Below, in pieces: positions 1 to 50,278 of a DNA stretch of 50,278 nt (its first letter is position 1; each line of letters opens with the position of its first letter). This DNA is from a virus. The notes beneath the pieces are model-generated. The model was not told the DNA's origin and did no database searches. It worked only from the letters and a program-made list of their open reading frames with translations. Location of the stretch: the IMG/VR virus record IMGVR_UViG_3300025082_000010, positions 1 through 50,278 of that record; one strand, given 5' to 3'. Made by a program: the position numbers and the translations under genes.

Positions 1-110
1 CATTTGAAGAATACGTATGCATGGTTTCCGTATTCTTCTGCTATCCATACATTTTGATTCTTCTTGAATCGATGGGTGTCTTTTTTGGCCTTGAACATTT
101 TTACTTCCAT
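1..110 (-). CDS. Partial copy of the 84-residue gene found at 49462-49716
   Basis: The first 36 codons (MEVKMFKAKK...) are identical to the complete gene at the right end; the rest runs off the window. It is the same gene seen twice because the ends overlap. Its function is unknown. The start is preceded by the leader CTAGATAATTATGG shared with neighbouring genes. Confidence 0.8.
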   Translation of the reverse strand, partial: MEVKMFKAKKDTHRFKKNQNVWIAEEYGNHAYVFFK

Positions 111-127
111 AATTATCTAGTGTTTTA
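1..127. repeat. Left copy of a 127-base terminal repeat
   Basis: These bases are identical to 49607-49733, and the match stops exactly at base 127. A second exact match follows (142-254 with 50166-50278). The two window ends are therefore the same locus, joined through different middle parts: 14 bases here, 432 bases at the right end. A 127-base exact overlap is also a common assembler k-mer length, so this is probably the overlap of a circular or permuted genome with an allelic bubble and not a biological terminal repeat. Confidence 0.9.
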
Positions 128-131
128 ATTT

Positions 132-269
132 CTAAATCAATAGCGTTTCTATCTCGTAGCCTCGTGGGGTTTTGTGGGGCATGTGGAAATAAGGTTTATA
201 TCCTAGTTTGATACATCGCTCAAATAATCCCATTATCGTTTTGTCGTATTTTATTCTGTATTCGCTCAT
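132..269 (-). CDS. Short allele (45 residues) of the gene at the window junction
   Basis: The start is an ATG overlapping the stop of the upstream ribbon-helix-helix gene by four bases (ATGA). The reading frame MSEYRIKYDK...GYEIETLLI then stops at TAG. The copy at the right end continues past the same ...ETLLI residues for about 64 more (49964-50278). This is therefore a shortened allele, with the downstream 73-residue gene also missing. Function unknown. The break could be natural strain variation or an assembly choice. Confidence 0.6.
   Translation of the reverse strand: MSEYRIKYDKTIMGLFERCIKLGYKPYFHMPHKTPRGYEIETLLI
142..254. repeat. Second segment shared with the right end of the window
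   Basis: These 113 bases are identical to 50166-50278, and the match extends leftward by six more bases after one mismatch at 141. Together with 1-127 it shows that base 50278 probably joins base 255 in the real molecule, giving a genome of about 50.0 kb. Confidence 0.9.
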
Positions 270-400
270 TTTGGTAGGTGTTTATCAATTAACACCTCTA
301 TTAAATTGTTTACGCTTCTATTCTGCTTCTTAGCTTCTGTCTTTAGTCGCAAAAGTAAACCCTCCGAAATACGGAAGGCTGTTTGTTTTTTTGTGGTCAT
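266..400 (-). CDS. Small ribbon-helix-helix (Arc/MetJ-like) protein, 44 residues
   Basis: The frame reads MTTKKQTAFRISEGLLLRLK and continues through a helix ending ...NNLIEVLIDKHLPK. A short beta strand (KQTAFRIS) followed by two helices with a polar turn (KKQNRSVNN) is the plan of ribbon-helix-helix DNA-binding proteins, which bind operators as dimers and are usually 40-60 residues long. The stop overlaps the next start by four bases, so it is probably co-transcribed with that gene. It may autoregulate the small-gene block at the genome junction. Confidence 0.7.
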   Translation of the reverse strand: MTTKKQTAFRISEGLLLRLKTEAKKQNRSVNNLIEVLIDKHLPK

Positions 401-401
401 G

Positions 402-803
402 TTAAAATTCATATCCTGAGTTTATCAAGTCTTTAGTGTATAGTTTAATGTCTGCTTCTGCTCCTCTCATGCCGTTCATTTTTCTTTTGTGGTTGATCTT
501 CCCTACATTGTAGTAAGAACCTCCAACTTCATCACCAACAAAAACACTTTTTGAAGAACCTTTGTAGCTTTTAGCGTCCCAAAATGCAAACTCTTTTTTC
601 GCAGTTTCTAAAAGAGATAAAGTTAAGATTTGAAAAGCAGTTAATTCTTTAACCTCTACTTCTTCAACAAACACATCGTCAGAAAATAAAATATCTAAAT
701 CAAAACCAGCTTCTTCTTTAGAATCGTGAGCCTCTATTTTTGCGATCATTTCAGCTTCTGTGTACTCTTTGCAGTTGTCTTCGTTTAAGATGATAGTTTC
801 CAT
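402..803 (-). CDS. Hypothetical acidic protein, 133 residues
   Basis: I do not recognise this family. The first 55 residues are acidic (many D and E); the C-terminal half is mixed, with a basic patch (KINHKRKMNG). No signal peptide, membrane segment or cysteine pair is visible. The start is ATG at 803 with no Shine-Dalgarno sequence, about 20 bases after a promoter-like motif at 824-831. It begins a leftward unit that continues into the ribbon-helix-helix gene one base later and around the genome junction. Confidence 0.75.
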   Translation of the reverse strand: METIILNEDNCKEYTEAEMIAKIEAHDSKEEAGFDLDILFSDDVFVEEVEVKELTAFQILTLSLLETAKKEFAFWDAKSYKGSSKSVFVGDEVGGSYYNVGKINHKRKMNGMRGAEADIKLYTKDLINSGYEF

Positions 804-823
804 AGTTTCTTTTTGTTATGATG

Positions 824-854
824 TAAATATAGATGTTATATATATGTTATACAA
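824..854 (-). promoter_or_regulatory. Predicted Bacteroidota-type promoter for the leftward small-gene unit
   Basis: On the minus strand TTG (852-854) is followed after 20 bases by TATATTTA, close to the -33 TTTG / -7 TAnnTTTG promoter of Bacteroidota. It sits just after the terminator of the upstream operon and just before the ATG at 803. Confidence 0.5.
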
Positions 855-883
855 GTATTATACAAAAAAGGTTTCAAAATAAT

Positions 884-917
884 TAAAAAAACTACTCCCA
901 TCCCTACAGGGAGTAGT
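884..917 (-). terminator. Rho-independent terminator of the methyltransferase/helicase operon
   Basis: A nine-base perfect stem (ACTACTCCC / GGGAGTAGT, loop of nine) is followed on the minus strand by seven T. It lies about 95 bases past the last gene of the operon that runs from 4067 to 1013. The stem could also stop plus-strand transcripts, but there only four A follow. Confidence 0.8.
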
Positions 918-1012
918 AAAACCGTCTGTTTTTAGTTTGCCAAGGTTTTAGGATTAATTTGAATTGTTAAAATTAATTATTACAATAGGGTACAATGGCA
1001 ACTATCGACCCT

Positions 1013-1282
1013 TTAATCTAAATCTAGCTTATCAGGTAAATGTTTTATTATCTTATCTCTGGCATCTACTACGCGCCCTTCAATGTCATGAATACACGCT
1101 ATTTGTTCGATGATAATACTAACATCCGAAACCTCATTAACAAGGTCATCAGATGTTATCTCTTTGCTTCTCGATTTCTGCAATAGTGTTGCAAGTTCTA
1201 GAAGCTCCTCTATCCACTTATTAAGCATAGCATCATATCCATATTTTGAGTAGATACGGTTGTATAGGTCTGTGTTTTTCAT
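1013..1282 (-). CDS. MazG-like nucleotide pyrophosphohydrolase, 89 residues
   Basis: All-alpha NTP pyrophosphohydrolases hydrolyse nucleoside triphosphates to monophosphates with Mg2+ held by an EExxE ... ExxD motif. Here EELLE is at about residues 25-29 and EVSD near 50, with the expected spacing. The length (89) fits the short single-domain phage members. It is the last gene of a leftward operon and its ATG overlaps the methyltransferase stop by one base. Phage MazG proteins may adjust nucleotide pools or alarmones; here that role is inference. Confidence 0.7.
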   Translation of the reverse strand: MKNTDLYNRIYSKYGYDAMLNKWIEELLELATLLQKSRSKEITSDDLVNEVSDVSIIIEQIACIHDIEGRVVDARDKIIKHLPDKLDLD

Positions 1283-2298
1283 TAGAATAATTCTTTTTGT
1301 TCTGCAACTTCTGTAAACCTATTATTAACCCCTTTTAGGTTCATTATTGCTTGGTTATAGTAACTATCTTTAAGCTCCACACCTATTGCCTTACGCCCCA
1401 TTGAAACAGCTCCGTAAACCTCTGTACCACACCCCATAAAAGGAGTTAAAACCGTTTCGCCTTCATTAGAATATAAATCTATAATTCTATCAACAACATC
1501 TAGCTGAGTCGGTGTAACGTGTTTTTCGTCTTCTTCATCTTTTGATTCTTTATATTTTAAACAGTTTTCTACCCTTATGTCATCCCAAACAGCACTAGCA
1601 TACCTTTGCCAAATCATATGACTAAGTTTATTCGTTTTAGGGTCTTCATGATCTTTATACTTCTTGTTTATGTGTTCCCAAAGATCTTCACCATTAATAA
1701 AATTTGTTCCGTTAGCTCTGTTATAAATCCCTACTGTTTCTGGTAAAACAGGGGTAGCACCAGCATAGTGAGTTAAGCCAAATTCATGAGTAACGGGTGT
1801 TTTATTTTCTCCTTTTTTCTTAAACAAAAGAATATAGTCAGGCATAGCTGGATAATTTTTAGTAGAATCTTCTACTATAAATTTGTGCATTAATGACTGA
1901 ACCATTGTTTTTATTCTAACTTTTAAGGGTTCTTTCCAAGTTGTTATTTTACTCATATAAGTAAAGCCGTTAGCCTCATAAAGTTTGATTATTTCAGCTG
2001 GGAAATCAGTCAAAGCTCCATTATATTTGAAAAGATCAGTACAATGAACGGCATTAATACGACCATTTTTAGTAACTCTTGAAAGCTCTTTTACTAAGTA
2101 TTCATATTGCTTATAAAACTCTTCATTGCTAGAAACATTGCTCATATCACGCTCTGAACTTGAATAAGTATAAAGGCTTGCAAAGGGTGGAGAGTAAACC
2201 GATAAATCAACAGACTCATTAGGCATCTCTTTTATTACTTCCATAACATCACTATTATAGATAGCATAATCTTTTGTTATAATTTGTTCTTTAGTCAT
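1282..2298 (-). CDS. DNA methyltransferase (N4-cytosine/N6-adenine type), 338 residues
   Basis: Transfers a methyl group from S-adenosylmethionine to an exocyclic amino group of a DNA base. The catalytic motif SPPF is at residues 36-39. The cofactor motif TPFMGCGT is at 285-292, followed by GVEL near 306. Having the catalytic motif before the cofactor motif is the beta-class permutation. No endonuclease gene is adjacent, so it is probably an orphan enzyme that protects phage DNA from host restriction. It starts two bases outside the SNF2-helicase stop, and the two are likely translated together. SPPF occurs in both N4C and some N6A enzymes, so the base modified is not certain. Confidence 0.88.
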   Translation of the reverse strand: MTKEQIITKDYAIYNSDVMEVIKEMPNESVDLSVYSPPFASLYTYSSSERDMSNVSSNEEFYKQYEYLVKELSRVTKNGRINAVHCTDLFKYNGALTDFPAEIIKLYEANGFTYMSKITTWKEPLKVRIKTMVQSLMHKFIVEDSTKNYPAMPDYILLFKKKGENKTPVTHEFGLTHYAGATPVLPETVGIYNRANGTNFINGEDLWEHINKKYKDHEDPKTNKLSHMIWQRYASAVWDDIRVENCLKYKESKDEEDEKHVTPTQLDVVDRIIDLYSNEGETVLTPFMGCGTEVYGAVSMGRKAIGVELKDSYYNQAIMNLKGVNNRFTEVAEQKELF

Positions 2299-2299
2299 C

Positions 2300-3667
2300 T
2301 TAAATAAATTTAGGTAGCTGTACTTTTTTATTAAATTCTTTTACTTTTTGGTTAAACGATCCGTTAACATTATCAACCAAATTCTTATAAAGTTCTTTCG
2401 CTTTTTTTGTTTTTTGTTTCAGTGATTCTATAATTCTAGTTTGGCCGTCAGAAATAACAAGATCAACAGTTACCTCATTCTTTTGTCCAAATCTCCAAAA
2501 CCTCCTATAAGCTTGATACATTTGTTCATAACTCCAAGTAGGAAAGAACACACAGTGATTACAGTGTTGCCAGTTTAACCCCATCCCTGTCATTTTAGCC
2601 TTGGTAATAATTCTCTTTATTTTACCATTTGCAAAATCTAACAATATTTGCTCTTTTTTCTCTATAGATAAAGAACCTATTATCTCTACTGCTTCTGGGT
2701 CAAGTTCTTTCAATATTTCACTTTCTTTATTTGTATTACACCAATACACAGAGGTTTTGTCATGAGCCAGCTCTACAGCTTTTTCACATCGTTGTTGTTC
2801 TGTCTGTTTTTGCTCATGCCTAACCTCTGTCATTGTTTTTGCTATAGGGGTAAACATCTGTACCTGACCATCAACACTAATTAAAGATTGATTTTTTATT
2901 GTATGAGTATTTATAGTTAATTCAGGTAATACATATTTTTCATCTGAAAAACCTAAGTCACTAGGCATTTTAACCATTATTGCCCACTGATTAACCCATG
3001 AGAAAAAATCGTTTTCAGCATGTGGTTTTAGATAAAATTTATTACCTATATTATTTCTTCCTCCTGTATCATTTTGGTTATTTTTAAAAAAAGTGGCTAA
3101 CATATCCATATAACCCATATGTCCAAGAACCTCCGAGCTTGTCCCCAATTCAATAAAATCGTTAGGGCTGGGGGTCGCAGTTGACAGAAATCTATAAGGA
3201 ACTTTCTTTACAAAAGATGTAACTTGAGTTTTAATTTTGCCGTTAAAGTTTTTAAGAATGCTTGACTCATCTAATATCACACCTTCAAAATCTGATTTAT
3301 CAAAGTAGTGTAAGCGTTCATAGTTACATATTACAATACTTTTTGTATGAGAACCATGTTTTGAATATTCAACATCATCAATACCTAGTTTTTCAGCTTC
3401 TAGGATAAACTGAAACGCAACGGCAAGAGGGGTTAATATCAAAACCTTTCCTTTTGTGTGGTTTACAATGTTCTGAGCTAATGAAATTTGTATCAATGTC
3501 TTTCCTAGTCCAGTATCAGCGAAAACAGCCATACGACCTTTTAAAGTAGCTCTTTTTATTATCTCAGCTTGGAAATCAAAAGCAATATCAGGGATATAAT
3601 TAGCCTCAAAACCAGCGTTACCTATAGAGTGTCTTTTTGATTTTAATAGTTCGTAATATTCCTTCAT
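2300..3667 (-). CDS. SNF2-family DEAD/DEAH helicase, 455 residues
   Basis: ATP-dependent DNA translocase of superfamily 2. Walker A (DTGLGKT) is at 51-57. The Walker B box reads DESS (132-135) in place of DEAH. Motif III-like STATPS follows near 158. The C-terminal RecA-like lobe has the SNF2 motif VI QAYRRFWRFGQ (385-395), where the arginines act as fingers. The length is that of the compact phage form without accessory domains. It overlaps the upstream 29-residue gene (ATGA) and is followed by the methyltransferase; helicase-methyltransferase pairs are common in phages, but their joint role is not settled. Confidence 0.88.
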   Translation of the reverse strand: MKEYYELLKSKRHSIGNAGFEANYIPDIAFDFQAEIIKRATLKGRMAVFADTGLGKTLIQISLAQNIVNHTKGKVLILTPLAVAFQFILEAEKLGIDDVEYSKHGSHTKSIVICNYERLHYFDKSDFEGVILDESSILKNFNGKIKTQVTSFVKKVPYRFLSTATPSPNDFIELGTSSEVLGHMGYMDMLATFFKNNQNDTGGRNNIGNKFYLKPHAENDFFSWVNQWAIMVKMPSDLGFSDEKYVLPELTINTHTIKNQSLISVDGQVQMFTPIAKTMTEVRHEQKQTEQQRCEKAVELAHDKTSVYWCNTNKESEILKELDPEAVEIIGSLSIEKKEQILLDFANGKIKRIITKAKMTGMGLNWQHCNHCVFFPTWSYEQMYQAYRRFWRFGQKNEVTVDLVISDGQTRIIESLKQKTKKAKELYKNLVDNVNGSFNQKVKEFNKKVQLPKFI

Positions 3668-3753
3668 GCTGTCAAGTATTTTAATAGTTCGTAAAGTGCG
3701 GTTAATATAACCGCTGTTATTGTTATAGTCCAGAAGTATTTATTATCTATCAT
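3664..3753 (-). CDS. 29-residue single-pass membrane peptide
   Basis: This frame starts at an ATG overlapping the stop of the 105-residue gene (ATGA) and ends at a TGA overlapping the start of the helicase (ATGA). Such double four-base overlap is unlikely by chance. The peptide MIDNKYFWTITITAVILTAL continues to ...YELLKYLTA and has one hydrophobic segment (about residues 7-21). The role is unknown; it could be a membrane-active microprotein or serve translational coupling. Confidence 0.6.
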   Translation of the reverse strand: MIDNKYFWTITITAVILTALYELLKYLTA

Positions 3754-4067
3754 AGTAGTGGCTTTGCTTGTTCTGGTAGGTCTATCTTCCTATAAATCTC
3801 CACCAACTCACATAAAGCCTCAAAAGCTGGCCATAGTTCTTGTTGTGTTTCTGTTAGGTAAGTGTTTAGAATCACCTCTCTCTTAGGCCAATCTATAACC
3901 GTATCTAGGTCTAGTCCGCTGTGAGGTTGTGGGGTGATTGCTTCATTTGCTTCTTTAACCTGCTTAAGTAGTTCGAATGCTTCTACTCGCTTTTTTAGAT
4001 CTTCAATAGGCTTGTAAAAGTGTTCGTCAACATATTCCTTCAGTTTTTTTATTTTCTTCTTTTTCAT
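3750..4067 (-). CDS. Coiled-coil hypothetical protein, 105 residues
   Basis: A lysine-rich N terminus (MKKKKIKKLKEY) precedes a heptad-like helix, then a central Pro-rich turn (TPQPHSG) and a helical C-terminal half ending ...QAKPLL. I do not recognise the family. I choose ATG at 4067: a longer frame from a TTG at 4094 would start inside the likely -7 box (4092-4099). It is the first gene of the helicase/methyltransferase operon. Confidence 0.65.
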   Translation of the reverse strand: MKKKKIKKLKEYVDEHFYKPIEDLKKRVEAFELLKQVKEANEAITPQPHSGLDLDTVIDWPKREVILNTYLTETQQELWPAFEALCELVEIYRKIDLPEQAKPLL

Positions 4068-4091
4068 CTTTATTTGTTTAAGTCTACATTG

Positions 4092-4099
4092 CAATTATA
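4092..4099 (-). promoter_or_regulatory. Likely -7 box of the leftward helicase/methyltransferase operon
   Basis: The minus strand reads TATAATTG here, one base from TAnnTTTG, 25 bases before the ATG at 4067. The -33 region (TTAG, about 20 bases upstream) is weak. It lies back to back with a strong rightward promoter, so 4100-4200 is the divergent control region. Confidence 0.4.
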
Positions 4100-4179
4100 C
4101 GCGCTTTAAAATTAAAAGACTAACATTATTTTACTTTTTTGGTAAATTAATTTTACTTGAAAGTTTTTGCAACCTTTAC

Positions 4180-4210
4180 TTTGATGGTAACGTTTCTTAT
4201 CATATATTTG
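4180..4210 (+). promoter_or_regulatory. Canonical Bacteroidota promoter of the early rightward operon
   Basis: TTTG (4180-4183), 19 bases, then TATATTTG (4203-4210) is a full match to the Bacteroidota -33/-7 consensus. The Cro-like gene begins 28 bases after it. The surrounding 4100-4200 is AT-rich and may hold binding sites for that regulator. Confidence 0.8.
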
Positions 4211-4237
4211 AAGCATACAAAAAATGAACAGATGTAA

Positions 4238-4435
4238 ATGGACCTAAATCAAGAGATAACGGTAAGGGTCAATAAATGGCTAACAGACAACGGTATCCAG
4301 AAACAAAAACTACAAGAGATACTAAGTATTAGTAGGCCATCTTTGACCGCAAAATTAAACAATGATAGCACGTGGAAGAATAAAGAGATTGAGGTGCTCA
4401 AGCAAAACAAGATAATCAAAATAACAGTAAGATGA
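4238..4435 (+). CDS. Cro-like helix-turn-helix regulator, 65 residues
   Basis: Residues 20-40 (QKQKLQEILSISRPSLTAKL) form a typical lambda-repressor-type helix-turn-helix: a helix, the turn LSIS, and a recognition helix starting RPSLTAKL. The length fits Cro-like proteins. It is the first gene after the early rightward promoter and faces the divergent leftward operon, the place of a transcription switch. No partner CI-type repressor is visible. Its stop overlaps the next start by four bases. Confidence 0.75.
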   Translation: MDLNQEITVRVNKWLTDNGIQKQKLQEILSISRPSLTAKLNNDSTWKNKEIEVLKQNKIIKITVR

Positions 4436-4662
4436 AATTACAGACAGATATTAAAGTTTCCGATATTAAATCAGGGGACAAGATACATATAGTCGAATTA
4501 CTGACTAACTCGGATACAATATATAATGTCGAGTATGGACACGCTACGCCTATAGGAATAGACCCATTTGGAGTATATCTAGAGGGTTCGTATGTTGGTG
4601 AGCTTAGAACCTTTCTAACGATGCATGAAGAAGTAAACAACACTATAACCGTAATAAGATGA
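4432..4662 (+). CDS. Hypothetical protein, 76 residues
   Basis: I do not recognise it. The pattern of alternating hydrophobic residues (KIHIVELL, IYNVEYG, GVYLEGSYVGEL) suggests a small beta-rich fold. No cysteine pair or membrane segment. It overlaps its neighbours by four bases on both sides (ATGA), so it is translationally coupled between the Cro-like regulator and the ERF recombinase. Confidence 0.7.
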   Translation: MKLQTDIKVSDIKSGDKIHIVELLTNSDTIYNVEYGHATPIGIDPFGVYLEGSYVGELRTFLTMHEEVNNTITVIR

Positions 4663-5168
4663 GTATTTACAAGAAACTATTTGAACTACAAAAAGAGATA
4701 GGCACGATAAGCAAGAGCACAACTAACCCGTTCTTCAAGTCTAAGTACTTTGATATAAACGCATTGATTGAGCATGTACAGCCATTACTAGAAAAACACG
4801 GGTTATTACTAACACAACCAATATCAAACGGTAGGGTTTATAGTATAATTCATGATGTAGGTAGCGAAAAAATTGACTTTACAGAAAGCTCTATAGATTT
4901 ACCTCAAATATCAGACCCTCAAAAACTAGGTTCTGCAATCACATATTATAGGAGGTATACGCTTGCTTCTTTGCTTGCTTTACAGGCTGAGGATGATGAT
5001 GGAAATAAAGCTTCTAGATCAGAACCAAAGCAACCCGCAAAACCCATTCTTTCAGATAAACAATATCAATCAGCATTAAAAGGTACTAAAAAACAGATTA
5101 AAAATGTTTTAGCATCTTATGAGTTGAGCCAATACAAAAGACAAGAACTAGAAAAACTAATAAAATAA
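4659..5168 (+). CDS. erf: ERF-family single-strand annealing protein, 169 residues
   Basis: ERF proteins bind single-stranded DNA and promote annealing, helping phage recombination and genome circularisation. The family hallmark, SAITYYRRYTLASLLALQ followed by AEDDDGN, is at residues 92-116. The N-terminal KEIGTISKSTTNPFFKSKYF also fits (substrate-binding core). The C-terminal part after about 125 is a lysine-rich tail. The OB-fold protein is next, giving a recombination pair. Confidence 0.9.
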   Translation: MSIYKKLFELQKEIGTISKSTTNPFFKSKYFDINALIEHVQPLLEKHGLLLTQPISNGRVYSIIHDVGSEKIDFTESSIDLPQISDPQKLGSAITYYRRYTLASLLALQAEDDDGNKASRSEPKQPAKPILSDKQYQSALKGTKKQIKNVLASYELSQYKRQELEKLIK

Positions 5169-5170
5169 TT

Positions 5171-5518
5171 ATGTCACATACAATAGAGGGAAAACTACTA
5201 GTAAAATACGATACACAAGCTGTAAGTGATCGGTTTAGAAAAAGAGAGTTTGTTTTATACACAGAGGAAAACAACAACGGTACTATTTACGAAAACACCC
5301 CAAAATTTCAACTAACACAAGATAGATGTGATATACTTGATAATTTTAATCAAGGTGATAATATAAAGATCAATTTCAATGTAAGAGGCAACAAGTGGGA
5401 AAAAGACGGTACAACGTCTTATTTTACAAATCTTGATGCTTGGAAAATTGAGGCTATGGATAGTGTACAAAATCATGATTCACCAGTTCCAGAAGATGAA
5501 AAAATGCCTTGGGATTGA
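5171..5518 (+). CDS. DUF3127/SSB-like OB-fold protein, 115 residues
   Basis: A five-strand OB pattern is visible: EGKLLVKYD, REFVLYTEE, PKFQLTQD, GDNIKINFNVRG and SYFTNLDAWKIE. This matches the DUF3127 family, common in Bacteroidota and their phages. The acidic C terminus EDEKMPWD resembles the protein-recruiting tail of SSB. Following directly after ERF, it probably coats single-stranded DNA during annealing or replication. The SSB function is inferred from fold and tail. Confidence 0.75.
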   Translation: MSHTIEGKLLVKYDTQAVSDRFRKREFVLYTEENNNGTIYENTPKFQLTQDRCDILDNFNQGDNIKINFNVRGNKWEKDGTTSYFTNLDAWKIEAMDSVQNHDSPVPEDEKMPWD

Positions 5519-5727
5519 ACGAGTATATCATTATAGAGGGTAGTGACTATAAGAATATGTTTTTCATAGAGGCTAAGTTCTGGGTGATTTGCAACGACAC
5601 CCGTCACTATCTTTTCTACACAGAAGACCAGCATAAGCCTATAATATCGCTTAACTATTACAAGTGGACTATTATAGGGGAGAATGGGGAAATAAGAATG
5701 AACCCGTTTGATTACGTGGAGGTATAA
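5515..5727 (+). CDS. Hypothetical protein, about 70 residues, TTG start
   Basis: There is no ATG near the beginning of this frame. The best start is the TTG that overlaps the previous stop (TTGA), a pattern also seen at 7133. The protein is rich in aromatic residues (FFIEAKFWVICN, YYKWTIIG) and ends in PFDYVEV. Probably a small beta-rich fold; function unknown. Confidence 0.65.
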   Translation: MNEYIIIEGSDYKNMFFIEAKFWVICNDTRHYLFYTEDQHKPIISLNYYKWTIIGENGEIRMNPFDYVEV

Positions 5728-5734
5728 TATTGAG

Positions 5735-5799
5735 TGTTTGGGTAGTTGGGAATTGAAACACTACCCTACCAAATATTGACAACTTAAAATTGAAACACG
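5735..5799 (+). other. Short intergenic region with overlapping inverted repeats
   Basis: Two stems interleave: GTGTTT with AAACAC, and GGGTAG with CTACCC, a pseudoknot-like arrangement. The 11-base word AATTGAAACAC occurs twice, the second copy ending one base before the ATG at 5800. It may be a translational control site or the trace of an insertion. Confidence 0.35.
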
Positions 5800-5988
5800 A
5801 TGGAACAAAATACAGATAAAACCCAATTACCTAAACATATTGTTAGCAATAGCACATTAGATAAATGTATTGAATTGTTTGACAAATTAACGCCAATGGA
5901 AAGGTTGATTGTAATGGATAAGACTTGTAAAAATTGCGGAAACACTATTGAAGAATGGGTGTGTAGTAAATGTGATAACCCTTGCTAG
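5800..5988 (+). CDS. Small protein with C-terminal zinc ribbon, 62 residues
   Basis: The last 20 residues carry two Cys pairs (CKNC and CSKC, with a further C at the end), a zinc-ribbon arrangement. The N-terminal part is helical and polar. The stop TAG is the first triplet of a 20-base sequence repeated after another small gene (44685-44924, minus strand). This marks it as a cassette-like gene. Confidence 0.65.
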   Translation: MEQNTDKTQLPKHIVSNSTLDKCIELFDKLTPMERLIVMDKTCKNCGNTIEEWVCSKCDNPC

Positions 5989-6016
5989 TATTAATGCTAA
6001 CGTTTAAGCTAAAATT
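5986..6016 (+). repeat. attC-like element, left half only
   Basis: It begins with TAGTATTAATGCTAACGTTT, identical for 20 bases to the start of the element behind the unrelated gene at 44685-44924, then AAGCTAAAATT. Only the TAAC-side half is present; the next gene begins where the right half would be. Confidence 0.5.
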
Positions 6017-6175
6017 ATGTTTATGAGCAAAGCGAAGAAATTAAATTTAGGTATTGTTATAAACCCGAAGGGTGAGCAGTTGGTTTGTCCTGTATGTAGA
6101 AGCAGAAGAATAAAACAAGACCCTAAATGGGAGGATAATGAATGTTTGAATTGTAATAAGATTTGGACAAACTAA
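6017..6175 (+). CDS. Zinc-ribbon microprotein, 52 residues
   Basis: The frame has CPVC at residues 24-27 and CLNC at 43-46, a classic two-knuckle zinc ribbon with a basic stretch between (RSRRIKQD). It ends WTN. The start may be ATG 6017 or the in-frame ATG at 6023. It lies between two attC-like elements in the same orientation. Possible roles include nucleic-acid binding or an RNA polymerase partner; neither is shown. Confidence 0.65.
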   Translation: MFMSKAKKLNLGIVINPKGEQLVCPVCRSRRIKQDPKWEDNECLNCNKIWTN

Positions 6176-6180
6176 TTGTT

Positions 6181-6228
6181 TATAACATTGAAATAAAGCG
6201 CGTTTTAATGCGCATTATGGAATGTTAT
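6181..6228 (+). repeat. attC-like element with GTTTTAATG loop
   Basis: Outer arms ATAACATT / AATGTTAT, inner arms ATAA-GCGC / GCGC-TTAT with one mismatch, loop GTTTTAAT. It starts six bases after the stop of the zinc-ribbon gene. It is followed by a mini hairpin (AGGC / GCCT around the same loop) and TTTATTT, which probably acts as a weak terminator and is shared with the element at 42224. Confidence 0.6.
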
Positions 6229-6263
6229 CAGGCGTTTTAATGCCTTTATTTAAAAATAAGAAA

Positions 6264-6482
6264 ATGACAATAGAAGAGAAAGTAGAACAAGCCCTACCGC
6301 TACACATACCTTTTAGCGCGTACGGAATAGCAGAAATAGTTTACCCCAACCTAAGGAGGAAACACCCTAAAGGACACTTTATTAACACAGGGGAGGGTGA
6401 TGTTAAGATAGTTCTTGCTAAATTGGACTATGTAGAGGATCTTGGTGACGGGATGTATTGTATAGAAAAAATAGAGTTATGA
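6264..6482 (+). CDS. Hypothetical protein, 72 residues
   Basis: Start chosen at ATG 6264 (MTIEEKVEQALPLHIPFSAY), because the longer frame upstream runs through the hairpin element. The sequence looks like a small winged-helix-type fold: three helices, then LAKLDYVEDLGDGMYCIE as a possible beta wing. That idea is tentative. The stop overlaps the next gene by four bases. Confidence 0.6.
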   Translation: MTIEEKVEQALPLHIPFSAYGIAEIVYPNLRRKHPKGHFINTGEGDVKIVLAKLDYVEDLGDGMYCIEKIEL

Positions 6483-6712
6483 CACAGAGTAAAGCATTTG
6501 AATACTTAATCGAAAACAAAGAGAATTGCAGAATAGCAATGGGCATGCTGACAAGCTCAGAGGAAAGCGCTCCTATTTGGGAGGCACTCAGAGAAACCCT
6601 GTTAAACCTTCAACAAGCGATTGCACAAGATAACTATGATGAGGTTGTTGAGTCAATAGATAGGAGTGAGGTTATTTGGGAATCTATAAAAAAGGATATA
6701 AAAAAAGCCTAG
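6479..6712 (+). CDS. Hypothetical helical protein, 77 residues
   Basis: The start ATG overlaps the previous stop (ATGA). The protein is predicted to be all-helical and acidic, ending in a lysine-rich tail (SIKKDIKKA). I do not recognise it. Its stop codon lies inside the left arm of a nine-base hairpin. Confidence 0.65.
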   Translation: MTQSKAFEYLIENKENCRIAMGMLTSSEESAPIWEALRETLLNLQQAIAQDNYDEVVESIDRSEVIWESIKKDIKKA

Positions 6713-6732
6713 GAAGATGAAAACCTAGGCTT
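6705..6732 (+). terminator. Possible terminator hairpin
   Basis: Perfect nine-base stem AAGCCTAGG / CCTAGGCTT with a ten-base loop, overlapping the stop of the preceding gene. There is no run of T after it on the plus strand (CATTAA), so it may only slow or trim transcription. Six A precede it, giving the minus strand a TTTTTT tail, so it could also act leftward. Confidence 0.45.
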
Positions 6733-6767
6733 CATTAATAAGACACTTTAAACAAAGTAATAAAACT

Positions 6768-7136
6768 ATGGTACAAATGTACAAAAAAACAACTACAATA
6801 AACGAGCTTCACCGTAAGTTTTCAACAACTGACTATCCAGCTTGTAAACATTTATGGGATTCTATGGATAGAATGGGGTTCGAATTATGGCAATCAATAG
6901 TTGATGAAACATATGATAGAGGAGGTGGTTTTGACCTTCTTAACTTTATGGAAGATCACTCCTACAGTTATGATTTAAGAGATGTATTCTTTGACCTGCA
7001 AGACTTAGGGTTTTGCGAGATTCACGCACATAAAATATTAAAGAGACCCTTTGTATATTTTATACCTATTATAGATTCTATGTATAATCTCACTGAGTGT
7101 AATTTAATACAGCATGTAAACGAGGATGTAAATTGA
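6768..7136 (+). CDS. Hypothetical protein, 122 residues
   Basis: Not recognised. Acidic and aromatic, with WDSMDRMGFELWQSIVDETY in the N-terminal half and a hydrophobic stretch FVYFIPIIDSMY near 102-113 that is too polar around it for a sure membrane helix. Starts at ATG 6768 (a second ATG lies nine bases on). Its stop overlaps the TTG start of the next gene. Confidence 0.7.
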   Translation: MVQMYKKTTTINELHRKFSTTDYPACKHLWDSMDRMGFELWQSIVDETYDRGGGFDLLNFMEDHSYSYDLRDVFFDLQDLGFCEIHAHKILKRPFVYFIPIIDSMYNLTECNLIQHVNEDVN

Positions 7137-7504
7137 AGGCGATAGTAAGACGGGTTACGCTACATAAAGCCAGTAGGCGCGCAGATGATTCAGTAGCAAT
7201 TACCTTCATAACCGACACAGAGCAAAGCTCTAAGCAGCTAACAGAGCTAGACGAAGCCAGAAAGCAGGGAGGAGCGCTATACTTCAAGCCTAACGGGATA
7301 TTAAACGAAGAGGAGGCCAAAGCCATAGACAACGCTGGTATCAAGCCAGAAGGCAAGAGTAAGAGCCAACAGTTAAGGGGTGCTATTTGGGCAACTTGGA
7401 AGACAAAGAAGGGTTTAGGGCTTACAGAATTAACAGAAGAGCAGTATTATAACGCTAGGATGGAGCATTACAAGGCTATGGAGCGAGAAGAAAGAGAGAT
7501 TTAA
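7133..7504 (+). CDS. Hypothetical protein, 123 residues, TTG start
   Basis: The only start that uses the whole conserved-looking frame is TTG, overlapping the previous stop as TTGA. The C-terminal part (QQLRGAIWATWKTKKGLGLT..EEQYYNARMEHYKAME) is helical and basic. Its last dozen residues (MEHYKAMEREERE) are repeated in the hybrid frame at 7746-7886. Position between recombination genes and a nuclease suggests a DNA-metabolism role, but no family is recognised. Confidence 0.7.
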   Translation: MKAIVRRVTLHKASRRADDSVAITFITDTEQSSKQLTELDEARKQGGALYFKPNGILNEEEAKAIDNAGIKPEGKSKSQQLRGAIWATWKTKKGLGLTELTEEQYYNARMEHYKAMEREEREI

Positions 7505-7516
7505 ACAGATAAAAAG

Positions 7517-7744
7517 ATGGCAAGATATAGAATTACTAATTATAAAAACGAAGGGTATATTGTTCAAGATAGGTCATGGAGAGATGTACCATTTACATGG
7601 AACACACACAGAGAACCCTATTACTGGTGTTATCGTATTTTTGGTACAATAGAAGAAGCTAAAAAGTATTTAAAAGAATATATTGAAAAAGAGAAGAAAT
7701 ACAAAGAGGAAGTAAAGAAAATGAAATACACTGAATACTTGTAA
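7517..7744 (+). CDS. Hypothetical protein, 75 residues
   Basis: N-terminal half is rich in tryptophan and tyrosine (WRDVPFTWN, YYWCYRIFG); the C-terminal half is a lysine/glutamate helix (KKYLKEYIEKEKKYKEEVKK). It resembles small proteins that pair a beta sheet with one helix. Function unknown. The start follows the leader TTTAAACAGATAAAAAGATG, shared with genes at 7891 and 8125. Confidence 0.65.
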   Translation: MARYRITNYKNEGYIVQDRSWRDVPFTWNTHREPYYWCYRIFGTIEEAKKYLKEYIEKEKKYKEEVKKMKYTEYL

Positions 7745-7745
7745 T

Positions 7746-7886
7746 ATGTACATAGTAAATAAATTTAAACCATTTTATAGGTTTCTAAAAAAAGAGGATA
7801 TACTACAAAACAATGTAGTAAATTACGCTGAAATGCAGCATTACAAGGCTATAGAGAGAGATGAAAGGGAGCTGTTAAACAGGTAA
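7746..7886 (+). pseudogene. 46-residue hybrid frame made from pieces of two neighbouring genes
   Basis: Residues 1-32 (MYIVNKFKPF...VVNYAEMQH) match the first 32 residues of the VRR-NUC protein at 8432. Residues 32-43 (HYKAIERDEREL) match the end of the 123-residue protein at 7133. The DNA around both parts also matches, including the trailing AAACAGGTAAAAAAATG leader. This is best read as the scar of a duplication followed by deletion. It is still open and may be translated, but it lacks the nuclease active site. Confidence 0.75.
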
Positions 7887-7890
7887 AAAA

Positions 7891-8112
7891 ATGAATAAGA
7901 AAGATTTTATAAACCTATTAATAAGGTTTTACGAAGAGTCTACAATTACAGAAGATGATTTTAATGTGATAATGAGTATGCTAAACCACGGATACGCAAA
8001 GGGGTATATTGATAAAACTGTGTCAGTGTTTTTAGATTCCTCAGATGATTATTATGAGTTAATAGAAAACCTGTATGGATTATGCAGCAGAATGGATGAA
8101 AAAGACTTTTAA
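7891..8112 (+). CDS. Hypothetical acidic protein, 73 residues
   Basis: Helical, acidic protein (DDYYELIENLYGLCSRMDEKDF at the end). Not recognised. It is in a run of same-strand genes with nearly identical 15-20 base leaders, consistent with past tandem duplication of gene-leader units. Confidence 0.65.
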   Translation: MNKKDFINLLIRFYEESTITEDDFNVIMSMLNHGYAKGYIDKTVSVFLDSSDDYYELIENLYGLCSRMDEKDF

Positions 8113-8124
8113 ACAGATAAAACG

Positions 8125-8448
8125 ATGAATGACAAAACATTTAAAGAAGACGCAAAACAGATAGTAGATATAGTATTTAATGGTAATCTATTTAAGGCTG
8201 AAATTACAAGAGACGATATGAATTGTCTTCAAGACTTTATAGAAAACTCTTTAAAACGAAGGTACGGAACTTATAAAAGAGCTGATCAATTTATTAAATC
8301 TATTGAAAGATTAGATAATATGCCTAGATGGGATTTATCTGTTTCTGAGAGTCATGGACATGGTGAGATTTCCATTGATGAAGATATAGATGGGGATTGG
8401 GTTAAGTTTGAGGATGTAAAAAAACTAAACGATGTACATAGTAAATAA
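8125..8448 (+). CDS. Hypothetical acidic protein, 107 residues
   Basis: Helical N-terminal half (DAKQIVDIVFNGNL, DFIENSLKRRYGTYK), then an acidic segment (SIDEDIDGDWVKFEDVKK). No known motif. Its last 17 bases overlap the start of the VRR-NUC gene in a different frame. Confidence 0.65.
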   Translation: MNDKTFKEDAKQIVDIVFNGNLFKAEITRDDMNCLQDFIENSLKRRYGTYKRADQFIKSIERLDNMPRWDLSVSESHGHGEISIDEDIDGDWVKFEDVKKLNDVHSK

Positions 8449-8845
8449 ATTCAACCCCTTCTTTAAAAAGTTGGGAAAAGAGGACTTACTACAAAATGCT
8501 GTAGTAAATTACGCTGAAATGCAGCACCAAGCAATTGCAATTCCATGTAATACTGAGGGCAAGAAAACAACATTTGTCAGGTGGTTATATTTAGTTATAG
8601 GAGGTAGAAAAGGCACTTTAGATTTATTCTTTCCGTATGCTAGAGGTGGGTTTCATGGGTTGTTTATTGAGCTTAAAAAAGATGGTGTAAAGATCTTTAA
8701 AAAGGATGGTTCCATGAGGTCTAACGAACATTTAGAACGCCAACATAAAACCATCCAAGCACATCGTAAAAACGGATACAAAGCAGAATTTGCAATAGGA
8801 TTTGAGGAATCAAAAGACATTTTAGACAACTATTTTAAGAAATAA
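8432..8845 (+). CDS. VRR-NUC domain nuclease, 137 residues
   Basis: VRR-NUC is a PD-(D/E)XK nuclease domain found alone in many phages, likely resolving branched DNA. Seen here: LLQNAVVNYAEMQ with the first acidic residue, GGRKGTLDLFF with the catalytic D, IELKK as the ExK part, and RQHKTIQAHRKNGY with the family glutamine. The length matches stand-alone members. It sits in the early operon after recombination genes. A partial duplicate of its start lies at 7746. Confidence 0.85.
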   Translation: MYIVNKFNPFFKKLGKEDLLQNAVVNYAEMQHQAIAIPCNTEGKKTTFVRWLYLVIGGRKGTLDLFFPYARGGFHGLFIELKKDGVKIFKKDGSMRSNEHLERQHKTIQAHRKNGYKAEFAIGFEESKDILDNYFKK

Positions 8846-8846
8846 T

Positions 8847-9134
8847 ATGAACTACGCAGAAACAAAAAAGAGACGAACAGAGCTGAAAAACAAGCTTGAA
8901 CACTGGACGGGTAGAGTACAAGAACGTACGGAGCTGGTCGACAAAATACAATCAGACATTAAAGAGAAAATGAAAATGTTTTCTAACGCTGACCAGCTAA
9001 CACACGCGGAAACATCACAACTACAGGCCGATCTATTACAGCTTAAAAAAGATCAAAGCAAGGCAACCCAAATGCTTTCTAAAGCAATGGATTTGAAGGA
9101 AGAGACACAAGAGAAACTGCTAAAATTGTCATGA
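8847..9134 (+). CDS. Coiled-coil hypothetical protein, 95 residues
   Basis: Almost wholly helical with heptad-like spacing (ELKNKLEHWTGRVQERTELV, LQADLLQLKKDQSKATQM). Probably a dimeric coiled coil. Being between the nuclease and a putative DNA-binding protein suggests an accessory in DNA metabolism, without direct evidence. The stop overlaps the next ATG by four bases. Confidence 0.7.
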   Translation: MNYAETKKRRTELKNKLEHWTGRVQERTELVDKIQSDIKEKMKMFSNADQLTHAETSQLQADLLQLKKDQSKATQMLSKAMDLKEETQEKLLKLS

Positions 9135-9472
9135 AACACAGCGATCTATACTTACATTTAAGAGAGCATATAACAGATGAGACATGGCAAAAGGTAGAAG
9201 ATATCATGACGTATTTCGGCACTTATTGGGAGGATCTAAAATCACATAGAAACCATTCAGTCAACACTTTGAAGTATATACATATTCGATATGCTAGGTT
9301 TTTAATCATACATTACCTACATAAAGAGTATAGCGTGCCGTTTAGGTTGCTAGCATCAATATTGTTCTCAGGATATAACTATAGATCATATTCTTACATT
9401 AGTCGTTGTGTAAACACAATGTTTACCAGACACATGTTTATAGAAAGATTTTACAAAGGATTAATAGAATAA
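9131..9472 (+). CDS. Hypothetical protein with possible DNA-binding helices, 113 residues
   Basis: The C-terminal half (FRLLASILFSGYNYRSYSYI, then SRCVNTMFTRHMF) faintly resembles the DnaA C-terminal helix-turn-helix layout, with basic and serine-rich turns. I do not rely on that. No enzymatic motif is seen. It ends this group of early genes, before a short hairpin. Confidence 0.55.
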   Translation: MKHSDLYLHLREHITDETWQKVEDIMTYFGTYWEDLKSHRNHSVNTLKYIHIRYARFLIIHYLHKEYSVPFRLLASILFSGYNYRSYSYISRCVNTMFTRHMFIERFYKGLIE

Positions 9473-9477
9473 CACAC

Positions 9478-9502
9478 GCACCCACATAGACGGCTTGGGT
9501 GC
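9478..9502 (+). terminator. Short hairpin after the nuclease gene block
   Basis: Six-base stem GCACCC / GGGTGC with a 13-base loop just after the stop at 9472. No T run follows, so termination would be partial. Confidence 0.4.
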
Positions 9503-9520
9503 TCTAACTAAAATAGGATT

Positions 9521-9634
9521 ATGGATGAATATACATTAATGATAATATCCCTTAGTGCCTACTGGTTCATGGCAGGGTTTATTTGGGGGCAATTAAAAGA
9601 AAGATGGGACGAATGGGAAACAAAACGACAATAA
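9521..9634 (+). CDS. 37-residue membrane microprotein
   Basis: MDEYTLMIISLSAYWFMAGF then IWGQ and a charged tail (KERWDEWETKRQ). One membrane helix from about residues 5 to 23, with the basic/acidic tail probably in the cytoplasm. The next start is two bases after its stop. Too short for family recognition. Confidence 0.6.
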   Translation: MDEYTLMIISLSAYWFMAGFIWGQLKERWDEWETKRQ

Positions 9635-9635
9635 T

Positions 9636-9803
9636 ATGCTAGGATTAATGGATGAAATGCCTGTAGGCAAATATAAAGGGGTGACAATAGAAGAGATAAT
9701 ACTAGAAGATGTTGACTATATCCATTGGGCTATTGATAACATTGACTGGTTTGAGGGCGAATTAACAGAAGAGGTTTTTGATTTTATTGAAGATGAGGCA
9801 TGA
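9636..9803 (+). CDS. ExoX C-terminal-like/DUF3820-like small protein, 55 residues
   Basis: MPVGKYKGVTIEEI followed by a YIHWAIDN-type helix is the pattern of small domains found at the C terminus of exonuclease X-like proteins and alone in phages (MPFGKYKG ... Y..W). It probably folds as a compact alpha/beta module. Function in phages is not established. The stop overlaps the following ATG. Confidence 0.6.
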   Translation: MLGLMDEMPVGKYKGVTIEEIILEDVDYIHWAIDNIDWFEGELTEEVFDFIEDEA

Positions 9804-9949
9804 AGTTAAAGAAGCAGATGAGGTTAATGGTAGCATATTTATTACAGACAGAAGACAAAGAGGTAATAGAATCTTATACCAAAACGTTCTGTAATATTGC
9901 TATAGAGTATTATCAAGACAAAGTAAAAAAACAAAACAATAAGACATGA
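9800..9949 (+). CDS. 49-residue helical hypothetical protein
   Basis: MKLKKQMRLMVAYLLQTEDK then a helix rich in Y, T and K. It starts in an ATGA overlap with the previous gene and ends in another ATGA overlap with the next, so it is surely part of the same translated chain. Function unknown. Confidence 0.6.
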   Translation: MKLKKQMRLMVAYLLQTEDKEVIESYTKTFCNIAIEYYQDKVKKQNNKT

Positions 9950-10182
9950 AAGCATACACAATGATATCTACGGATTTTACCGTATCTAGCAATCAAGTAA
10001 AAGAAATCTTTTTAGAAGCGATGGTTAAAGAGGGACAGATAACAAAAGAACAACAAGACGCAATGAATAATTATTGTATTACTGTTGTTGAGAAAGGGTT
10101 CTTCGGTAAGTTGTGGGACAAATTATGGAGTGATAGCGAGGATAATTATTTTAATATTGTAGTTGTAAAAATAGTAGAATAA
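9946..10182 (+). CDS. Hypothetical protein, 78 residues
   Basis: Helical middle (SNQVKEIFLEAMVKEGQITKE) and a beta-like end (YFNIVVVKIVE). No known motif. Coupled to the upstream gene by ATGA. Confidence 0.65.
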   Translation: MKAYTMISTDFTVSSNQVKEIFLEAMVKEGQITKEQQDAMNNYCITVVEKGFFGKLWDKLWSDSEDNYFNIVVVKIVE

Positions 10183-10201
10183 GTAAAATAGATGAATAAT
10201 T

Positions 10202-10450
10202 ATGGAAGATGAAATACAAGAGTTAATCGACGTTTATGGAATGTTTTTATCGATTAATTATCAATGTCGTAATGAGTTGTTTTATATTCAAATTTATGAC
10301 CTAGAATCATCAACAGAGTTTTTTGGATATGATATTTACGGTTATAAAACTTATAAAGAAGCTCTTGATTTTGGGTATTCTTTAGTGATGAATTTAGCTG
10401 GAGATATTCAGAAAGAAGTAGATAAGGTAATAAAATCGATAGAAATATAA
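10202..10450 (+). CDS. Hypothetical acidic protein, 82 residues
   Basis: Beta/alpha protein with strands (ELFYIQIYDLE, FFGYDIYGYKTY) followed by a helix (EALDFGYSLVMNLAGDIQKE). It is the last gene of the early rightward run before the non-coding region. Confidence 0.65.
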   Translation: MEDEIQELIDVYGMFLSINYQCRNELFYIQIYDLESSTEFFGYDIYGYKTYKEALDFGYSLVMNLAGDIQKEVDKVIKSIEI

Positions 10451-10470
10451 CCAAATGTAAAAACTATTCG

Positions 10471-10478
10471 TATATTTG
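10471..10478 (+). promoter_or_regulatory. -7 box of a promoter for a short RNA
   Basis: TATATTTG is a perfect match to TAnnTTTG, placed about 12 bases before a two-hairpin RNA that ends in a strong terminator. The -33 region has no clear TTTG, so the promoter may need an activator or be weak. Confidence 0.5.
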
Positions 10479-10479
10479 T

Positions 10480-10575
10480 ACAGGTGATTAATTTGAATGT
10501 GAGTAGAGGCTCATTGAAATTAGTCACCGAAATTACCAAACCCTAATACTCCTCTACAGTGTTAGGGTTTTTTTT
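10480..10575 (+). ncRNA. Candidate small RNA with two hairpins and complementary loops
   Basis: Hairpin 1 pairs GGTGATTAATTT (10483-10494) with AAATTAGTCACC (10517-10528), 12 pairs with one G-U, topped by AATG..AG / CTCATT and the loop TAGAGG (10504-10509). Hairpin 2 is the terminator, and its loop contains CCTCTA (10551-10556). The two loops are exact complements, seven pairs counting G10503-C10557, so a kissing interaction is possible. The length is about 95 bases. No reading frame of note lies inside. It could be a regulatory RNA acting on phage or host genes, or a leader of what follows. Confidence 0.6.
10538..10575 (+). terminator. Strong rho-independent terminator
   Basis: AAACCCTAATAC / GTGTTAGGGTTT gives 12 pairs (one G-U) around a nine-base loop, followed by a run of eight T that starts in the stem (10568-10575). 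It is the best terminator in the window and ends the candidate small RNA. Confidence 0.85.
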
Positions 10576-11050
10576 GGTCTATACCTTAAAAAACTCAACT
10601 CACAAATTAAAGACTTAGCCAAAATGGCTATTCAATGCGGTACGTTATCGCTGGTAATACGGAGTAAACCCTATACCACTACTATAGGAAACCATCTTCT
10701 CGATATTGGGGAGATGGTCTTATTTGATATTCTTTAGTACGGGAATTAAAATACTTACCGAAACCTAGCATATAGTTAGGCTTCTTATGATCAAGGGGCG
10801 AGAAACTCTCCGTTGTAAGAAGTAGGCTCAAGGAGACAGGGGCAGGCCAAATGCAAAGAGGATGGCTGGAAGGGGATGCAAGGTAACGCAGTGAGCATCC
10901 AAAACCTCTAAGTCTGTACATTGTTGTTATCTTGTAGTACAGATGTTTGATAAAGGGCGTAGCTCAAGGCGTAAGCAATTATCGAAACACATTAATTTTT
11001 TTACTAAGGGATTAATGTGTTTAAACAGAACGAAACTAAGACGAAGCAAT
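10576..11050 (+). ncRNA. About 470 bases of dense hairpins, possible structured RNA
   Basis: I see no convincing gene here. Stems visible by eye: AGCC/GGCT (10617), CCTATA/TATAGG (10670), ACCATCTTCTC/GGGGAGATGGT (10691-10718), CTTCTTA/TAAGAAG (10781-10822), AGAGG/CCTCT enclosing GGATGC/GCATCC (10857-10909), TCTGTAC/GTACAGA (10913-10943), GATAA/TTATC (10949-10983), and AAACACATTAAT/ATTAATGTGTTT (10985-11022). The stretch looks richer in G than its surroundings. I could not match it to a group I or II intron, a tRNA or another class I know. The strand is assumed from neighbours. Confidence 0.45.
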
Positions 11051-11068
11051 TAACTAAACAACAATAAG

Positions 11069-11284
11069 ATGAAAGCAACAGACATACAACGCATAATAGC
11101 AAGCACAAACGCACAATCTGCAAGTAAGGAAATATCGGATATAATAAACAACAAGATGAGTCACGATTACACGCTCATGATTAACGAGGTTTATCAAATA
11201 CTTGGCAAGTATGGCCCTGACAGGGAAGATATTAAAACAGACTTTAGAAAACTATGTGAACACTATAAAACTAAACAACAATAA
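11069..11284 (+). CDS. Hypothetical helical protein, 71 residues
   Basis: Polar helical protein (DIQRIIASTNAQSASKEISD, then YQILGKYGPDREDIKTDF). Not recognised. Its last codons and the next start repeat the 21 bases that precede its own start (11052-11072 equals 11269-11289), a sign of local duplication. Confidence 0.65.
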   Translation: MKATDIQRIIASTNAQSASKEISDIINNKMSHDYTLMINEVYQILGKYGPDREDIKTDFRKLCEHYKTKQQ

Positions 11285-11285
11285 G

Positions 11286-11489
11286 ATGATAGTAACAGTA
11301 ATAAACTGGAGTGCAATATATGCCCCTATCAAGGAATATGTAAAGAGGCTATGGATAACAAAACGAGCATATAAAGGATACTGTGAGTATATTAGTGCTG
11401 TAAGAGGCAAGCCAAAACCATATAGCGAGTTTAAGAACTTTGAATTATGGAAGATCGAAACAGGTTATAACGCATACAAACATAAATAG
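11286..11489 (+). CDS. Hypothetical protein, 67 residues
   Basis: I start it at ATG 11286 (MIVTVINWSAIYAPIKEY) one base after the previous stop. A longer frame from 11202 would overlap the upstream gene by 83 bases. Basic and aromatic-rich; no clear membrane helix. It directly precedes the holin gene. Confidence 0.65.
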   Translation: MIVTVINWSAIYAPIKEYVKRLWITKRAYKGYCEYISAVRGKPKPYSEFKNFELWKIETGYNAYKHK

Positions 11490-11490
11490 C

Positions 11491-11967
11491 ATGAATTTAG
11501 ATAAAGCAATAGACGGAGCTGATAAGCTCATGAACACAGTAGGCAATCAGATAGACCAGAACACAGAATCAAAGCAAGATAGACGGCATAGGTTAGATCT
11601 TACCAGCCCTTTTAAACTACCTCACCTTATTAGACCTCTAATATTAGCAGGTACATTTATTTTGTTTGCCATGAGTGTAATTTGGGCGTTTGCAATAGCT
11701 ACGATTTTGATTAGTAAAGTAGGCATAGCAGAAACAGGCAACCAAATGCTTTCTACTGATTCAATTATATTATACCTCCTAGGGGCTACAGGTACAGCTT
11801 TTGCTACTCCGTGTGGATTCTATTACAACTCACGTAAAAACGAGAAGATTAACGCCAACAAAGCAAAAGCAGCTATAGAAATTGAAGAGATAAAACTAAA
11901 ACAGCAGATCAAAACAGATAGGATTGAAGCTAGAAGAGATCGAAGGGATAAAAGAAAAGACAAATAA
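11491..11967 (+). CDS. Putative holin, 3TM_holin (GTA-holin) type, 158 residues
   Basis: Holins form lesions in the inner membrane at a set time. Here LPHLIRPLILAGTFILFAMS (43-62) starts a long hydrophobic segment up to about 76. A second segment, SIILYLLGATGTAFATPCGF (91-110), is followed by YYNSRKNEK and a charged helical tail. The RP.L...F at the start and the G(F/Y)(Y)..R..EK at the end are the layout of the 3TM_holin family. Start at ATG 11491 just after the previous stop. The endolysin is 2.7 kb downstream on the same strand. Confidence 0.65.
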   Translation: MNLDKAIDGADKLMNTVGNQIDQNTESKQDRRHRLDLTSPFKLPHLIRPLILAGTFILFAMSVIWAFAIATILISKVGIAETGNQMLSTDSIILYLLGATGTAFATPCGFYYNSRKNEKINANKAKAAIEIEEIKLKQQIKTDRIEARRDRRDKRKDK

Positions 11968-11977
11968 TAATTGCATG

Positions 11978-12021
11978 TACGTAACATTTGTATTATGTTT
12001 ACGTTATAGTAAGTAAGACAC
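11978..12021 (+). promoter_or_regulatory. Shared control element, copy 1 of 3
   Basis: ACGTAACATTTGTATTATGT and then TTACGTTATA..TAAGTAAGACAC closely matches 30312-30355 and, on the minus strand, 44220-44180. It has arms ACGTAA / TTACGT around about 15 bases, and inside them a TATGTTTA box. It lies 15-60 bases before the ATG at 12036. Likely a promoter with an operator for a phage or host regulator. Confidence 0.6.
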
Positions 12022-12035
12022 TAATTAATAACACT

Positions 12036-12296
12036 ATGAAAATTGTACAAATAGAGCGATTGCAAGAGACGGTAAGAGAGGATTATACATTAATAACCTT
12101 TAGAACATGGTGGGGTAAAGAGTTTTCTGAAATTTGTATTACTCCAAACTGGGGCATAGGGACTGATTTTGCTAGTAGTGGAATGAGTATAGGTGTAAGC
12201 CTTTGGCCTGTCGTTAAGGGTTTTTTAAATACCAGTGATAAAATGCATAATTACAGAAGAAGACCAGTAAATACATTAGCATCATTAGAAGAATAA
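12036..12296 (+). CDS. Hypothetical protein, 86 residues
   Basis: Start taken at ATG 12036 (MKIVQIERLQETVREDYTLI), since the longer frame would begin inside the control element. Tryptophan-rich beta pattern (FRTWWGKEFSEICITPNWG). Not recognised. First gene after control element 1. Confidence 0.65.
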   Translation: MKIVQIERLQETVREDYTLITFRTWWGKEFSEICITPNWGIGTDFASSGMSIGVSLWPVVKGFLNTSDKMHNYRRRPVNTLASLEE

Positions 12297-12302
12297 AGCA
12301 CT

Positions 12303-12506
12303 ATGACACAAGGAGATAAATACGAGTACAACACCCAATACAGAGAGCAGTATATCTTAGAGGTGAAAAGCTACAATGATAAGAGCATTAAATTTAAGGC
12401 CATGTATAAACATCCTGAGGATGGAGATTCTTTTAATCTTGACATACCACAAGATATATTAAGGAAGATGATTAAGCGCAACAACATAAGACTAATAACA
12501 GAATGA
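12303..12506 (+). CDS. Hypothetical small beta-rich protein, 67 residues
   Basis: Strand-rich pattern (YILEVKSYNDKSIKFKAMY) with a helix near the end (DILRKMIKRN). It has the look of an SH3- or Tudor-like barrel, a guess only. Overlaps the next gene by four bases. Confidence 0.65.
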   Translation: MTQGDKYEYNTQYREQYILEVKSYNDKSIKFKAMYKHPEDGDSFNLDIPQDILRKMIKRNNIRLITE

Positions 12507-12694
12507 AAGTATTAAAAAAGATTTACAGATTCTTTGAAAAAGCATGGCTATTAGCATTAGGACTAATAGCCGTTACAATAGGAGAGATGATCAGAAATGA
12601 TATTCACTGGACTTGGTTATTCTTGCCTGTATCATACCTAGCATTCACAGTTTACAACAACTTAACAAAAAATAATGAATCTAGAAGAACTTAA
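12503..12694 (+). CDS. Two-helix membrane protein, 63 residues
   Basis: Two hydrophobic segments (AWLLALGLIAVTIGEMI and WTWLFLPVSYLAFTVY) joined by a short charged loop, with a basic N terminus. A holin accessory or antiholin is possible because the holin is close by; this is inference only. Confidence 0.65.
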   Translation: MKVLKKIYRFFEKAWLLALGLIAVTIGEMIRNDIHWTWLFLPVSYLAFTVYNNLTKNNESRRT

Positions 12695-12926
12695 AAAGGA
12701 TAGCATCCCAAATAGAAACTTCTTCGTGAAATACTCAAACCACATTTTTACGTTTAAAAACCTCTTTAAATATACTGTAATTTATGAGATGAAGGATGAA
12801 AACAAAACAATAACGATATATGGGAAAATAGAGTATAGGAGTGATTTAAATATGAAAGAAACGTTAAAAAATCTAGTATTCGAACTAGAAGAAATTACAC
12901 ACATAGACATAAAAAACAATGATTAG
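12675..12926 (+). CDS. Hypothetical protein, 83 residues
   Basis: Alternating beta strands (NHIFTFKNLFKYTVIYEMK, KTITIYGKIEYRS) and a helix at the end. Overlaps the membrane protein before it by 20 bases and the next gene by 8. Not recognised. Confidence 0.65.
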   Translation: MNLEELKKDSIPNRNFFVKYSNHIFTFKNLFKYTVIYEMKDENKTITIYGKIEYRSDLNMKETLKNLVFELEEITHIDIKNND

Positions 12927-13287
12927 TTTAATATTAATAATCCTATCCTCCTTCTTTAACGCTATAATGGATCTATCCAGTGAAGGAAAGTTGAAAGATA
13001 AGTATAACAAAAATAAGACTTGGGAGAATAAATATAAGGAAGGTACTTTACAGCCTAAGTTCTTTGGGTCTACTTCGTGGCTTGTATGGACTACTGATCT
13101 CTGGCACCTTACAAAGATGCTTATGATAGTGTGCTTGATTGGCTCTATTGTATTTTACTCACCTCTTACACAATGGGGAAATGATGCGCATTACTACTAC
13201 AAGGCTCTAGATGCTTTCTTGTATCTCTTTGCGTGGCATGTAATGCATGAGGGAGTAAGAAAGGTTTATAAGTGGGTTAATAGGTAA
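12919..13287 (+). CDS. Multi-pass membrane protein, 122 residues
   Basis: An N-terminal hydrophobic segment (SLILIILSSFFNAIMDL), a middle one (MLMIVCLIGSIVFYS) and a third near FLYLFAWHVMHE. Histidines in the last (HVMHEG) and WHLTKM may be functional. Its TAA stop is also the beginning of an attC-like hairpin element. No family recognised. Confidence 0.65.
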   Translation: MISLILIILSSFFNAIMDLSSEGKLKDKYNKNKTWENKYKEGTLQPKFFGSTSWLVWTTDLWHLTKMLMIVCLIGSIVFYSPLTQWGNDAHYYYKALDAFLYLFAWHVMHEGVRKVYKWVNR

Positions 13288-13346
13288 CGAACGATCTGGC
13301 TAAACGTCTGCGGCTGAAAGGAGTTGCGTTTTAGCTCGTGTTAGCT
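13285..13346 (+). repeat. attC-like element overlapping a stop codon
   Basis: Starts with the TAA stop plus C (TAAC), ends GTGTTAGCT. Main stem GGCTAAACG / CGTTTTAGC (one bulge), with a long apical part. Matches the outline of the elements at 44963 and 44586. Confidence 0.55.
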
Positions 13347-13378
13347 TTTCGTTTATCATATACCACAAATTTAATAAA

Positions 13379-13561
13379 ATGGACTTACTGAAACGTAAAA
13401 TAAAAAGTTGGGATTTCACCGATAGTAGTGAGTGGAAGATAAATAGATGTGCTTCTAAATATCAACGTAAATTAATAAAGAAGATGTACCGAAGACTTAA
13501 GAGGTCAGTAAAAGGACACGAAAAAAGGGAAATAAAGAGATACTTAGACAATGAATGCTAA
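13379..13561 (+). CDS. Small basic protein, 60 residues
   Basis: Very lysine- and arginine-rich (YQRKLIKKMYRRLKRSVKGH), so it probably binds nucleic acid. Flanked on both sides by attC-like elements in its own orientation, as in a gene cassette. Its TAA stop starts the second element. Confidence 0.65.
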   Translation: MDLLKRKIKSWDFTDSSEWKINRCASKYQRKLIKKMYRRLKRSVKGHEKREIKRYLDNEC

Positions 13562-13626
13562 CGCCGCTTGTATACCAGCTTGAGCGACGTACGAGGTACG
13601 AGTATGGGGTATACAATTTGTTAAGC
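13559..13626 (+). repeat. attC-like element with GAGGTACGAG core
   Basis: The TAA stop is part of TAACGCC; the right end is GTTAAGC, which fits the attC R' rule GTTRRRY. The outer stem TTGTATACC / GGTATACAA is perfect (9 pairs). The inner stem CGTAC / GTACG has a three-base loop. The core CTTGAGCG..CGAGGTACGAG recurs at 44246-44290 and, more loosely, at 15186-15205. Confidence 0.65.
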
Positions 13627-13637
13627 AAATAGAAAAG

Positions 13638-13874
13638 ATGAAAGAAGTAAAAGAAGAGTTAGTAAGCTATGAGCTTGCAGTGATGTTGCAAAAAGCAGGG
13701 TTTGATGGTTTTGTACATAATTACTATTGCTCAGTAAAAGGGCTACAGGAAAACCAAGATCTAAGCAATTACAATAGTGATGACCATTGTTTTGGTGTAT
13801 ATTCAGCACCAACGCTTTCACATGTTCAAACATGGCTGCGAGTGGTGTATATTCAGCACCCAAACTTAGGATAA
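13638..13874 (+). CDS. Hypothetical protein, 78 residues, C terminus altered by a duplication
   Basis: The segment YSAPTLSHVQTWLR resembles a small-protein family common in Bacteroidota phages, which usually continues for another 20-40 residues. Here an 18-base word (TGGTGTATATTCAGCACC) is repeated at 13793 and 13843, 50 bases apart. That shifts the frame and gives a short ending (VVYIQHPNLG). It is probably truncated relative to its relatives; it may still be active. Confidence 0.6.
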   Translation: MKEVKEELVSYELAVMLQKAGFDGFVHNYYCSVKGLQENQDLSNYNSDDHCFGVYSAPTLSHVQTWLRVVYIQHPNLG

Positions 13875-13902
13875 TTAAAGAAGAACTTAACTTAATAGAA
13901 AA

Positions 13903-14652
13903 ATGAATGAGTTTATAATCATAAAAACTATCGAGGTTTCGGCACTAGAAATAACGGCGCAAGGGATGATTGCTGAAAACAAACAAAGGGAAATTGAAGG
14001 CGCTTCGATGGCTTACACTGAGGAAGACTTTGTGTTGATAGCTAAGCAAATCCAGGATGTTGCACAACAAATCAGGTTAAAAAAAAATAGAACTATGAAA
14101 ACTATTTGGAAAGAAAAAGATGTAGTCATGTTGGGCACTAGCGATCAAAACTGCCCTATCTTTAAGCATCCGACAGAAGAGAAGCTTAGGGTTGGGCTTG
14201 GCGTTCAAAACCACGAACCCCTACATCCTCGTGATAGATCACAACACCTCTACATCCTATCAGATGAGGAGATAAAAGAGGGTGATTGGTACTATTCGAG
14301 TTTGGACATATGTAGTAGAGATGATCGAGGGATTAGGAATTTCATGCCAGAACCAGAGGATTTAAAGTATTCTAAAAAGATCATAGCAACTACTAATCCG
14401 AAACTACTAACTACTCGGATTAGTGTTGACCAAGATTTCAATGAATCTTACATACCTGTACCACAAGTACCTCAATCATTTGTGGAGTTATTTGCTAAGG
14501 AGCAAGGTATTGATAAGGTGTTGGTGGAGTATAAAGAAACAGGGATTTCTCAAGAAAGAGGAGGTAGAACAGTCGGAATGACAACAGAATCATACGGATT
14601 TAAGCAAGCACTCAAACTAACCAACAACGAGATAAACATTAAACTAATATAA
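13903..14652 (+). CDS. Hypothetical protein, 249 residues, Bacteroidota-phage type
   Basis: Helical N terminus (about 1-65), then a beta-rich core with LSDEEIKEGDWYYSS, KKIIATTNPKLL and PQVPQSFVELFAKEQG followed by KVLVEYKE. This motif chain is familiar from uncharacterised proteins of Bacteroidota phages and mobile elements; no biochemical role is known to me. It precedes the endolysin by five bases. Confidence 0.65.
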   Translation: MNEFIIIKTIEVSALEITAQGMIAENKQREIEGASMAYTEEDFVLIAKQIQDVAQQIRLKKNRTMKTIWKEKDVVMLGTSDQNCPIFKHPTEEKLRVGLGVQNHEPLHPRDRSQHLYILSDEEIKEGDWYYSSLDICSRDDRGIRNFMPEPEDLKYSKKIIATTNPKLLTTRISVDQDFNESYIPVPQVPQSFVELFAKEQGIDKVLVEYKETGISQERGGRTVGMTTESYGFKQALKLTNNEINIKLI

Positions 14653-14657
14653 AAATC

Positions 14658-15167
14658 ATGAATAAATTTGGTAAAGCAAGCGCGCGAAACATCGCCACGG
14701 TACACAGTATACTACAAACACTAGCTTACAGGACACTAGAAAAGGTATCTACAAAACACTCATGGATAGACATGACAGTTTTAAAAAGTGGGGGTCTTCG
14801 TACAGCAATGGAGCAAAACGCGCTATTCAAAGAGAACCCACCGAAAACATCACTAGACGGCTATTCCAAAAAGAGCTATCATCAGTCAGGTTTAGCAATT
14901 GACCTAGTGCCATATCTTGACGGTCGAGCAGATTGGAGCAATGCAGAAGCCTTTTTATTGATCGCTGAGGCTGGTCTGGAAGTCTGGGAGGAAATGAAAG
15001 AAGAGGGACAGACGAGTATTTACTTTCTCCATTGGGGCGGCTTTTGGGGCGCTAAGGATTTAAACGATAATGGCCTGCTTGATGTTGATGATAAGCAAGG
15101 CTGGGACAGGCCACACTGGGAGCTTAGGACGTATGAGCAGACAAGGGGAGTTATGCCTATTTGGTAA
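14658..15167 (+). CDS. Endolysin, M15 peptidase with EF-hand-like loop, 169 residues
   Basis: Zinc peptidase cutting peptide cross-bridges in peptidoglycan. Ligand motifs: SYHQSGLAIDLV (His75, Asp82) and RPHWEL (His153, with Glu155). The domain fills the whole protein, so there is no wall-binding module or signal peptide; it would need a holin. Residues 134-145 (DLNDNGLLDVDD) have acidic or Asn residues at EF-hand positions 1, 3, 5, 9 and 12 with Gly at 6. The T5 endolysin, also M15, is calcium-controlled through a similar loop. Its stop codon begins an attC-like element. Confidence 0.88.
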   Translation: MNKFGKASARNIATVHSILQTLAYRTLEKVSTKHSWIDMTVLKSGGLRTAMEQNALFKENPPKTSLDGYSKKSYHQSGLAIDLVPYLDGRADWSNAEAFLLIAEAGLEVWEEMKEEGQTSIYFLHWGGFWGAKDLNDNGLLDVDDKQGWDRPHWELRTYEQTRGVMPIW

Positions 15168-15226
15168 CATCCGTATAAAACAGCCTGCGCAACGTCGAGG
15201 AACGAGATGGGTTTTATATTATGTTA
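15165..15226 (+). repeat. attC-like element after the endolysin gene
   Basis: TAACAT (with the stop TAA) pairs with ATGTTA, then TATAAAAC with GTTTTATA, leaving the unpaired CCG on the left and TT on the right. The core AACGTCGAGGAACGAG is a variant of the core at 13581. The start TAACATCCG is shared with the element at 44239-44298. Confidence 0.65.
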
Positions 15227-15237
15227 AAGATTAGATT

Positions 15238-15474
15238 ATGAAAGAACAACATTACAATTTTGACCCGTCAATATGGGGGGTAAGATTTAAAGAAGAGGGG
15301 AATAGTATCACGTGTATAATTAAGTCAAAACACGAGGATATAATAAAATGCTGTCACGACTATACACAGTATGATATAAATAAGCATGATATGAGAAAAC
15401 AACTGTTATTAGAGGCTATGGTAAAATACTACGATAGAGAGATGAGAGAGTATATTGATTCAAAACAATTGTAA
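15238..15474 (+). CDS. Hypothetical protein, 78 residues
   Basis: Two Cys-containing stretches (ITCIIKSK, IIKCCHDYTQYD) and a helical acidic C terminus. Not recognised. Starts 12 bases after an attC-like element; ends sharing one base with the next ATG. Confidence 0.65.
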   Translation: MKEQHYNFDPSIWGVRFKEEGNSITCIIKSKHEDIIKCCHDYTQYDINKHDMRKQLLLEAMVKYYDREMREYIDSKQL

Positions 15475-15914
15475 TGAAAGCACAGCCTGAATTAGATCTA
15501 TTTTTGGAGCCGTATTTATCAAACATAATAACGGCACACAATACTCATCAATCTAATAGATACCAACCAAAAATTAAACTTGACATGAATTGTCCATACC
15601 TACTAAATCATCGCCCTTTACCAGTTCCAGAAGTACATTTTAGTAATAATGATCTAGAAACTAACCATAGGATTGAGAAATATGAACCTATAATATGTCA
15701 GGACTGGTCTAGAGAATATGGTGATGATCTAACATATGAAGAGAAAAGAGATCTTGATAATTTTATGAATGAGTTGGGGGAGTTTACAAAGGTGAGGGAA
15801 GAAGTAAAAAGCAAGCGTTTTGATATAGATTGGTGGGAAAAGAATATAGTATGGTTTTTTGCGAGTAGTATAACTTTTTTCCTTTGGCTATTATATTTTA
15901 GCGCTAGTTATTAA
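15474..15914 (+). CDS. Tail-anchored membrane protein, 146 residues
   Basis: Soluble polar N-terminal 120 residues, then WWEKNIVWFFASSITFFLWL and LYFSASY, a single membrane helix at the very C terminus. Such topology puts the bulk of the protein in the cytoplasm. Function unknown; a lysis or host-takeover role is possible. Confidence 0.65.
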   Translation: MKAQPELDLFLEPYLSNIITAHNTHQSNRYQPKIKLDMNCPYLLNHRPLPVPEVHFSNNDLETNHRIEKYEPIICQDWSREYGDDLTYEEKRDLDNFMNELGEFTKVREEVKSKRFDIDWWEKNIVWFFASSITFFLWLLYFSASY

Positions 15915-15941
15915 AACCAAGCAAAGATTAGGAATTTATTG

Positions 15942-15954
15942 TATATTTACGTAA
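15942..15954 (+). promoter_or_regulatory. Possible promoter: TATATTTACG box
   Basis: TATATTTA, then CGTAA, forms the palindrome TTTACGTAAA six bases before the ATG at 15961 region. It shares TTTACGT with the three control elements. No clear -33 box. Confidence 0.35.
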
Positions 15955-15958
15955 AGAC

Positions 15959-16180
15959 ATGAAAACACTATCAAAAATAACATCTCTAAAACAATATGTT
16001 GAGTATGGAAACATGCTTGAGGTGCTTGGAGATCTAAAAGAACTTACAGAAGAACAGGATAAGCAGATTGAAGAGCTAGAAATGCTTATAAATGAGTATA
16101 ATCATAGTTACTTTTTCACGAAAGAAGAAATTGTTTGGAAGAATCGTGTTGATGATGTGTTGAGTAAAATGATAAGGTAA
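15959..16180 (+). CDS. Coiled-coil hypothetical protein, 73 residues
   Basis: Leucine- and glutamate-rich helices (EVLGDLKELTEEQDKQIEEL) suggest a dimeric coiled coil. Not recognised. It lies between the lysis region and packaging genes. Confidence 0.65.
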   Translation: MKTLSKITSLKQYVEYGNMLEVLGDLKELTEEQDKQIEELEMLINEYNHSYFFTKEEIVWKNRVDDVLSKMIR

Positions 16181-16184
16181 AGAC

Positions 16185-16403
16185 ATGAAGATGGATTTAA
16201 TTAAGATGGATTTGAAAATGGGATCATTTAAAAGCAATGGATCAACGAGGAAACCTGAACCTTTCGAGTATAAGACAGAGATAGAGATGGTGGAGACTGA
16301 TAGATCGTGTGATAAAATTGATTGCACGTTCAATATTTACGAAGAAAAAAGGTGCTTCAATGAACAGACACATAAAGAATGTGATAGAAGAGAAGTAAAA
16401 TAA
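16185..16403 (+). CDS. Small cysteine-containing hypothetical protein, 72 residues
   Basis: N terminus rich in Met/Lys (MKMDLIKMDLKMGSFKSNG). The C-terminal part has four Cys (CDKIDC ... C ... C) spaced as in a possible zinc site. Direct upstream neighbour of the terminase genes. Function unknown. Confidence 0.6.
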   Translation: MKMDLIKMDLKMGSFKSNGSTRKPEPFEYKTEIEMVETDRSCDKIDCTFNIYEEKRCFNEQTHKECDRREVK

Positions 16404-16430
16404 TTTAAAAACCTAAACTAAAAGGCAGTT

Positions 16431-16811
16431 ATGGGAGCAGAGAAAGGAAATAGATACGCAGAAAAACACAATTTAGAAGAGTGGGAAAAGATTTTTAATG
16501 AAATATATGATAACGCTGCAAAGGGTAAATACAATAGCCTGCAAGATGCTTGGATAAGTAACGGGGTTAGACAAAGTACAGCTACTTGGTTGTGTGACAA
16601 GTATGAAGTATTGGCAAGTATTAAAAAAGATATTGCATCAGCGATCATTAGAGAGATCAATGATAGGGGTTTAACTGGTGACTATAACCCTGCAATGTGT
16701 ATTTGGAGAAACAAGCAACTAGGGGAGAAAGATACGCAATATCAGGAGCAGAATATTGTAGTAAAAGAGTTCGACCTAGACAAAACCCTAAAAGGATTTA
16801 TAGGTGATTAA
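16431..16811 (+). CDS. terS: Putative terminase small subunit, 126 residues
   Basis: Placed directly before the large terminase subunit and overlapping it by eight bases. Residues 35-65 (KYNSLQDAWISNGVRQSTAT and following) fit a helix-turn-helix for recognising the packaging site; the rest is helical, as in oligomerising small subunits. The call rests mainly on position and fold outline. Confidence 0.75.
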   Translation: MGAEKGNRYAEKHNLEEWEKIFNEIYDNAAKGKYNSLQDAWISNGVRQSTATWLCDKYEVLASIKKDIASAIIREINDRGLTGDYNPAMCIWRNKQLGEKDTQYQEQNIVVKEFDLDKTLKGFIGD

Positions 16812-18132
16812 AGGCACTCCAAAACAAAAAGAGTGCTTTAAGGTTTTACTAGACAAAGAGACAAAGACAATCGCATACGGCGGGGCCGCTGGAGGGGGTA
16901 AGTCTTTTTTAGGATGTTTCTGGCTGTTTGTTATGTGTAAAGCTTACCCAGGTACAAGATGGTTTATAGGTCGCCAAGAGTTAAAGCGTATACGACAATC
17001 AACACTTATATCATGGTCAAAGTTGTGTCAATTAATAGGGTATTCTGAATATTCGTTAAACGGTAAAGACAATTTTATTAAACTAGATAATGGGTCACAT
17101 ATTGATTTACTTGATTTAGAATATAAACCTTCAGATCCTTTGTATGAAAGATTTGGTTCGTTAGAATATACAGGAGGATGGATTGAAGAAGGTGGAGAAA
17201 TAAACTTTGGTGCGTATGATGTTCTTAGAACCCGAATAGGTAGGCATTTGAATAAGGAGCTAGGTATAACATCAAAGATTCTAGTAACATGTAACCCTAA
17301 GAAAAACTGGCTTTATTCAGAGATATATGTTAAATGGAAGCAAGGACGTTTACCTTCTCACACCAAGTTTATTCAGGCTTTTGTACAAGATAATGAGCAT
17401 GTAGGAGAAGATTACATTGATAACCTTCAATCGATTAAAGATAAGGCTACCAAAGAAAGGCTGTTGTTAGGTAATTGGGAATATGACGATGATCCTAGTG
17501 CTTTGTTTCAATACGATAACATTTTAAACAGTTTCTCCAATACTTTTATAACACAGAAAAATGCAAAATCATACCTAACATGTGACGTAGCTAGATTTGG
17601 TAAGGATAAAAGCGTTATAATGTTGTGGCGTGGGTTTCATTGTTATAAAATAATTAAGATAGACAAGAACTCAATAACCGAACTTGCAGACATTATCAAA
17701 GGGCTTATGAGAAAAGAAAGGATACCTCTGTCAAATGTAATATGTGATGAAGATGGTGTAGGAGGTGGGGTAGTCGACATACTTAAATGCAAGGGGTTTA
17801 TTGCTAATAGTAGGCAAATAGACAGGAAATCAAACAAACAAAACTTTAACAACCTAAAATCACAATGTGCTTTTTCTCTCGCTCAACAATACGAAGAAAA
17901 CAAATACTACATAGAATGTTCTACAGCAGATCAAGACATTATTACAGAGGAATTAGAAGTAGTAAAAGACGCAGGTTTCGACGACGACAATAAGCAAAGA
18001 ATAACTCCAAAAAAGGAAATGAAGGATATAATTGGGCGGTCACCTGATTATTTTGATACTATCAATATGCGTGAATGGTTTAATGTAAAAGAAACGAGGA
18101 AACCAAAAAAAGCGGGAATTACTACATATTAA
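16804..18132 (+). CDS. terL: Terminase large subunit, 442 residues
   Basis: ATP-driven packaging motor with nuclease. Walker A GGAAGGGKS is at 26-34 and the Walker B-like WIEEGGE at 126-132. The C-terminal RNase H-like nuclease has DVARFGKDKS (Asp261, Asp269) and CDEDGVGGG (Asp315-Asp317). The start is GTG inside the end of the small-subunit gene. Length is typical. It cuts concatemers and fills the prohead through the portal. Confidence 0.93.
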   Translation: MIKGTPKQKECFKVLLDKETKTIAYGGAAGGGKSFLGCFWLFVMCKAYPGTRWFIGRQELKRIRQSTLISWSKLCQLIGYSEYSLNGKDNFIKLDNGSHIDLLDLEYKPSDPLYERFGSLEYTGGWIEEGGEINFGAYDVLRTRIGRHLNKELGITSKILVTCNPKKNWLYSEIYVKWKQGRLPSHTKFIQAFVQDNEHVGEDYIDNLQSIKDKATKERLLLGNWEYDDDPSALFQYDNILNSFSNTFITQKNAKSYLTCDVARFGKDKSVIMLWRGFHCYKIIKIDKNSITELADIIKGLMRKERIPLSNVICDEDGVGGGVVDILKCKGFIANSRQIDRKSNKQNFNNLKSQCAFSLAQQYEENKYYIECSTADQDIITEELEVVKDAGFDDDNKQRITPKKEMKDIIGRSPDYFDTINMREWFNVKETRKPKKAGITTY

Positions 18133-18191
18133 TTAAATATTTTTTGCATATTTGGGAAAATGTGTTATTAATTATATAAAAATATTGAAAT

Positions 18192-18815
18192 ATGGCTAAT
18201 CCAGTATGTGCATGTCCAGATGATGGAATAATCGGAGCTTTAGGTGAGCAATCATGCGGTTTTACTCTACGGCAAGTATCGGGCTTAATGTTCATGATCA
18301 AGGGGCAAACTTGGACAGACGGAACAGTACCAGCAACAGACATTCAAGAACTAGCAGCTTGGACAACAAGAGAAGCAGCAGCAGACGTCACAAAAATACA
18401 GGTGTTGCAAAACGTTTCATCCTTCTTAATCAATGGTTCGGAGTCTATTAATGTAGCACCTGACACCAACGATACACCAGAGGGAAAACAAATAAATCTT
18501 TCTGAAACTACTCAAATTGCTACTTGCATGGTAAGAGATTTGCCTATTGGAATGATTGATACAATCAAAGCTCTTGAGTGTAAGGATGATTTAAGCGTGG
18601 TTTTCTTGACAAGCAATTCAGCAACGGGTATTGTAGATGCTGGTGTTTCATTCGATGGAATTAGTATTGATTCGTTTTTCTGTGGGTCTCCTTCATTGGG
18701 TGGTAAGACAGAAACAAACAACACTAACATAACATTTAACATGGCGTCTGATTGGTACAGTTCAATGGCTCAAGAGTCTGTGAACTTCAATCCATTATCT
18801 GTAAGCAATACTTAA
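18192..18815 (+). CDS. Putative virion structural protein, 207 residues
   Basis: Beta-rich, with an acidic, Thr/Ser-rich composition and four Cys among the first 22 residues (CACPDD, SCGF). No catalytic motif. Its place between terminase and portal genes in the late operon suggests a virion protein, perhaps tail tube or head decoration. The exact role cannot be told from sequence. Confidence 0.6.
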   Translation: MANPVCACPDDGIIGALGEQSCGFTLRQVSGLMFMIKGQTWTDGTVPATDIQELAAWTTREAAADVTKIQVLQNVSSFLINGSESINVAPDTNDTPEGKQINLSETTQIATCMVRDLPIGMIDTIKALECKDDLSVVFLTSNSATGIVDAGVSFDGISIDSFFCGSPSLGGKTETNNTNITFNMASDWYSSMAQESVNFNPLSVSNT

Positions 18816-18818
18816 GAT

Positions 18819-19043
18819 ATGGCTGAGGATAAGGTAAAACTAAGTCTTAGAGGCGTGGACTATTCAATAGGGATAGTTCTCGCTCAAAGGATTCTTTCTA
18901 GTCCAAACAACTTAAGAGATCCACAAGGTTACAAATTGAATGATGATAAATATACCCTAAATAATGGCCAACTTATTAAACGAAAGTCAAATAAGGGAAA
19001 TAGCAGCAAATCCACCACACAAGGATCAGATACAGAGGGCTAG
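18819..19043 (+). CDS. Hypothetical protein, 74 residues
   Basis: Begins MAEDKVKLSLRGVDYSIGIV and turns into a low-complexity Lys/Ser/Thr/Gly tail. The last 80 bases overlap the portal gene in another frame, so the tail may be shaped by that constraint. Probably a minor structural or assembly protein. Confidence 0.55.
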   Translation: MAEDKVKLSLRGVDYSIGIVLAQRILSSPNNLRDPQGYKLNDDKYTLNNGQLIKRKSNKGNSSKSTTQGSDTEG

Positions 19044-20763
19044 GGAATATCAAGACAAGTTACTACGTCACTCTAACCCATATCTAAACCGCGCTGAGGG
19101 GGTTCGCTACAATTCATCTATTCGTAAGCATTTTGAGTATGTGGAAAGTGATCTTGATCCTAGGCAGTATGCCAAGTATGAGAACTATTATCAATTTCCA
19201 CAATGTACGCTACCTATCACAGACACAATCTACGATGATCAGTTTAGGGTCTTTAAGACTCCTGATCGTATAGATGATATTGAGATAACCAACCCACAAG
19301 ACAAAGAGGACTATTCTCTTTACTACAAGGAATTAAAAGGGTGGTTATCTACTGTAGGATGGGAAATGTACAGGCAAAGGACTTGTAACCTTGTATACCT
19401 TGATACCACGGAGGAGGGTAAGGCCTATCACGAAGAAGTTTCTATTTGGGATGCTATTGACTACCAGCCAGATGGTAAAGGCGGTTTGATTTATGCCTTA
19501 TTCGAAAAGAAAGGATATGGCTATATTTGGGTAGATGCTGAGAAGTATATTTTATTCGATTACAAAGATGATCAAACAGAATCAGAATACGATCAGGTTA
19601 CAGGTGTAGAGTTAGGGGTAGTTTTAAATGAGTCTTTTCATGAGTTAGACTTTGTACCCATTCGCCAATTCTGGACATCTAAATTCGACGATGAGTTTAC
19701 TAAAGAAACCGCTATAAGCAGAAAGTTAGCCTCTTTAGATTCTTACGATTACTTTTATAATGGCAAAGATCACAACGACCTTACCAACGCTTTCCCTAAA
19801 GGGTGGCAGGTACGCGCTAAGTGTGATTATAATAATCCTGATAATGGTGATAAATGTGGTAGTGGTTTTTTAGTAGATAAGAATGGAGGTTTAACGGGAG
19901 ACCCTGCAAGCCCTACTGTATGTCCAGGATGTAAAGGAGGTAACGCGGTTAAATTCGTAGGGGGTACATTGTTAGTAGACCCACCTACAGAGGATGTTTC
20001 ACAAATCACAGAACCCGCTGGATGGGTAACAATAGATCCAAAGGTTTTAGAGCATCTTAATGCTGAACTAGACAGAAGAGAGTCAAGGATTATCACCGCC
20101 TCAATTGGTGATGACATCAGCGACAACAACCAAGCGAAGAATGAAAAGCAGGTTTTACTAGGCACTGAATCTAGGGAGGCTAAGCTTTTAAAAGTGGTTA
20201 AGAACTTAGATATAATCACCACTTGGATAGTTGAGGGTACTGCTAAGATGATGTACGGTGAGAAGTTTGTTAGTGCTAACATTGATAGCGGTCGTAAATT
20301 TCACCTTGAAACGATGGGTGAACTTAAAGATAATTATGTTGACTCGGTACAGAAAGGACTACCTGCGACAGTCTCATTAAATGACCTTGATAGGATTATC
20401 GACTCAGAATACAGAAGCGATGAGAAAGGGAAAGCCGAGGCTAAGCAATGGATTAAATTAGAGCCATTTGTAGGGAAGAGCTTTGATCAGATCGCAGCAT
20501 TAAAAGAGAAGAGTATGATTACCTCTTTAGAATGGGATTACTACAAATACTTCTCGCAACTAAAAGGACGCTTTGAAAGTGAGTTCATGAGCATCGCACT
20601 ATTTGACAGTGCTAATGAATCAGAACATTTGAAGCTTAAAAAGATAAAAGACAAACTAATAGAATGGCTTAAGGAGATGACCGAGGAAATGAAAGGAGAT
20701 GAGCCAGAAGTACAACCAGAATTGCAACCAAATAATAATTTAAACAATAATAACGATGAGTAA
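18964..20763 (+). CDS. Portal protein with Cys-rich insertion, 599 residues
   Basis: The portal forms the 12-fold ring through which DNA enters. Evidence: position after the terminase, large size, and a helical C-terminal half (RRESRIITASIGDD, then ELKDNYVDSVQKGL). Unusually, about residues 285-325 hold CDYNN..KCGSG ... VCPGC, a four-Cys zinc-ribbon-like insertion. The tail after 575 is Glu/Pro/Asn low complexity. The start overlaps the upstream frame. Portal assignment is by context and overall layout. Confidence 0.7.
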   Translation: MANLLNESQIREIAANPPHKDQIQRAREYQDKLLRHSNPYLNRAEGVRYNSSIRKHFEYVESDLDPRQYAKYENYYQFPQCTLPITDTIYDDQFRVFKTPDRIDDIEITNPQDKEDYSLYYKELKGWLSTVGWEMYRQRTCNLVYLDTTEEGKAYHEEVSIWDAIDYQPDGKGGLIYALFEKKGYGYIWVDAEKYILFDYKDDQTESEYDQVTGVELGVVLNESFHELDFVPIRQFWTSKFDDEFTKETAISRKLASLDSYDYFYNGKDHNDLTNAFPKGWQVRAKCDYNNPDNGDKCGSGFLVDKNGGLTGDPASPTVCPGCKGGNAVKFVGGTLLVDPPTEDVSQITEPAGWVTIDPKVLEHLNAELDRRESRIITASIGDDISDNNQAKNEKQVLLGTESREAKLLKVVKNLDIITTWIVEGTAKMMYGEKFVSANIDSGRKFHLETMGELKDNYVDSVQKGLPATVSLNDLDRIIDSEYRSDEKGKAEAKQWIKLEPFVGKSFDQIAALKEKSMITSLEWDYYKYFSQLKGRFESEFMSIALFDSANESEHLKLKKIKDKLIEWLKEMTEEMKGDEPEVQPELQPNNNLNNNNDE

Positions 20764-21283
20764 AAAGGTTATTCACGGGAATACGAAGCAAGGGAAAGCC
20801 GAGGGCTATTCTTTTGAGCTCAAGAAAAGGACAACTGATAATACAAAGATGTATCACATGGCTTTATATCGTCATAAGGTTGTTAAAACAGGTGATCGAA
20901 CAATACACACAGAAGACAAACAAATTAGACTGTACACGCCTACAGATTATGATTTGTTGTTTGTCCCTAAGGTAATCAAAAGAGGTGATATAGTGGTTAG
21001 AGATGTAGGAAATACAATGTGGCATAAAAACTTGTCTAAAAAAGACGGGGGTGAAGGTGTAGAGATGTTATTCAATCCTACGTTATCATTTGAAAGTGAG
21101 GGCGAAGATTCTCCAATAATTGAGAAGCCTAAAGAGTTTGAGTTTACCAGCAAAAGCCAAGTATCACAGGCTAAGAATGATGTACTACTTGATTATTGTC
21201 AAGGGCATTTCCAGCTTCATGAGTTCGAAGGGTTAAGCGGTGCAAAAATGAAAGAATTAATAATTGAAAAACTAAATTTCTAA
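20756..21283 (+). CDS. Hypothetical head-region protein, 175 residues
   Basis: The N-terminal 110 residues are beta-rich (YSFELKKRT, MYHMALYRH, KQIRLYTPTDYDLLFVPKVI). The C-terminal part is acidic, then a short helical domain ending LSGAKMKELIIEKLNF, like a small HeH/LEM-type fold. Between portal and scaffold; likely a virion or morphogenesis component. Confidence 0.6.
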   Translation: MSKKVIHGNTKQGKAEGYSFELKKRTTDNTKMYHMALYRHKVVKTGDRTIHTEDKQIRLYTPTDYDLLFVPKVIKRGDIVVRDVGNTMWHKNLSKKDGGEGVEMLFNPTLSFESEGEDSPIIEKPKEFEFTSKSQVSQAKNDVLLDYCQGHFQLHEFEGLSGAKMKELIIEKLNF

Positions 21284-21284
21284 A

Positions 21285-22172
21285 ATGGAAGCTAACGAGA
21301 TAAAAGGTATCTTTGAAGGTGATAATGCATCAGCAAATATTGAGGCTGTAAAGGGAATACTTAAAGAGAAAGGCTACGATGTGTTAAATGAGGACAGCAA
21401 AAAAGCCTTGTTTAGCGAGAACACCAAGAAAGCTGTTAGCAGCGTGCATGAAGATCTAGGTAAAAGAGGTTTAGAGATTCTTAAGAATGAGCAAGGAGAG
21501 GAAGTGAAATATTCACAGCAAGCTTTTCAGCACATCGATAGGATGACCGCCACCATCACAAACCTAGAAAACAAGATTGCAAATCAAGAGAAAGCCCAAA
21601 AGTCAGAAGATCCAGATAAGCTTAAAATAGCTAATCAGGAATTAAACGAAACTAGAAAGCTTTTAAAAGATGAGCAAGAAAAGTATGCTAAACAGGCATC
21701 AGAGTTTGAGTCTAAGTATAAAGAGCAACAACAAACCGAGGCTATCAGAGGAGGTTTAGAGGGTTTGAAATACAAAGACGGTGTGAAACCTGAGGACGTA
21801 GAAAGCGCGCAAGCGTTCGCAATAAGTCAAGTTAAGGGAATGCCAACGCAGGACCGTAACGGTGTAAATGTATTCTTGAGTGCTGATGGTGATGCGTTAA
21901 GAGATTCACAAGGGAATTACAAGACAGCAAAGGACATTCTTAAAGAAAAGCTTTATTTCATTCTTGACACGCATACACCACCATCAGGAACAGGAACAGG
22001 TGAAGCCAAATACGAGAGTAACAACAATTCAAGTACATATATTTATCAAGGTGAGACTACTAAATCTCAACTATGTATTAACATGAAGAAATTCAGCGCG
22101 GCAAAAGGAGTCGAGTGGTCAACTCTTCAGCCATTATACAGAGAATTAGCAGCGACTCACAAATTACAATAA
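21285..22172 (+). CDS. Putative scaffolding protein, 295 residues
   Basis: Long charged coiled coil from about residues 85 to 155 (TITNLENKIANQEKAQKSE, LNETRKLLKDEQEKYAKQ), flanked by helical segments, directly before the capsid gene. This is the usual composition and place of a scaffold that guides prohead assembly. The C-terminal 50 residues are basic and could contact the capsid. No protease domain is visible. Confidence 0.7.
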   Translation: MEANEIKGIFEGDNASANIEAVKGILKEKGYDVLNEDSKKALFSENTKKAVSSVHEDLGKRGLEILKNEQGEEVKYSQQAFQHIDRMTATITNLENKIANQEKAQKSEDPDKLKIANQELNETRKLLKDEQEKYAKQASEFESKYKEQQQTEAIRGGLEGLKYKDGVKPEDVESAQAFAISQVKGMPTQDRNGVNVFLSADGDALRDSQGNYKTAKDILKEKLYFILDTHTPPSGTGTGEAKYESNNNSSTYIYQGETTKSQLCINMKKFSAAKGVEWSTLQPLYRELAATHKLQ

Positions 22173-22223
22173 TGCAAAAGGCGCATTACTCAACTAATAA
22201 TTAACATTTAAAAAACAAAAATC

Positions 22224-23264
22224 ATGAGTAAAGCATTAACTAACCTAGAGGATTATCTAGGAACATACAAAGGAGGTAATAATGACAGCCTAGAAAATAG
22301 ACCTGATTTATATCCATATTTAGCACTGGCACTTAAGTACGGCAATAATGGAGGTGTAGTGTCTCAAGATGTACTGCAAGAATACATTGATAAAGGGTGG
22401 GATGATTCAAGAGATATTAACTATCCGTTGATTGATGAGCTTGTAACAACTGTAAATGCAGCAAAACTATCTACATGTGAGGCGTCAGTAACAGCCATAG
22501 ATACGGCAATAGGGACTATTACGTCAGTAGCCTATAACTTTGAGTTTACAATGGCTCCGATGGATTCAGATGTAAACGCAGTAGGTTACGGAGCAGAGTT
22601 TAAAACAAAGTACGAAAGTGGGTCTAGAGGCTTGGCTGAAATACTTAATACATATGTAACTACTCAAGTAGAAGGGGTTGCAAACACGTACTTTCCACCA
22701 GCTTTACAAACTGCCTATTGGCAAGATAACGTTGCAGGTGATGCGTTCTTGATACCTAACACTGGCATTCCAAGAATATACAACAACCTTCAAGGGGTGA
22801 TGAGAGAAATGAACATGGACACAATAACATCTAATTGGGATGTACTATGTACTACTCCACACTTTACCGAGGTGGTAGATTTGTTAAACCAAGGAGCTGG
22901 TAATGATACAAATACAGGTTACCAATTTGGGCCCTTTAATTTCCAAATGGAGAAAGGTTTACCATTAGGAGAGGCAACAAGTGGGCAGGCTGCTATGGTG
23001 ATAATGCCTGATTCGTTTGGGTTGTTTAATACTAATAAACCAACCGCAAAGCGATTTGATACCGCAGGAGACGGTACAGAGTGGGCAATAGTGCAAGATC
23101 CCCTGACAGGAATGGAATTAAGTGCTCAATTCCATAGTAAGTGTATTAACGCTGATAAGCTAGAATCGTATCAGTATGAAGGAAAGTTCTCTTTCATATC
23201 TAAATACAATTCGGATACAGCAGCTAGATACTCTCCATGGTTGAAACTAGAAATAGAAGCATAA
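22224..23264 (+). CDS. Major capsid protein, 346 residues
   Basis: Mixed alpha/beta protein of the length usual for HK97-fold capsids, following the scaffold gene. It has a stretch TYFPPALQTAYWQDNVAGDA and a C-terminal domain ending SRYSPW-like (RYSPWLKLEIEA). It is preceded by 51 bases without a gene and followed by a hairpin, fitting high expression. Sequence-level family membership cannot be shown by eye. Confidence 0.75.
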   Translation: MSKALTNLEDYLGTYKGGNNDSLENRPDLYPYLALALKYGNNGGVVSQDVLQEYIDKGWDDSRDINYPLIDELVTTVNAAKLSTCEASVTAIDTAIGTITSVAYNFEFTMAPMDSDVNAVGYGAEFKTKYESGSRGLAEILNTYVTTQVEGVANTYFPPALQTAYWQDNVAGDAFLIPNTGIPRIYNNLQGVMREMNMDTITSNWDVLCTTPHFTEVVDLLNQGAGNDTNTGYQFGPFNFQMEKGLPLGEATSGQAAMVIMPDSFGLFNTNKPTAKRFDTAGDGTEWAIVQDPLTGMELSAQFHSKCINADKLESYQYEGKFSFISKYNSDTAARYSPWLKLEIEA

Positions 23265-23281
23265 ACAACTAATCAATTAAC

Positions 23282-23308
23282 GAGGGTGTAAAAAGCCCTC
23301 TTAATTTT
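23282..23308 (+). terminator. Weak terminator after the capsid gene
   Basis: GAGGG / CCCTC stem with a nine-base loop followed by TTAATTTT. Probably reduces read-through so capsid mRNA exceeds downstream mRNA. Confidence 0.55.
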
Positions 23309-23312
23309 CCCT

Positions 23313-24605
23313 ATGATAGACATACAGAGGTTTATAAGTAATATGTACGGTTATATTGGATGGCAAAAAGGAAGCCGACCAACAGACCCTAAAATAAATG
23401 GTACGGTGTTAGATTCTACATCACTCCTTTATTTTAATTCTATGTCTAACAATTTGGAGCTTGAGAACTTACAAGCAATAGCACCAGAGTATAAAAACCT
23501 TGGTTATGCTGATTATGATGTGGCTACAAGTTATAGCATAGGTGATATAATTGTTTATGAAGATGATATTTATACGTCTCTAACTAATGGCAATTTAGGC
23601 AATACACCAAGTACAGATTTAACCAACTGGCAACACAATTTCAGTAAGTGGCTTGAAGACAAGACGAAAAACAGCCTTGTAAATGTTGCTAATAAGATTG
23701 TAAGCCTAAAACAACTTCATACACAAACCAAGTCACTATTAGATACGGTTCATTTATTCGATTCAAAAGGTAGTTCGAATGATATTGAGTCTAAGTCTGG
23801 TAGGATCGTTGGCTTTTCGTTTGAGGTTATGGATAAAGAGGGGTTAATGATGTTACTCCAAAAAGTAGGGGTACAATTTACAGCAGTGGAAAGTCTTAAT
23901 CTATATCTATATCATACTTCACAAGATCAGCCAATAGGGACGCTTGCAGTAAGTGGTAACACTGCTAATAGGTTTCAATGGTATGACTTCCAAGAGCGTA
24001 TGACATATGAAGGTGATTATAATTTTGCAGGGGAATATAAGTTGGTTTATTATGAAGATGATTTAGTAGGTAATGCAATAAAATACAGCCTTGATACTAA
24101 CGGTAATAACTTACCTTGTGGTACTTGCAGCGGTGGGAATAAGAGCCGTCAATATTACAACTCGTATACTCGATATATGACCGCGCAACCCTTTTACGTA
24201 GATGCTGCAAACATTCCAGTAACACCGCTTGAAATGTGGGATACTGACAATGAGAACAACGTAAACCTACAGAACTGGGGTTTAAATGTAAAGATTGATA
24301 TTAGGTGCGACATTACCGATACTATTACACGAAATAAGGATATATTTACGCAGCTTATCATCATGCAGATGGAGGCAGATATGGCTCACGAGGCTATCAA
24401 TAGCACGCGTACATCTACTAATAAAGATAAAATTATGAAAAGCTCATTTCTTTCATTAGAAGGAGGCGACAAAGATTTTAAAAGCCTTACAAAGAAAATA
24501 GAAGATGAGGTAAAGAAAATGGACTTCAATATATCAAGCATAAGTAACAGCCCTTGTTTTTCATGTGAGAAGCAAGGCGGTTTATCAGGAATAATATACA
24601 ACTAA
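23313..24605 (+). CDS. Virion protein with CBM5/12-like module, 430 residues
   Basis: Residues about 68-108 (YDVATSYSIGDIIVYEDDIY then G..P..DLTNWQ) follow the pattern of carbohydrate-binding modules of the 5/12 type, which occur in many phage virion proteins. The following region is helical. There are Cys pairs at CGTCSGG near 270 and CFSC near 417, the latter at the C terminus. Location after the capsid suggests a head-tail connector or a surface protein that touches glycans. The start is ATG 23313. Confidence 0.6.
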   Translation: MIDIQRFISNMYGYIGWQKGSRPTDPKINGTVLDSTSLLYFNSMSNNLELENLQAIAPEYKNLGYADYDVATSYSIGDIIVYEDDIYTSLTNGNLGNTPSTDLTNWQHNFSKWLEDKTKNSLVNVANKIVSLKQLHTQTKSLLDTVHLFDSKGSSNDIESKSGRIVGFSFEVMDKEGLMMLLQKVGVQFTAVESLNLYLYHTSQDQPIGTLAVSGNTANRFQWYDFQERMTYEGDYNFAGEYKLVYYEDDLVGNAIKYSLDTNGNNLPCGTCSGGNKSRQYYNSYTRYMTAQPFYVDAANIPVTPLEMWDTDNENNVNLQNWGLNVKIDIRCDITDTITRNKDIFTQLIIMQMEADMAHEAINSTRTSTNKDKIMKSSFLSLEGGDKDFKSLTKKIEDEVKKMDFNISSISNSPCFSCEKQGGLSGIIYN

Positions 24606-25058
24606 ATGAACGCAGCCGAACACCTTATTAAAAGCCTCCAATCATTACAGCGTGAAATACCTGTGATATTTGGTAGTGTTATGGATGACCATAAAGATGA
24701 GGTGGAGGATATTAACGCAGATCAGTTGAATCATGGGAAGGATGCTGAGGGGTTAGATTTGTCTGAATATAGAAGTGATTCATATGCTAGGTTTAAAAAG
24801 AGTAGAGGTTCAATAAGTTCGCCTGTTGCAGATTTAAACCTGACAGGGAAATATCATAAAGCAATTACCTTAAAAAAGACGGGTGTAAGTGATTTCCAGA
24901 TTACCAACACAGATAGCAAGTTCAAAGAGTTAATAGGAAAATACCCAGATCACTTAGGGCTTAACAGCCTAGGAAAACAAGAGGTAGTTGAGGACTTTCT
25001 ACAATCTGGAATGCTACAAGAAATAGAGGAATATCTAAACAAACAGCTACGTAAATGA
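24606..25058 (+). CDS. Head-tail joining protein (gp10-like), 150 residues
   Basis: Helical N terminus, then SYARFKKSRGS and LNLTGKYHKAITLKK, a pattern reminiscent of HK97 gp10-type tail-completion proteins (a tyrosine/lysine-rich ..L..TG.....I). Position in the connector region and overlap with the next gene (ATGA) support it. The family call is tentative. Confidence 0.55.
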   Translation: MNAAEHLIKSLQSLQREIPVIFGSVMDDHKDEVEDINADQLNHGKDAEGLDLSEYRSDSYARFKKSRGSISSPVADLNLTGKYHKAITLKKTGVSDFQITNTDSKFKELIGKYPDHLGLNSLGKQEVVEDFLQSGMLQEIEEYLNKQLRK

Positions 25059-25639
25059 GCAAGAAGCAAACTATAAGCGTACCATTAATTGCAGACCCCA
25101 GGGGTGTAAACGTGCCTATTCAGGAAATGCAAGAGGCGTTATCTGCTTTGCCGTGGTTAGAGTTTTCATATGGCCAGGCGTTTAGGAATGTTACAGAAGT
25201 AGATGGTAGTAGGTATATAATGCCACAAGTATATGCAGGGCTTAGAGAGTTTTTATCTGTGGAGCCAGACGACTCAACTAGTGCATTTAGCTTCTTCGAG
25301 GTGGTAGAGAGGGGAACTCAAGCACATGAGTTTGCTAGTGAATGGGTACAACGCGTAAACCTTGTCGTGTACTGCAACCTTGAGATTATAAACCAAATCG
25401 AGGGGGTAGATAGAGATTACATTTATACAGAAGAGTTACGAGAAGAGGTTTCTAACATAATAAGAGAGGGTAATTTATCTTTTATTGATGGCGAAACAAT
25501 GGACATTGAAAGAGGTATAGAAAATGCTTTTAGCAATTATTCATACTGGACTTTTGACGAAAGATACATTAAGCGTAATTATGATGCTTTTAAATTGAGC
25601 TTTGACATTAGGTTTGATGATAGATGTGAAGAGATCTAG
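25055..25639 (+). CDS. Putative tail-completion/terminator protein, 194 residues
   Basis: Alpha/beta protein whose core (WVQRVNLVVYCNLEII ... FKLSFDIRFDDRC) looks like the small ring-forming tail terminator fold, with a beta strand at the end. The assignment depends on gene order (joining protein, then terminator). Functional partners would be the connector and the tail tube. Confidence 0.5.
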   Translation: MSKKQTISVPLIADPRGVNVPIQEMQEALSALPWLEFSYGQAFRNVTEVDGSRYIMPQVYAGLREFLSVEPDDSTSAFSFFEVVERGTQAHEFASEWVQRVNLVVYCNLEIINQIEGVDRDYIYTEELREEVSNIIREGNLSFIDGETMDIERGIENAFSNYSYWTFDERYIKRNYDAFKLSFDIRFDDRCEEI

Positions 25640-25706
25640 CGAGTTACTCAAAACATTAACAACAAGAGATATTAGTGAAGAGTATTTTATTAAAGACGTA
25701 GAATAA
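25626..25706 (+). CDS. Possible 26-residue peptide filling the gap
   Basis: GTG start inside the end of the previous gene and TAA overlapping the next ATG (TAATG). Reads MKRSSELLKTLTTRDISEEY then FIKDVE, a basic-acidic helix. It fills the only gap exactly, but it is short and lacks an ATG, so it may be a by-product. Confidence 0.35.
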   Translation: MKRSSELLKTLTTRDISEEYFIKDVE

Positions 25707-26122
25707 TGCCACAGATAGAAGAAGGAGAAACACCTGGATCATTTTTAATTGATAAACAGCCGTACACAGTAGGAGGGTATGCAATTAAGTTTGATGATCC
25801 TATTAAGACTAGTACTACTTCTAATATAAGTATTAACCAAGGCGGTACATCTATAGCGAACGATGTATTGTCGACTTGGACAGATAACAACGGTAATACA
25901 TTTACTAATTTAGGTGAGTTCTGGAGCTACATAGATGGTTTTTTTTTCTTTAGATCTGAGAATAATATAACTGTAGAAAGTGAAGCTGATGAGGATTTAA
26001 GCGTGTTATTACTTAGAGATATAGTGTTGCAATTAAAGATAAACAATGAATTAATGAGGATAGCGTTTGATATCGACTACATTTATACTGATTTTGATTT
26101 AAATAAAGATGACTTAATTTAA
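25706..26122 (+). CDS. Short fibre-anchor-like virion protein, 138 residues
   Basis: Its first 80 residues align with those of the 383-residue protein at 28097: MPQIEEG..GSFLIDKQPY against MPKIEAG..GIFLIDGIPY, later TWTDN...FT.L..F..YI.GFFF in both. This shared N-terminal module probably docks to the virion. After it comes a helical end (LLLRDIVLQLKINNELMRIA). It may be a fibre base or a truncated sister fibre. Confidence 0.6.
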   Translation: MPQIEEGETPGSFLIDKQPYTVGGYAIKFDDPIKTSTTSNISINQGGTSIANDVLSTWTDNNGNTFTNLGEFWSYIDGFFFFRSENNITVESEADEDLSVLLLRDIVLQLKINNELMRIAFDIDYIYTDFDLNKDDLI

Positions 26123-26127
26123 AAAAC

Positions 26128-26694
26128 ATGGCTAGAATAGAATATAAAAACGACCAAACAAAAAACATTCAAGAAGTAGAAGGATCTGACGGGAGGCTAA
26201 ACACGTCGAGCCGAAGTGACGGTCGAAGGTATTATAATTCGCGAGACGTAGAAAGATGCTTTACAGTACCTTTTGATTTTCAAGACGCACAATCAGGTGA
26301 ATTTGCTGCGTATTGGCGGAATACATCATCTACAGATGATTTAGTCATTTCGTCTATAGGGGTTAATGCTGCCGTAGCATCTAGAGTTAAATTATGGTTT
26401 GTATCAGGTACAGCTACTGGTGGGACCACTATTATTCCTACAAACCTAAATAAATCATCATCTAAGGCCGCCGAAGGGGTAGCGATGGAGGGAGCAAGTG
26501 CTGCCACTGGTATAACGGGGCTCACAGGTGAAAAGCTGATTGATTTCGTTGGTGTTTCGGCGGATTGTCACGAAGAATTCAGGCTAAACGATTCTTTAAG
26601 ATTGGGGCAAAATGATGCCATAGCTATAGAGGTGGACGAAACAGCAGGAGGAGATGTATTTGGTGTTATCTTTGGGTTTTATGAAGTAAAATAA
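26128..26694 (+). CDS. Putative virion decoration/fibre protein, 188 residues
   Basis: Beta-rich, Gly/Ala/Thr-rich protein with RRYYNSRDVERCFT near the start and alternating strands to the end (DVFGVIFGFYEVK). This composition is typical of head or tail surface proteins. Flanked by fibre-type genes in one operon. Confidence 0.55.
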   Translation: MARIEYKNDQTKNIQEVEGSDGRLNTSSRSDGRRYYNSRDVERCFTVPFDFQDAQSGEFAAYWRNTSSTDDLVISSIGVNAAVASRVKLWFVSGTATGGTTIIPTNLNKSSSKAAEGVAMEGASAATGITGLTGEKLIDFVGVSADCHEEFRLNDSLRLGQNDAIAIEVDETAGGDVFGVIFGFYEVK

Positions 26695-26695
26695 A

Positions 26696-28072
26696 ATGCC
26701 AATATCAGCAGAAAATATAGGGTCGGATTATAAAGGCAACAAAGTAGCTCAAGAGTATTACTGTAAGGAAGACACTAGGGTGGGAGCTATAATGTATACA
26801 GAGGCCTTAAGAGACTTTAGGCCGTTCGTACGAACATTCATAAATGATGAGTTTGGTAGTGCAATGAATCAAGGTGTTGCATTTAGTGGTGATCCTGAGA
26901 AAGTATATGATGGTCAAGATCTTGCGTTATGGACTGTAAGTACAGTTGTGGGTAATGCTGGTGATTTCGATGAAACATCAACAGATCATGCTCATGGTGG
27001 TGTTGTTACTATAGATGATTACACGGGGTTAAGCGGTGACACTATACAGATCAACGGGGCAGGAATAACAAACACAACCTTAACAGAGGGTGTAGAATGG
27101 ATTGCCGCTACAAGTAACAATGATACAGCAACAAGCTTAGCCGATGCAATTACTGCTATTGACGGGGTGTCAGCAACAGTAACTACTAATGTTATAATAG
27201 TTACGGCTGATTTAGAAGCAGATATAACAACCTTTGCAGAAAGCAATAGTGCAGACATGCCATCCACAGCACAGTGTATAGCAGCGATTTCATCAGAGAA
27301 TGATGATGTAGTACAATTTGCTAAAGGTAGCGAGGTCACCATAGATGATTATACGGCAGCAACTGGATGGATTTACTTAACTGGATGGTCAACAGGAGGC
27401 ACGAAAGGGGTTAATATCTTTTGTTATGATGACAGTGGAGGCACTAGTATAGGTGATGAATTGAATATAGGCAATTATATTAGCACGACAACCTTTGGTG
27501 TCTGGCAAAAATTCACAATACCATTATCAGACTTTAACTTAACAACCCTTGATTTTGACGCTATAAGAGTTAGGACGGTAGATATAGGAAGTGGCGCCCC
27601 ACCTAACTACTTTCTAGATGATTTACAAGTTGAAGAGTCAGGAAAGGTATTAGATTTTCTTGTTGAATCTCAAGGTAATGATTATATCAAAATTCATTCA
27701 ATCAGACTAGTGATAGTAGGTTTAATTGCGGGAACGTTAGCAGATGGGACAAAGAGTAATATTGTTTATGATTCTTTTTTGTCAATACCTAGGCTTACTA
27801 ACGGTGTAGTATTTCAAACTGAACACGCGCACAAGGTTTCTACATCACTAACAATAAGGGGTGTAGATGATTTCATGATTGTTGGATGTAATACGGTAGG
27901 GGATTTTTCAGATGGTACTAACTCAATGTTAGTATTAGAAATAGCTTTTCCAGATCCGATAATATTAAAAGGCAAAGATAGCGGTAAACTAAGAATCAGA
28001 ATAAACGATGACTTATCAGGCTTGACAGAGTTTAAAGCCTCGGTTAGAGGTTCTATACAAACGATAGTTTAA
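26696..28072 (+). CDS. Large beta-rich virion surface protein, 458 residues
   Basis: Contains a module (DDYTGLSGDTIQINGAGITN ... ATSLADAITAIDGVSATV..NVIIVTA, about residues 102-190) that recurs in many phage surface proteins. It is followed by a jelly-roll-like region, VRTVDIGSGAPPNYFLDDLQ (about 285-310), that resembles carbohydrate-binding folds. Likely a fibre or head-surface protein involved in contact with the host. Confidence 0.6.
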   Translation: MPISAENIGSDYKGNKVAQEYYCKEDTRVGAIMYTEALRDFRPFVRTFINDEFGSAMNQGVAFSGDPEKVYDGQDLALWTVSTVVGNAGDFDETSTDHAHGGVVTIDDYTGLSGDTIQINGAGITNTTLTEGVEWIAATSNNDTATSLADAITAIDGVSATVTTNVIIVTADLEADITTFAESNSADMPSTAQCIAAISSENDDVVQFAKGSEVTIDDYTAATGWIYLTGWSTGGTKGVNIFCYDDSGGTSIGDELNIGNYISTTTFGVWQKFTIPLSDFNLTTLDFDAIRVRTVDIGSGAPPNYFLDDLQVEESGKVLDFLVESQGNDYIKIHSIRLVIVGLIAGTLADGTKSNIVYDSFLSIPRLTNGVVFQTEHAHKVSTSLTIRGVDDFMIVGCNTVGDFSDGTNSMLVLEIAFPDPIILKGKDSGKLRIRINDDLSGLTEFKASVRGSIQTIV

Positions 28073-28096
28073 AACTAAAATATAAAATATACAATT

Positions 28097-29248
28097 ATGC
28101 CAAAAATAGAAGCAGGAGCAAATGTAGGGATATTTCTAATAGATGGGATACCATACCCCACTACGCAATATGTACCTTTTTATAACACTAAAGACCTTAC
28201 AAAACTAGCAGCAGAGGTTAAGGTAGACATAAAGCAGACTCAAGGGGATCAGTTATCTATAGCGTCAGGAACGCTAGACACATGGACAGATAATCTAGAC
28301 ACTGGTTTTACCGATCTTCAAGCGTTTGTTACATACATCCAAGGGTTTTTTTTTGAGAAATCGGGAGGTGGTGGAGGTGGTGGACTGACTGCGTCCGCTA
28401 ATGGATTAAGTGATGATGGTACAACCGTAGAATTAGGCGGCACCATTACTAAGGCTACCACCGTAACAGGTGTTAGCCAAGATTTATGCTTTCAAATTAC
28501 AAAGGCAGGTATTCCACCCGTAGCCTCTACAGCTAAAATCAACATATTAGAAGGGACTGTAGCCTCTTACGCTAGTTTAAACGCAACTAACGCGGGAGGG
28601 TTTTACACGCTAACAACAAGTAGTACACATGTGGGACAAGTAGACGCATTAACTAATCTTACTGAATTGCACATTCCTATTGCTGGAACAATTATCGCTA
28701 AAGATGAGATAGCACTAAAAGGATTAGTAGGAGCATCAGATTATACTACAGCCGCGCTTGCAGACCCTAACGCGTACTTGCAGACAAGAGGAGTCCAAGA
28801 ACTTATAAAAACCACTGATACTATAACATTTAGCTGGGATGATATTGCAGAAGGGTCAAGTGTTGGTTTTCTTAGTATATTATCAGTAGATGGTTTTACG
28901 GCTGCCAATGCAGCAGGCAAGGCTATTCCAAGCACGGCAACTATTAATGCTATAACAGTGAATTTACAAGGATCAAGTTCGGCCGCTGCCGCTGGTAATG
29001 TAGATATAACTATACAAAGAAGAGAGGCGGGTAATGCAGCGGTATACACCGTTGGATCTGGAACAACTATAACAACAGGGTCTTACACTATAGGAGGCGT
29101 ATTAGGTGCTTTAAACGATAGGGCAGAAAGAACAACAGGTATAGCTGCTAGCGTAGGAGGAACAAACCCCGTATTATACGCTTATGTGTCGGCAATTGGA
29201 TTTGCTACACTATCTAGTTTAATTGTTGATGTTGAATATTCATATTAA
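28097..29248 (+). CDS. Putative fibre/adhesin with glycine hinge, 383 residues
   Basis: Module 1 (1-90) is the docking domain shared with 25706-26122. A run of seven glycines (about 93-99) forms a hinge. Module 2 (ASANGLSDDGTTVELGGTIT and after) carries the NGL...GT.V.LGGT pattern of fibre shafts. The last 150 residues are Ala/Gly/Ser/Thr-rich beta strands. Suggested role: an elongated fibre binding the cell surface. Confidence 0.65.
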   Translation: MPKIEAGANVGIFLIDGIPYPTTQYVPFYNTKDLTKLAAEVKVDIKQTQGDQLSIASGTLDTWTDNLDTGFTDLQAFVTYIQGFFFEKSGGGGGGGLTASANGLSDDGTTVELGGTITKATTVTGVSQDLCFQITKAGIPPVASTAKINILEGTVASYASLNATNAGGFYTLTTSSTHVGQVDALTNLTELHIPIAGTIIAKDEIALKGLVGASDYTTAALADPNAYLQTRGVQELIKTTDTITFSWDDIAEGSSVGFLSILSVDGFTAANAAGKAIPSTATINAITVNLQGSSSAAAAGNVDITIQRREAGNAAVYTVGSGTTITTGSYTIGGVLGALNDRAERTTGIAASVGGTNPVLYAYVSAIGFATLSSLIVDVEYSY

Positions 29249-29261
29249 AAAAATATAAACA

Positions 29262-29489
29262 ATGGGTACATTTTATTATAAATCAAAGGGCGATGACTTA
29301 ACGACATCATTCCAAGTAACATTAGATAACTGTGTTATAGATTTAGACTCAATTACAGATGGAGAGAACACATATAAAGCGGTTGTTACTAATGCAAATC
29401 AAACTGAATTAGATGACTTTGAAACTAAAATAACAGCAGCCGCAGGCGTCACTATAATCAACGAAACAGATTATAATAATTTATCTTAG
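29262..29489 (+). CDS. Small hypothetical virion-region protein, 75 residues
   Basis: Beta-rich start (GTFYYKSKGDDLTTSFQVTL) and helical middle. Last gene of the fibre cluster; could cap or chaperone the fibre. Not recognised. Confidence 0.6.
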   Translation: MGTFYYKSKGDDLTTSFQVTLDNCVIDLDSITDGENTYKAVVTNANQTELDDFETKITAAAGVTIINETDYNNLS

Positions 29490-29636
29490 CGTGAATAATT
29501 CAAAACAAAGATTTATCTTACACGCATATTACAGCCAGAAAAGTACGTTTGTTAAAATTAATGTTGTGAATCAGTAAGATAAGAGGGTAGTATTTTCGTA
29601 ATAGTAAGAGAATAATTAGTTATATTACATGTTTAG
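29490..29636 (+). other. Intergenic region with a long-range inverted repeat
   Basis: TTATCTTAC (29513-29521) pairs exactly with GTAAGATAA (29574-29582), and GCGTG (29490) with CACGC (29521-29525). TTATCTTA also occurs as a direct repeat at 29481 and 29513. No gene is seen on either strand. It could fold as an RNA end or contain a regulatory site. Confidence 0.4.
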
Positions 29637-29668
29637 AAACACCCTAGAAAATCGGGGTGTTTGTTTTC
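29637..29668 (+). terminator. Terminator of the head/fibre operon
   Basis: AAACACCC / GGGTGTTT with a ten-base loop and TTGTTTTCTC after it. It separates the fibre cluster from the membrane proteins. Confidence 0.7.
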
Positions 29669-29693
29669 TCAATTTAAATTAATTACCTTACAT

Positions 29694-29927
29694 ATGTTAC
29701 AGTTAGGAAAAATATATTTGATGGATGATTTTATGTTGACTATAGGCGTGTTTGCGCTTACGGTCAGTGAGGTATTAAATAATTATGAGATTATGTTGAG
29801 TCACCATGAGCCATATGTTACCGCTTTAACTGTAGTTGCAAGGTTGTTGTCAATTGCATCGGCTTCTATATTTATATACTCTAAATGGAAAGCTTGGAAG
29901 AAAAGCAGAAATGAAAAACCTAAGTGA
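29694..29927 (+). CDS. Two-helix membrane protein, holin-like, 77 residues
   Basis: Two hydrophobic segments (FMLTIGVFALTVSEVL and TALTVVARLLSIASASIFIY) and a basic tail (KAWKKSRNEKPK) is the class II holin layout. Start at ATG 29694 or the later ATG at 29722. It overlaps the next gene in another frame. A second lysis protein or an antiholin is possible because another holin candidate lies at 11491. Confidence 0.6.
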   Translation: MLQLGKIYLMDDFMLTIGVFALTVSEVLNNYEIMLSHHEPYVTALTVVARLLSIASASIFIYSKWKAWKKSRNEKPK

Positions 29928-30294
29928 TATACATATAGTTGTATTAGTGTTGGGAATCGTTTTAAGGTTCCTACGGTCTTACAAAGTTGAGTCTATTAAA
30001 CCAGATTTCCAGCCATTGCAGTATTGGAGTGTTTCAAGGCTTCTTATATGGTTTGCAGATGTTACGGCAAGTATTACAGCCCTAATCTTATTACCTGAGT
30101 TCATCCAAATTGTAGTTACTTTTTTCCCTAATTGGGCCGACTACATAAAGGCGTCTGATCTTATTATTACCTTTTCTATTGGCTTTGCTGGTTATGATAT
30201 TTTTAAATACGGCTCAAGGCACACAGCTATATTAGGTCGTAAGGCATGGGAAATGCTCTTATCAAAGTTTTCTACCTCCTCCAAAAAAAAATAG
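29911..30294 (+). CDS. Membrane protein, 127 residues
   Basis: Three hydrophobic segments (DIHIVVLVLGIVLRF, RLLIWFADVTASITALILLP, DLIITFSIGFAGYDIF) and a basic C terminus (FSTSSKKK). Start ATG overlaps the upstream gene by 17 bases. Similar outline to phage holins and to small membrane scaffold proteins; pairs with the preceding protein. Confidence 0.6.
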   Translation: MKNLSDIHIVVLVLGIVLRFLRSYKVESIKPDFQPLQYWSVSRLLIWFADVTASITALILLPEFIQIVVTFFPNWADYIKASDLIITFSIGFAGYDIFKYGSRHTAILGRKAWEMLLSKFSTSSKKK

Positions 30295-30311
30295 TAATCT
30301 TTTCTTGTGAT

Positions 30312-30355
30312 AACGTAACATTTGTAGTATGTTTACGTTTATATAATTAAGACAC
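30312..30355 (+). promoter_or_regulatory. Shared control element, copy 2 of 3
   Basis: AACGTAACATTTGTAGTATG then TTTACGTTTATATAATTAAG and ACAC. Arms AACGTAA / TTACGTT are perfect, with 14 bases between. The part from TTTACG to GACAC is identical to copy 3 (minus strand, 44220-44180). It precedes the first gene of the tail operon (ATG 30374). Confidence 0.7.
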
Positions 30356-30373
30356 ACATTTAAACACAAGAAG

Positions 30374-30610
30374 ATGGATAATATAATAGAAACTTTAAGA
30401 GCAAAAAAGACAGGTTATGGTCACTTTAGAATTTCAATAGAGAATAATAATAGTGAAATGTTAGAAACTACTACAACTAATACTATGGCTATTGATTGCG
30501 CATTTGATGATTGTTACGATGATGAAGATAACTCAGGAAGATATTACGAATCACAGAGAGAGGCACAAGAGGATTTAGTTAATGAAATATTGAGAGCTAA
30601 TAATCTTTAA
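30374..30610 (+). CDS. Hypothetical acidic protein, 78 residues
   Basis: Starts MDNIIETLRAKKTGYGHFRI; a DDCYDDEDNSGRYY segment precedes a helical end (EAQEDLVNEILRANNL). Not recognised. First gene after control element 2. Confidence 0.65.
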   Translation: MDNIIETLRAKKTGYGHFRISIENNNSEMLETTTTNTMAIDCAFDDCYDDEDNSGRYYESQREAQEDLVNEILRANNL

Positions 30611-30733
30611 ATGAAAACTTTCAAACTAACAATTTCGGGCAACACTATCTACAAGCGCGTAGATCCTAAGAACATGGAACAATTCAAAGCATTCTGCAAA
30701 GACATTCAAGCAACATTCACAGAGATAAACTAA
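30611..30733 (+). CDS. 40-residue hypothetical protein
   Basis: MKTFKLTISGNTIYKRVDPK then a helix with Cys (FKAFCKDIQATF). The ATG follows directly after the previous stop and the next gene begins four bases after its own stop. Small beta-hairpin plus helix; role unknown. Confidence 0.6.
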   Translation: MKTFKLTISGNTIYKRVDPKNMEQFKAFCKDIQATFTEIN

Positions 30734-30737
30734 AGAG

Positions 30738-31145
30738 ATGATACTAGAAAAACACATACCAGAAGACTTATTAAAAACAGGTTATTGGTTTAGAGCTTCA
30801 TGTGACCATATTTATATAGTTACTTTAGAGTATAAGTATTCTGATATAGATGGTGATTTAAACTCAGTGTTAGCCATAGCATCAGAGATAGACACCAACT
30901 ACATTGATAACGATGTAGACATAACCGAGATTAAAAACGGAGACAAGGTAATGGCTTTTTCATTATTTAGCGATTGGGTTTTAGAGATAAAAATATGGGG
31001 CAAGTACTATTTTCCTACATTTAACGAAGACAAAAACCAATGGTACCACGCAGATGATAATGCAAGCGATATTGATGACTTCATTTTCATATTAAAAGAG
31101 ACTTACAATATCGCAATGAAGATTAGCGGATTAAAAACATACTAA
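30738..31145 (+). CDS. Hypothetical protein, 135 residues
   Basis: Beta/alpha protein with a repeated Asp-rich pattern (YSDIDGDLNSVL, DTNYIDNDVD) and WYHADDNASDIDDFIF. The Asp-rich loops could bind metal. Not recognised. Shares one base with the following ATG. Confidence 0.65.
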   Translation: MILEKHIPEDLLKTGYWFRASCDHIYIVTLEYKYSDIDGDLNSVLAIASEIDTNYIDNDVDITEIKNGDKVMAFSLFSDWVLEIKIWGKYYFPTFNEDKNQWYHADDNASDIDDFIFILKETYNIAMKISGLKTY

Positions 31146-31393
31146 TGGAACTAGAAATATATTGTGAAACCGAAAACTACAGGGTGATAAGCGACCCTCA
31201 CCAGCTTATAGGTGAGCGTGTAAAATACATCCTAGAAAATAAGTTCAAGCGTAATGGCTCTGATTGGACATTTCTATTCAGCAAAGATATAGCGATTATT
31301 GCATGCAGCATAACAGAGGTCACAAAGTCAATAAGTGAAGGGGTGAGATTAGCCAAAACATTAAACAAACAATATGATACTGAAAGAAATTGA
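31145..31393 (+). CDS. Hypothetical protein, 82 residues
   Basis: Polar alpha/beta protein (GERVKYILENKFKRNGSDWT, then IAIIACSITEVTKSISEGV). No known motif. Overlaps the membrane protein that follows by 20 bases. Confidence 0.65.
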   Translation: MELEIYCETENYRVISDPHQLIGERVKYILENKFKRNGSDWTFLFSKDIAIIACSITEVTKSISEGVRLAKTLNKQYDTERN

Positions 31394-31697
31394 AATACTA
31401 CTAACCGCGTTAATAGGCGCGTGTGTTTGGATGTTCCTAAAAATGGGACTCGATAAACTACACATACTTAAAGGGGGTAATACTATCCTAGAGTGGTGGA
31501 GCAACAAAGCTTTAAAGCATAGCAAATTTCCTCATTGGTGTGATTATTGTTTTTCGTTTTGGGCATCGATAGCAGCATTAACAATTATACAACCGCCTTG
31601 GTATCTTTGGATATCGACGCCAATAGTAGCGGTAATTGTACACTTTATAAACAAGCAATATGAAAGACACATACAAGATAATAACAGACCCCTATAA
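31374..31697 (+). CDS. Membrane protein with CxxC motif, 107 residues
   Basis: N-terminal helix (LLTALIGACVWMFLKMGL), then HWCDYCFSFWASIAALTII and WYLWISTPIVAVIVHFI. The WCDYC pair sits at the start of the second membrane helix, as in DUF1360-like phage and Gram-positive proteins. Its place just before the tail chaperone is unexpected for a virion gene. Confidence 0.6.
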   Translation: MILKEIEILLTALIGACVWMFLKMGLDKLHILKGGNTILEWWSNKALKHSKFPHWCDYCFSFWASIAALTIIQPPWYLWISTPIVAVIVHFINKQYERHIQDNNRPL

Positions 31698-32055
31698 GAT
31701 CACAGCTGAGAAGTTCAGCAAGTTTACTAAGGCCACAATGATAGCAATAGCGCAAGGCGACACTTTCAGCGGTTTTATATCTAAGTTTAGCAAACTAAGC
31801 TCTTACATATCAAATAAAGATGATGTAAACGGGCTGCGAGAACTGCAAAACATAATATCAAATGTGTTTGCCATGTATGAAGAGCACGACCTAGATAGTG
31901 ATGCCCTCAAGCACTTAGTAGTGTTTAATGATGCAAGTGATAAGGTTAGATATGTAGATGAAGACACGGCCTATCAATGGCTTAATAAGAACCATACAAA
32001 AGAGGTGTTGATCAACATATCAAACGAGGTAAAAAAAAAGTTTATAGAGAATTAG
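31660..32055 (+). CDS. Tail-assembly chaperone, gpG-like product, 131 residues
   Basis: Helical protein directly upstream of the tape measure, the position of lambda gpG. The frame ends ...EVKKKFIEN at TAG just after a poly-A slippery site. A fraction of ribosomes should shift -1 at 32034-32040 and make the longer product below. These chaperones coat the tape measure during tail-tube assembly. Confidence 0.75.
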   Translation: MKDTYKIITDPYKITAEKFSKFTKATMIAIAQGDTFSGFISKFSKLSSYISNKDDVNGLRELQNIISNVFAMYEEHDLDSDALKHLVVFNDASDKVRYVDEDTAYQWLNKNHTKEVLINISNEVKKKFIEN

Positions 32056-32396
32056 AGCTTAAGTTTCCTCATCGATACCAGAAACAAGACGGATTTTTTG
32101 AGAGTTATAAACAGTATCGAATACTAGCAACTAAACAGATATTAGGTAAGGCAACCGTTGAAGCGGTAGAGATGGCGCGTAAACTAGTTGAAAAACACAA
32201 CGAGCCTTTAAACCTTAGTTACAACGATCCCGCAAGCTTTTACCATACTTTTGATAGGAATTTCGAGAAAAATGTTGCTTATTTGGCTAAATATGCTAAC
32301 GGTAGAAACGTGAGAGAGTTTAACTTGATTGCATTTAATACTGAAATAGAAATAGCAGAAAAGCAAAACGAGCAAAACAATGCCAAACTTCGATAA
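31660..32396 (+). CDS. Frameshift product, gpGT-like tail chaperone, about 245 residues
   Basis: After residue 127 (codon AAG at 32038-32040) a -1 shift continues as VYRELELKFPHRYQKQDGFF and stays open through 32396. It absorbs an otherwise gene-less stretch (32056-32171) and the 74-residue frame that begins MARKLVEKHN. The site A AAA AAG is the E. coli dnaX slippery heptamer. The whole agrees with the gpG/gpGT system found before tape-measure genes in siphoviruses. Translate 31660-32040 in frame, then 32040-32396. Confidence 0.75.
32034..32040 (+). promoter_or_regulatory. Programmed -1 ribosomal frameshift site A AAA AAG
   Basis: Nine A then G (32031-32040) gives the slippery heptamer in the proper phase. 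A purine-rich GAGG occurs six to ten bases upstream. The downstream stimulatory structure was not evident by eye. Both frames are open as needed on each side. Confidence 0.75.
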
Positions 32397-35118
32397 ACTT
32401 AGTTTTGATGATTTCTTCGACCCGTCCAAGGGTAAAAACGCATTTAATAATATCATAAAAGCACTTGAAGAATTAAACAAATTACTAGGCACTACAGAAG
32501 ACAATATAAAAGGATTATCGAAAGAAGTTGAAAAGGATTTAATAAAGGCGCTTGATAAGTTTGAGAGTATTAATTCAGCAAGTAACAAGGAGCTTTCTGA
32601 AACAGATAAGAAGCTTGAAAGCGTATCAAAGGAATTAGTATCAGTAAAAAAGGCTCTTTCAGAAGTAAATAAGCAGCAAGAGAAAGTTAATGACACCACC
32701 AAGCAAGCGAACGCGGTTAATACTGAGGCCGAGAGACTTTTAAAAGAACGCACAAAACTAGAAGCGAAACTTGCAGCGTCAACAACTGAACAAGCAAAAG
32801 CAAATGCAGAAATAAAACTACAGATTTCGGAGGCTAATAAGCAGCTTAAAGAAAATGCAAAAGAGTCTCTAGGATTGATAGATAACTATACCAAGCTTTC
32901 AAAGGAACTAAACGACAATCGTAAGAAGTGGAAAAACCTTGCGGCAGCAGAAAAACAAAACACTAAAGAAGGCAAAGAGTTATTAAAGACAATAGAGAAA
33001 CAAGACAAAGCTCTAAAAGACATAGATGAATCGGTTGGACAATATCAAAGGAATGTAGGGAATTACGCTGATGCTGTAGGAGATTTAGAGCAAGCCTTTG
33101 ACGGGTTGCAAGGTAATCTAGACGGCATTGCTAGCGGATTAAACAGCCTTAATGATAAAATGAACATATCTAATGTGCTGTCTTTCGCTGGGGCGATGGA
33201 TACTCTTAGTGGGTCGTTAACATCTGGATCGGATACTGCCGAAGATATGCGAAGGGCAGGCGGTAAACTTGAAGCGGTCTGGGATACATGGACTGGGGCA
33301 TTAGGAAGATCTGCAAGCGGAGTTATTGATTTAACTGAGGCAATAGTAGACGGCAACGTAACCACAGGCAAGTTGTTTTCGGCTTATGATAAAATAATTG
33401 GGAGTTATAAAAACATGAGCGACAAAACACAAAAACAAGTTGACGCTCAGACCAAACTTGTTGATATAACAATAAAATCAGAAAAAGAACTTAGAAAACT
33501 ACTAATAACGCAAGCGCAACAAGAAGGGGAATTACAACGTCTAGAAATTTTACGAGACCAAGAGAGTATTTCCCTTCAGGAGCGTTTAGTTTTTGCAAAA
33601 CAAGCATCTCAAGCATCCGTAAATCTTTTTGAAACAAATAGAAAGATTGCTTTAGAAGAACTACAACTGGCTCATAAGCGTGTATCTGTACAAAAACAAG
33701 CAGACAAGGTGTCTTTGGAATTATTAGATGCTCTTGCGAATGCTCAAGCAGAATATATTAGAGTAAATAATGATAGACAAAACGCAGCCTTAGAAGCGGA
33801 TAAAGAAAGAAAAACCCTTCGTGATGACATTATTGAGCAAGATCTAGATTTGATGATTGATGGCGCTGATAAGATTAAGTCTATAGGTGAACGCATAATT
33901 GCAGATGAAAGGATACCATTAGAAGAACGAAAGAAAATCGCTGAAAAATTAAGGGTTTTACAAGATAAAACTTTAGCAGATCAGGTAGAAACATTACAAA
34001 AAGGAGCGAAAACGAAAATAGATATAGATAGTCTTCTTATAGAGTCTGACAGTAAGAAACTAAAAAATCAAATACAAAGTACTGGTTTGTCAGAGCGTTT
34101 AACCTTGCGCCTTTTAGGGATAATAAAAGAAGAAAAAACAGCAACTCAAGACCTTATAGATGTTAAAAAAGACTTGTTTGATGTAAACCAAGAACAATCA
34201 ACAAACCCAGCAGTAATAAAAGCACAAAAAGAAAGGCTTGAGGAATTAAAAACTTTCAAGCAAAAAGAAAGTGAAACACTCGACGAGTTTCAAACAAGAC
34301 AAGAAGAAAGCGCGCTAGATTACGAAGAAACTCTTTTACAAATAGAAATAGACGGGTTAAACGCTGAAATCGCAGCAAGAGAAAAACTAGGACAAGAGAT
34401 AAACGATTTAGTGATTGAGCGTAATGATTTATTACTAGAACAAGCAGAAACCACAGCAGAAAGAGAAGTAGCTATCACAGAAAGGAAAAACGAAGCATTA
34501 ACAGCGTCGGATAAAAAGCGTGTAGAAGATCAAAAGAAAATAGCCAATTCTGCACCCGTTCAAGCTTTATTAGATGGTCTTGAATCGCGTATAAATGCAC
34601 AATTTGCGCTTGCTGCTGCACAAGCATTTAGAATGGCTATAGAACAAGGTGAAGACGTTAAAACAGCTACAAAACGTGCTGCGTCTGCGGTTGCTGCGGC
34701 TGCTATAACGAAGGCTTTTATGGCTGCGTCTGCGCAAGGCTTTCACGATGGAGGTTATACGGGTGACAATGGAGAGTATCAAGCGGTTGGAGTAGTTCAC
34801 GGTCAAGAGCATGTGATCACCAAGAACCAAACCGACAAATACAGTATGAAAGGGTGGACTGCAAGCGACCTAGACACAGCAATACAAAATGATTACTTCT
34901 CACAATTCGCTATATCAAACAATTCTGTAATAGATCAAAAACCCGTAGTAGTCCAACAACGCGAAGAAATAGACTATAAAAAGATAGGGCAAGAAGTAGG
35001 TAAAAACATTCCTTCACATAACTTTAAACCGCTTATTAACGGACATTTCCAACACTCAGAAACTAGAGGGAGTAAAACAATAAGTACAATTTTCAAAGAT
35101 AAAAAAAGGCTACGATGA
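32380..35118 (+). CDS. Tail tape measure protein, 912 residues
   Basis: Very long, mainly helical (many KE-rich heptads up to about 230 and 330-770), with a Gly/Ala-rich C-terminal segment (AAAQAFRMAIEQGEDVKTAT, then FMAASAQGFHDGGYTGDNG) that is a familiar tape-measure ending. At about 3 residues per 0.45 nm it would suit a tail of roughly 130 nm. It is the largest helical gene, after the chaperone frameshift pair. No lytic transglycosylase motif seen. Confidence 0.9.
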   Translation: MPNFDKLSFDDFFDPSKGKNAFNNIIKALEELNKLLGTTEDNIKGLSKEVEKDLIKALDKFESINSASNKELSETDKKLESVSKELVSVKKALSEVNKQQEKVNDTTKQANAVNTEAERLLKERTKLEAKLAASTTEQAKANAEIKLQISEANKQLKENAKESLGLIDNYTKLSKELNDNRKKWKNLAAAEKQNTKEGKELLKTIEKQDKALKDIDESVGQYQRNVGNYADAVGDLEQAFDGLQGNLDGIASGLNSLNDKMNISNVLSFAGAMDTLSGSLTSGSDTAEDMRRAGGKLEAVWDTWTGALGRSASGVIDLTEAIVDGNVTTGKLFSAYDKIIGSYKNMSDKTQKQVDAQTKLVDITIKSEKELRKLLITQAQQEGELQRLEILRDQESISLQERLVFAKQASQASVNLFETNRKIALEELQLAHKRVSVQKQADKVSLELLDALANAQAEYIRVNNDRQNAALEADKERKTLRDDIIEQDLDLMIDGADKIKSIGERIIADERIPLEERKKIAEKLRVLQDKTLADQVETLQKGAKTKIDIDSLLIESDSKKLKNQIQSTGLSERLTLRLLGIIKEEKTATQDLIDVKKDLFDVNQEQSTNPAVIKAQKERLEELKTFKQKESETLDEFQTRQEESALDYEETLLQIEIDGLNAEIAAREKLGQEINDLVIERNDLLLEQAETTAEREVAITERKNEALTASDKKRVEDQKKIANSAPVQALLDGLESRINAQFALAAAQAFRMAIEQGEDVKTATKRAASAVAAAAITKAFMAASAQGFHDGGYTGDNGEYQAVGVVHGQEHVITKNQTDKYSMKGWTASDLDTAIQNDYFSQFAISNNSVIDQKPVVVQQREEIDYKKIGQEVGKNIPSHNFKPLINGHFQHSETRGSKTISTIFKDKKRLR

Positions 35119-35399
35119 AACTACAAGACTTAGATGGGTTAGACCTCGGAAACATAGGGGGTGTATTGCAAAACTATATGAAGCAATTAACAGACGCACA
35201 AAACGACGTGAAGAAAAACGCACAAGCATTAGAACCTAAGTTTACAATCTTACCTAATGGCAGTAAACTTCAAACCAACAATATAGTATCAGTAAAGGCT
35301 TATAAAAAATGGTGGTGGTCAAAGATCCAAACAGAAATTACACTAAATACAGGCGTTAAGTTTATTGAGAACTGCTTACCCGAGGACATCAAACTGTGA
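35115..35399 (+). CDS. Hypothetical tail-region protein, 94 residues
   Basis: Helical N terminus (NYMKQLTDAQNDVKKNAQAL) then a beta segment with three adjacent Trp (KKWWWSKIQTEITL). Between the tape measure and the tail protein; might be a distal-tail accessory. Stop and next start overlap by four bases (GTGA). Confidence 0.6.
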   Translation: MKLQDLDGLDLGNIGGVLQNYMKQLTDAQNDVKKNAQALEPKFTILPNGSKLQTNNIVSVKAYKKWWWSKIQTEITLNTGVKFIENCLPEDIKL

Positions 35400-37192
35400 A
35401 CATACAATTACTCCTAAATAATGCCCTTAGCGTACCTGTTGCAAATTCGGATGAGTTTAATCTTAACTTCTCCTTCGATGATTTCAGCCCTAACCCTAAT
35501 ATATTATCTGATTTCAGCCCCGAATTTTACGCAACCGCTGATGATGTTGACGCGGTTAATTTTATAAACAATTGGATTGTAAAATATGGTATAGGTCAGA
35601 ATATCCCTGCGCCTGCAATTGATGTAGATAGCGGTTTAGAGATCAGTAACACCTTTCTAAACCTTGCCGATTCTGGGAATCAATTTGATACTAAACGGGG
35701 TAGAATTAAAGTAAAATTAGACGTACAAAACAATACTTGGTTTGAGCTTGCCGATGGATTAAACCTTAGAAACTATTACGATGAGAGTGATTTTGTAAAG
35801 ACTAGGTATGTACGGGAAAGTGTACCTGATTACTTAGAATCTGCTATACTGGTTATTGCTATTTATGTGACTGTTAAAGAGTTGATTCAAACAGTACGAG
35901 ACACTATAGACACAATAAAAAACTCAACCCCAGAAGGACCGACATCTTTTCTAATAGCCCTTAAAATAGCATTACAAATCTTAATGCTTGCTATTTATGT
36001 TGCTGCTATACTTCTAGCTCTTTATGTAATGCTTAAAGATCTAAGTGAAGCCATATTTGGCAAGCCTAGAGCCTATTACGCGGTCGATGTTGTTGATGTA
36101 ATTACACAAGGATGTAATGAGTTAGGGTTTGCGTTTGAGTCTAATACGCTAGATGATTTGCCTGGGGAATTAACCTTTATGGCAGACACCACAGAGGTAG
36201 GAGTTTTAAAGAAGACCCCTAAAAACAACCCTCTTCCTGATATATCATTACTCGAGTTCTGCAATATGATAGGCTTGCAATTCAATCTTAAACTGAAAGC
36301 AGGCATTGATAAGATTGTTCAATTTGAACACAAAAGCCATTTTGAACAAACACCAAGTAATCTAGCACTACAGGATATTTGGGATAAAGGAACATTTGCC
36401 TATAATGCAGATGATTTATATCAAGCAATTAGCCTAAGTTATGCAAATGCGTATACAGATGGTAACGTAACTGATAACAAGTTTACGGTGATGTTTTTGA
36501 CTGATGATGTAAAGGAGAACACAAACCTATCTATTCCAAATGACTTACTAGACAGTTACACAGATGTAAATACAAATATTGATTCACAGCGTATTTACTC
36601 TAATCTAAAGAACAAATTAGACATTACCCTACCATTTGCAGCAGCAACACGAAAGAACAAGGATAGGCCAATAGAGAAGGTATTTAATAGCATCTTTGAC
36701 ATCCTAACAGGGATTAATAAGGATGCTAAACTAAAGATAGGAGAGCGGAAGGGTTTAATGGTTTTGCAAACTGACCGTGTACCTGTAAATATGATCTATT
36801 TTAGGGACGGGCAAAAGATAGCAAAGAATAGCGAGGAGTTCTTCAAGGCTAAAAACATATTTAACACCTATTACCAAAATGAAACACCCTTTGAAAACCA
36901 GTATGTAAAGCACTCTTCTAGAGGTCAAGAGCCTTTGTTTAACGAGGAAACAGCCTTACAGATTATTAATAACAATGTTGCAAGGAATGAAGAGGGGCGA
37001 ACGGTTACAATCACCAAAAACATAAGAAATTCACGCACAAATTTGTATGAGTTCGAATATATGATGAAATTACAAGCTGGTGACTTTGGCTTCATTGAAG
37101 ATAAGAATTTTGAAGTAATAGTAGTAGAAGATACAGAACCAGAGCGCAAGAAATTCAATTGGAAAGAATTTTGGGCATACATGCAAGGATAA
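35396..37192 (+). CDS. Large tail protein with two membrane-like segments, 598 residues
   Basis: GTG start overlapping the previous stop. Residues about 145-165 (ESAILVIAIYVTVKELI) and about 185-215 (ALKIALQILMLAIYVAAILL and on) are strongly hydrophobic, unusual for a virion protein. The remaining C-terminal 380 residues are alpha/beta with FCNMIGLQFNLKL and VPVNMIYFRDGQKIA. By order it is a distal-tail/hub-type protein, and the hydrophobic part may enter the host membrane during DNA delivery. Confidence 0.6.
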   Translation: MNIQLLLNNALSVPVANSDEFNLNFSFDDFSPNPNILSDFSPEFYATADDVDAVNFINNWIVKYGIGQNIPAPAIDVDSGLEISNTFLNLADSGNQFDTKRGRIKVKLDVQNNTWFELADGLNLRNYYDESDFVKTRYVRESVPDYLESAILVIAIYVTVKELIQTVRDTIDTIKNSTPEGPTSFLIALKIALQILMLAIYVAAILLALYVMLKDLSEAIFGKPRAYYAVDVVDVITQGCNELGFAFESNTLDDLPGELTFMADTTEVGVLKKTPKNNPLPDISLLEFCNMIGLQFNLKLKAGIDKIVQFEHKSHFEQTPSNLALQDIWDKGTFAYNADDLYQAISLSYANAYTDGNVTDNKFTVMFLTDDVKENTNLSIPNDLLDSYTDVNTNIDSQRIYSNLKNKLDITLPFAAATRKNKDRPIEKVFNSIFDILTGINKDAKLKIGERKGLMVLQTDRVPVNMIYFRDGQKIAKNSEEFFKAKNIFNTYYQNETPFENQYVKHSSRGQEPLFNEETALQIINNNVARNEEGRTVTITKNIRNSRTNLYEFEYMMKLQAGDFGFIEDKNFEVIVVEDTEPERKKFNWKEFWAYMQG

Positions 37193-37195
37193 ATT

Positions 37196-40100
37196 ATGGC
37201 TACGAAATTAACAATAAGCGTACTAAAATTAAGGGCAGGCGATAGCTTTTACATAAAAAGTAATACAGCTTCGCCTAACTGGAATAGTCAAATAAATATA
37301 GTAGCCACTAATCCAGACATGTTAGAGGCTCAAGATACTAGTGGAATAGTACCAGCAAGTGAAGAGTGGATTGCAGCAGTTGAGAACCTTGTAGTACCTT
37401 TGCAAGACGTGCCTTTCTTCAATAGTGTTAGTTATGACATCGCGAAGAATAAGACGTTAATAACAATCAATTCCAGCGAACAGATAGAAACAGATAAGTT
37501 TTTTAAATCGGTTGCAAACGGTACGGAATTAGAGTTTATAAGTTACATAGATGCTGATGGAGCAAAGATTGACGCTACAAGTGGCCATGCTCAATCTGTG
37601 TATTTTGGATCTCTTCTAGTTCCAAATATAACCGTGACAGAAATTACCCATGAGTTAAATGAATTCACGGGTTTATCAGATAAAACCTACATTAGAGGCA
37701 ACCCATCAAACGAGATAAAGACAGAAATCTTTTTCACCACAAAGGAGAATTTAGCAGGTAAGCAAGTAGAGTTTAGTTATGGCTTGCTTCAGAACACTAC
37801 CAACCCATATACAGGCTCAACTACTACAGTCTCGGAACCCTATAAGATAGATCCTGACTATTTCACAAACAGACTTACAGGCACTATACAAACTTATAGA
37901 GGCGAATTTGCATCACCTTCAAACCCTTTAACTCCTGTTAACTGGGACACTGGAAGCTTCACGATAGTAAATGTTGTAAACAACGATTACAAAGCAACTC
38001 ATATACACAGGCTTTTAGATCTTGGCACCGATAACGTAAGTGACGATGCAACAGATATATTCACGCCATCAGTACTAGACGGTAAGAAGTCGATTAAATA
38101 CGTTTTTGAGGTTGTTGTATATCCTGACAACATTAGCTCCATGGTGGACGAAACCACCGCAAAAGAGGATTTAACCCTATTTATGAATCAGGGTGCTATA
38201 GGCTGGTTTGATCAGGTTTATAATTCGCCTACAAAGCAATATACGCTTAATAGTTTTACATGGGATACACCCAGCGGAGAACTAAACCCAGCCTTTAACA
38301 GTGTGGGTGATGCGGTTGTTGCTATTGATACTGGTACATGGAACGCAGCTGATCAAGTAATAATTGCTATTCAGAGCATAATTGAGGAAGATGAATATGC
38401 TGTGAATGTCAATTTAAGCAACAACATACAGTTTGAAAATGTTGTTTTGGTTGCTGATGGGACGCCTGTTTCTGGTACAAACCTGATAAATGTCAGTGCA
38501 ACGATAGATGCAGGTGATAGCACCCTGTTAAATATCAGTTTAGAAGTTGTAGACTCAAATTACACTGATCGATATTCGGTAACAGCGCAGATCTTAAGTA
38601 ACTCGCTTACTAGTACTATATCTTTGAAGAGTGGTACAGTATTAACAGCAGCTGATGAAAGCGTAATTACATTCGGTACTTATCCGAGTGCTGCACTTAC
38701 AGAATATAACTTCAATTTCCATTGGAATAAAGACATTACACAAGCTTTTAACCAAGTAATAGCGTTTACAGAGGATAATTATATAGCCCGTTGGAGGGTA
38801 GTTAATTCGGACACCTCCAACACTTCATTATCTAGGTTTCGAATTAGGATAATGAACAGGGAAACAAACATTCAATACGAATCTTTGTCTATATCTGCAA
38901 GTGATATGCCCTCATATACACAAGAGAGAGACTTTCTAATAGATGATGCATCGGAAACTGAATATGTAGAAATCATAGTAACCGACAATTTAGACGGCAC
39001 ATATGATTTTCAATACCCTTTTCAGGTCTGGAAATCTTGGTTTCAAGAGGCTAATATGGTTTTTAGAATTGAATGCAGGTTTGATCAAATTCTAGCAACT
39101 GGCGAAACCGTAACGTTTACAAATACCTTTGATTCTCCTGACTTTCAGATGGGGAATTATGACACCACATTAAACACCGCTCTAGAGCCTCAAGCGTTAA
39201 GAAAACCCCCTTCTATTCAATTCCAAGACGAGGCCACGGGGGACCCTTTAACGATCATTAAGAATGAAGGTTTAACACGTGTAATAGCAACATTTGAAGA
39301 CAACAATCTAAACGATTTGCAAGTCTTTCCAGCGGCTCCGTATACATACACTACGGTAATTCAAAACGGTCTGACAGGGTATCTCAGTATTAACGATAAA
39401 ACAGGAGCTCAAAGTAAAGAATTGCAATTCCATAATTTTAGAGTAAATCAGACTACTGTAGGGACGGTTTCTAATCCGTGGCAAGTTGCAGATGCCCACC
39501 CTACTTATAATTCTAGGATTACACGTACGGATATTAAAACCGCTACAATTGAAGCTATTTTGAATGCTGAGAAGCTGAAAGCGTTGTTTGGTGATGATCT
39601 ACAATGCGTTAAGGTTTCTGGCAGGCTGGACGCTTACAGGATACCTGAGGTTTGTTTTTCTTATATGACTGATGGAGTAGTTGACGCTGTTACATCTTAT
39701 TCAGCCACACTTTCAGGCTCCGAGGTTCCGACATGGTCCTTTGTAAGTGGTGATTCCATAGCGGTAAACGTACTTAATCTGATTGATAGGACAAACCCTA
39801 TATCTTTAAACGCTTTAGATTTTAATGGCAATGATCAAATAGTAAAAGCATGTATGACAGATTATTCCACTGTAACATTGTTGCAGTTCAATGAGACATC
39901 TATTTTAGGTACATTTGATATTGAGTTGTTCACGGGTGTAATAGATATAAGCATTGTTGATAACCCTGATTTATTAGACATTAAATTTCCTACACACGCT
40001 ATAGCAACAACGGGAATAGTTATAACTGATAATGATTTATTGTCAGATCTTGACCTAACACCATTATCATCTATTGGAGGTAATTTATCTGTAGAAAGAA

Positions 40101-40966
40101 ATACTAGTTTAGCAACGGCAAGCATTCCTGCAAGTACTGAATTAATTACACAGTGTGTGTTTGAGGTTCTTGATAGTATTGTGGCTATTGATCTAACAGG
40201 TCTTTCAAGGCTCTCTGGTATATTTAGAATAGGTGGTAATGATTTAATGACAACATTATCAATACCTGCAAGTACTGATTTATTTTCGCTTGTACAAATT
40301 CACCAAAATGATATAATTAGCGTTATAGATATTAGCGGTTTTAGCAAGCTGGGAGGTAGTTTATTAATTAATGTTAATGTAGGGTGTACTTCTTTATTGC
40401 TGCCGACGAGTTCAGAATCTATTACGGTTACGAATATAACAAGCAACACATCATTACCGTCTGTAAGTTTATTGAACCTAACAAATATTAGCGGATCTGT
40501 AGAAATAAGCCTTAACACAGTGTTAACTACTATTACATGGCCTCTTTCATCGGGGAATATTACTAATATAAATATCTTTAATAATGCTCTTACTTCTCTA
40601 TTGCTTCCTTCTACTCTTACGATTAGCGGTATATTAGTTGCTAAGAACATGCCTACATTAACGTCTATTGCGTTACCATCAGGCACAGGGGTGCACACAG
40701 CTATAACATTAAATGGATGCTCTTTGACCGCTTTTGACATTACGCCTAGAACAGGGGCTAATAACAATATAAATATAAATTTAAATGGTAACGCTTTAGA
40801 CACTGCAAGCGTAGACACTGTGTTGTCTGACCTTGTTACTACTGGATGGACAGGAGGAGTGTTAAACATTCAACAAACCCCTTCAGCGGTTCCTTCAGCA
40901 TCAGGTATAGCAGATAAAGACACTTTAGTAGATTTTAGAGGATGGACAATAACGTATGACACTTAA
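37196..40966 (+). CDS. Giant tail adhesin with leucine-rich repeats, 1256 residues
   Basis: N-terminal ~900 residues are beta-sandwich-like with Thr/Asn/Asp-rich strands. Around residues 900-1195 short repeats of the form ..L..I.I..N..L..L.LP (LTSLLLPSTLTISGILVAK, LTSIALPSG) resemble BspA-like/leucine-rich repeats. The ending (NININLNGNALDTASVDTVL ... GGVLNIQQTP ... LVDFRGWTITYDT) matches a common phage tail-tip end domain. It is the largest gene and the best candidate for the host receptor-binding protein. Confidence 0.75.
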   Translation: MATKLTISVLKLRAGDSFYIKSNTASPNWNSQINIVATNPDMLEAQDTSGIVPASEEWIAAVENLVVPLQDVPFFNSVSYDIAKNKTLITINSSEQIETDKFFKSVANGTELEFISYIDADGAKIDATSGHAQSVYFGSLLVPNITVTEITHELNEFTGLSDKTYIRGNPSNEIKTEIFFTTKENLAGKQVEFSYGLLQNTTNPYTGSTTTVSEPYKIDPDYFTNRLTGTIQTYRGEFASPSNPLTPVNWDTGSFTIVNVVNNDYKATHIHRLLDLGTDNVSDDATDIFTPSVLDGKKSIKYVFEVVVYPDNISSMVDETTAKEDLTLFMNQGAIGWFDQVYNSPTKQYTLNSFTWDTPSGELNPAFNSVGDAVVAIDTGTWNAADQVIIAIQSIIEEDEYAVNVNLSNNIQFENVVLVADGTPVSGTNLINVSATIDAGDSTLLNISLEVVDSNYTDRYSVTAQILSNSLTSTISLKSGTVLTAADESVITFGTYPSAALTEYNFNFHWNKDITQAFNQVIAFTEDNYIARWRVVNSDTSNTSLSRFRIRIMNRETNIQYESLSISASDMPSYTQERDFLIDDASETEYVEIIVTDNLDGTYDFQYPFQVWKSWFQEANMVFRIECRFDQILATGETVTFTNTFDSPDFQMGNYDTTLNTALEPQALRKPPSIQFQDEATGDPLTIIKNEGLTRVIATFEDNNLNDLQVFPAAPYTYTTVIQNGLTGYLSINDKTGAQSKELQFHNFRVNQTTVGTVSNPWQVADAHPTYNSRITRTDIKTATIEAILNAEKLKALFGDDLQCVKVSGRLDAYRIPEVCFSYMTDGVVDAVTSYSATLSGSEVPTWSFVSGDSIAVNVLNLIDRTNPISLNALDFNGNDQIVKACMTDYSTVTLLQFNETSILGTFDIELFTGVIDISIVDNPDLLDIKFPTHAIATTGIVITDNDLLSDLDLTPLSSIGGNLSVERNTSLATASIPASTELITQCVFEVLDSIVAIDLTGLSRLSGIFRIGGNDLMTTLSIPASTDLFSLVQIHQNDIISVIDISGFSKLGGSLLINVNVGCTSLLLPTSSESITVTNITSNTSLPSVSLLNLTNISGSVEISLNTVLTTITWPLSSGNITNINIFNNALTSLLLPSTLTISGILVAKNMPTLTSIALPSGTGVHTAITLNGCSLTAFDITPRTGANNNININLNGNALDTASVDTVLSDLVTTGWTGGVLNIQQTPSAVPSASGIADKDTLVDFRGWTITYDT

Positions 40967-40971
40967 TAATT

Positions 40972-41184
40972 ATGGAAACTTTCGCGAGAATAATTTACAA
41001 CATCAACACGCATACAGTTCTACATGTTGCTGAACACACTGATAAAGGCGTTACAAGCTTTAACATCTTAGACACTGATATAGGCCATTGTTCTACATTA
41101 CACCCTATACTAGTTGCTCAAGGGTATAATGTAGATGTATTAGAAGCTTACATGAATGATAAAAACATTGCAATCCCTGAATAA
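40972..41184 (+). CDS. Small tail-region protein, 70 residues
   Basis: Begins METFARIIYNINTHTVLHVA, a beta-hairpin like start, then mixed. Not recognised. Its place between two structural genes and tight spacing (5 and -1 bases) suggest a tail chaperone or accessory. Confidence 0.6.
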   Translation: METFARIIYNINTHTVLHVAEHTDKGVTSFNILDTDIGHCSTLHPILVAQGYNVDVLEAYMNDKNIAIPE

Positions 41185-42134
41185 TGGCATATACTCAATT
41201 TGTACCTGATAACATGCTGCAGCCGTACGGCACGAATCAGCTAGAAACGTGTATAAAGTTTGCAACTCCACTACCTGAGCAGCTTGTTGGTATGGTTCCA
41301 ACAACAGCAACTAATACCGATTGCGTGCAAGATCCTTGCTATACGCTTTGTGTGTTTGATGAAGATAAGAGTTCATTCCTATACGACTATCCAGATACTA
41401 CAGGAACAGCAACCTTTGAACTACAAAAATATAACGGGTCTGTATGGGTTACGGCTGCTAATCCAATGGGTGCAACGGAGGGCGTACTTTCTCCTATCGG
41501 AACATTTCCAGATTATCCAAGTTATGCAGGCTTTGAGATAGATTGGTCTTTAGTTTATGCTAATCATGGTGGAGTTGGAAAGTATAGATTTGTAGTAAAA
41601 ACCACAGATCCAGCAAACGACATGTTTTCATTACCTTTTGATTTAAAGGAAAACACATGCGATAATAAGAATTTGACGGTTAAGATTGAGATGGTAAACC
41701 AAGGTAGTTACTTCAATCTGAATTATACACCAGACAATAAAACGAGGCGTATCTATGACCTTATTAATATGACTTGGTATGATAGTGTAAGGTATTACGG
41801 GGTAACTGTCAAGGGAGACATTGAGACAGAAGAAACCAACGTAAATTATAATGACTACGCTGATTTAAACGTATACAGTGAAGACCGCGACACTTATGAT
41901 GTAAAGATCCCTTTGATATCTCAAGACCTTATACAAAGGTTGTACGCATATGGATTGCGTAGTGAAGATATAAAGTTGACAGATAACAACACGCTTAATC
42001 AAACGTTTTATGAACAGTTACCTATTGTATCAAATGGCGCGTATACGTTTGAAAGACAACCTAGAAAACAAGTCCTAAACACGGTAAGCATTCCGATAAA
42101 GCATCGATATGCACGAAGGTACAAAAAAAGCTGA
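41184..42134 (+). CDS. Virion structural protein, 316 residues
   Basis: Beta-rich, aromatic and Asp/Asn-rich; Cys at about 22, 46, 52 and 56 (DCVQDPCYTLC) may form disulphides, plus one at 158. A basic end (HRYARRYKKS) closes the protein. Last gene of the tail operon, hence a fibre or tip component. Confidence 0.65.
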   Translation: MAYTQFVPDNMLQPYGTNQLETCIKFATPLPEQLVGMVPTTATNTDCVQDPCYTLCVFDEDKSSFLYDYPDTTGTATFELQKYNGSVWVTAANPMGATEGVLSPIGTFPDYPSYAGFEIDWSLVYANHGGVGKYRFVVKTTDPANDMFSLPFDLKENTCDNKNLTVKIEMVNQGSYFNLNYTPDNKTRRIYDLINMTWYDSVRYYGVTVKGDIETEETNVNYNDYADLNVYSEDRDTYDVKIPLISQDLIQRLYAYGLRSEDIKLTDNNTLNQTFYEQLPIVSNGAYTFERQPRKQVLNTVSIPIKHRYARRYKKS

Positions 42135-42169
42135 TCTACAAGGTAGACAGCGTTTCCGTAGCTGGACAA

Positions 42170-42196
42170 CCTCCACCTGTATAAAACGGGTGGAGG
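42170..42196. terminator. Hairpin between converging operons
   Basis: CCTCCACC / GGTGGAGG, eight perfect GC-rich pairs, loop of 11 bases. No T run is present on either strand close by. It sits between the plus-strand tail operon and the minus-strand small-gene block, so probably a two-way block. A small stem TCTAC/GTAGA precedes it. Confidence 0.6.
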
Positions 42197-42200
42197 ACAT

Positions 42201-42223
42201 TTAAAAAAGGCATTAAAACGCCT
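42201..42223 (-). terminator. Mini terminator of the minus-strand small-gene block
   Basis: On the minus strand AAGGC / GCCTT surrounds the loop GTTTTAAT and is followed by TTTTTT. The same hairpin follows the element at 6181. Confidence 0.6.
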
Positions 42224-42277
42224 TATAACACTTTATATAAACTATTCGTCCCTCACTGTTTATATGCCGATGTTATA
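42224..42277 (-). repeat. attC-like element
   Basis: TATAACA / TGTTATA and ATATAAAC / GTTTATAT pair around a 15-base loop; the minus strand opens TAACATCGGC. Shares ATTGTTTATAACAT with the element at 6181 and is followed by the same mini hairpin. Confidence 0.6.
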
Positions 42278-42287
42278 AACAATAAAA

Positions 42288-42485
42288 TTATTCCTTTGGT
42301 GCTTCTGGTAAGGGCATCCAATATTTTATTTCTATAGTTTCATAATCTAAGTTTTGAAAAATATTAGTTTTATTGTTATACATTGCTTCATGTACTACAT
42401 TTGGAGATAATCTATCGCTTACTACTAAACATCTAGTAAATCCTATCCCCTCAGGTAATTTTTTGTGTGGGTCTATCCAATCCAT
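42288..42485 (-). CDS. DUF551-family protein, 65 residues
   Basis: The pattern W..........L.V.......V.EA.Y.........Y..I...YWMPLPE.P is DUF551, a small protein family of phages and prophages with no known activity. Seen: residues 3-20 (WIDPHKKLPEGIGFTRCL), HEAMYNNK and IKYWMPLPEAPKE. Full length. It ends a cassette-like gene block. Confidence 0.75.
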   Translation of the reverse strand: MDWIDPHKKLPEGIGFTRCLVVSDRLSPNVVHEAMYNNKTNIFQNLDYETIEIKYWMPLPEAPKE

Positions 42486-42499
42486 AATTTTCCAGTTTA

Positions 42500-42545
42500 T
42501 AACATTATTTAAAAATCATTAAAACGCTTTTTACATTTACCGTTA
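42500..42545 (-). repeat. attC-like element with GCGTTTTAATG loop
   Basis: Minus strand: TAACGGTAAATG and AAAAAGCGTTTTAATGATTT then TTAAATAATGTTATA. Ends TAAC / GTTA with AAAAA/TTTTT around the conserved loop. Stems are weaker than in its relatives. Confidence 0.45.
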
Positions 42546-42548
42546 TCA

Positions 42549-42743
42549 TCAATTAGCCCAACGCTCCCACGCTTCGAGTAATTGAATTAATCTATCTACT
42601 TTCTTTTTGTACTTCTTAGGTACTTTGTTTGGTCTAATAGAGTTGTCTGAACCGCTTAATTTACGGCTCAGTTCACTCCATTTTATTATTTTAGTACACT
42701 CTTTCAATTCTTGGTTTTCTTGATATTGCTTTGATTGCTTCAT
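42549..42743 (-). CDS. Small basic protein, 64 residues
   Basis: Lys-, Arg- and Glu-rich helical protein (QYQENQELKECTKIIKWSEL then KVPKKYKKKVDRLIQLLEAW). Probably a helical hairpin. Overlaps the next gene upstream by 53 bases in a different frame. Not recognised. Confidence 0.55.
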   Translation of the reverse strand: MKQSKQYQENQELKECTKIIKWSELSRKLSGSDNSIRPNKVPKKYKKKVDRLIQLLEAWERWAN

Positions 42744-42915
42744 TTATTGCAGATTTCTTTGTTAAATGACATTCTTCATAGATGTGTATTGATTCAAAGT
42801 CAGAATCTCCCATGTATATTTTTAAAAAAAATTCGTATTGAGTTTTAGTTCTATACACTTTTTCAATTACTACTTTATTTCCCTCTATTACCGTTGTGTA
42901 TTTTGTGTTGTTCAT
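42691..42915 (-). CDS. Hypothetical protein, 74 residues
   Basis: Start at ATG 42915 (MNNTKYTTVIEGNKVVIEKV): a longer frame would begin inside the promoter at 42942-42973. Beta pattern then a helical basic tail (KSAINEAIKAISRKPR). Function unknown. Confidence 0.6.
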   Translation of the reverse strand: MNNTKYTTVIEGNKVVIEKVYRTKTQYEFFLKIYMGDSDFESIHIYEECHLTKKSAINEAIKAISRKPRIERVY

Positions 42916-42941
42916 AATTGTTTTTCCGTTTTTGTATGATA

Positions 42942-42973
42942 CAAATATACAGTATTCTGTAATTACTACCAAA
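42942..42973 (-). promoter_or_regulatory. Canonical Bacteroidota promoter inside the small-gene block
   Basis: On the minus strand TTTG (42973-42970), 20 bases, TATATTTG (42949-42942). It lies 27 bases before the ATG at 42915 and just after the hairpin element at 43004, so this gene group has its own promoter. Confidence 0.75.
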
Positions 42974-43003
42974 TAAAAATACAGAAAAATGTAAAAAAGA
43001 TGA

Positions 43004-43051
43004 TAACACGGTATAAAACGCCATTAAACAGGCGTTTATACAATACCGTTA
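43004..43051 (-). repeat. attC-like element overlapping the lipoprotein stop
   Basis: The stop TAA plus C forms TAAC. Arms CGGTATAAAACGCC / GGCGTTTATACAATACCG (two-base bulge) make about 14 pairs, loop ATTAAACA, and the far end is GTTA. Confidence 0.65.
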
Positions 43052-43558
43052 CCTATAAACTACGTTCTCAAAACTACCTGAAACACTAAACAAAGTATCT
43101 TGCTGATACACCCACCCACTACCGTAAAACGTACCAGACACCATATTAGCACTGTCTTTGGTTATGATGATAGCGCCCTCGGAGCATTGTTGTGCTGTTA
43201 TAGATGACCCTCCGTTCCATGTTATAGGTATAGAGTTAGACAATATAGCTGGCCATTTTATGTTATTAGTATCAAGTCCTTCTTCAAAAGACATTCCAAC
43301 ACTATAGAACTCATCACTAGAAAACAATATTCCAATTCTATCATCATCAATATAAGCCGTATCCACTGTAAAACACTGCTCATCATAAACAACAGTATCA
43401 ACATCATGCATCACATACGTTTTAGAGATACATATTTGATTAGTCGTAATCTCAATAGGGTCTACAGTTACAATCTGTGGTTGTGGCTCCTCCTCCTTAT
43501 TACAGGAAGTGAAGACTATCACAGTTACAATCGCGGTTAAAAGTTCTGGTAATTTCAT
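43049..43558 (-). CDS. Lipoprotein, probably surface-exposed, 169 residues
   Basis: N-terminal signal peptide with lipobox FTSC (16-19), so Cys19 would be acylated. The mature start CNKEEEPQPQ carries lysine followed by acidic residues, as in the Bacteroidota lipoprotein export signal that sends lipoproteins to the cell surface. The rest is beta-rich with few helices. Phage lipoproteins (such as T5 Llp) block receptors against superinfection; a similar role here is inferred. It stands in a small-gene block with a hairpin element after it. Confidence 0.75.
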   Translation of the reverse strand: MKLPELLTAIVTVIVFTSCNKEEEPQPQIVTVDPIEITTNQICISKTYVMHDVDTVVYDEQCFTVDTAYIDDDRIGILFSSDEFYSVGMSFEEGLDTNNIKWPAILSNSIPITWNGGSSITAQQCSEGAIIITKDSANMVSGTFYGSGWVYQQDTLFSVSGSFENVVYR

Positions 43559-43812
43559 AATTTTGATAGTTTTGATAATACTATTGTAAGATAGGTTTGT
43601 AGGTCGTTACTACCTATTCTATAGGGTACTAATTTGTCAATCTCATTAGGCAATACCTCAATAACCCAATCTTTATAGATAATAGGATATTTAATAGGCT
43701 TATTCCCGTGACCTCTTAAAGCCCTGTATGATATGTTGTTTTCAATACAAAACCCCCTCAATGATCTAGAAAGGGTTTTAGTATTGCTACTTGTTATTAA
43801 GTATAATGCCAT
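43555..43812 (-). CDS. Hypothetical protein, 85 residues
   Basis: MALYLITSSNTKTLSRSLRG then FCIENNISYRALRGHGNKP looks like a helix-turn-helix with a basic second helix; it might bind DNA. ATGA overlap with the lipoprotein start, so the two are coupled. Confidence 0.6.
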   Translation of the reverse strand: MALYLITSSNTKTLSRSLRGFCIENNISYRALRGHGNKPIKYPIIYKDWVIEVLPNEIDKLVPYRIGSNDLQTYLTIVLSKLSKL

Positions 43813-44177
43813 TAATCTACGGTTTTAATTGTTATATCATCTTGGTAATGCTTCATAGCATGCTTAACTATCCCTTTTAAGTCTTCGTTGTCACAAGCAG
43901 CCTCGAAGGTGTCATAACTAAAAAACTTTTCAGCTTGAAAGTCTAGCTCTACCTCTGAATGATCAACTTGATAGCACTCTTCAAACAAAAGAGGGTGAAA
44001 CTTCTTAGACCATATTTTAACGATTTCAAGAGGCATTTTTATGTCGAAAAAAGTGTTTTCCTGATCGTAGTATCTAATTTCGATATTCTCAGTACGTTGG
44101 TTGTCTGTGATAGTGTAGTCTTCTATTTTAATTTTTGAAGCAATCATCTTTTTAAGTTTTTTAAGTCTCTTAATCAT
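43812..44177 (-). CDS. Hypothetical protein, 121 residues
   Basis: Basic N terminus, then beta (DYTITDNQRTENIEIRYYDQ) and helical parts. Two Cys at CYQ and ACDN. Its start is directly next to the third copy of the control element. Not recognised. Confidence 0.65.
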   Translation of the reverse strand: MIKRLKKLKKMIASKIKIEDYTITDNQRTENIEIRYYDQENTFFDIKMPLEIVKIWSKKFHPLLFEECYQVDHSEVELDFQAEKFFSYDTFEAACDNEDLKGIVKHAMKHYQDDITIKTVD

Positions 44178-44179
44178 GT

Positions 44180-44220
44180 GTCTTAATTATATAAACGTAA
44201 AGATATAACAAATGTTACGT
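44180..44220 (-). promoter_or_regulatory. Shared control element, copy 3 of 3
   Basis: On the minus strand ACGTAACATTTGTTATATCT then TTACGTTTATATAATTAAGA and CAC, then ATG at 44177. Arms ACGTAA / TTACGT as in copies 1 and 2. From TTTACG to GACAC it is identical to copy 2. Confidence 0.7.
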
Positions 44221-44238
44221 ATCTGCAAGGATTATTTA

Positions 44239-44298
44239 CAACAAAGAATAAAAAATACTCGTACCTCGCAACGCTCAAGCTTTTTTATTCGGATGTTA
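44239..44298 (-). repeat. attC-like element, long A/T stem
   Basis: Stop TAA plus C begins TAACATCCG; arms GAATAAAAAA / TTTTTTATTC are perfect over ten pairs; core GCTTGAGCGTTGCGAGGTACGAG is shared in outline with 13577-13603; the end is TTGTTG in place of GTTA. With its T run it may also terminate transcription. Confidence 0.65.
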
Positions 44299-44586
44299 TG
44301 AGTAATTGTGATATTCACCACCATTAATAATATACTTTCTTAATTTTCTCAACTCCTTTTTAGCCCCCCAGCTTTTCTTTTTCACGGATATTAATTGTTG
44401 TGGGTATATCTCATAACTATCATCTATCTTGTAATCACCTCCTTGATTACGTATCACACATACAATTACGCTTTTTCCGTATTGGTCTTGTCTAACAAAT
44501 GCAGGTTCAGCTTCTAAGAATCCACCATTTGAAAAAGACTGCAACGACCAAATCAATACTCTATCTCCTTTCTTTAACATACTCAT
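44296..44586 (-). CDS. Hypothetical protein, 96 residues
   Basis: KKGDRVLIWSLQSFSNGGFL ... AFVRQDQYGKSVIVCVIR indicates an SH3-like or KOW-like beta barrel, followed by a basic helical tail (GAKKELRKLRKYI). Flanked by hairpin elements on both sides; the one upstream overlaps its start codon. A typical passenger of a cassette array, function unknown. Confidence 0.65.
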   Translation of the reverse strand: MSMLKKGDRVLIWSLQSFSNGGFLEAEPAFVRQDQYGKSVIVCVIRNQGGDYKIDDSYEIYPQQLISVKKKSWGAKKELRKLRKYIINGGEYHNYS

Positions 44587-44675
44587 AACAACGGCTAAAA
44601 ATTAATAGCCTTATTTACATTATCACTTAACTAATTAGTTCATTACTTAGGCTACTAATCTTAGCCAAAACGTTA
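44586..44675 (-). repeat. attC-like element, about 90 bases
   Basis: Long stem GGCTAAAAATTAATAGCC (44593-44610) against GGCTACTAATCTTAGCC (44650-44666), with G-U pairs. Outer ends TAAC and GTTA. The first 20 bases seen from the preceding gene (44687-44668) are identical to 5986-6005. The far end overlaps the ATG of the next gene. Confidence 0.65.
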
Positions 44676-44684
44676 GCATTAATA

Positions 44685-44924
44685 CTACTTTCGTATGCTG
44701 TCTAAGTATATACCAGTTAAATCTTCATAATCAACCCCTTTTGGTAATTTTCCTATTGGTTCTACATTTACTTTAATATAAATAGGTTCTCCTTTGTCTT
44801 GGAAATAATAGTCATCTATATGTAAATCAATTATTTTACACTTAATGTCAATATCATTACCTTTTTCATCTTCAGCTATTATAGCTGTTACTGTTTGTCC
44901 AATTAATTCTCTTAAATCATTCAT
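44685..44924 (-). CDS. Hypothetical beta-rich protein, 79 residues
   Basis: Strands GQTVTAIIAED, KCKIIDLHIDDYYFQ and IYIKVNVEPIG suggest a small barrel. Flanked on both sides by hairpin elements, one overlapping its stop region. Not recognised. Confidence 0.65.
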   Translation of the reverse strand: MNDLRELIGQTVTAIIAEDEKGNDIDIKCKIIDLHIDDYYFQDKGEPIYIKVNVEPIGKLPKGVDYEDLTGIYLDSIRK

Positions 44925-44962
44925 TTTTATAAAATTTATTTGTTAATAATCCGTACTAATGC

Positions 44963-45010
44963 TAACAATGGCTAAAACGGCATTAAAACAACCGTTTAGC
45001 CTAAGCGTTA
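44963..45010 (-). repeat. attC-like element
   Basis: GGCTAAAACGG / CCGTTTAGCC (one bulge) around CATTAAAACAA; ends TAAC (overlapping the TAA stop of the gene at 45008) and GTTAGCATTAGTA. The latter is close to the reverse complement of TATTAATGCTAAC at 5989 and 44684. Confidence 0.65.
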
Positions 45011-45241
45011 CCCCCTCAAATACTCGTCAACAAATTGTTCTATAGTCATTCCTATGTGCTTCTCTCCATTGTCTCGAAAGTACTTAAAGAAGTCACATAA
45101 TAGAGTTTTGTTATTTTCCTTTATAATATCACCCATTAAATCAATAATGTCTTCGCCTAACATGCTTTGTTTTTCGATGTCGGTGGCTTCAATGCTAGTT
45201 GTTTTGTCTAGCAGCCATTTTTTTATTTCTTCTCTATTCAT
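45008..45241 (-). CDS. Hypothetical acidic protein, 77 residues
   Basis: Helical and acidic (EEIKKWLLDKTTSIEATDIE; GEKHIGMTIEQFVDEYL). Overlaps the preceding gene by four bases and ends in a TAAC element. Not recognised. Confidence 0.65.
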   Translation of the reverse strand: MNREEIKKWLLDKTTSIEATDIEKQSMLGEDIIDLMGDIIKENNKTLLCDFFKYFRDNGEKHIGMTIEQFVDEYLRG

Positions 45242-45513
45242 AATTCTTTTATTCTCTTATATATTTCTATAACCCTAGGCAATTGTTTGAAGTCTTTAAC
45301 AAGCATATTAGGATGGTTGTCAATAAGATAATCGCGTTCAGCAAGCAAATCAAAGTATTCTTTGTTATTATCTGTAATAATAGGTTTAGGCACCTCGTAG
45401 TTTTTAAAAGCGTCTATAGATTCAGTCAGTAACTTAGCTGTCTTATCAAGCCCTAAAACCGCAGAAACCTTACCGATAAAAAGCTGGCGTATTAATTTGT
45501 CTTTATTACTCAT
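45238..45513 (-). CDS. Hypothetical helical protein, 91 residues
   Basis: Helix-rich (DKLIRQLFIGKVSAVLGLDK; YFDLLAERDYLIDN) with a Lys/Leu-rich end. Starts immediately after the stop of the 42-residue gene (TAGATG). Downstream of the replication genes, so perhaps a replication accessory. Confidence 0.65.
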   Translation of the reverse strand: MSNKDKLIRQLFIGKVSAVLGLDKTAKLLTESIDAFKNYEVPKPIITDNNKEYFDLLAERDYLIDNHPNMLVKDFKQLPRVIEIYKRIKEL

Positions 45514-45642
45514 CTATTTAAATTGTTTAATCATTTCCTTAATTGTTTTTTGTTCTCTTCTTATGAATGGAGTTTGCTCGGCCTTGTCTAGCTCCCTAAG
45601 ATACTCCTTCATTTCTTCAATTGCTTTCTCGTGATGTGTCAT
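45514..45642 (-). CDS. 42-residue helical protein
   Basis: MTHHEKAIEEMKEYLRELDK, then a helix with KTIKEMIKQFK. A two-helix hairpin of the Rop/DUF type is likely. It lies between the primase-helicase gene and a helical protein, with a tandem-repeat tract just before its start. Confidence 0.6.
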   Translation of the reverse strand: MTHHEKAIEEMKEYLRELDKAEQTPFIRREQKTIKEMIKQFK

Positions 45643-45690
45643 GTGTCAGGTGTCATGTTTAGGTGTGATGTGTGATGTGTGATGTGTTGT
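45643..45690. repeat. Iteron-like tandem repeats next to the primase-helicase gene
   Basis: Three tandem copies of a seven-base unit (GTGTGAT) at 45664-45684 and imperfect copies of GTGTCA(T/G)GTGTC at 45636-45655. No gene inside. Possible meanings are a replication origin, a slippage-prone spacer or a translation spacer. Confidence 0.5.
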
Positions 45691-45692
45691 GT

Positions 45693-47441
45693 TTAATCCC
45701 ATTCGGTAGGGTATCCAAGTTCTAAGGGTTTTAACTCCTCTTCTGGTTCAATACAATAACCTGTATAGGCGTGTGTTTTTGTGTAATACCTTCCACTAGG
45801 GATATGATAATTAAAGCTTTTCATTTGTCCTATTTCCCCTTGAAAAGAGAATTTAGTTTTTAGGTTTACGAACTTGGTTTCGGCAGAGTTGTTTTCATCT
45901 TCAAAGATCCGATAGATACAAAACCCGTCATGTGTTTGGTTCCTAAAGTCGGCACTACCTGAAACATTGTACAAGTTTGGTATGTCATAAACACCATCGT
46001 CATTTTTTCTCATCTTGGTAGGGTGAGCTATTAGGAAAATGATAACATTGTTTTGTTGGGCGAATGAAGTTAATCTAGTAAGTACCTCGTTTATCAGATT
46101 TCTGTTTTCACCCTCCTTATCAAATAGAACTTTGTTAAAGGCGTCTATTACAAATATGTCTATCCCAAAATTATACATTTGCTCTTTAAACTTTTCAAAC
46201 AACCAATTCCACGTAGGAGACTCATTTTGTTCGGGGGCTGTGAGGTATATCTTTTCATTTGCCCACTTCTTATATTTTGCAATGTCTTTACGTGTTACCC
46301 TTTCAATTCCATCCATGGAACTAAAAAACGGCTTGCCCGTGTATTTCTGTATAAGGTTGGTTTGGTGTAACTCCATAGGGTGATGCTCTGGACTAAACCA
46401 ACTCGCTTTCATGTCATAATCTTGTAACAAGTTCAAAACGTACCAGTCTGTGAAGTTTGACTTACCGTGGCTAGGTATACCCGTACCTGTTACTAGGTGG
46501 CCACGCATTACCGAGAATATACTTTCTAAACCTTCAAACCATATGCTTTTAGGGTAAATTGTTTCTGGTAGTCCGTTGTCGTATAGTCTGTAAATGTCAT
46601 CTTCTAGATCTTCGACTTTGAATGTGCCTGATACTGGATAGCCTTTTGAGTTTTTGAGCGACTCTTCTAGGGTTAATACGCTTTCTTGTAGGTCTTCATT
46701 GGCGTCTTTGTGCTTAAAGCTTACTCGCTCGCACCTCCAACGTCCCAACCTTTGCGCTATCTTCTCAGATACTTCATTTCCTTTCTGATCCATGTCAGTA
46801 CAGATATAGAACTTTTCTACGTCTGCTAAATAATCCGCGCAATTAGTCCATACATCATCATGATCATTGGCCCCATTTGGCAAGCTGATACAATTTTTTA
46901 TACCTGCCTCCCATAAGCTTAATTTATCAATTTCACCCTCTACAATGTATACCTCTTTTTGTCCTATGATGTCATTAATTCCGTAGAAAATACGCCTTGC
47001 ATCTTTGGACTGTGTAAACTGCTTTCCTCTGCTTCTGTATTTCTTATTTATTAGCGTGTCACCTTCAAAATAATTAAAGACTAAATTTGATACATTTTTC
47101 TGAATTGCTGGTTGGTAGTATGTTTCCTCTGTTAGTTTGTTCTCTATTATCGTTTTTTGGCTAATTCCACGCGTTTTAAGGTATACTTGGAGTTTATCTG
47201 ATAGTTTGGTATAGTTGACTATGTTTTGAGGCGGTAAGACGAAATTTTGCGATTGTTGTTTTTCTTTGAAATCTCTTATTGAAATCTCTTCGCAGTAGTG
47301 GCACTTTGCTAGTCCTTTATCTAGATTTACGCTCAAAGCCCTATCTCTTTTATTCTTTCGCCTGTCAACACAAGCAGGGCAAACGATTTTGATATTGCCT
47401 GAAACTTTACCTTTGCAATCTATGTCTTTCCAGTCGATCAT
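45693..47441 (-). CDS. Bifunctional primase-helicase (T7 gp4 type), 582 residues
   Basis: Zinc-binding domain: CPAC (21-24) and CHYC (47-50). TOPRIM primase: VEGE (167-170) and TDMDQKG (215-221), metal ligands. Helicase: Walker A GTGIPSHGKSN (318-329) and Walker B IFVIDAFN (429-436) of the DnaB/gp4 fold. Later QNNVIIFLIAHP and RNQTHDGFCIYRI are the sensor and arginine-finger region. It primes and unwinds DNA at the fork. Full length for the family. Starts at ATG 47441, sharing a base with the upstream stop. Confidence 0.92.
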   Translation of the reverse strand: MIDWKDIDCKGKVSGNIKIVCPACVDRRKNKRDRALSVNLDKGLAKCHYCEEISIRDFKEKQQSQNFVLPPQNIVNYTKLSDKLQVYLKTRGISQKTIIENKLTEETYYQPAIQKNVSNLVFNYFEGDTLINKKYRSRGKQFTQSKDARRIFYGINDIIGQKEVYIVEGEIDKLSLWEAGIKNCISLPNGANDHDDVWTNCADYLADVEKFYICTDMDQKGNEVSEKIAQRLGRWRCERVSFKHKDANEDLQESVLTLEESLKNSKGYPVSGTFKVEDLEDDIYRLYDNGLPETIYPKSIWFEGLESIFSVMRGHLVTGTGIPSHGKSNFTDWYVLNLLQDYDMKASWFSPEHHPMELHQTNLIQKYTGKPFFSSMDGIERVTRKDIAKYKKWANEKIYLTAPEQNESPTWNWLFEKFKEQMYNFGIDIFVIDAFNKVLFDKEGENRNLINEVLTRLTSFAQQNNVIIFLIAHPTKMRKNDDGVYDIPNLYNVSGSADFRNQTHDGFCIYRIFEDENNSAETKFVNLKTKFSFQGEIGQMKSFNYHIPSGRYYTKTHAYTGYCIEPEEELKPLELGYPTEWD

Positions 47442-48064
47442 TAGAATGTGAGGTTAGAAGTGTTTAGACCTTTTTTAACTTTCTTTTGTTCGCCTTTGTA
47501 ACTCTCCCATATTAAACCTTGATAGGTGTTTTCAATTGAATTGTTTACCACGTGGTCAAGTTTATCAAATGATGTTTCATTGAATTTCTTAACCAGAGCT
47601 TTGAGAGTTGCTTCTACTGTGATTGGCTTTTTTATATCCTTTCGGTATTGAATCCATTTATCAAAAACCCCTCTTTTGTTTATATCATTAACTGTATCTA
47701 TAACTGTATCTGTTACTGTTACTGTAACTGTATCAGGTTTTCTGGGTTCGTCTGGGTTTCTAGAAAACCCAGTGGGTTTCTTTGGGTTTGTCTGGGTTCC
47801 TTTGGGTTTCGGTGGTCTGCCCCCCTTTTTTCCGTTCTTACGGCTTCTCTCAGCGCTTTTTTCATATTTTGCTAAGTCTCTTTTCATTTGTCTTTTGATT
47901 GGCTCAAAAACTAAATCAACTATCATATCTTCAGTTGTTGGATTCAAATCATTGACATATTCCAGAATTATAGTAAGCAATTCACCTCTTTTTTCCATTG
48001 GCATCTTTTGCACCGTATGGATCAAATCTGCGTATAAAACAAATGCTTTTTTGTCTTCTGCCAT
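47441..48064 (-). CDS. Replication-associated protein with low-complexity linker, 207 residues
   Basis: N-terminal domain (KAFVLYADLIHTVQKMPMEK ... EKSAERSRKNGKKGGRPPK) matches the DUF6291-like family of phage replication proteins. A Pro/Asn- and Thr/Val/Asp-repeated linker (110-135) has repetitive DNA (GGGTTT and TACTGT units). The C-terminal part is a short helical domain. Position directly before the primase-helicase supports a helicase-loader or initiator role. Confidence 0.7.
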   Translation of the reverse strand: MAEDKKAFVLYADLIHTVQKMPMEKRGELLTIILEYVNDLNPTTEDMIVDLVFEPIKRQMKRDLAKYEKSAERSRKNGKKGGRPPKPKGTQTNPKKPTGFSRNPDEPRKPDTVTVTVTDTVIDTVNDINKRGVFDKWIQYRKDIKKPITVEATLKALVKKFNETSFDKLDHVVNNSIENTYQGLIWESYKGEQKKVKKGLNTSNLTF

Positions 48065-48098
48065 GTTTAAACTTTTTTAACTTTGTTGATAAAATTTT

Positions 48099-48254
48099 TT
48101 AAGCTAGGATCTCTTTTAGTTTTATATCTATGTGTTGAGGCATAGGTCTTGTTTTTGTTAGATAGTAGCTCAATAAAACCTGACTAATACCAATTTGTTT
48201 TGCAATCCATCCTTTTTTTAAACCCCTCTCTTCAATTGCTTTTTGAAAATCCAT
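48099..48254 (-). CDS. Small XRE/Cro-type regulator, 51 residues
   Basis: MDFQKAIEERGLKKGWIAKQ, then IGISQVLLSYYLTKTRPMP: a helix, the turn IGIS and a recognition helix (QVLLSYYL) make a clear XRE-type helix-turn-helix. Its size is that of Cro. It is the first gene of the replication unit on this strand and can counter or complement the Cro-like gene at 4238. A weak -7 box (CATATTTG) is six bases upstream. Confidence 0.75.
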   Translation of the reverse strand: MDFQKAIEERGLKKGWIAKQIGISQVLLSYYLTKTRPMPQHIDIKLKEILA

Positions 48255-48289
48255 ATACAAATATGTTTAAAATTCTTTAACTTTCCTAA

Positions 48290-49105
48290 TTATCCGTTTA
48301 CTTTTTCGTATTCATTTGTTTTTATTACCATGCGTGAAACAGGATAATCTGTTGTTGAGAAAATGTTCCAGCACTTTATAATAAGATTGCTTTTATAAAT
48401 ACTCTTCATTTTAGTATTGCTTATTTTAGAGTGTAAAAGCTTTTTGTATGCGTAATTAGTTGATGAATCTTCATTATTTCCGTTAGACAATAGTAATGAT
48501 TTCATGAAATCAATATGTTGTTCAGTTGCATTAAATGATTTAGCTATAATGTATAAGTAAGTTACAACCTCGGTAAGGGTTAAAAGCTTAATGCGTTGTT
48601 TTTTAAATATAGGCAGCCCAATTGAAACTAATGAACTTAAAGAATCTGAGTTTTTACTTGCAAAATTCAAGCCCTTTGAATTTGTGATAGACCATCTAGT
48701 TACTCCGTTAGTGCCTAGGTGTAGCATGGTTTGCTCGTATTTTAAAACCTGTTTAACAACAGAAGCTTTTAAAGAATGATATTTAAACCCATTTAGCTTA
48801 AGAACATCGTGTAAGCTTCTGTTAGTGCCAGTATCAATAGTGTCCATTACATCAGGCTCAACACCTGAAATCAAAGGCACTTTATAGGTGTGGTTTGCCT
48901 CAATTACAGCATATAATCTATGTTGACCGTCTTTTACAACTCCATTTACATCTATGATTATAGGCTCTCCATTCTCTTTCCATGCTCCGCTTTTCATTTG
49001 GGATACATAAGAATTTTTAATGCCTTTTAAATCTCTATTTCCAATGTTCTTTTTTAGCAATTCTTTTGCTAGTTCTGGTGTTAGTGTTATAATTTCTGCT
49101 TTCAT
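48290..49105 (-). CDS. ParB/sulfiredoxin-like protein with DGQHRL motif, 271 residues
   Basis: The N-terminal 100 residues have NRDLKGIKNSYVSQMKSGAW, EPIIIDVNGVVKDGQHRLYA and DTIDTGTNRSLHDVL, the ParB-N/DGxHR fold that binds nucleotides or DNA. The C-terminal 170 residues are helical. Phage members of this group are mostly uncharacterised; some are nucleases. Near the replication genes it may act in genome processing. Confidence 0.65.
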   Translation of the reverse strand: MKAEIITLTPELAKELLKKNIGNRDLKGIKNSYVSQMKSGAWKENGEPIIIDVNGVVKDGQHRLYAVIEANHTYKVPLISGVEPDVMDTIDTGTNRSLHDVLKLNGFKYHSLKASVVKQVLKYEQTMLHLGTNGVTRWSITNSKGLNFASKNSDSLSSLVSIGLPIFKKQRIKLLTLTEVVTYLYIIAKSFNATEQHIDFMKSLLLSNGNNEDSSTNYAYKKLLHSKISNTKMKSIYKSNLIIKCWNIFSTTDYPVSRMVIKTNEYEKVNG

Positions 49106-49138
49106 CTTTTTTGTTTTTATGTTTAATTATCTAGTGTT

Positions 49139-49447
49139 TTATCTTATACCCAAACTATTAATATTGTAAAGTATCTCGTTAATTATATCTAGCTCTTCTA
49201 TTTTTTTTCTTTGAAAGTGAAACATTTTAAGTTTTAAATACTCTAACTCTGGTTTGTCTAATGGAACTAATAAACCAGAATCATAATATACGTTTTGTGT
49301 ATTATTAGTGTCTTTTAAGAAGTATTCCCTATGTGTACATACTATAATATGCGTTGTAGGATGACCATTCCTAATACCGTCTATCTTTACCACTCTAAAT
49401 GTTGGATTGTCTTCTTTTATGTACTGCGCTATTAACTCTCTATCCAT
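49139..49447 (-). CDS. Hypothetical protein, 102 residues
   Basis: Beta-rich first half (TFRVVKIDGIRNGHPTTHII) and helical second half (EYLKLKMFHFQRKKIEELDI). Leader CACTATATAATTATGG before the start. Not recognised. Confidence 0.65.
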   Translation of the reverse strand: MDRELIAQYIKEDNPTFRVVKIDGIRNGHPTTHIIVCTHREYFLKDTNNTQNVYYDSGLLVPLDKPELEYLKLKMFHFQRKKIEELDIINEILYNINSLGIR

Positions 49448-49461
49448 AATTATATAGTGTT

Positions 49462-49716
49462 TTATTTTACCATTGATATCTCAATTCTATTTGCAAAACT
49501 CTCTTCTACGTCTACAGTCTTAAAGCCGTCACCTATTGCACTATTCCAGTCGCCTTTATGATCCCATTTACTAATGACCCCAGAAACAAACCTTCCACTA
49601 CCTCTCCATTTGAAGAATACGTATGCATGGTTTCCGTATTCTTCTGCTATCCATACATTTTGATTCTTCTTGAATCGATGGGTGTCTTTTTTGGCCTTGA
49701 ACATTTTTACTTCCAT
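49462..49716 (-). CDS. Hypothetical beta-rich protein, 84 residues
   Basis: Aromatic beta protein (NVWIAEEYGNHAYVFFKWRG; VSGVISKWDHKGDW). Its first 36 codons recur at 1-110. Leader CTAGATAATTATGG. Not recognised. Confidence 0.65.
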   Translation of the reverse strand: MEVKMFKAKKDTHRFKKNQNVWIAEEYGNHAYVFFKWRGSGRFVSGVISKWDHKGDWNSAIGDGFKTVDVEESFANRIEISMVK

Positions 49717-49733
49717 AATTATCTAGTGTTTTA
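49607..49733. repeat. Right copy of the 127-base terminal repeat
   Basis: Identical to 1-127. After it this end continues with the 73-residue gene and the longer junction gene, while the left end has 14 other bases. Confidence 0.9.
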
Positions 49734-49952
49734 TTTACCGTACAGTGACAATTGTAACTCTTTAGTAAGATCATTCATATGAGCCACTAGCGTAGAGCAA
49801 TAAGCACTTTCTAACGTAGTCAATAATATAAGTTTAACGGTGTCACTATCCTTTTTGCACCTCTTAGCGTGGTGTATGAAATACTTTACTTTCCTTGATG
49901 ACATCTTGATTTGTTCGGATGTGTGGTATAGGTTTCTTATGGTGTTCATCAT
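49731..49952 (-). CDS. Hypothetical basic helical protein, 73 residues
   Basis: Helical, Lys/Ser-rich (EQIKMSSRKVKYFIHHAKRC) with two Cys, and a second helix. It is absent from the left-end allele, so it is dispensable in at least one version of the genome, or the left end is a mis-join. Confidence 0.6.
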   Translation of the reverse strand: MMNTIRNLYHTSEQIKMSSRKVKYFIHHAKRCKKDSDTVKLILLTTLESAYCSTLVAHMNDLTKELQLSLYGK

Positions 49953-49963
49953 AATTTAATTAT

Positions 49964-50278
49964 CTAGCTTTCTAAAATTTCCAATCCTTTTTCTATCGCT
50001 GCTAGTTGGGCTTCTTGTTTGGTTGTGAAATAATCTTCATCTTTTAATATAAAACTAAAATCACAAGTTCTTGAGTTAACACATAAACCCCATCTATCAG
50101 GGTTGTTTGTGTCCATGCCAATAATCATATCTATTCGATGGCCTTCAATCCACCCAATAATCAAGAGCGTTTCTATCTCGTAGCCTCGTGGGGTTTTGTG
50201 GGGCATGTGGAAATAAGGTTTATATCCTAGTTTGATACATCGCTCAAATAATCCCATTATCGTTTTGTCGTATTTTAT
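49964..50278 (-). CDS. Long allele of the junction gene, open at the right edge
   Basis: The frame runs off the window end; joined to base 255 it would begin at the ATG of 267-269 and give MSEYRIKYDK..., about 109 residues. Residues WIEGHRIDMIIGMDTNNPDR and on are lost in the short allele at 132-269. Function unknown. Confidence 0.6.
   Translation of the reverse strand: MKYDKTIMGLFERCIKLGYKPYFHMPHKTPRGYEIETLLIIGWIEGHRIDMIIGMDTNNPDRWGLCVNSRTCDFSFILKDEDYFTTKQEAQLAAIEKGLEILES
50166..50278. repeat. Right copy of the second shared end segment
   Basis: Identical to 142-254. It shows the right end continues into base 255 of the window when the genome is closed. Confidence 0.9.

Follow-up and report, generated by a model that had tools for sequence, protein, structure and literature searches.

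The window analysed here is the complete viral record IMGVR_UViG_3300025082_000010 (50,278 nt). It likely represents a lytic Bacteroidota phage, probably a flavobacterial one. For context, its plus strand encodes an ERF single-strand annealing protein (4659–5168; PF04404, E = 2e-24) and an SSB-like protein (5171–5518; phrog_4932, E = 1e-23). Small genes followed by attC-type sites are found on both strands. These sites were scored with two models built from other viral records: R1, from 12 sites with none taken from the window, and R2, from nine sites. R2 is mostly a sequence model because RNAalifold picked only the loop of one family of sites (family A).

On the minus strand, six sites (m1 to m6) form an array of 2.8 kb (45010–42226) that is denser than the plus-strand set and was missed by the initial annotation. 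Site m1 (44963–45010; R1 E = 1.5e-11) starts at the stop codon of gene 45241–45008. It is 78.8% identical over 101 bp to the Polaribacter phage P12002L and 84% identical to viral contig L103. Cassette A (44672–44966, 295 bp, gene 44924–44685) has ends that are complementary over 10 bp exactly, or at 13 of 14 positions with one mismatch. It is followed by the long site m2 (44586–44675; R1 E = 9.8e-5) and by cassette B (44295–44589, 295 bp, gene 44586–44296), with ends complementary over 10 bp. Site m3 (44239–44298; R2 E = 5e-7, R1 E = 9e-4) starts at a stop codon and has the loop GCTTGAGCG..CGAGGTACGAG. Site m4 (43004–43051; R1 E = 1.6e-7) again begins at a stop codon, that of gene 43558–43049. 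The ends of cassette C (42542–43007, 466 bp), which holds genes 42972–42691 and 42743–42549, are complementary over 9 bp, as are those of cassette D (42272–42503, 232 bp), with a DUF551 gene at 42485–42288 (E = 1.8e-4). Between them, site m5 (42500–42545; R1 E = 1.3e-10) shares 91% identity with viral contig L127 over 70 nt. The last site, m6 (42226–42275), is not matched by the covariance models on the minus strand and is assigned on the basis of its hairpin and of an R'' box that matches the R' of m5.

On the plus strand, the four elements described by the initial annotation are confirmed, with positions that agree within a few bases. They are e0 (6183–6227; R1 E = 1.1e-7), e1 (13285–13343; R1 E = 0.1 for a match at 13289–13343, plus a reading of the sequence), e2 (13559–13623; R2 E = 3e-8) and e3, 3' of the endolysin gene (15165–15226; R2 E = 1e-6, R1 E = 0.007). 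In e1, e2 and e3, the TAA doubles as the stop codon of the gene before it, as had been claimed; for e1 this is gene 12919–13287. The half element placed at 5986 is only partly upheld. The model matches a full, probable site at 5998–6059 with modest support (R1 E = 0.007). This site overlaps the start of the following small gene, and its R' at 6056 and the R'' of e0 are complementary over 9 bp. The segment 13340–13562 (223 bp, gene 13379–13561) is a possible cassette with ends complementary over 6 bp only.

Together, the models match 10 of the 11 window sites, nine of them by R1 (E = 1.5e-11 to 0.1) and e2, m3 and e3 by R2. The sites share with attC an R''/R' outer box with an AAC/GTT core, unpaired spacers, an L box and a variable loop. 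No integrase is present, since neither PF00589 nor a profile of the host recombinase described below has a match in the record. The record qualifies as carrying a CALIN (at least two closely spaced attC sites and no integrase), as judged by home-built models and not by IntegronFinder. The earlier reading of integron-type attC sites without an integrase is thus likely correct, and the cluster is larger than had been proposed, lying mainly on the minus strand and not on the plus strand.

Some features of attC are kept in only some of the sites. An extrahelical T is present in the 3' arm of m1, m4 and e1; e2, e3 and m3 have no extrahelical base, and the family-A sites have none in the L box. The R' consensus GTTRRRY is not met in the window except at e2, as the initial annotation had noted. 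This does not count against attC because Bacteroidota arrays adjoining true IntI break the same consensus. Folding of single sequences is not decisive against either DNA or RNA shuffles. Folded as single-stranded DNA, e1 to e3 reach shuffle z-scores of only −0.7 to −1.2 and e0 reaches −2.2, which is weak evidence alone.

The hairpins could instead be ordinary transcription terminators or mRNA 3'-end elements behind small genes. In favour of this, the sites start at stop codons and can fold as RNA, and behind e0 lie another hairpin and a T-rich run. However, most of the hairpins lack a T-run, and the RNA shuffle z-scores are weak for e1 to e3. The terminator reading also leaves the conserved TAAC/GTTA boxes and the complementarity of the cassette ends unexplained, and no Rfam family matches the sites. 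This explanation is therefore very improbable, and a secondary role of the hairpins as terminators remains possible.

What decides the question is the integron rule for cassette ends, by which the sequence behind R' is the reverse complement of that ahead of the next R''. In four of the five minus-strand steps (cassettes A to D), this complementarity spans 9–10 bp, against approximately 4 bp with the site's own hairpin. The following site is the best end partner within 4 kb. The background is 14 of 378 TGTTR words, and in a pooled permutation test none of 100,000 permutations reaches the observed value (p < 1e-5). The same rule holds in other viral arrays and in arrays adjoining IntI, which are bona fide Bacteroidota integrons. 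The rule is not met at the steps m3–m4 and e2–e3, so part of the series does not consist of intact cassettes. Because cassettes A to D follow the rule, the attC interpretation stands. At least four small genes of this phage are likely packaged as integron-style cassettes; their excision and insertion are inferred, without an assay.

A second alternative is that the sites are homology linkers at gene borders, between which genes are shuffled by the phage ERF annealing protein. Promoter–stem-loop cassettes described in T4-type phages would be comparable. The phage encodes ERF and SSB-like proteins, and the sites are the only DNA common to the phages at these places: likeness at the DNA level is almost confined to them and the neighbouring genes are unrelated. 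Linkers, however, do not predict flanks of R' and the next R'' that are reverse complements and that differ from cassette to cassette. The same end signature is present next to both IntI and the other recombinase, which is a sign of site-specific exchange, and there is very little to recommend the linker reading.

Clusters of attC sites without an integrase are already known in virulent phages, including P12002L, whose site P12002L_attC2 is recombined by IntI1 in E. coli (Qi et al. 2023, PMC9892861). The initial annotation had called a phage-borne cluster remarkable; this is toned down because phage CALINs have been in print since 2023. P12002L is a distant relative of the window phage (terminase 41% identical) that also holds attC clusters without an integrase and has R1 sites of its own. 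Compared with the published phage CALINs, the window has more sites, on both strands, and complementarity proves its cassette ends.

The polarity of the sites relative to genes differs between viruses and chromosomes. The upstream ORF lies on the site strand in 33 of 34 viral cases but in only 12 of 37 chromosomal cases from Bacteroidota (Fisher p = 4e-9). Viral sites thus have a polarity to genes opposite to that in Bacteroidota chromosomes, although this holds for only some two thirds to four fifths of the chromosomal R1 sites. The canonical polarity of attC to gene is not met in the window, where it is the reverse of that in R100 and chromosomal cassettes. The class 1 cassette aadA1 of plasmid R100 resembles the window in its architecture of box, spacer and L box and in having the site directly behind the gene. 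Its coding strand reads TAACA..CGTTA and its R' fits GTTRRRY, whereas the window has mostly TAACG..TGTTA and an R' that mostly does not fit. Bacteroidota IntI (TIGR02249) integrons share with the window a relaxed R', in which GTTA is followed by variable bases, and an end rule of 7–15 bp. They differ in having sites twice as long (median 118 versus 60 nt), longer cassettes (621 versus 233 bp) and, relative to the site, genes on the opposite strand.

In four Bacteroidota genomes (G155, G132, G309 and G332), sites of the phage type lie 1–23 kb downstream of a tyrosine recombinase. Across 40 independent loci of this recombinase, all 31 cassette pairs lie 3' of it and share one orientation, and none lies 5' of it; the control gives one cassette pair in 524 kb. 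Arrays convergent with the recombinase were considered and rejected, as the cassette genes run in the direction of the recombinase. Gene strands were checked only where cassette pairs were detected. By alignment, the recombinase lacks the IntI-specific additional domain around patch III; it scores below the TIGR02249 cut-off and falls outside the IntI clade. It scores near or above the cut-off of NF040815 (NCBIfam; XerA_Arch / 'integron integrase'), from which it differs by an N-terminal extension of approximately 90 residues. The association of this recombinase with phage-type sites and the side and orientation of its arrays appear to be new. Neither the reversed polarity nor an association with a non-IntI recombinase occurs in the consulted sections of PMC9892861, and both also appear new. 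That this enzyme moves the phage cassettes is inferred and has not been shown.

A classical host IntI of the TIGR02249 type, and not this recombinase, could possibly move the cassettes. IntI, the candidate alternative enzyme, is above cut-off in 105 of the 395 Bacteroidota genomes sampled. The recombination of the P12002L site by IntI1 is consistent with this explanation, as is the observance of the same cassette-end rule by IntI arrays. Against it, R1 matches inside arrays adjoining the other recombinase but nowhere in the tested IntI-array loci (L282, L294 and L297). Where a genome has both IntI and R1 matches (e.g. G075, G110, G224 and G365), the two are on different contigs.

The preferred reading, with a probability of roughly 0.8, is that the phage carries integron gene cassettes without an integron integrase and takes its recombinase from the host, the host supply being inferred. 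Each site would fold as single-stranded DNA into an attC hairpin with a TAAC/GTTA outer box, unpaired spacers, an L box and a variable loop. The recombinase would exchange strands between the G and the TT of GTTA, so that gene and site would be excised as a circle and re-inserted at another attC. The mutual complementarity of cassette ends would result from this history of excision and re-insertion. The enzyme would most likely belong to the Bacteroidota tyrosine recombinase family adjoining arrays with such sites. Because the polarity is reversed, the recombining strand is predicted to be the coding strand, and the phage cassettes may form a pool largely separate from those of the host. A bolder reading, which could as easily prove wrong as right, is that Bacteroidota hold a second integron system, with a tyrosine recombinase that lacks the IntI-specific domain and with downstream, co-directional arrays, and that their lytic phages carry a separate pool of reversed-polarity cassettes, with short attC sites, that rides on the host enzyme.

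The swapping of one identical cassette cannot be demonstrated because close relatives of the cassette proteins are almost absent. The window cassette proteins have almost no relatives in phages, the endolysin and two cassette proteins have no close relatives in the viral contigs, and no identical cassette was found in two contexts. The family-A loop is absent from the 395 Bacteroidota genomes. A first loop pattern gave only chance matches, in GC-rich contigs, and the matches from a pattern scan of genome contigs likewise looked like chance only.

Phage mosaicism is usually credited to recombination that is either illegitimate or homologous. With a cassette array, a lytic phage could exchange small accessory genes precisely and by means of an enzyme. 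Phage and host cassettes would not be simply interchangeable because their polarity is reversed, and a host cassette in a phage array would be antisense. IntegronFinder 2.0 reports one complete integron in Bacteroidetes proper in its complete-genome set (PMC9024848). The recombinase association implies that integron-like systems in Bacteroidota are commoner than IntI-based searches report, and the phage arrays suggest that phages may have a separate stock of exchangeable genes that an enzyme of the host moves.

The four plus-strand hairpins that the initial annotation read as attC-like are real, and the minus strand carries a denser series. Folding by itself is weak evidence for such sites, and therefore two covariance models were built exclusively from sites in other viral records: R1, from 12 sites whose loop is CGTTTTAATG (window sites excluded), and R2, from nine sites whose loop is AGCTTGAGCG..CGAGG.ACGAG. 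The site detector is tuned on viral sites. On the minus strand, R1 matches m1 (45010-44963; E 1.5e-11), m2 (44675-44586; 9.8e-5), m3 (44298-44239; 9e-4, and 5e-7 with R2), m4 (43051-43004; 1.6e-7) and m5 (42545-42500; 1.3e-10); m6 (42275-42226) completes the series. On the plus strand, it matches e0 (6183-6227; 1.1e-7), e1 (13285-13343; 0.1), e3 (15165-15226; 0.007, and 1e-6 with R2) and a site at 5998-6059 (0.007), while e2 (13559-13623) is matched by R2 (3e-8). The remaining R1 matches in the window, to E 0.2, only overlap the m6 region. In roughly 80 viral loci related by terminase and in seven loci from chromosomes, R1 matches reach significance only in four records (L029, L079, L082 and L084). 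Sites m1, m3 and m4, and likewise e1, e2 and e3, take their first bases from a small gene's stop codon.

An integron cassette is circular, and its site is composed of R'', where the gene ends, and R', with the junction across G|TT. Within an array, the R' adjoining a given R'' is part of the following cassette; what follows R' should therefore complement what precedes the R'' of the next site. This complementarity is 10 bp from m1 to m2 (13 of 14 with one mismatch allowed), 10 bp from m2 to m3, 9 bp from both m4 to m5 and m5 to m6, and 6 bp from e1 to e2; within a site's own hairpin it is about 4 bp. The step from m3 to m4 breaks the rule (3 bp), and neither m3-m4 nor e2-e3 qualifies as a cassette under it. 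Over 15 steps from the window and viral record L109, complementarity sums to 109 versus 62.9 when shuffled, a sum reached in none of 100,000 permutations. For each rule-obeying minus-strand R', the next site outranks every other candidate partner within 4 kb. A partner of at least 9 bp within 1.2 kb is found for 14 of the 378 TGTTR words of the window versus four of six array sites. True-IntI arrays on Bacteroidota chromosomes follow the same rule, with 7-15 bp. These arrays also share the relaxed R' of the window sites (GTTA plus variable bases); the poor fit to GTTRRRY, remarked on in the initial annotation, is therefore a property of the clade rather than a defect, and is not counted against attC.

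DNA similarity between the window arrays and other phages is nearly restricted to the sites, starting from TAAC or close by. Site m1 is 78.8% identical to Polaribacter phage P12002L over 101 bp and 84% to viral contig L103, and m5 is 91% identical to contig L127 over 70 nt; the neighboring genes differ between these phages. Because almost no relatives of the window cassette proteins were found, the same cassette has not been shown in two contexts. A 5' leader, (T)AGTACGGATTATTAAC, lies between R' and the start codon of viral cassettes with different genes (window 44930-44966; L109 2110-2150; L111; L124 2805-2850; L227 4027-4065) and could be a cassette promoter or ribosome-binding leader. In L109 (IMGVR_UViG_3300030328_003618; 70.7 kb), about nine short cassettes are arrayed at 15610-19292. 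Inspected by eye, the adjacent genes look like those for a P-II regulator and an ammonium transporter; this is either a phage with metabolic genes or host flank. In L029 (4315-4422), two near-identical sites are spaced by 62 bp without an intervening gene, resembling an empty cassette or a site duplication. A cassette in L079 (1014-1950, minus strand), with ends complementary over 10 bp, carries what looks by eye like a DNA methyltransferase gene; methyltransferase cassettes have been noted in phage CALINs, attC clusters without an integrase (PMC9892861).

The window spans an entire virus record (50,278 bp). Its terminase is at most 48% identical to those of Bacteroides, Flavobacterium, Cellulophaga and Polaribacter phages, and it also encodes an endolysin, an ERF annealing protein, an SSB-like protein, a helicase and a DNA methylase. 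Terminal repeats (1-254 and 49607-50278) occur in two blocks, 1-130 matching 49607-49736 and 135-254 matching 50159-50278, and one copy is longer by about 420 bp. The likely reading is a complete record whose join carries an insertion or a gene variant. A sequence of about 50 nt, ACGTAACATTTGTA.TATGTTTACGT, occurs three times (11979-12026, 30313-30360 and 44170-44237, minus strand), ahead of genes, and is probably a repeated phage promoter or operator. A perfect 30-nt inverted repeat, far beyond chance, has one arm (12700-12729) in a small gene and the other (19428-19457) in the large gene 18964-20763; an earlier inversion or copying could explain it, as could antisense pairing. The roughly 600 bp at 10440-11060 contain several short inverted repeats and no clear plus-strand gene. 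A structured RNA is possible there; Rfam gives no match.

No tyrosine recombinase is encoded in the record, and the earlier statement that no integrase is seen holds. R1 matches occur in 22 of 395 sampled Bacteroidota genomes. In four of these (G155, G132, G309 and G332), they are found 1-23 kb downstream of the gene for a tyrosine recombinase. This protein, of about 360-380 aa, has an N-terminal extension and SAM_4 and Phage_integrase domains. Its catalytic residues are conserved, the IntI-specific insert is absent, and it scores under the TIGR02249 cut-off. In the recombinase tree it falls outside the IntI clade, although branches are long and the family is not resolved as one clade. Among 40 further loci of this family, none used in finding the association, 15 contain 31 cassette pairs, all 3' of the recombinase gene and in a single orientation. 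No cassette pairs are present in 351 kb on the 5' side, and control DNA has one in 524 kb. Array side combined with gene strand makes the cassette genes co-directional with the recombinase gene. We infer that this non-IntI family moves cassettes, including those of this phage; no recombination was observed and the host of the phage is not known. The main rival is that IntI moves them instead, and activity of IntI1 on sites of phage CALINs is published. Separately, IntI above the curated cut-off is present in 105 of the 395 genomes, far more than complete-genome surveys suggest.

CALINs in virulent phages, and P12002L itself, have likewise been described (PMC9892861). Three points are new relative to the literature searched, which included no bioRxiv preprints and only a minority of subscription journals: proof of cassette ends in a phage, a non-IntI recombinase with a fixed array side, and the reversed polarity of viral cassettes. 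The IntI-specific domain has been termed a defining feature of IntI (PMC9668308), and current tools would therefore probably file arrays of the non-IntI recombinase as CALINs.

Polarity was scored as the strand of a cassette's longest ORF relative to the TAACG..TGTTA orientation. On Bacteroidota chromosomes, 54 of 59 cassettes with the non-IntI recombinase, and 45 of 49 with IntI, have this ORF on the opposite strand. This is the polarity of the aadA1 cassette of plasmid R100, whose coding strand reads TAACA..CGTTA. Of 43 viral cassettes, 38 have it on the same strand. With R1 alone, ORFs upstream of sites share the strand of the site in 33 of 34 viral versus 12 of 37 chromosomal cases (p=3.7e-9), and the corresponding contrast for downstream ORFs has p=2.6e-11. 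Canonical attC sites carry an extrahelical base in the bottom strand. In m1, m4 and e1, an extrahelical T lies in the 3' arm of the coding strand. The inference, without observed recombination, is that the phage recombines through the coding strand and that insertion of a host cassette into a phage array would leave it antisense.
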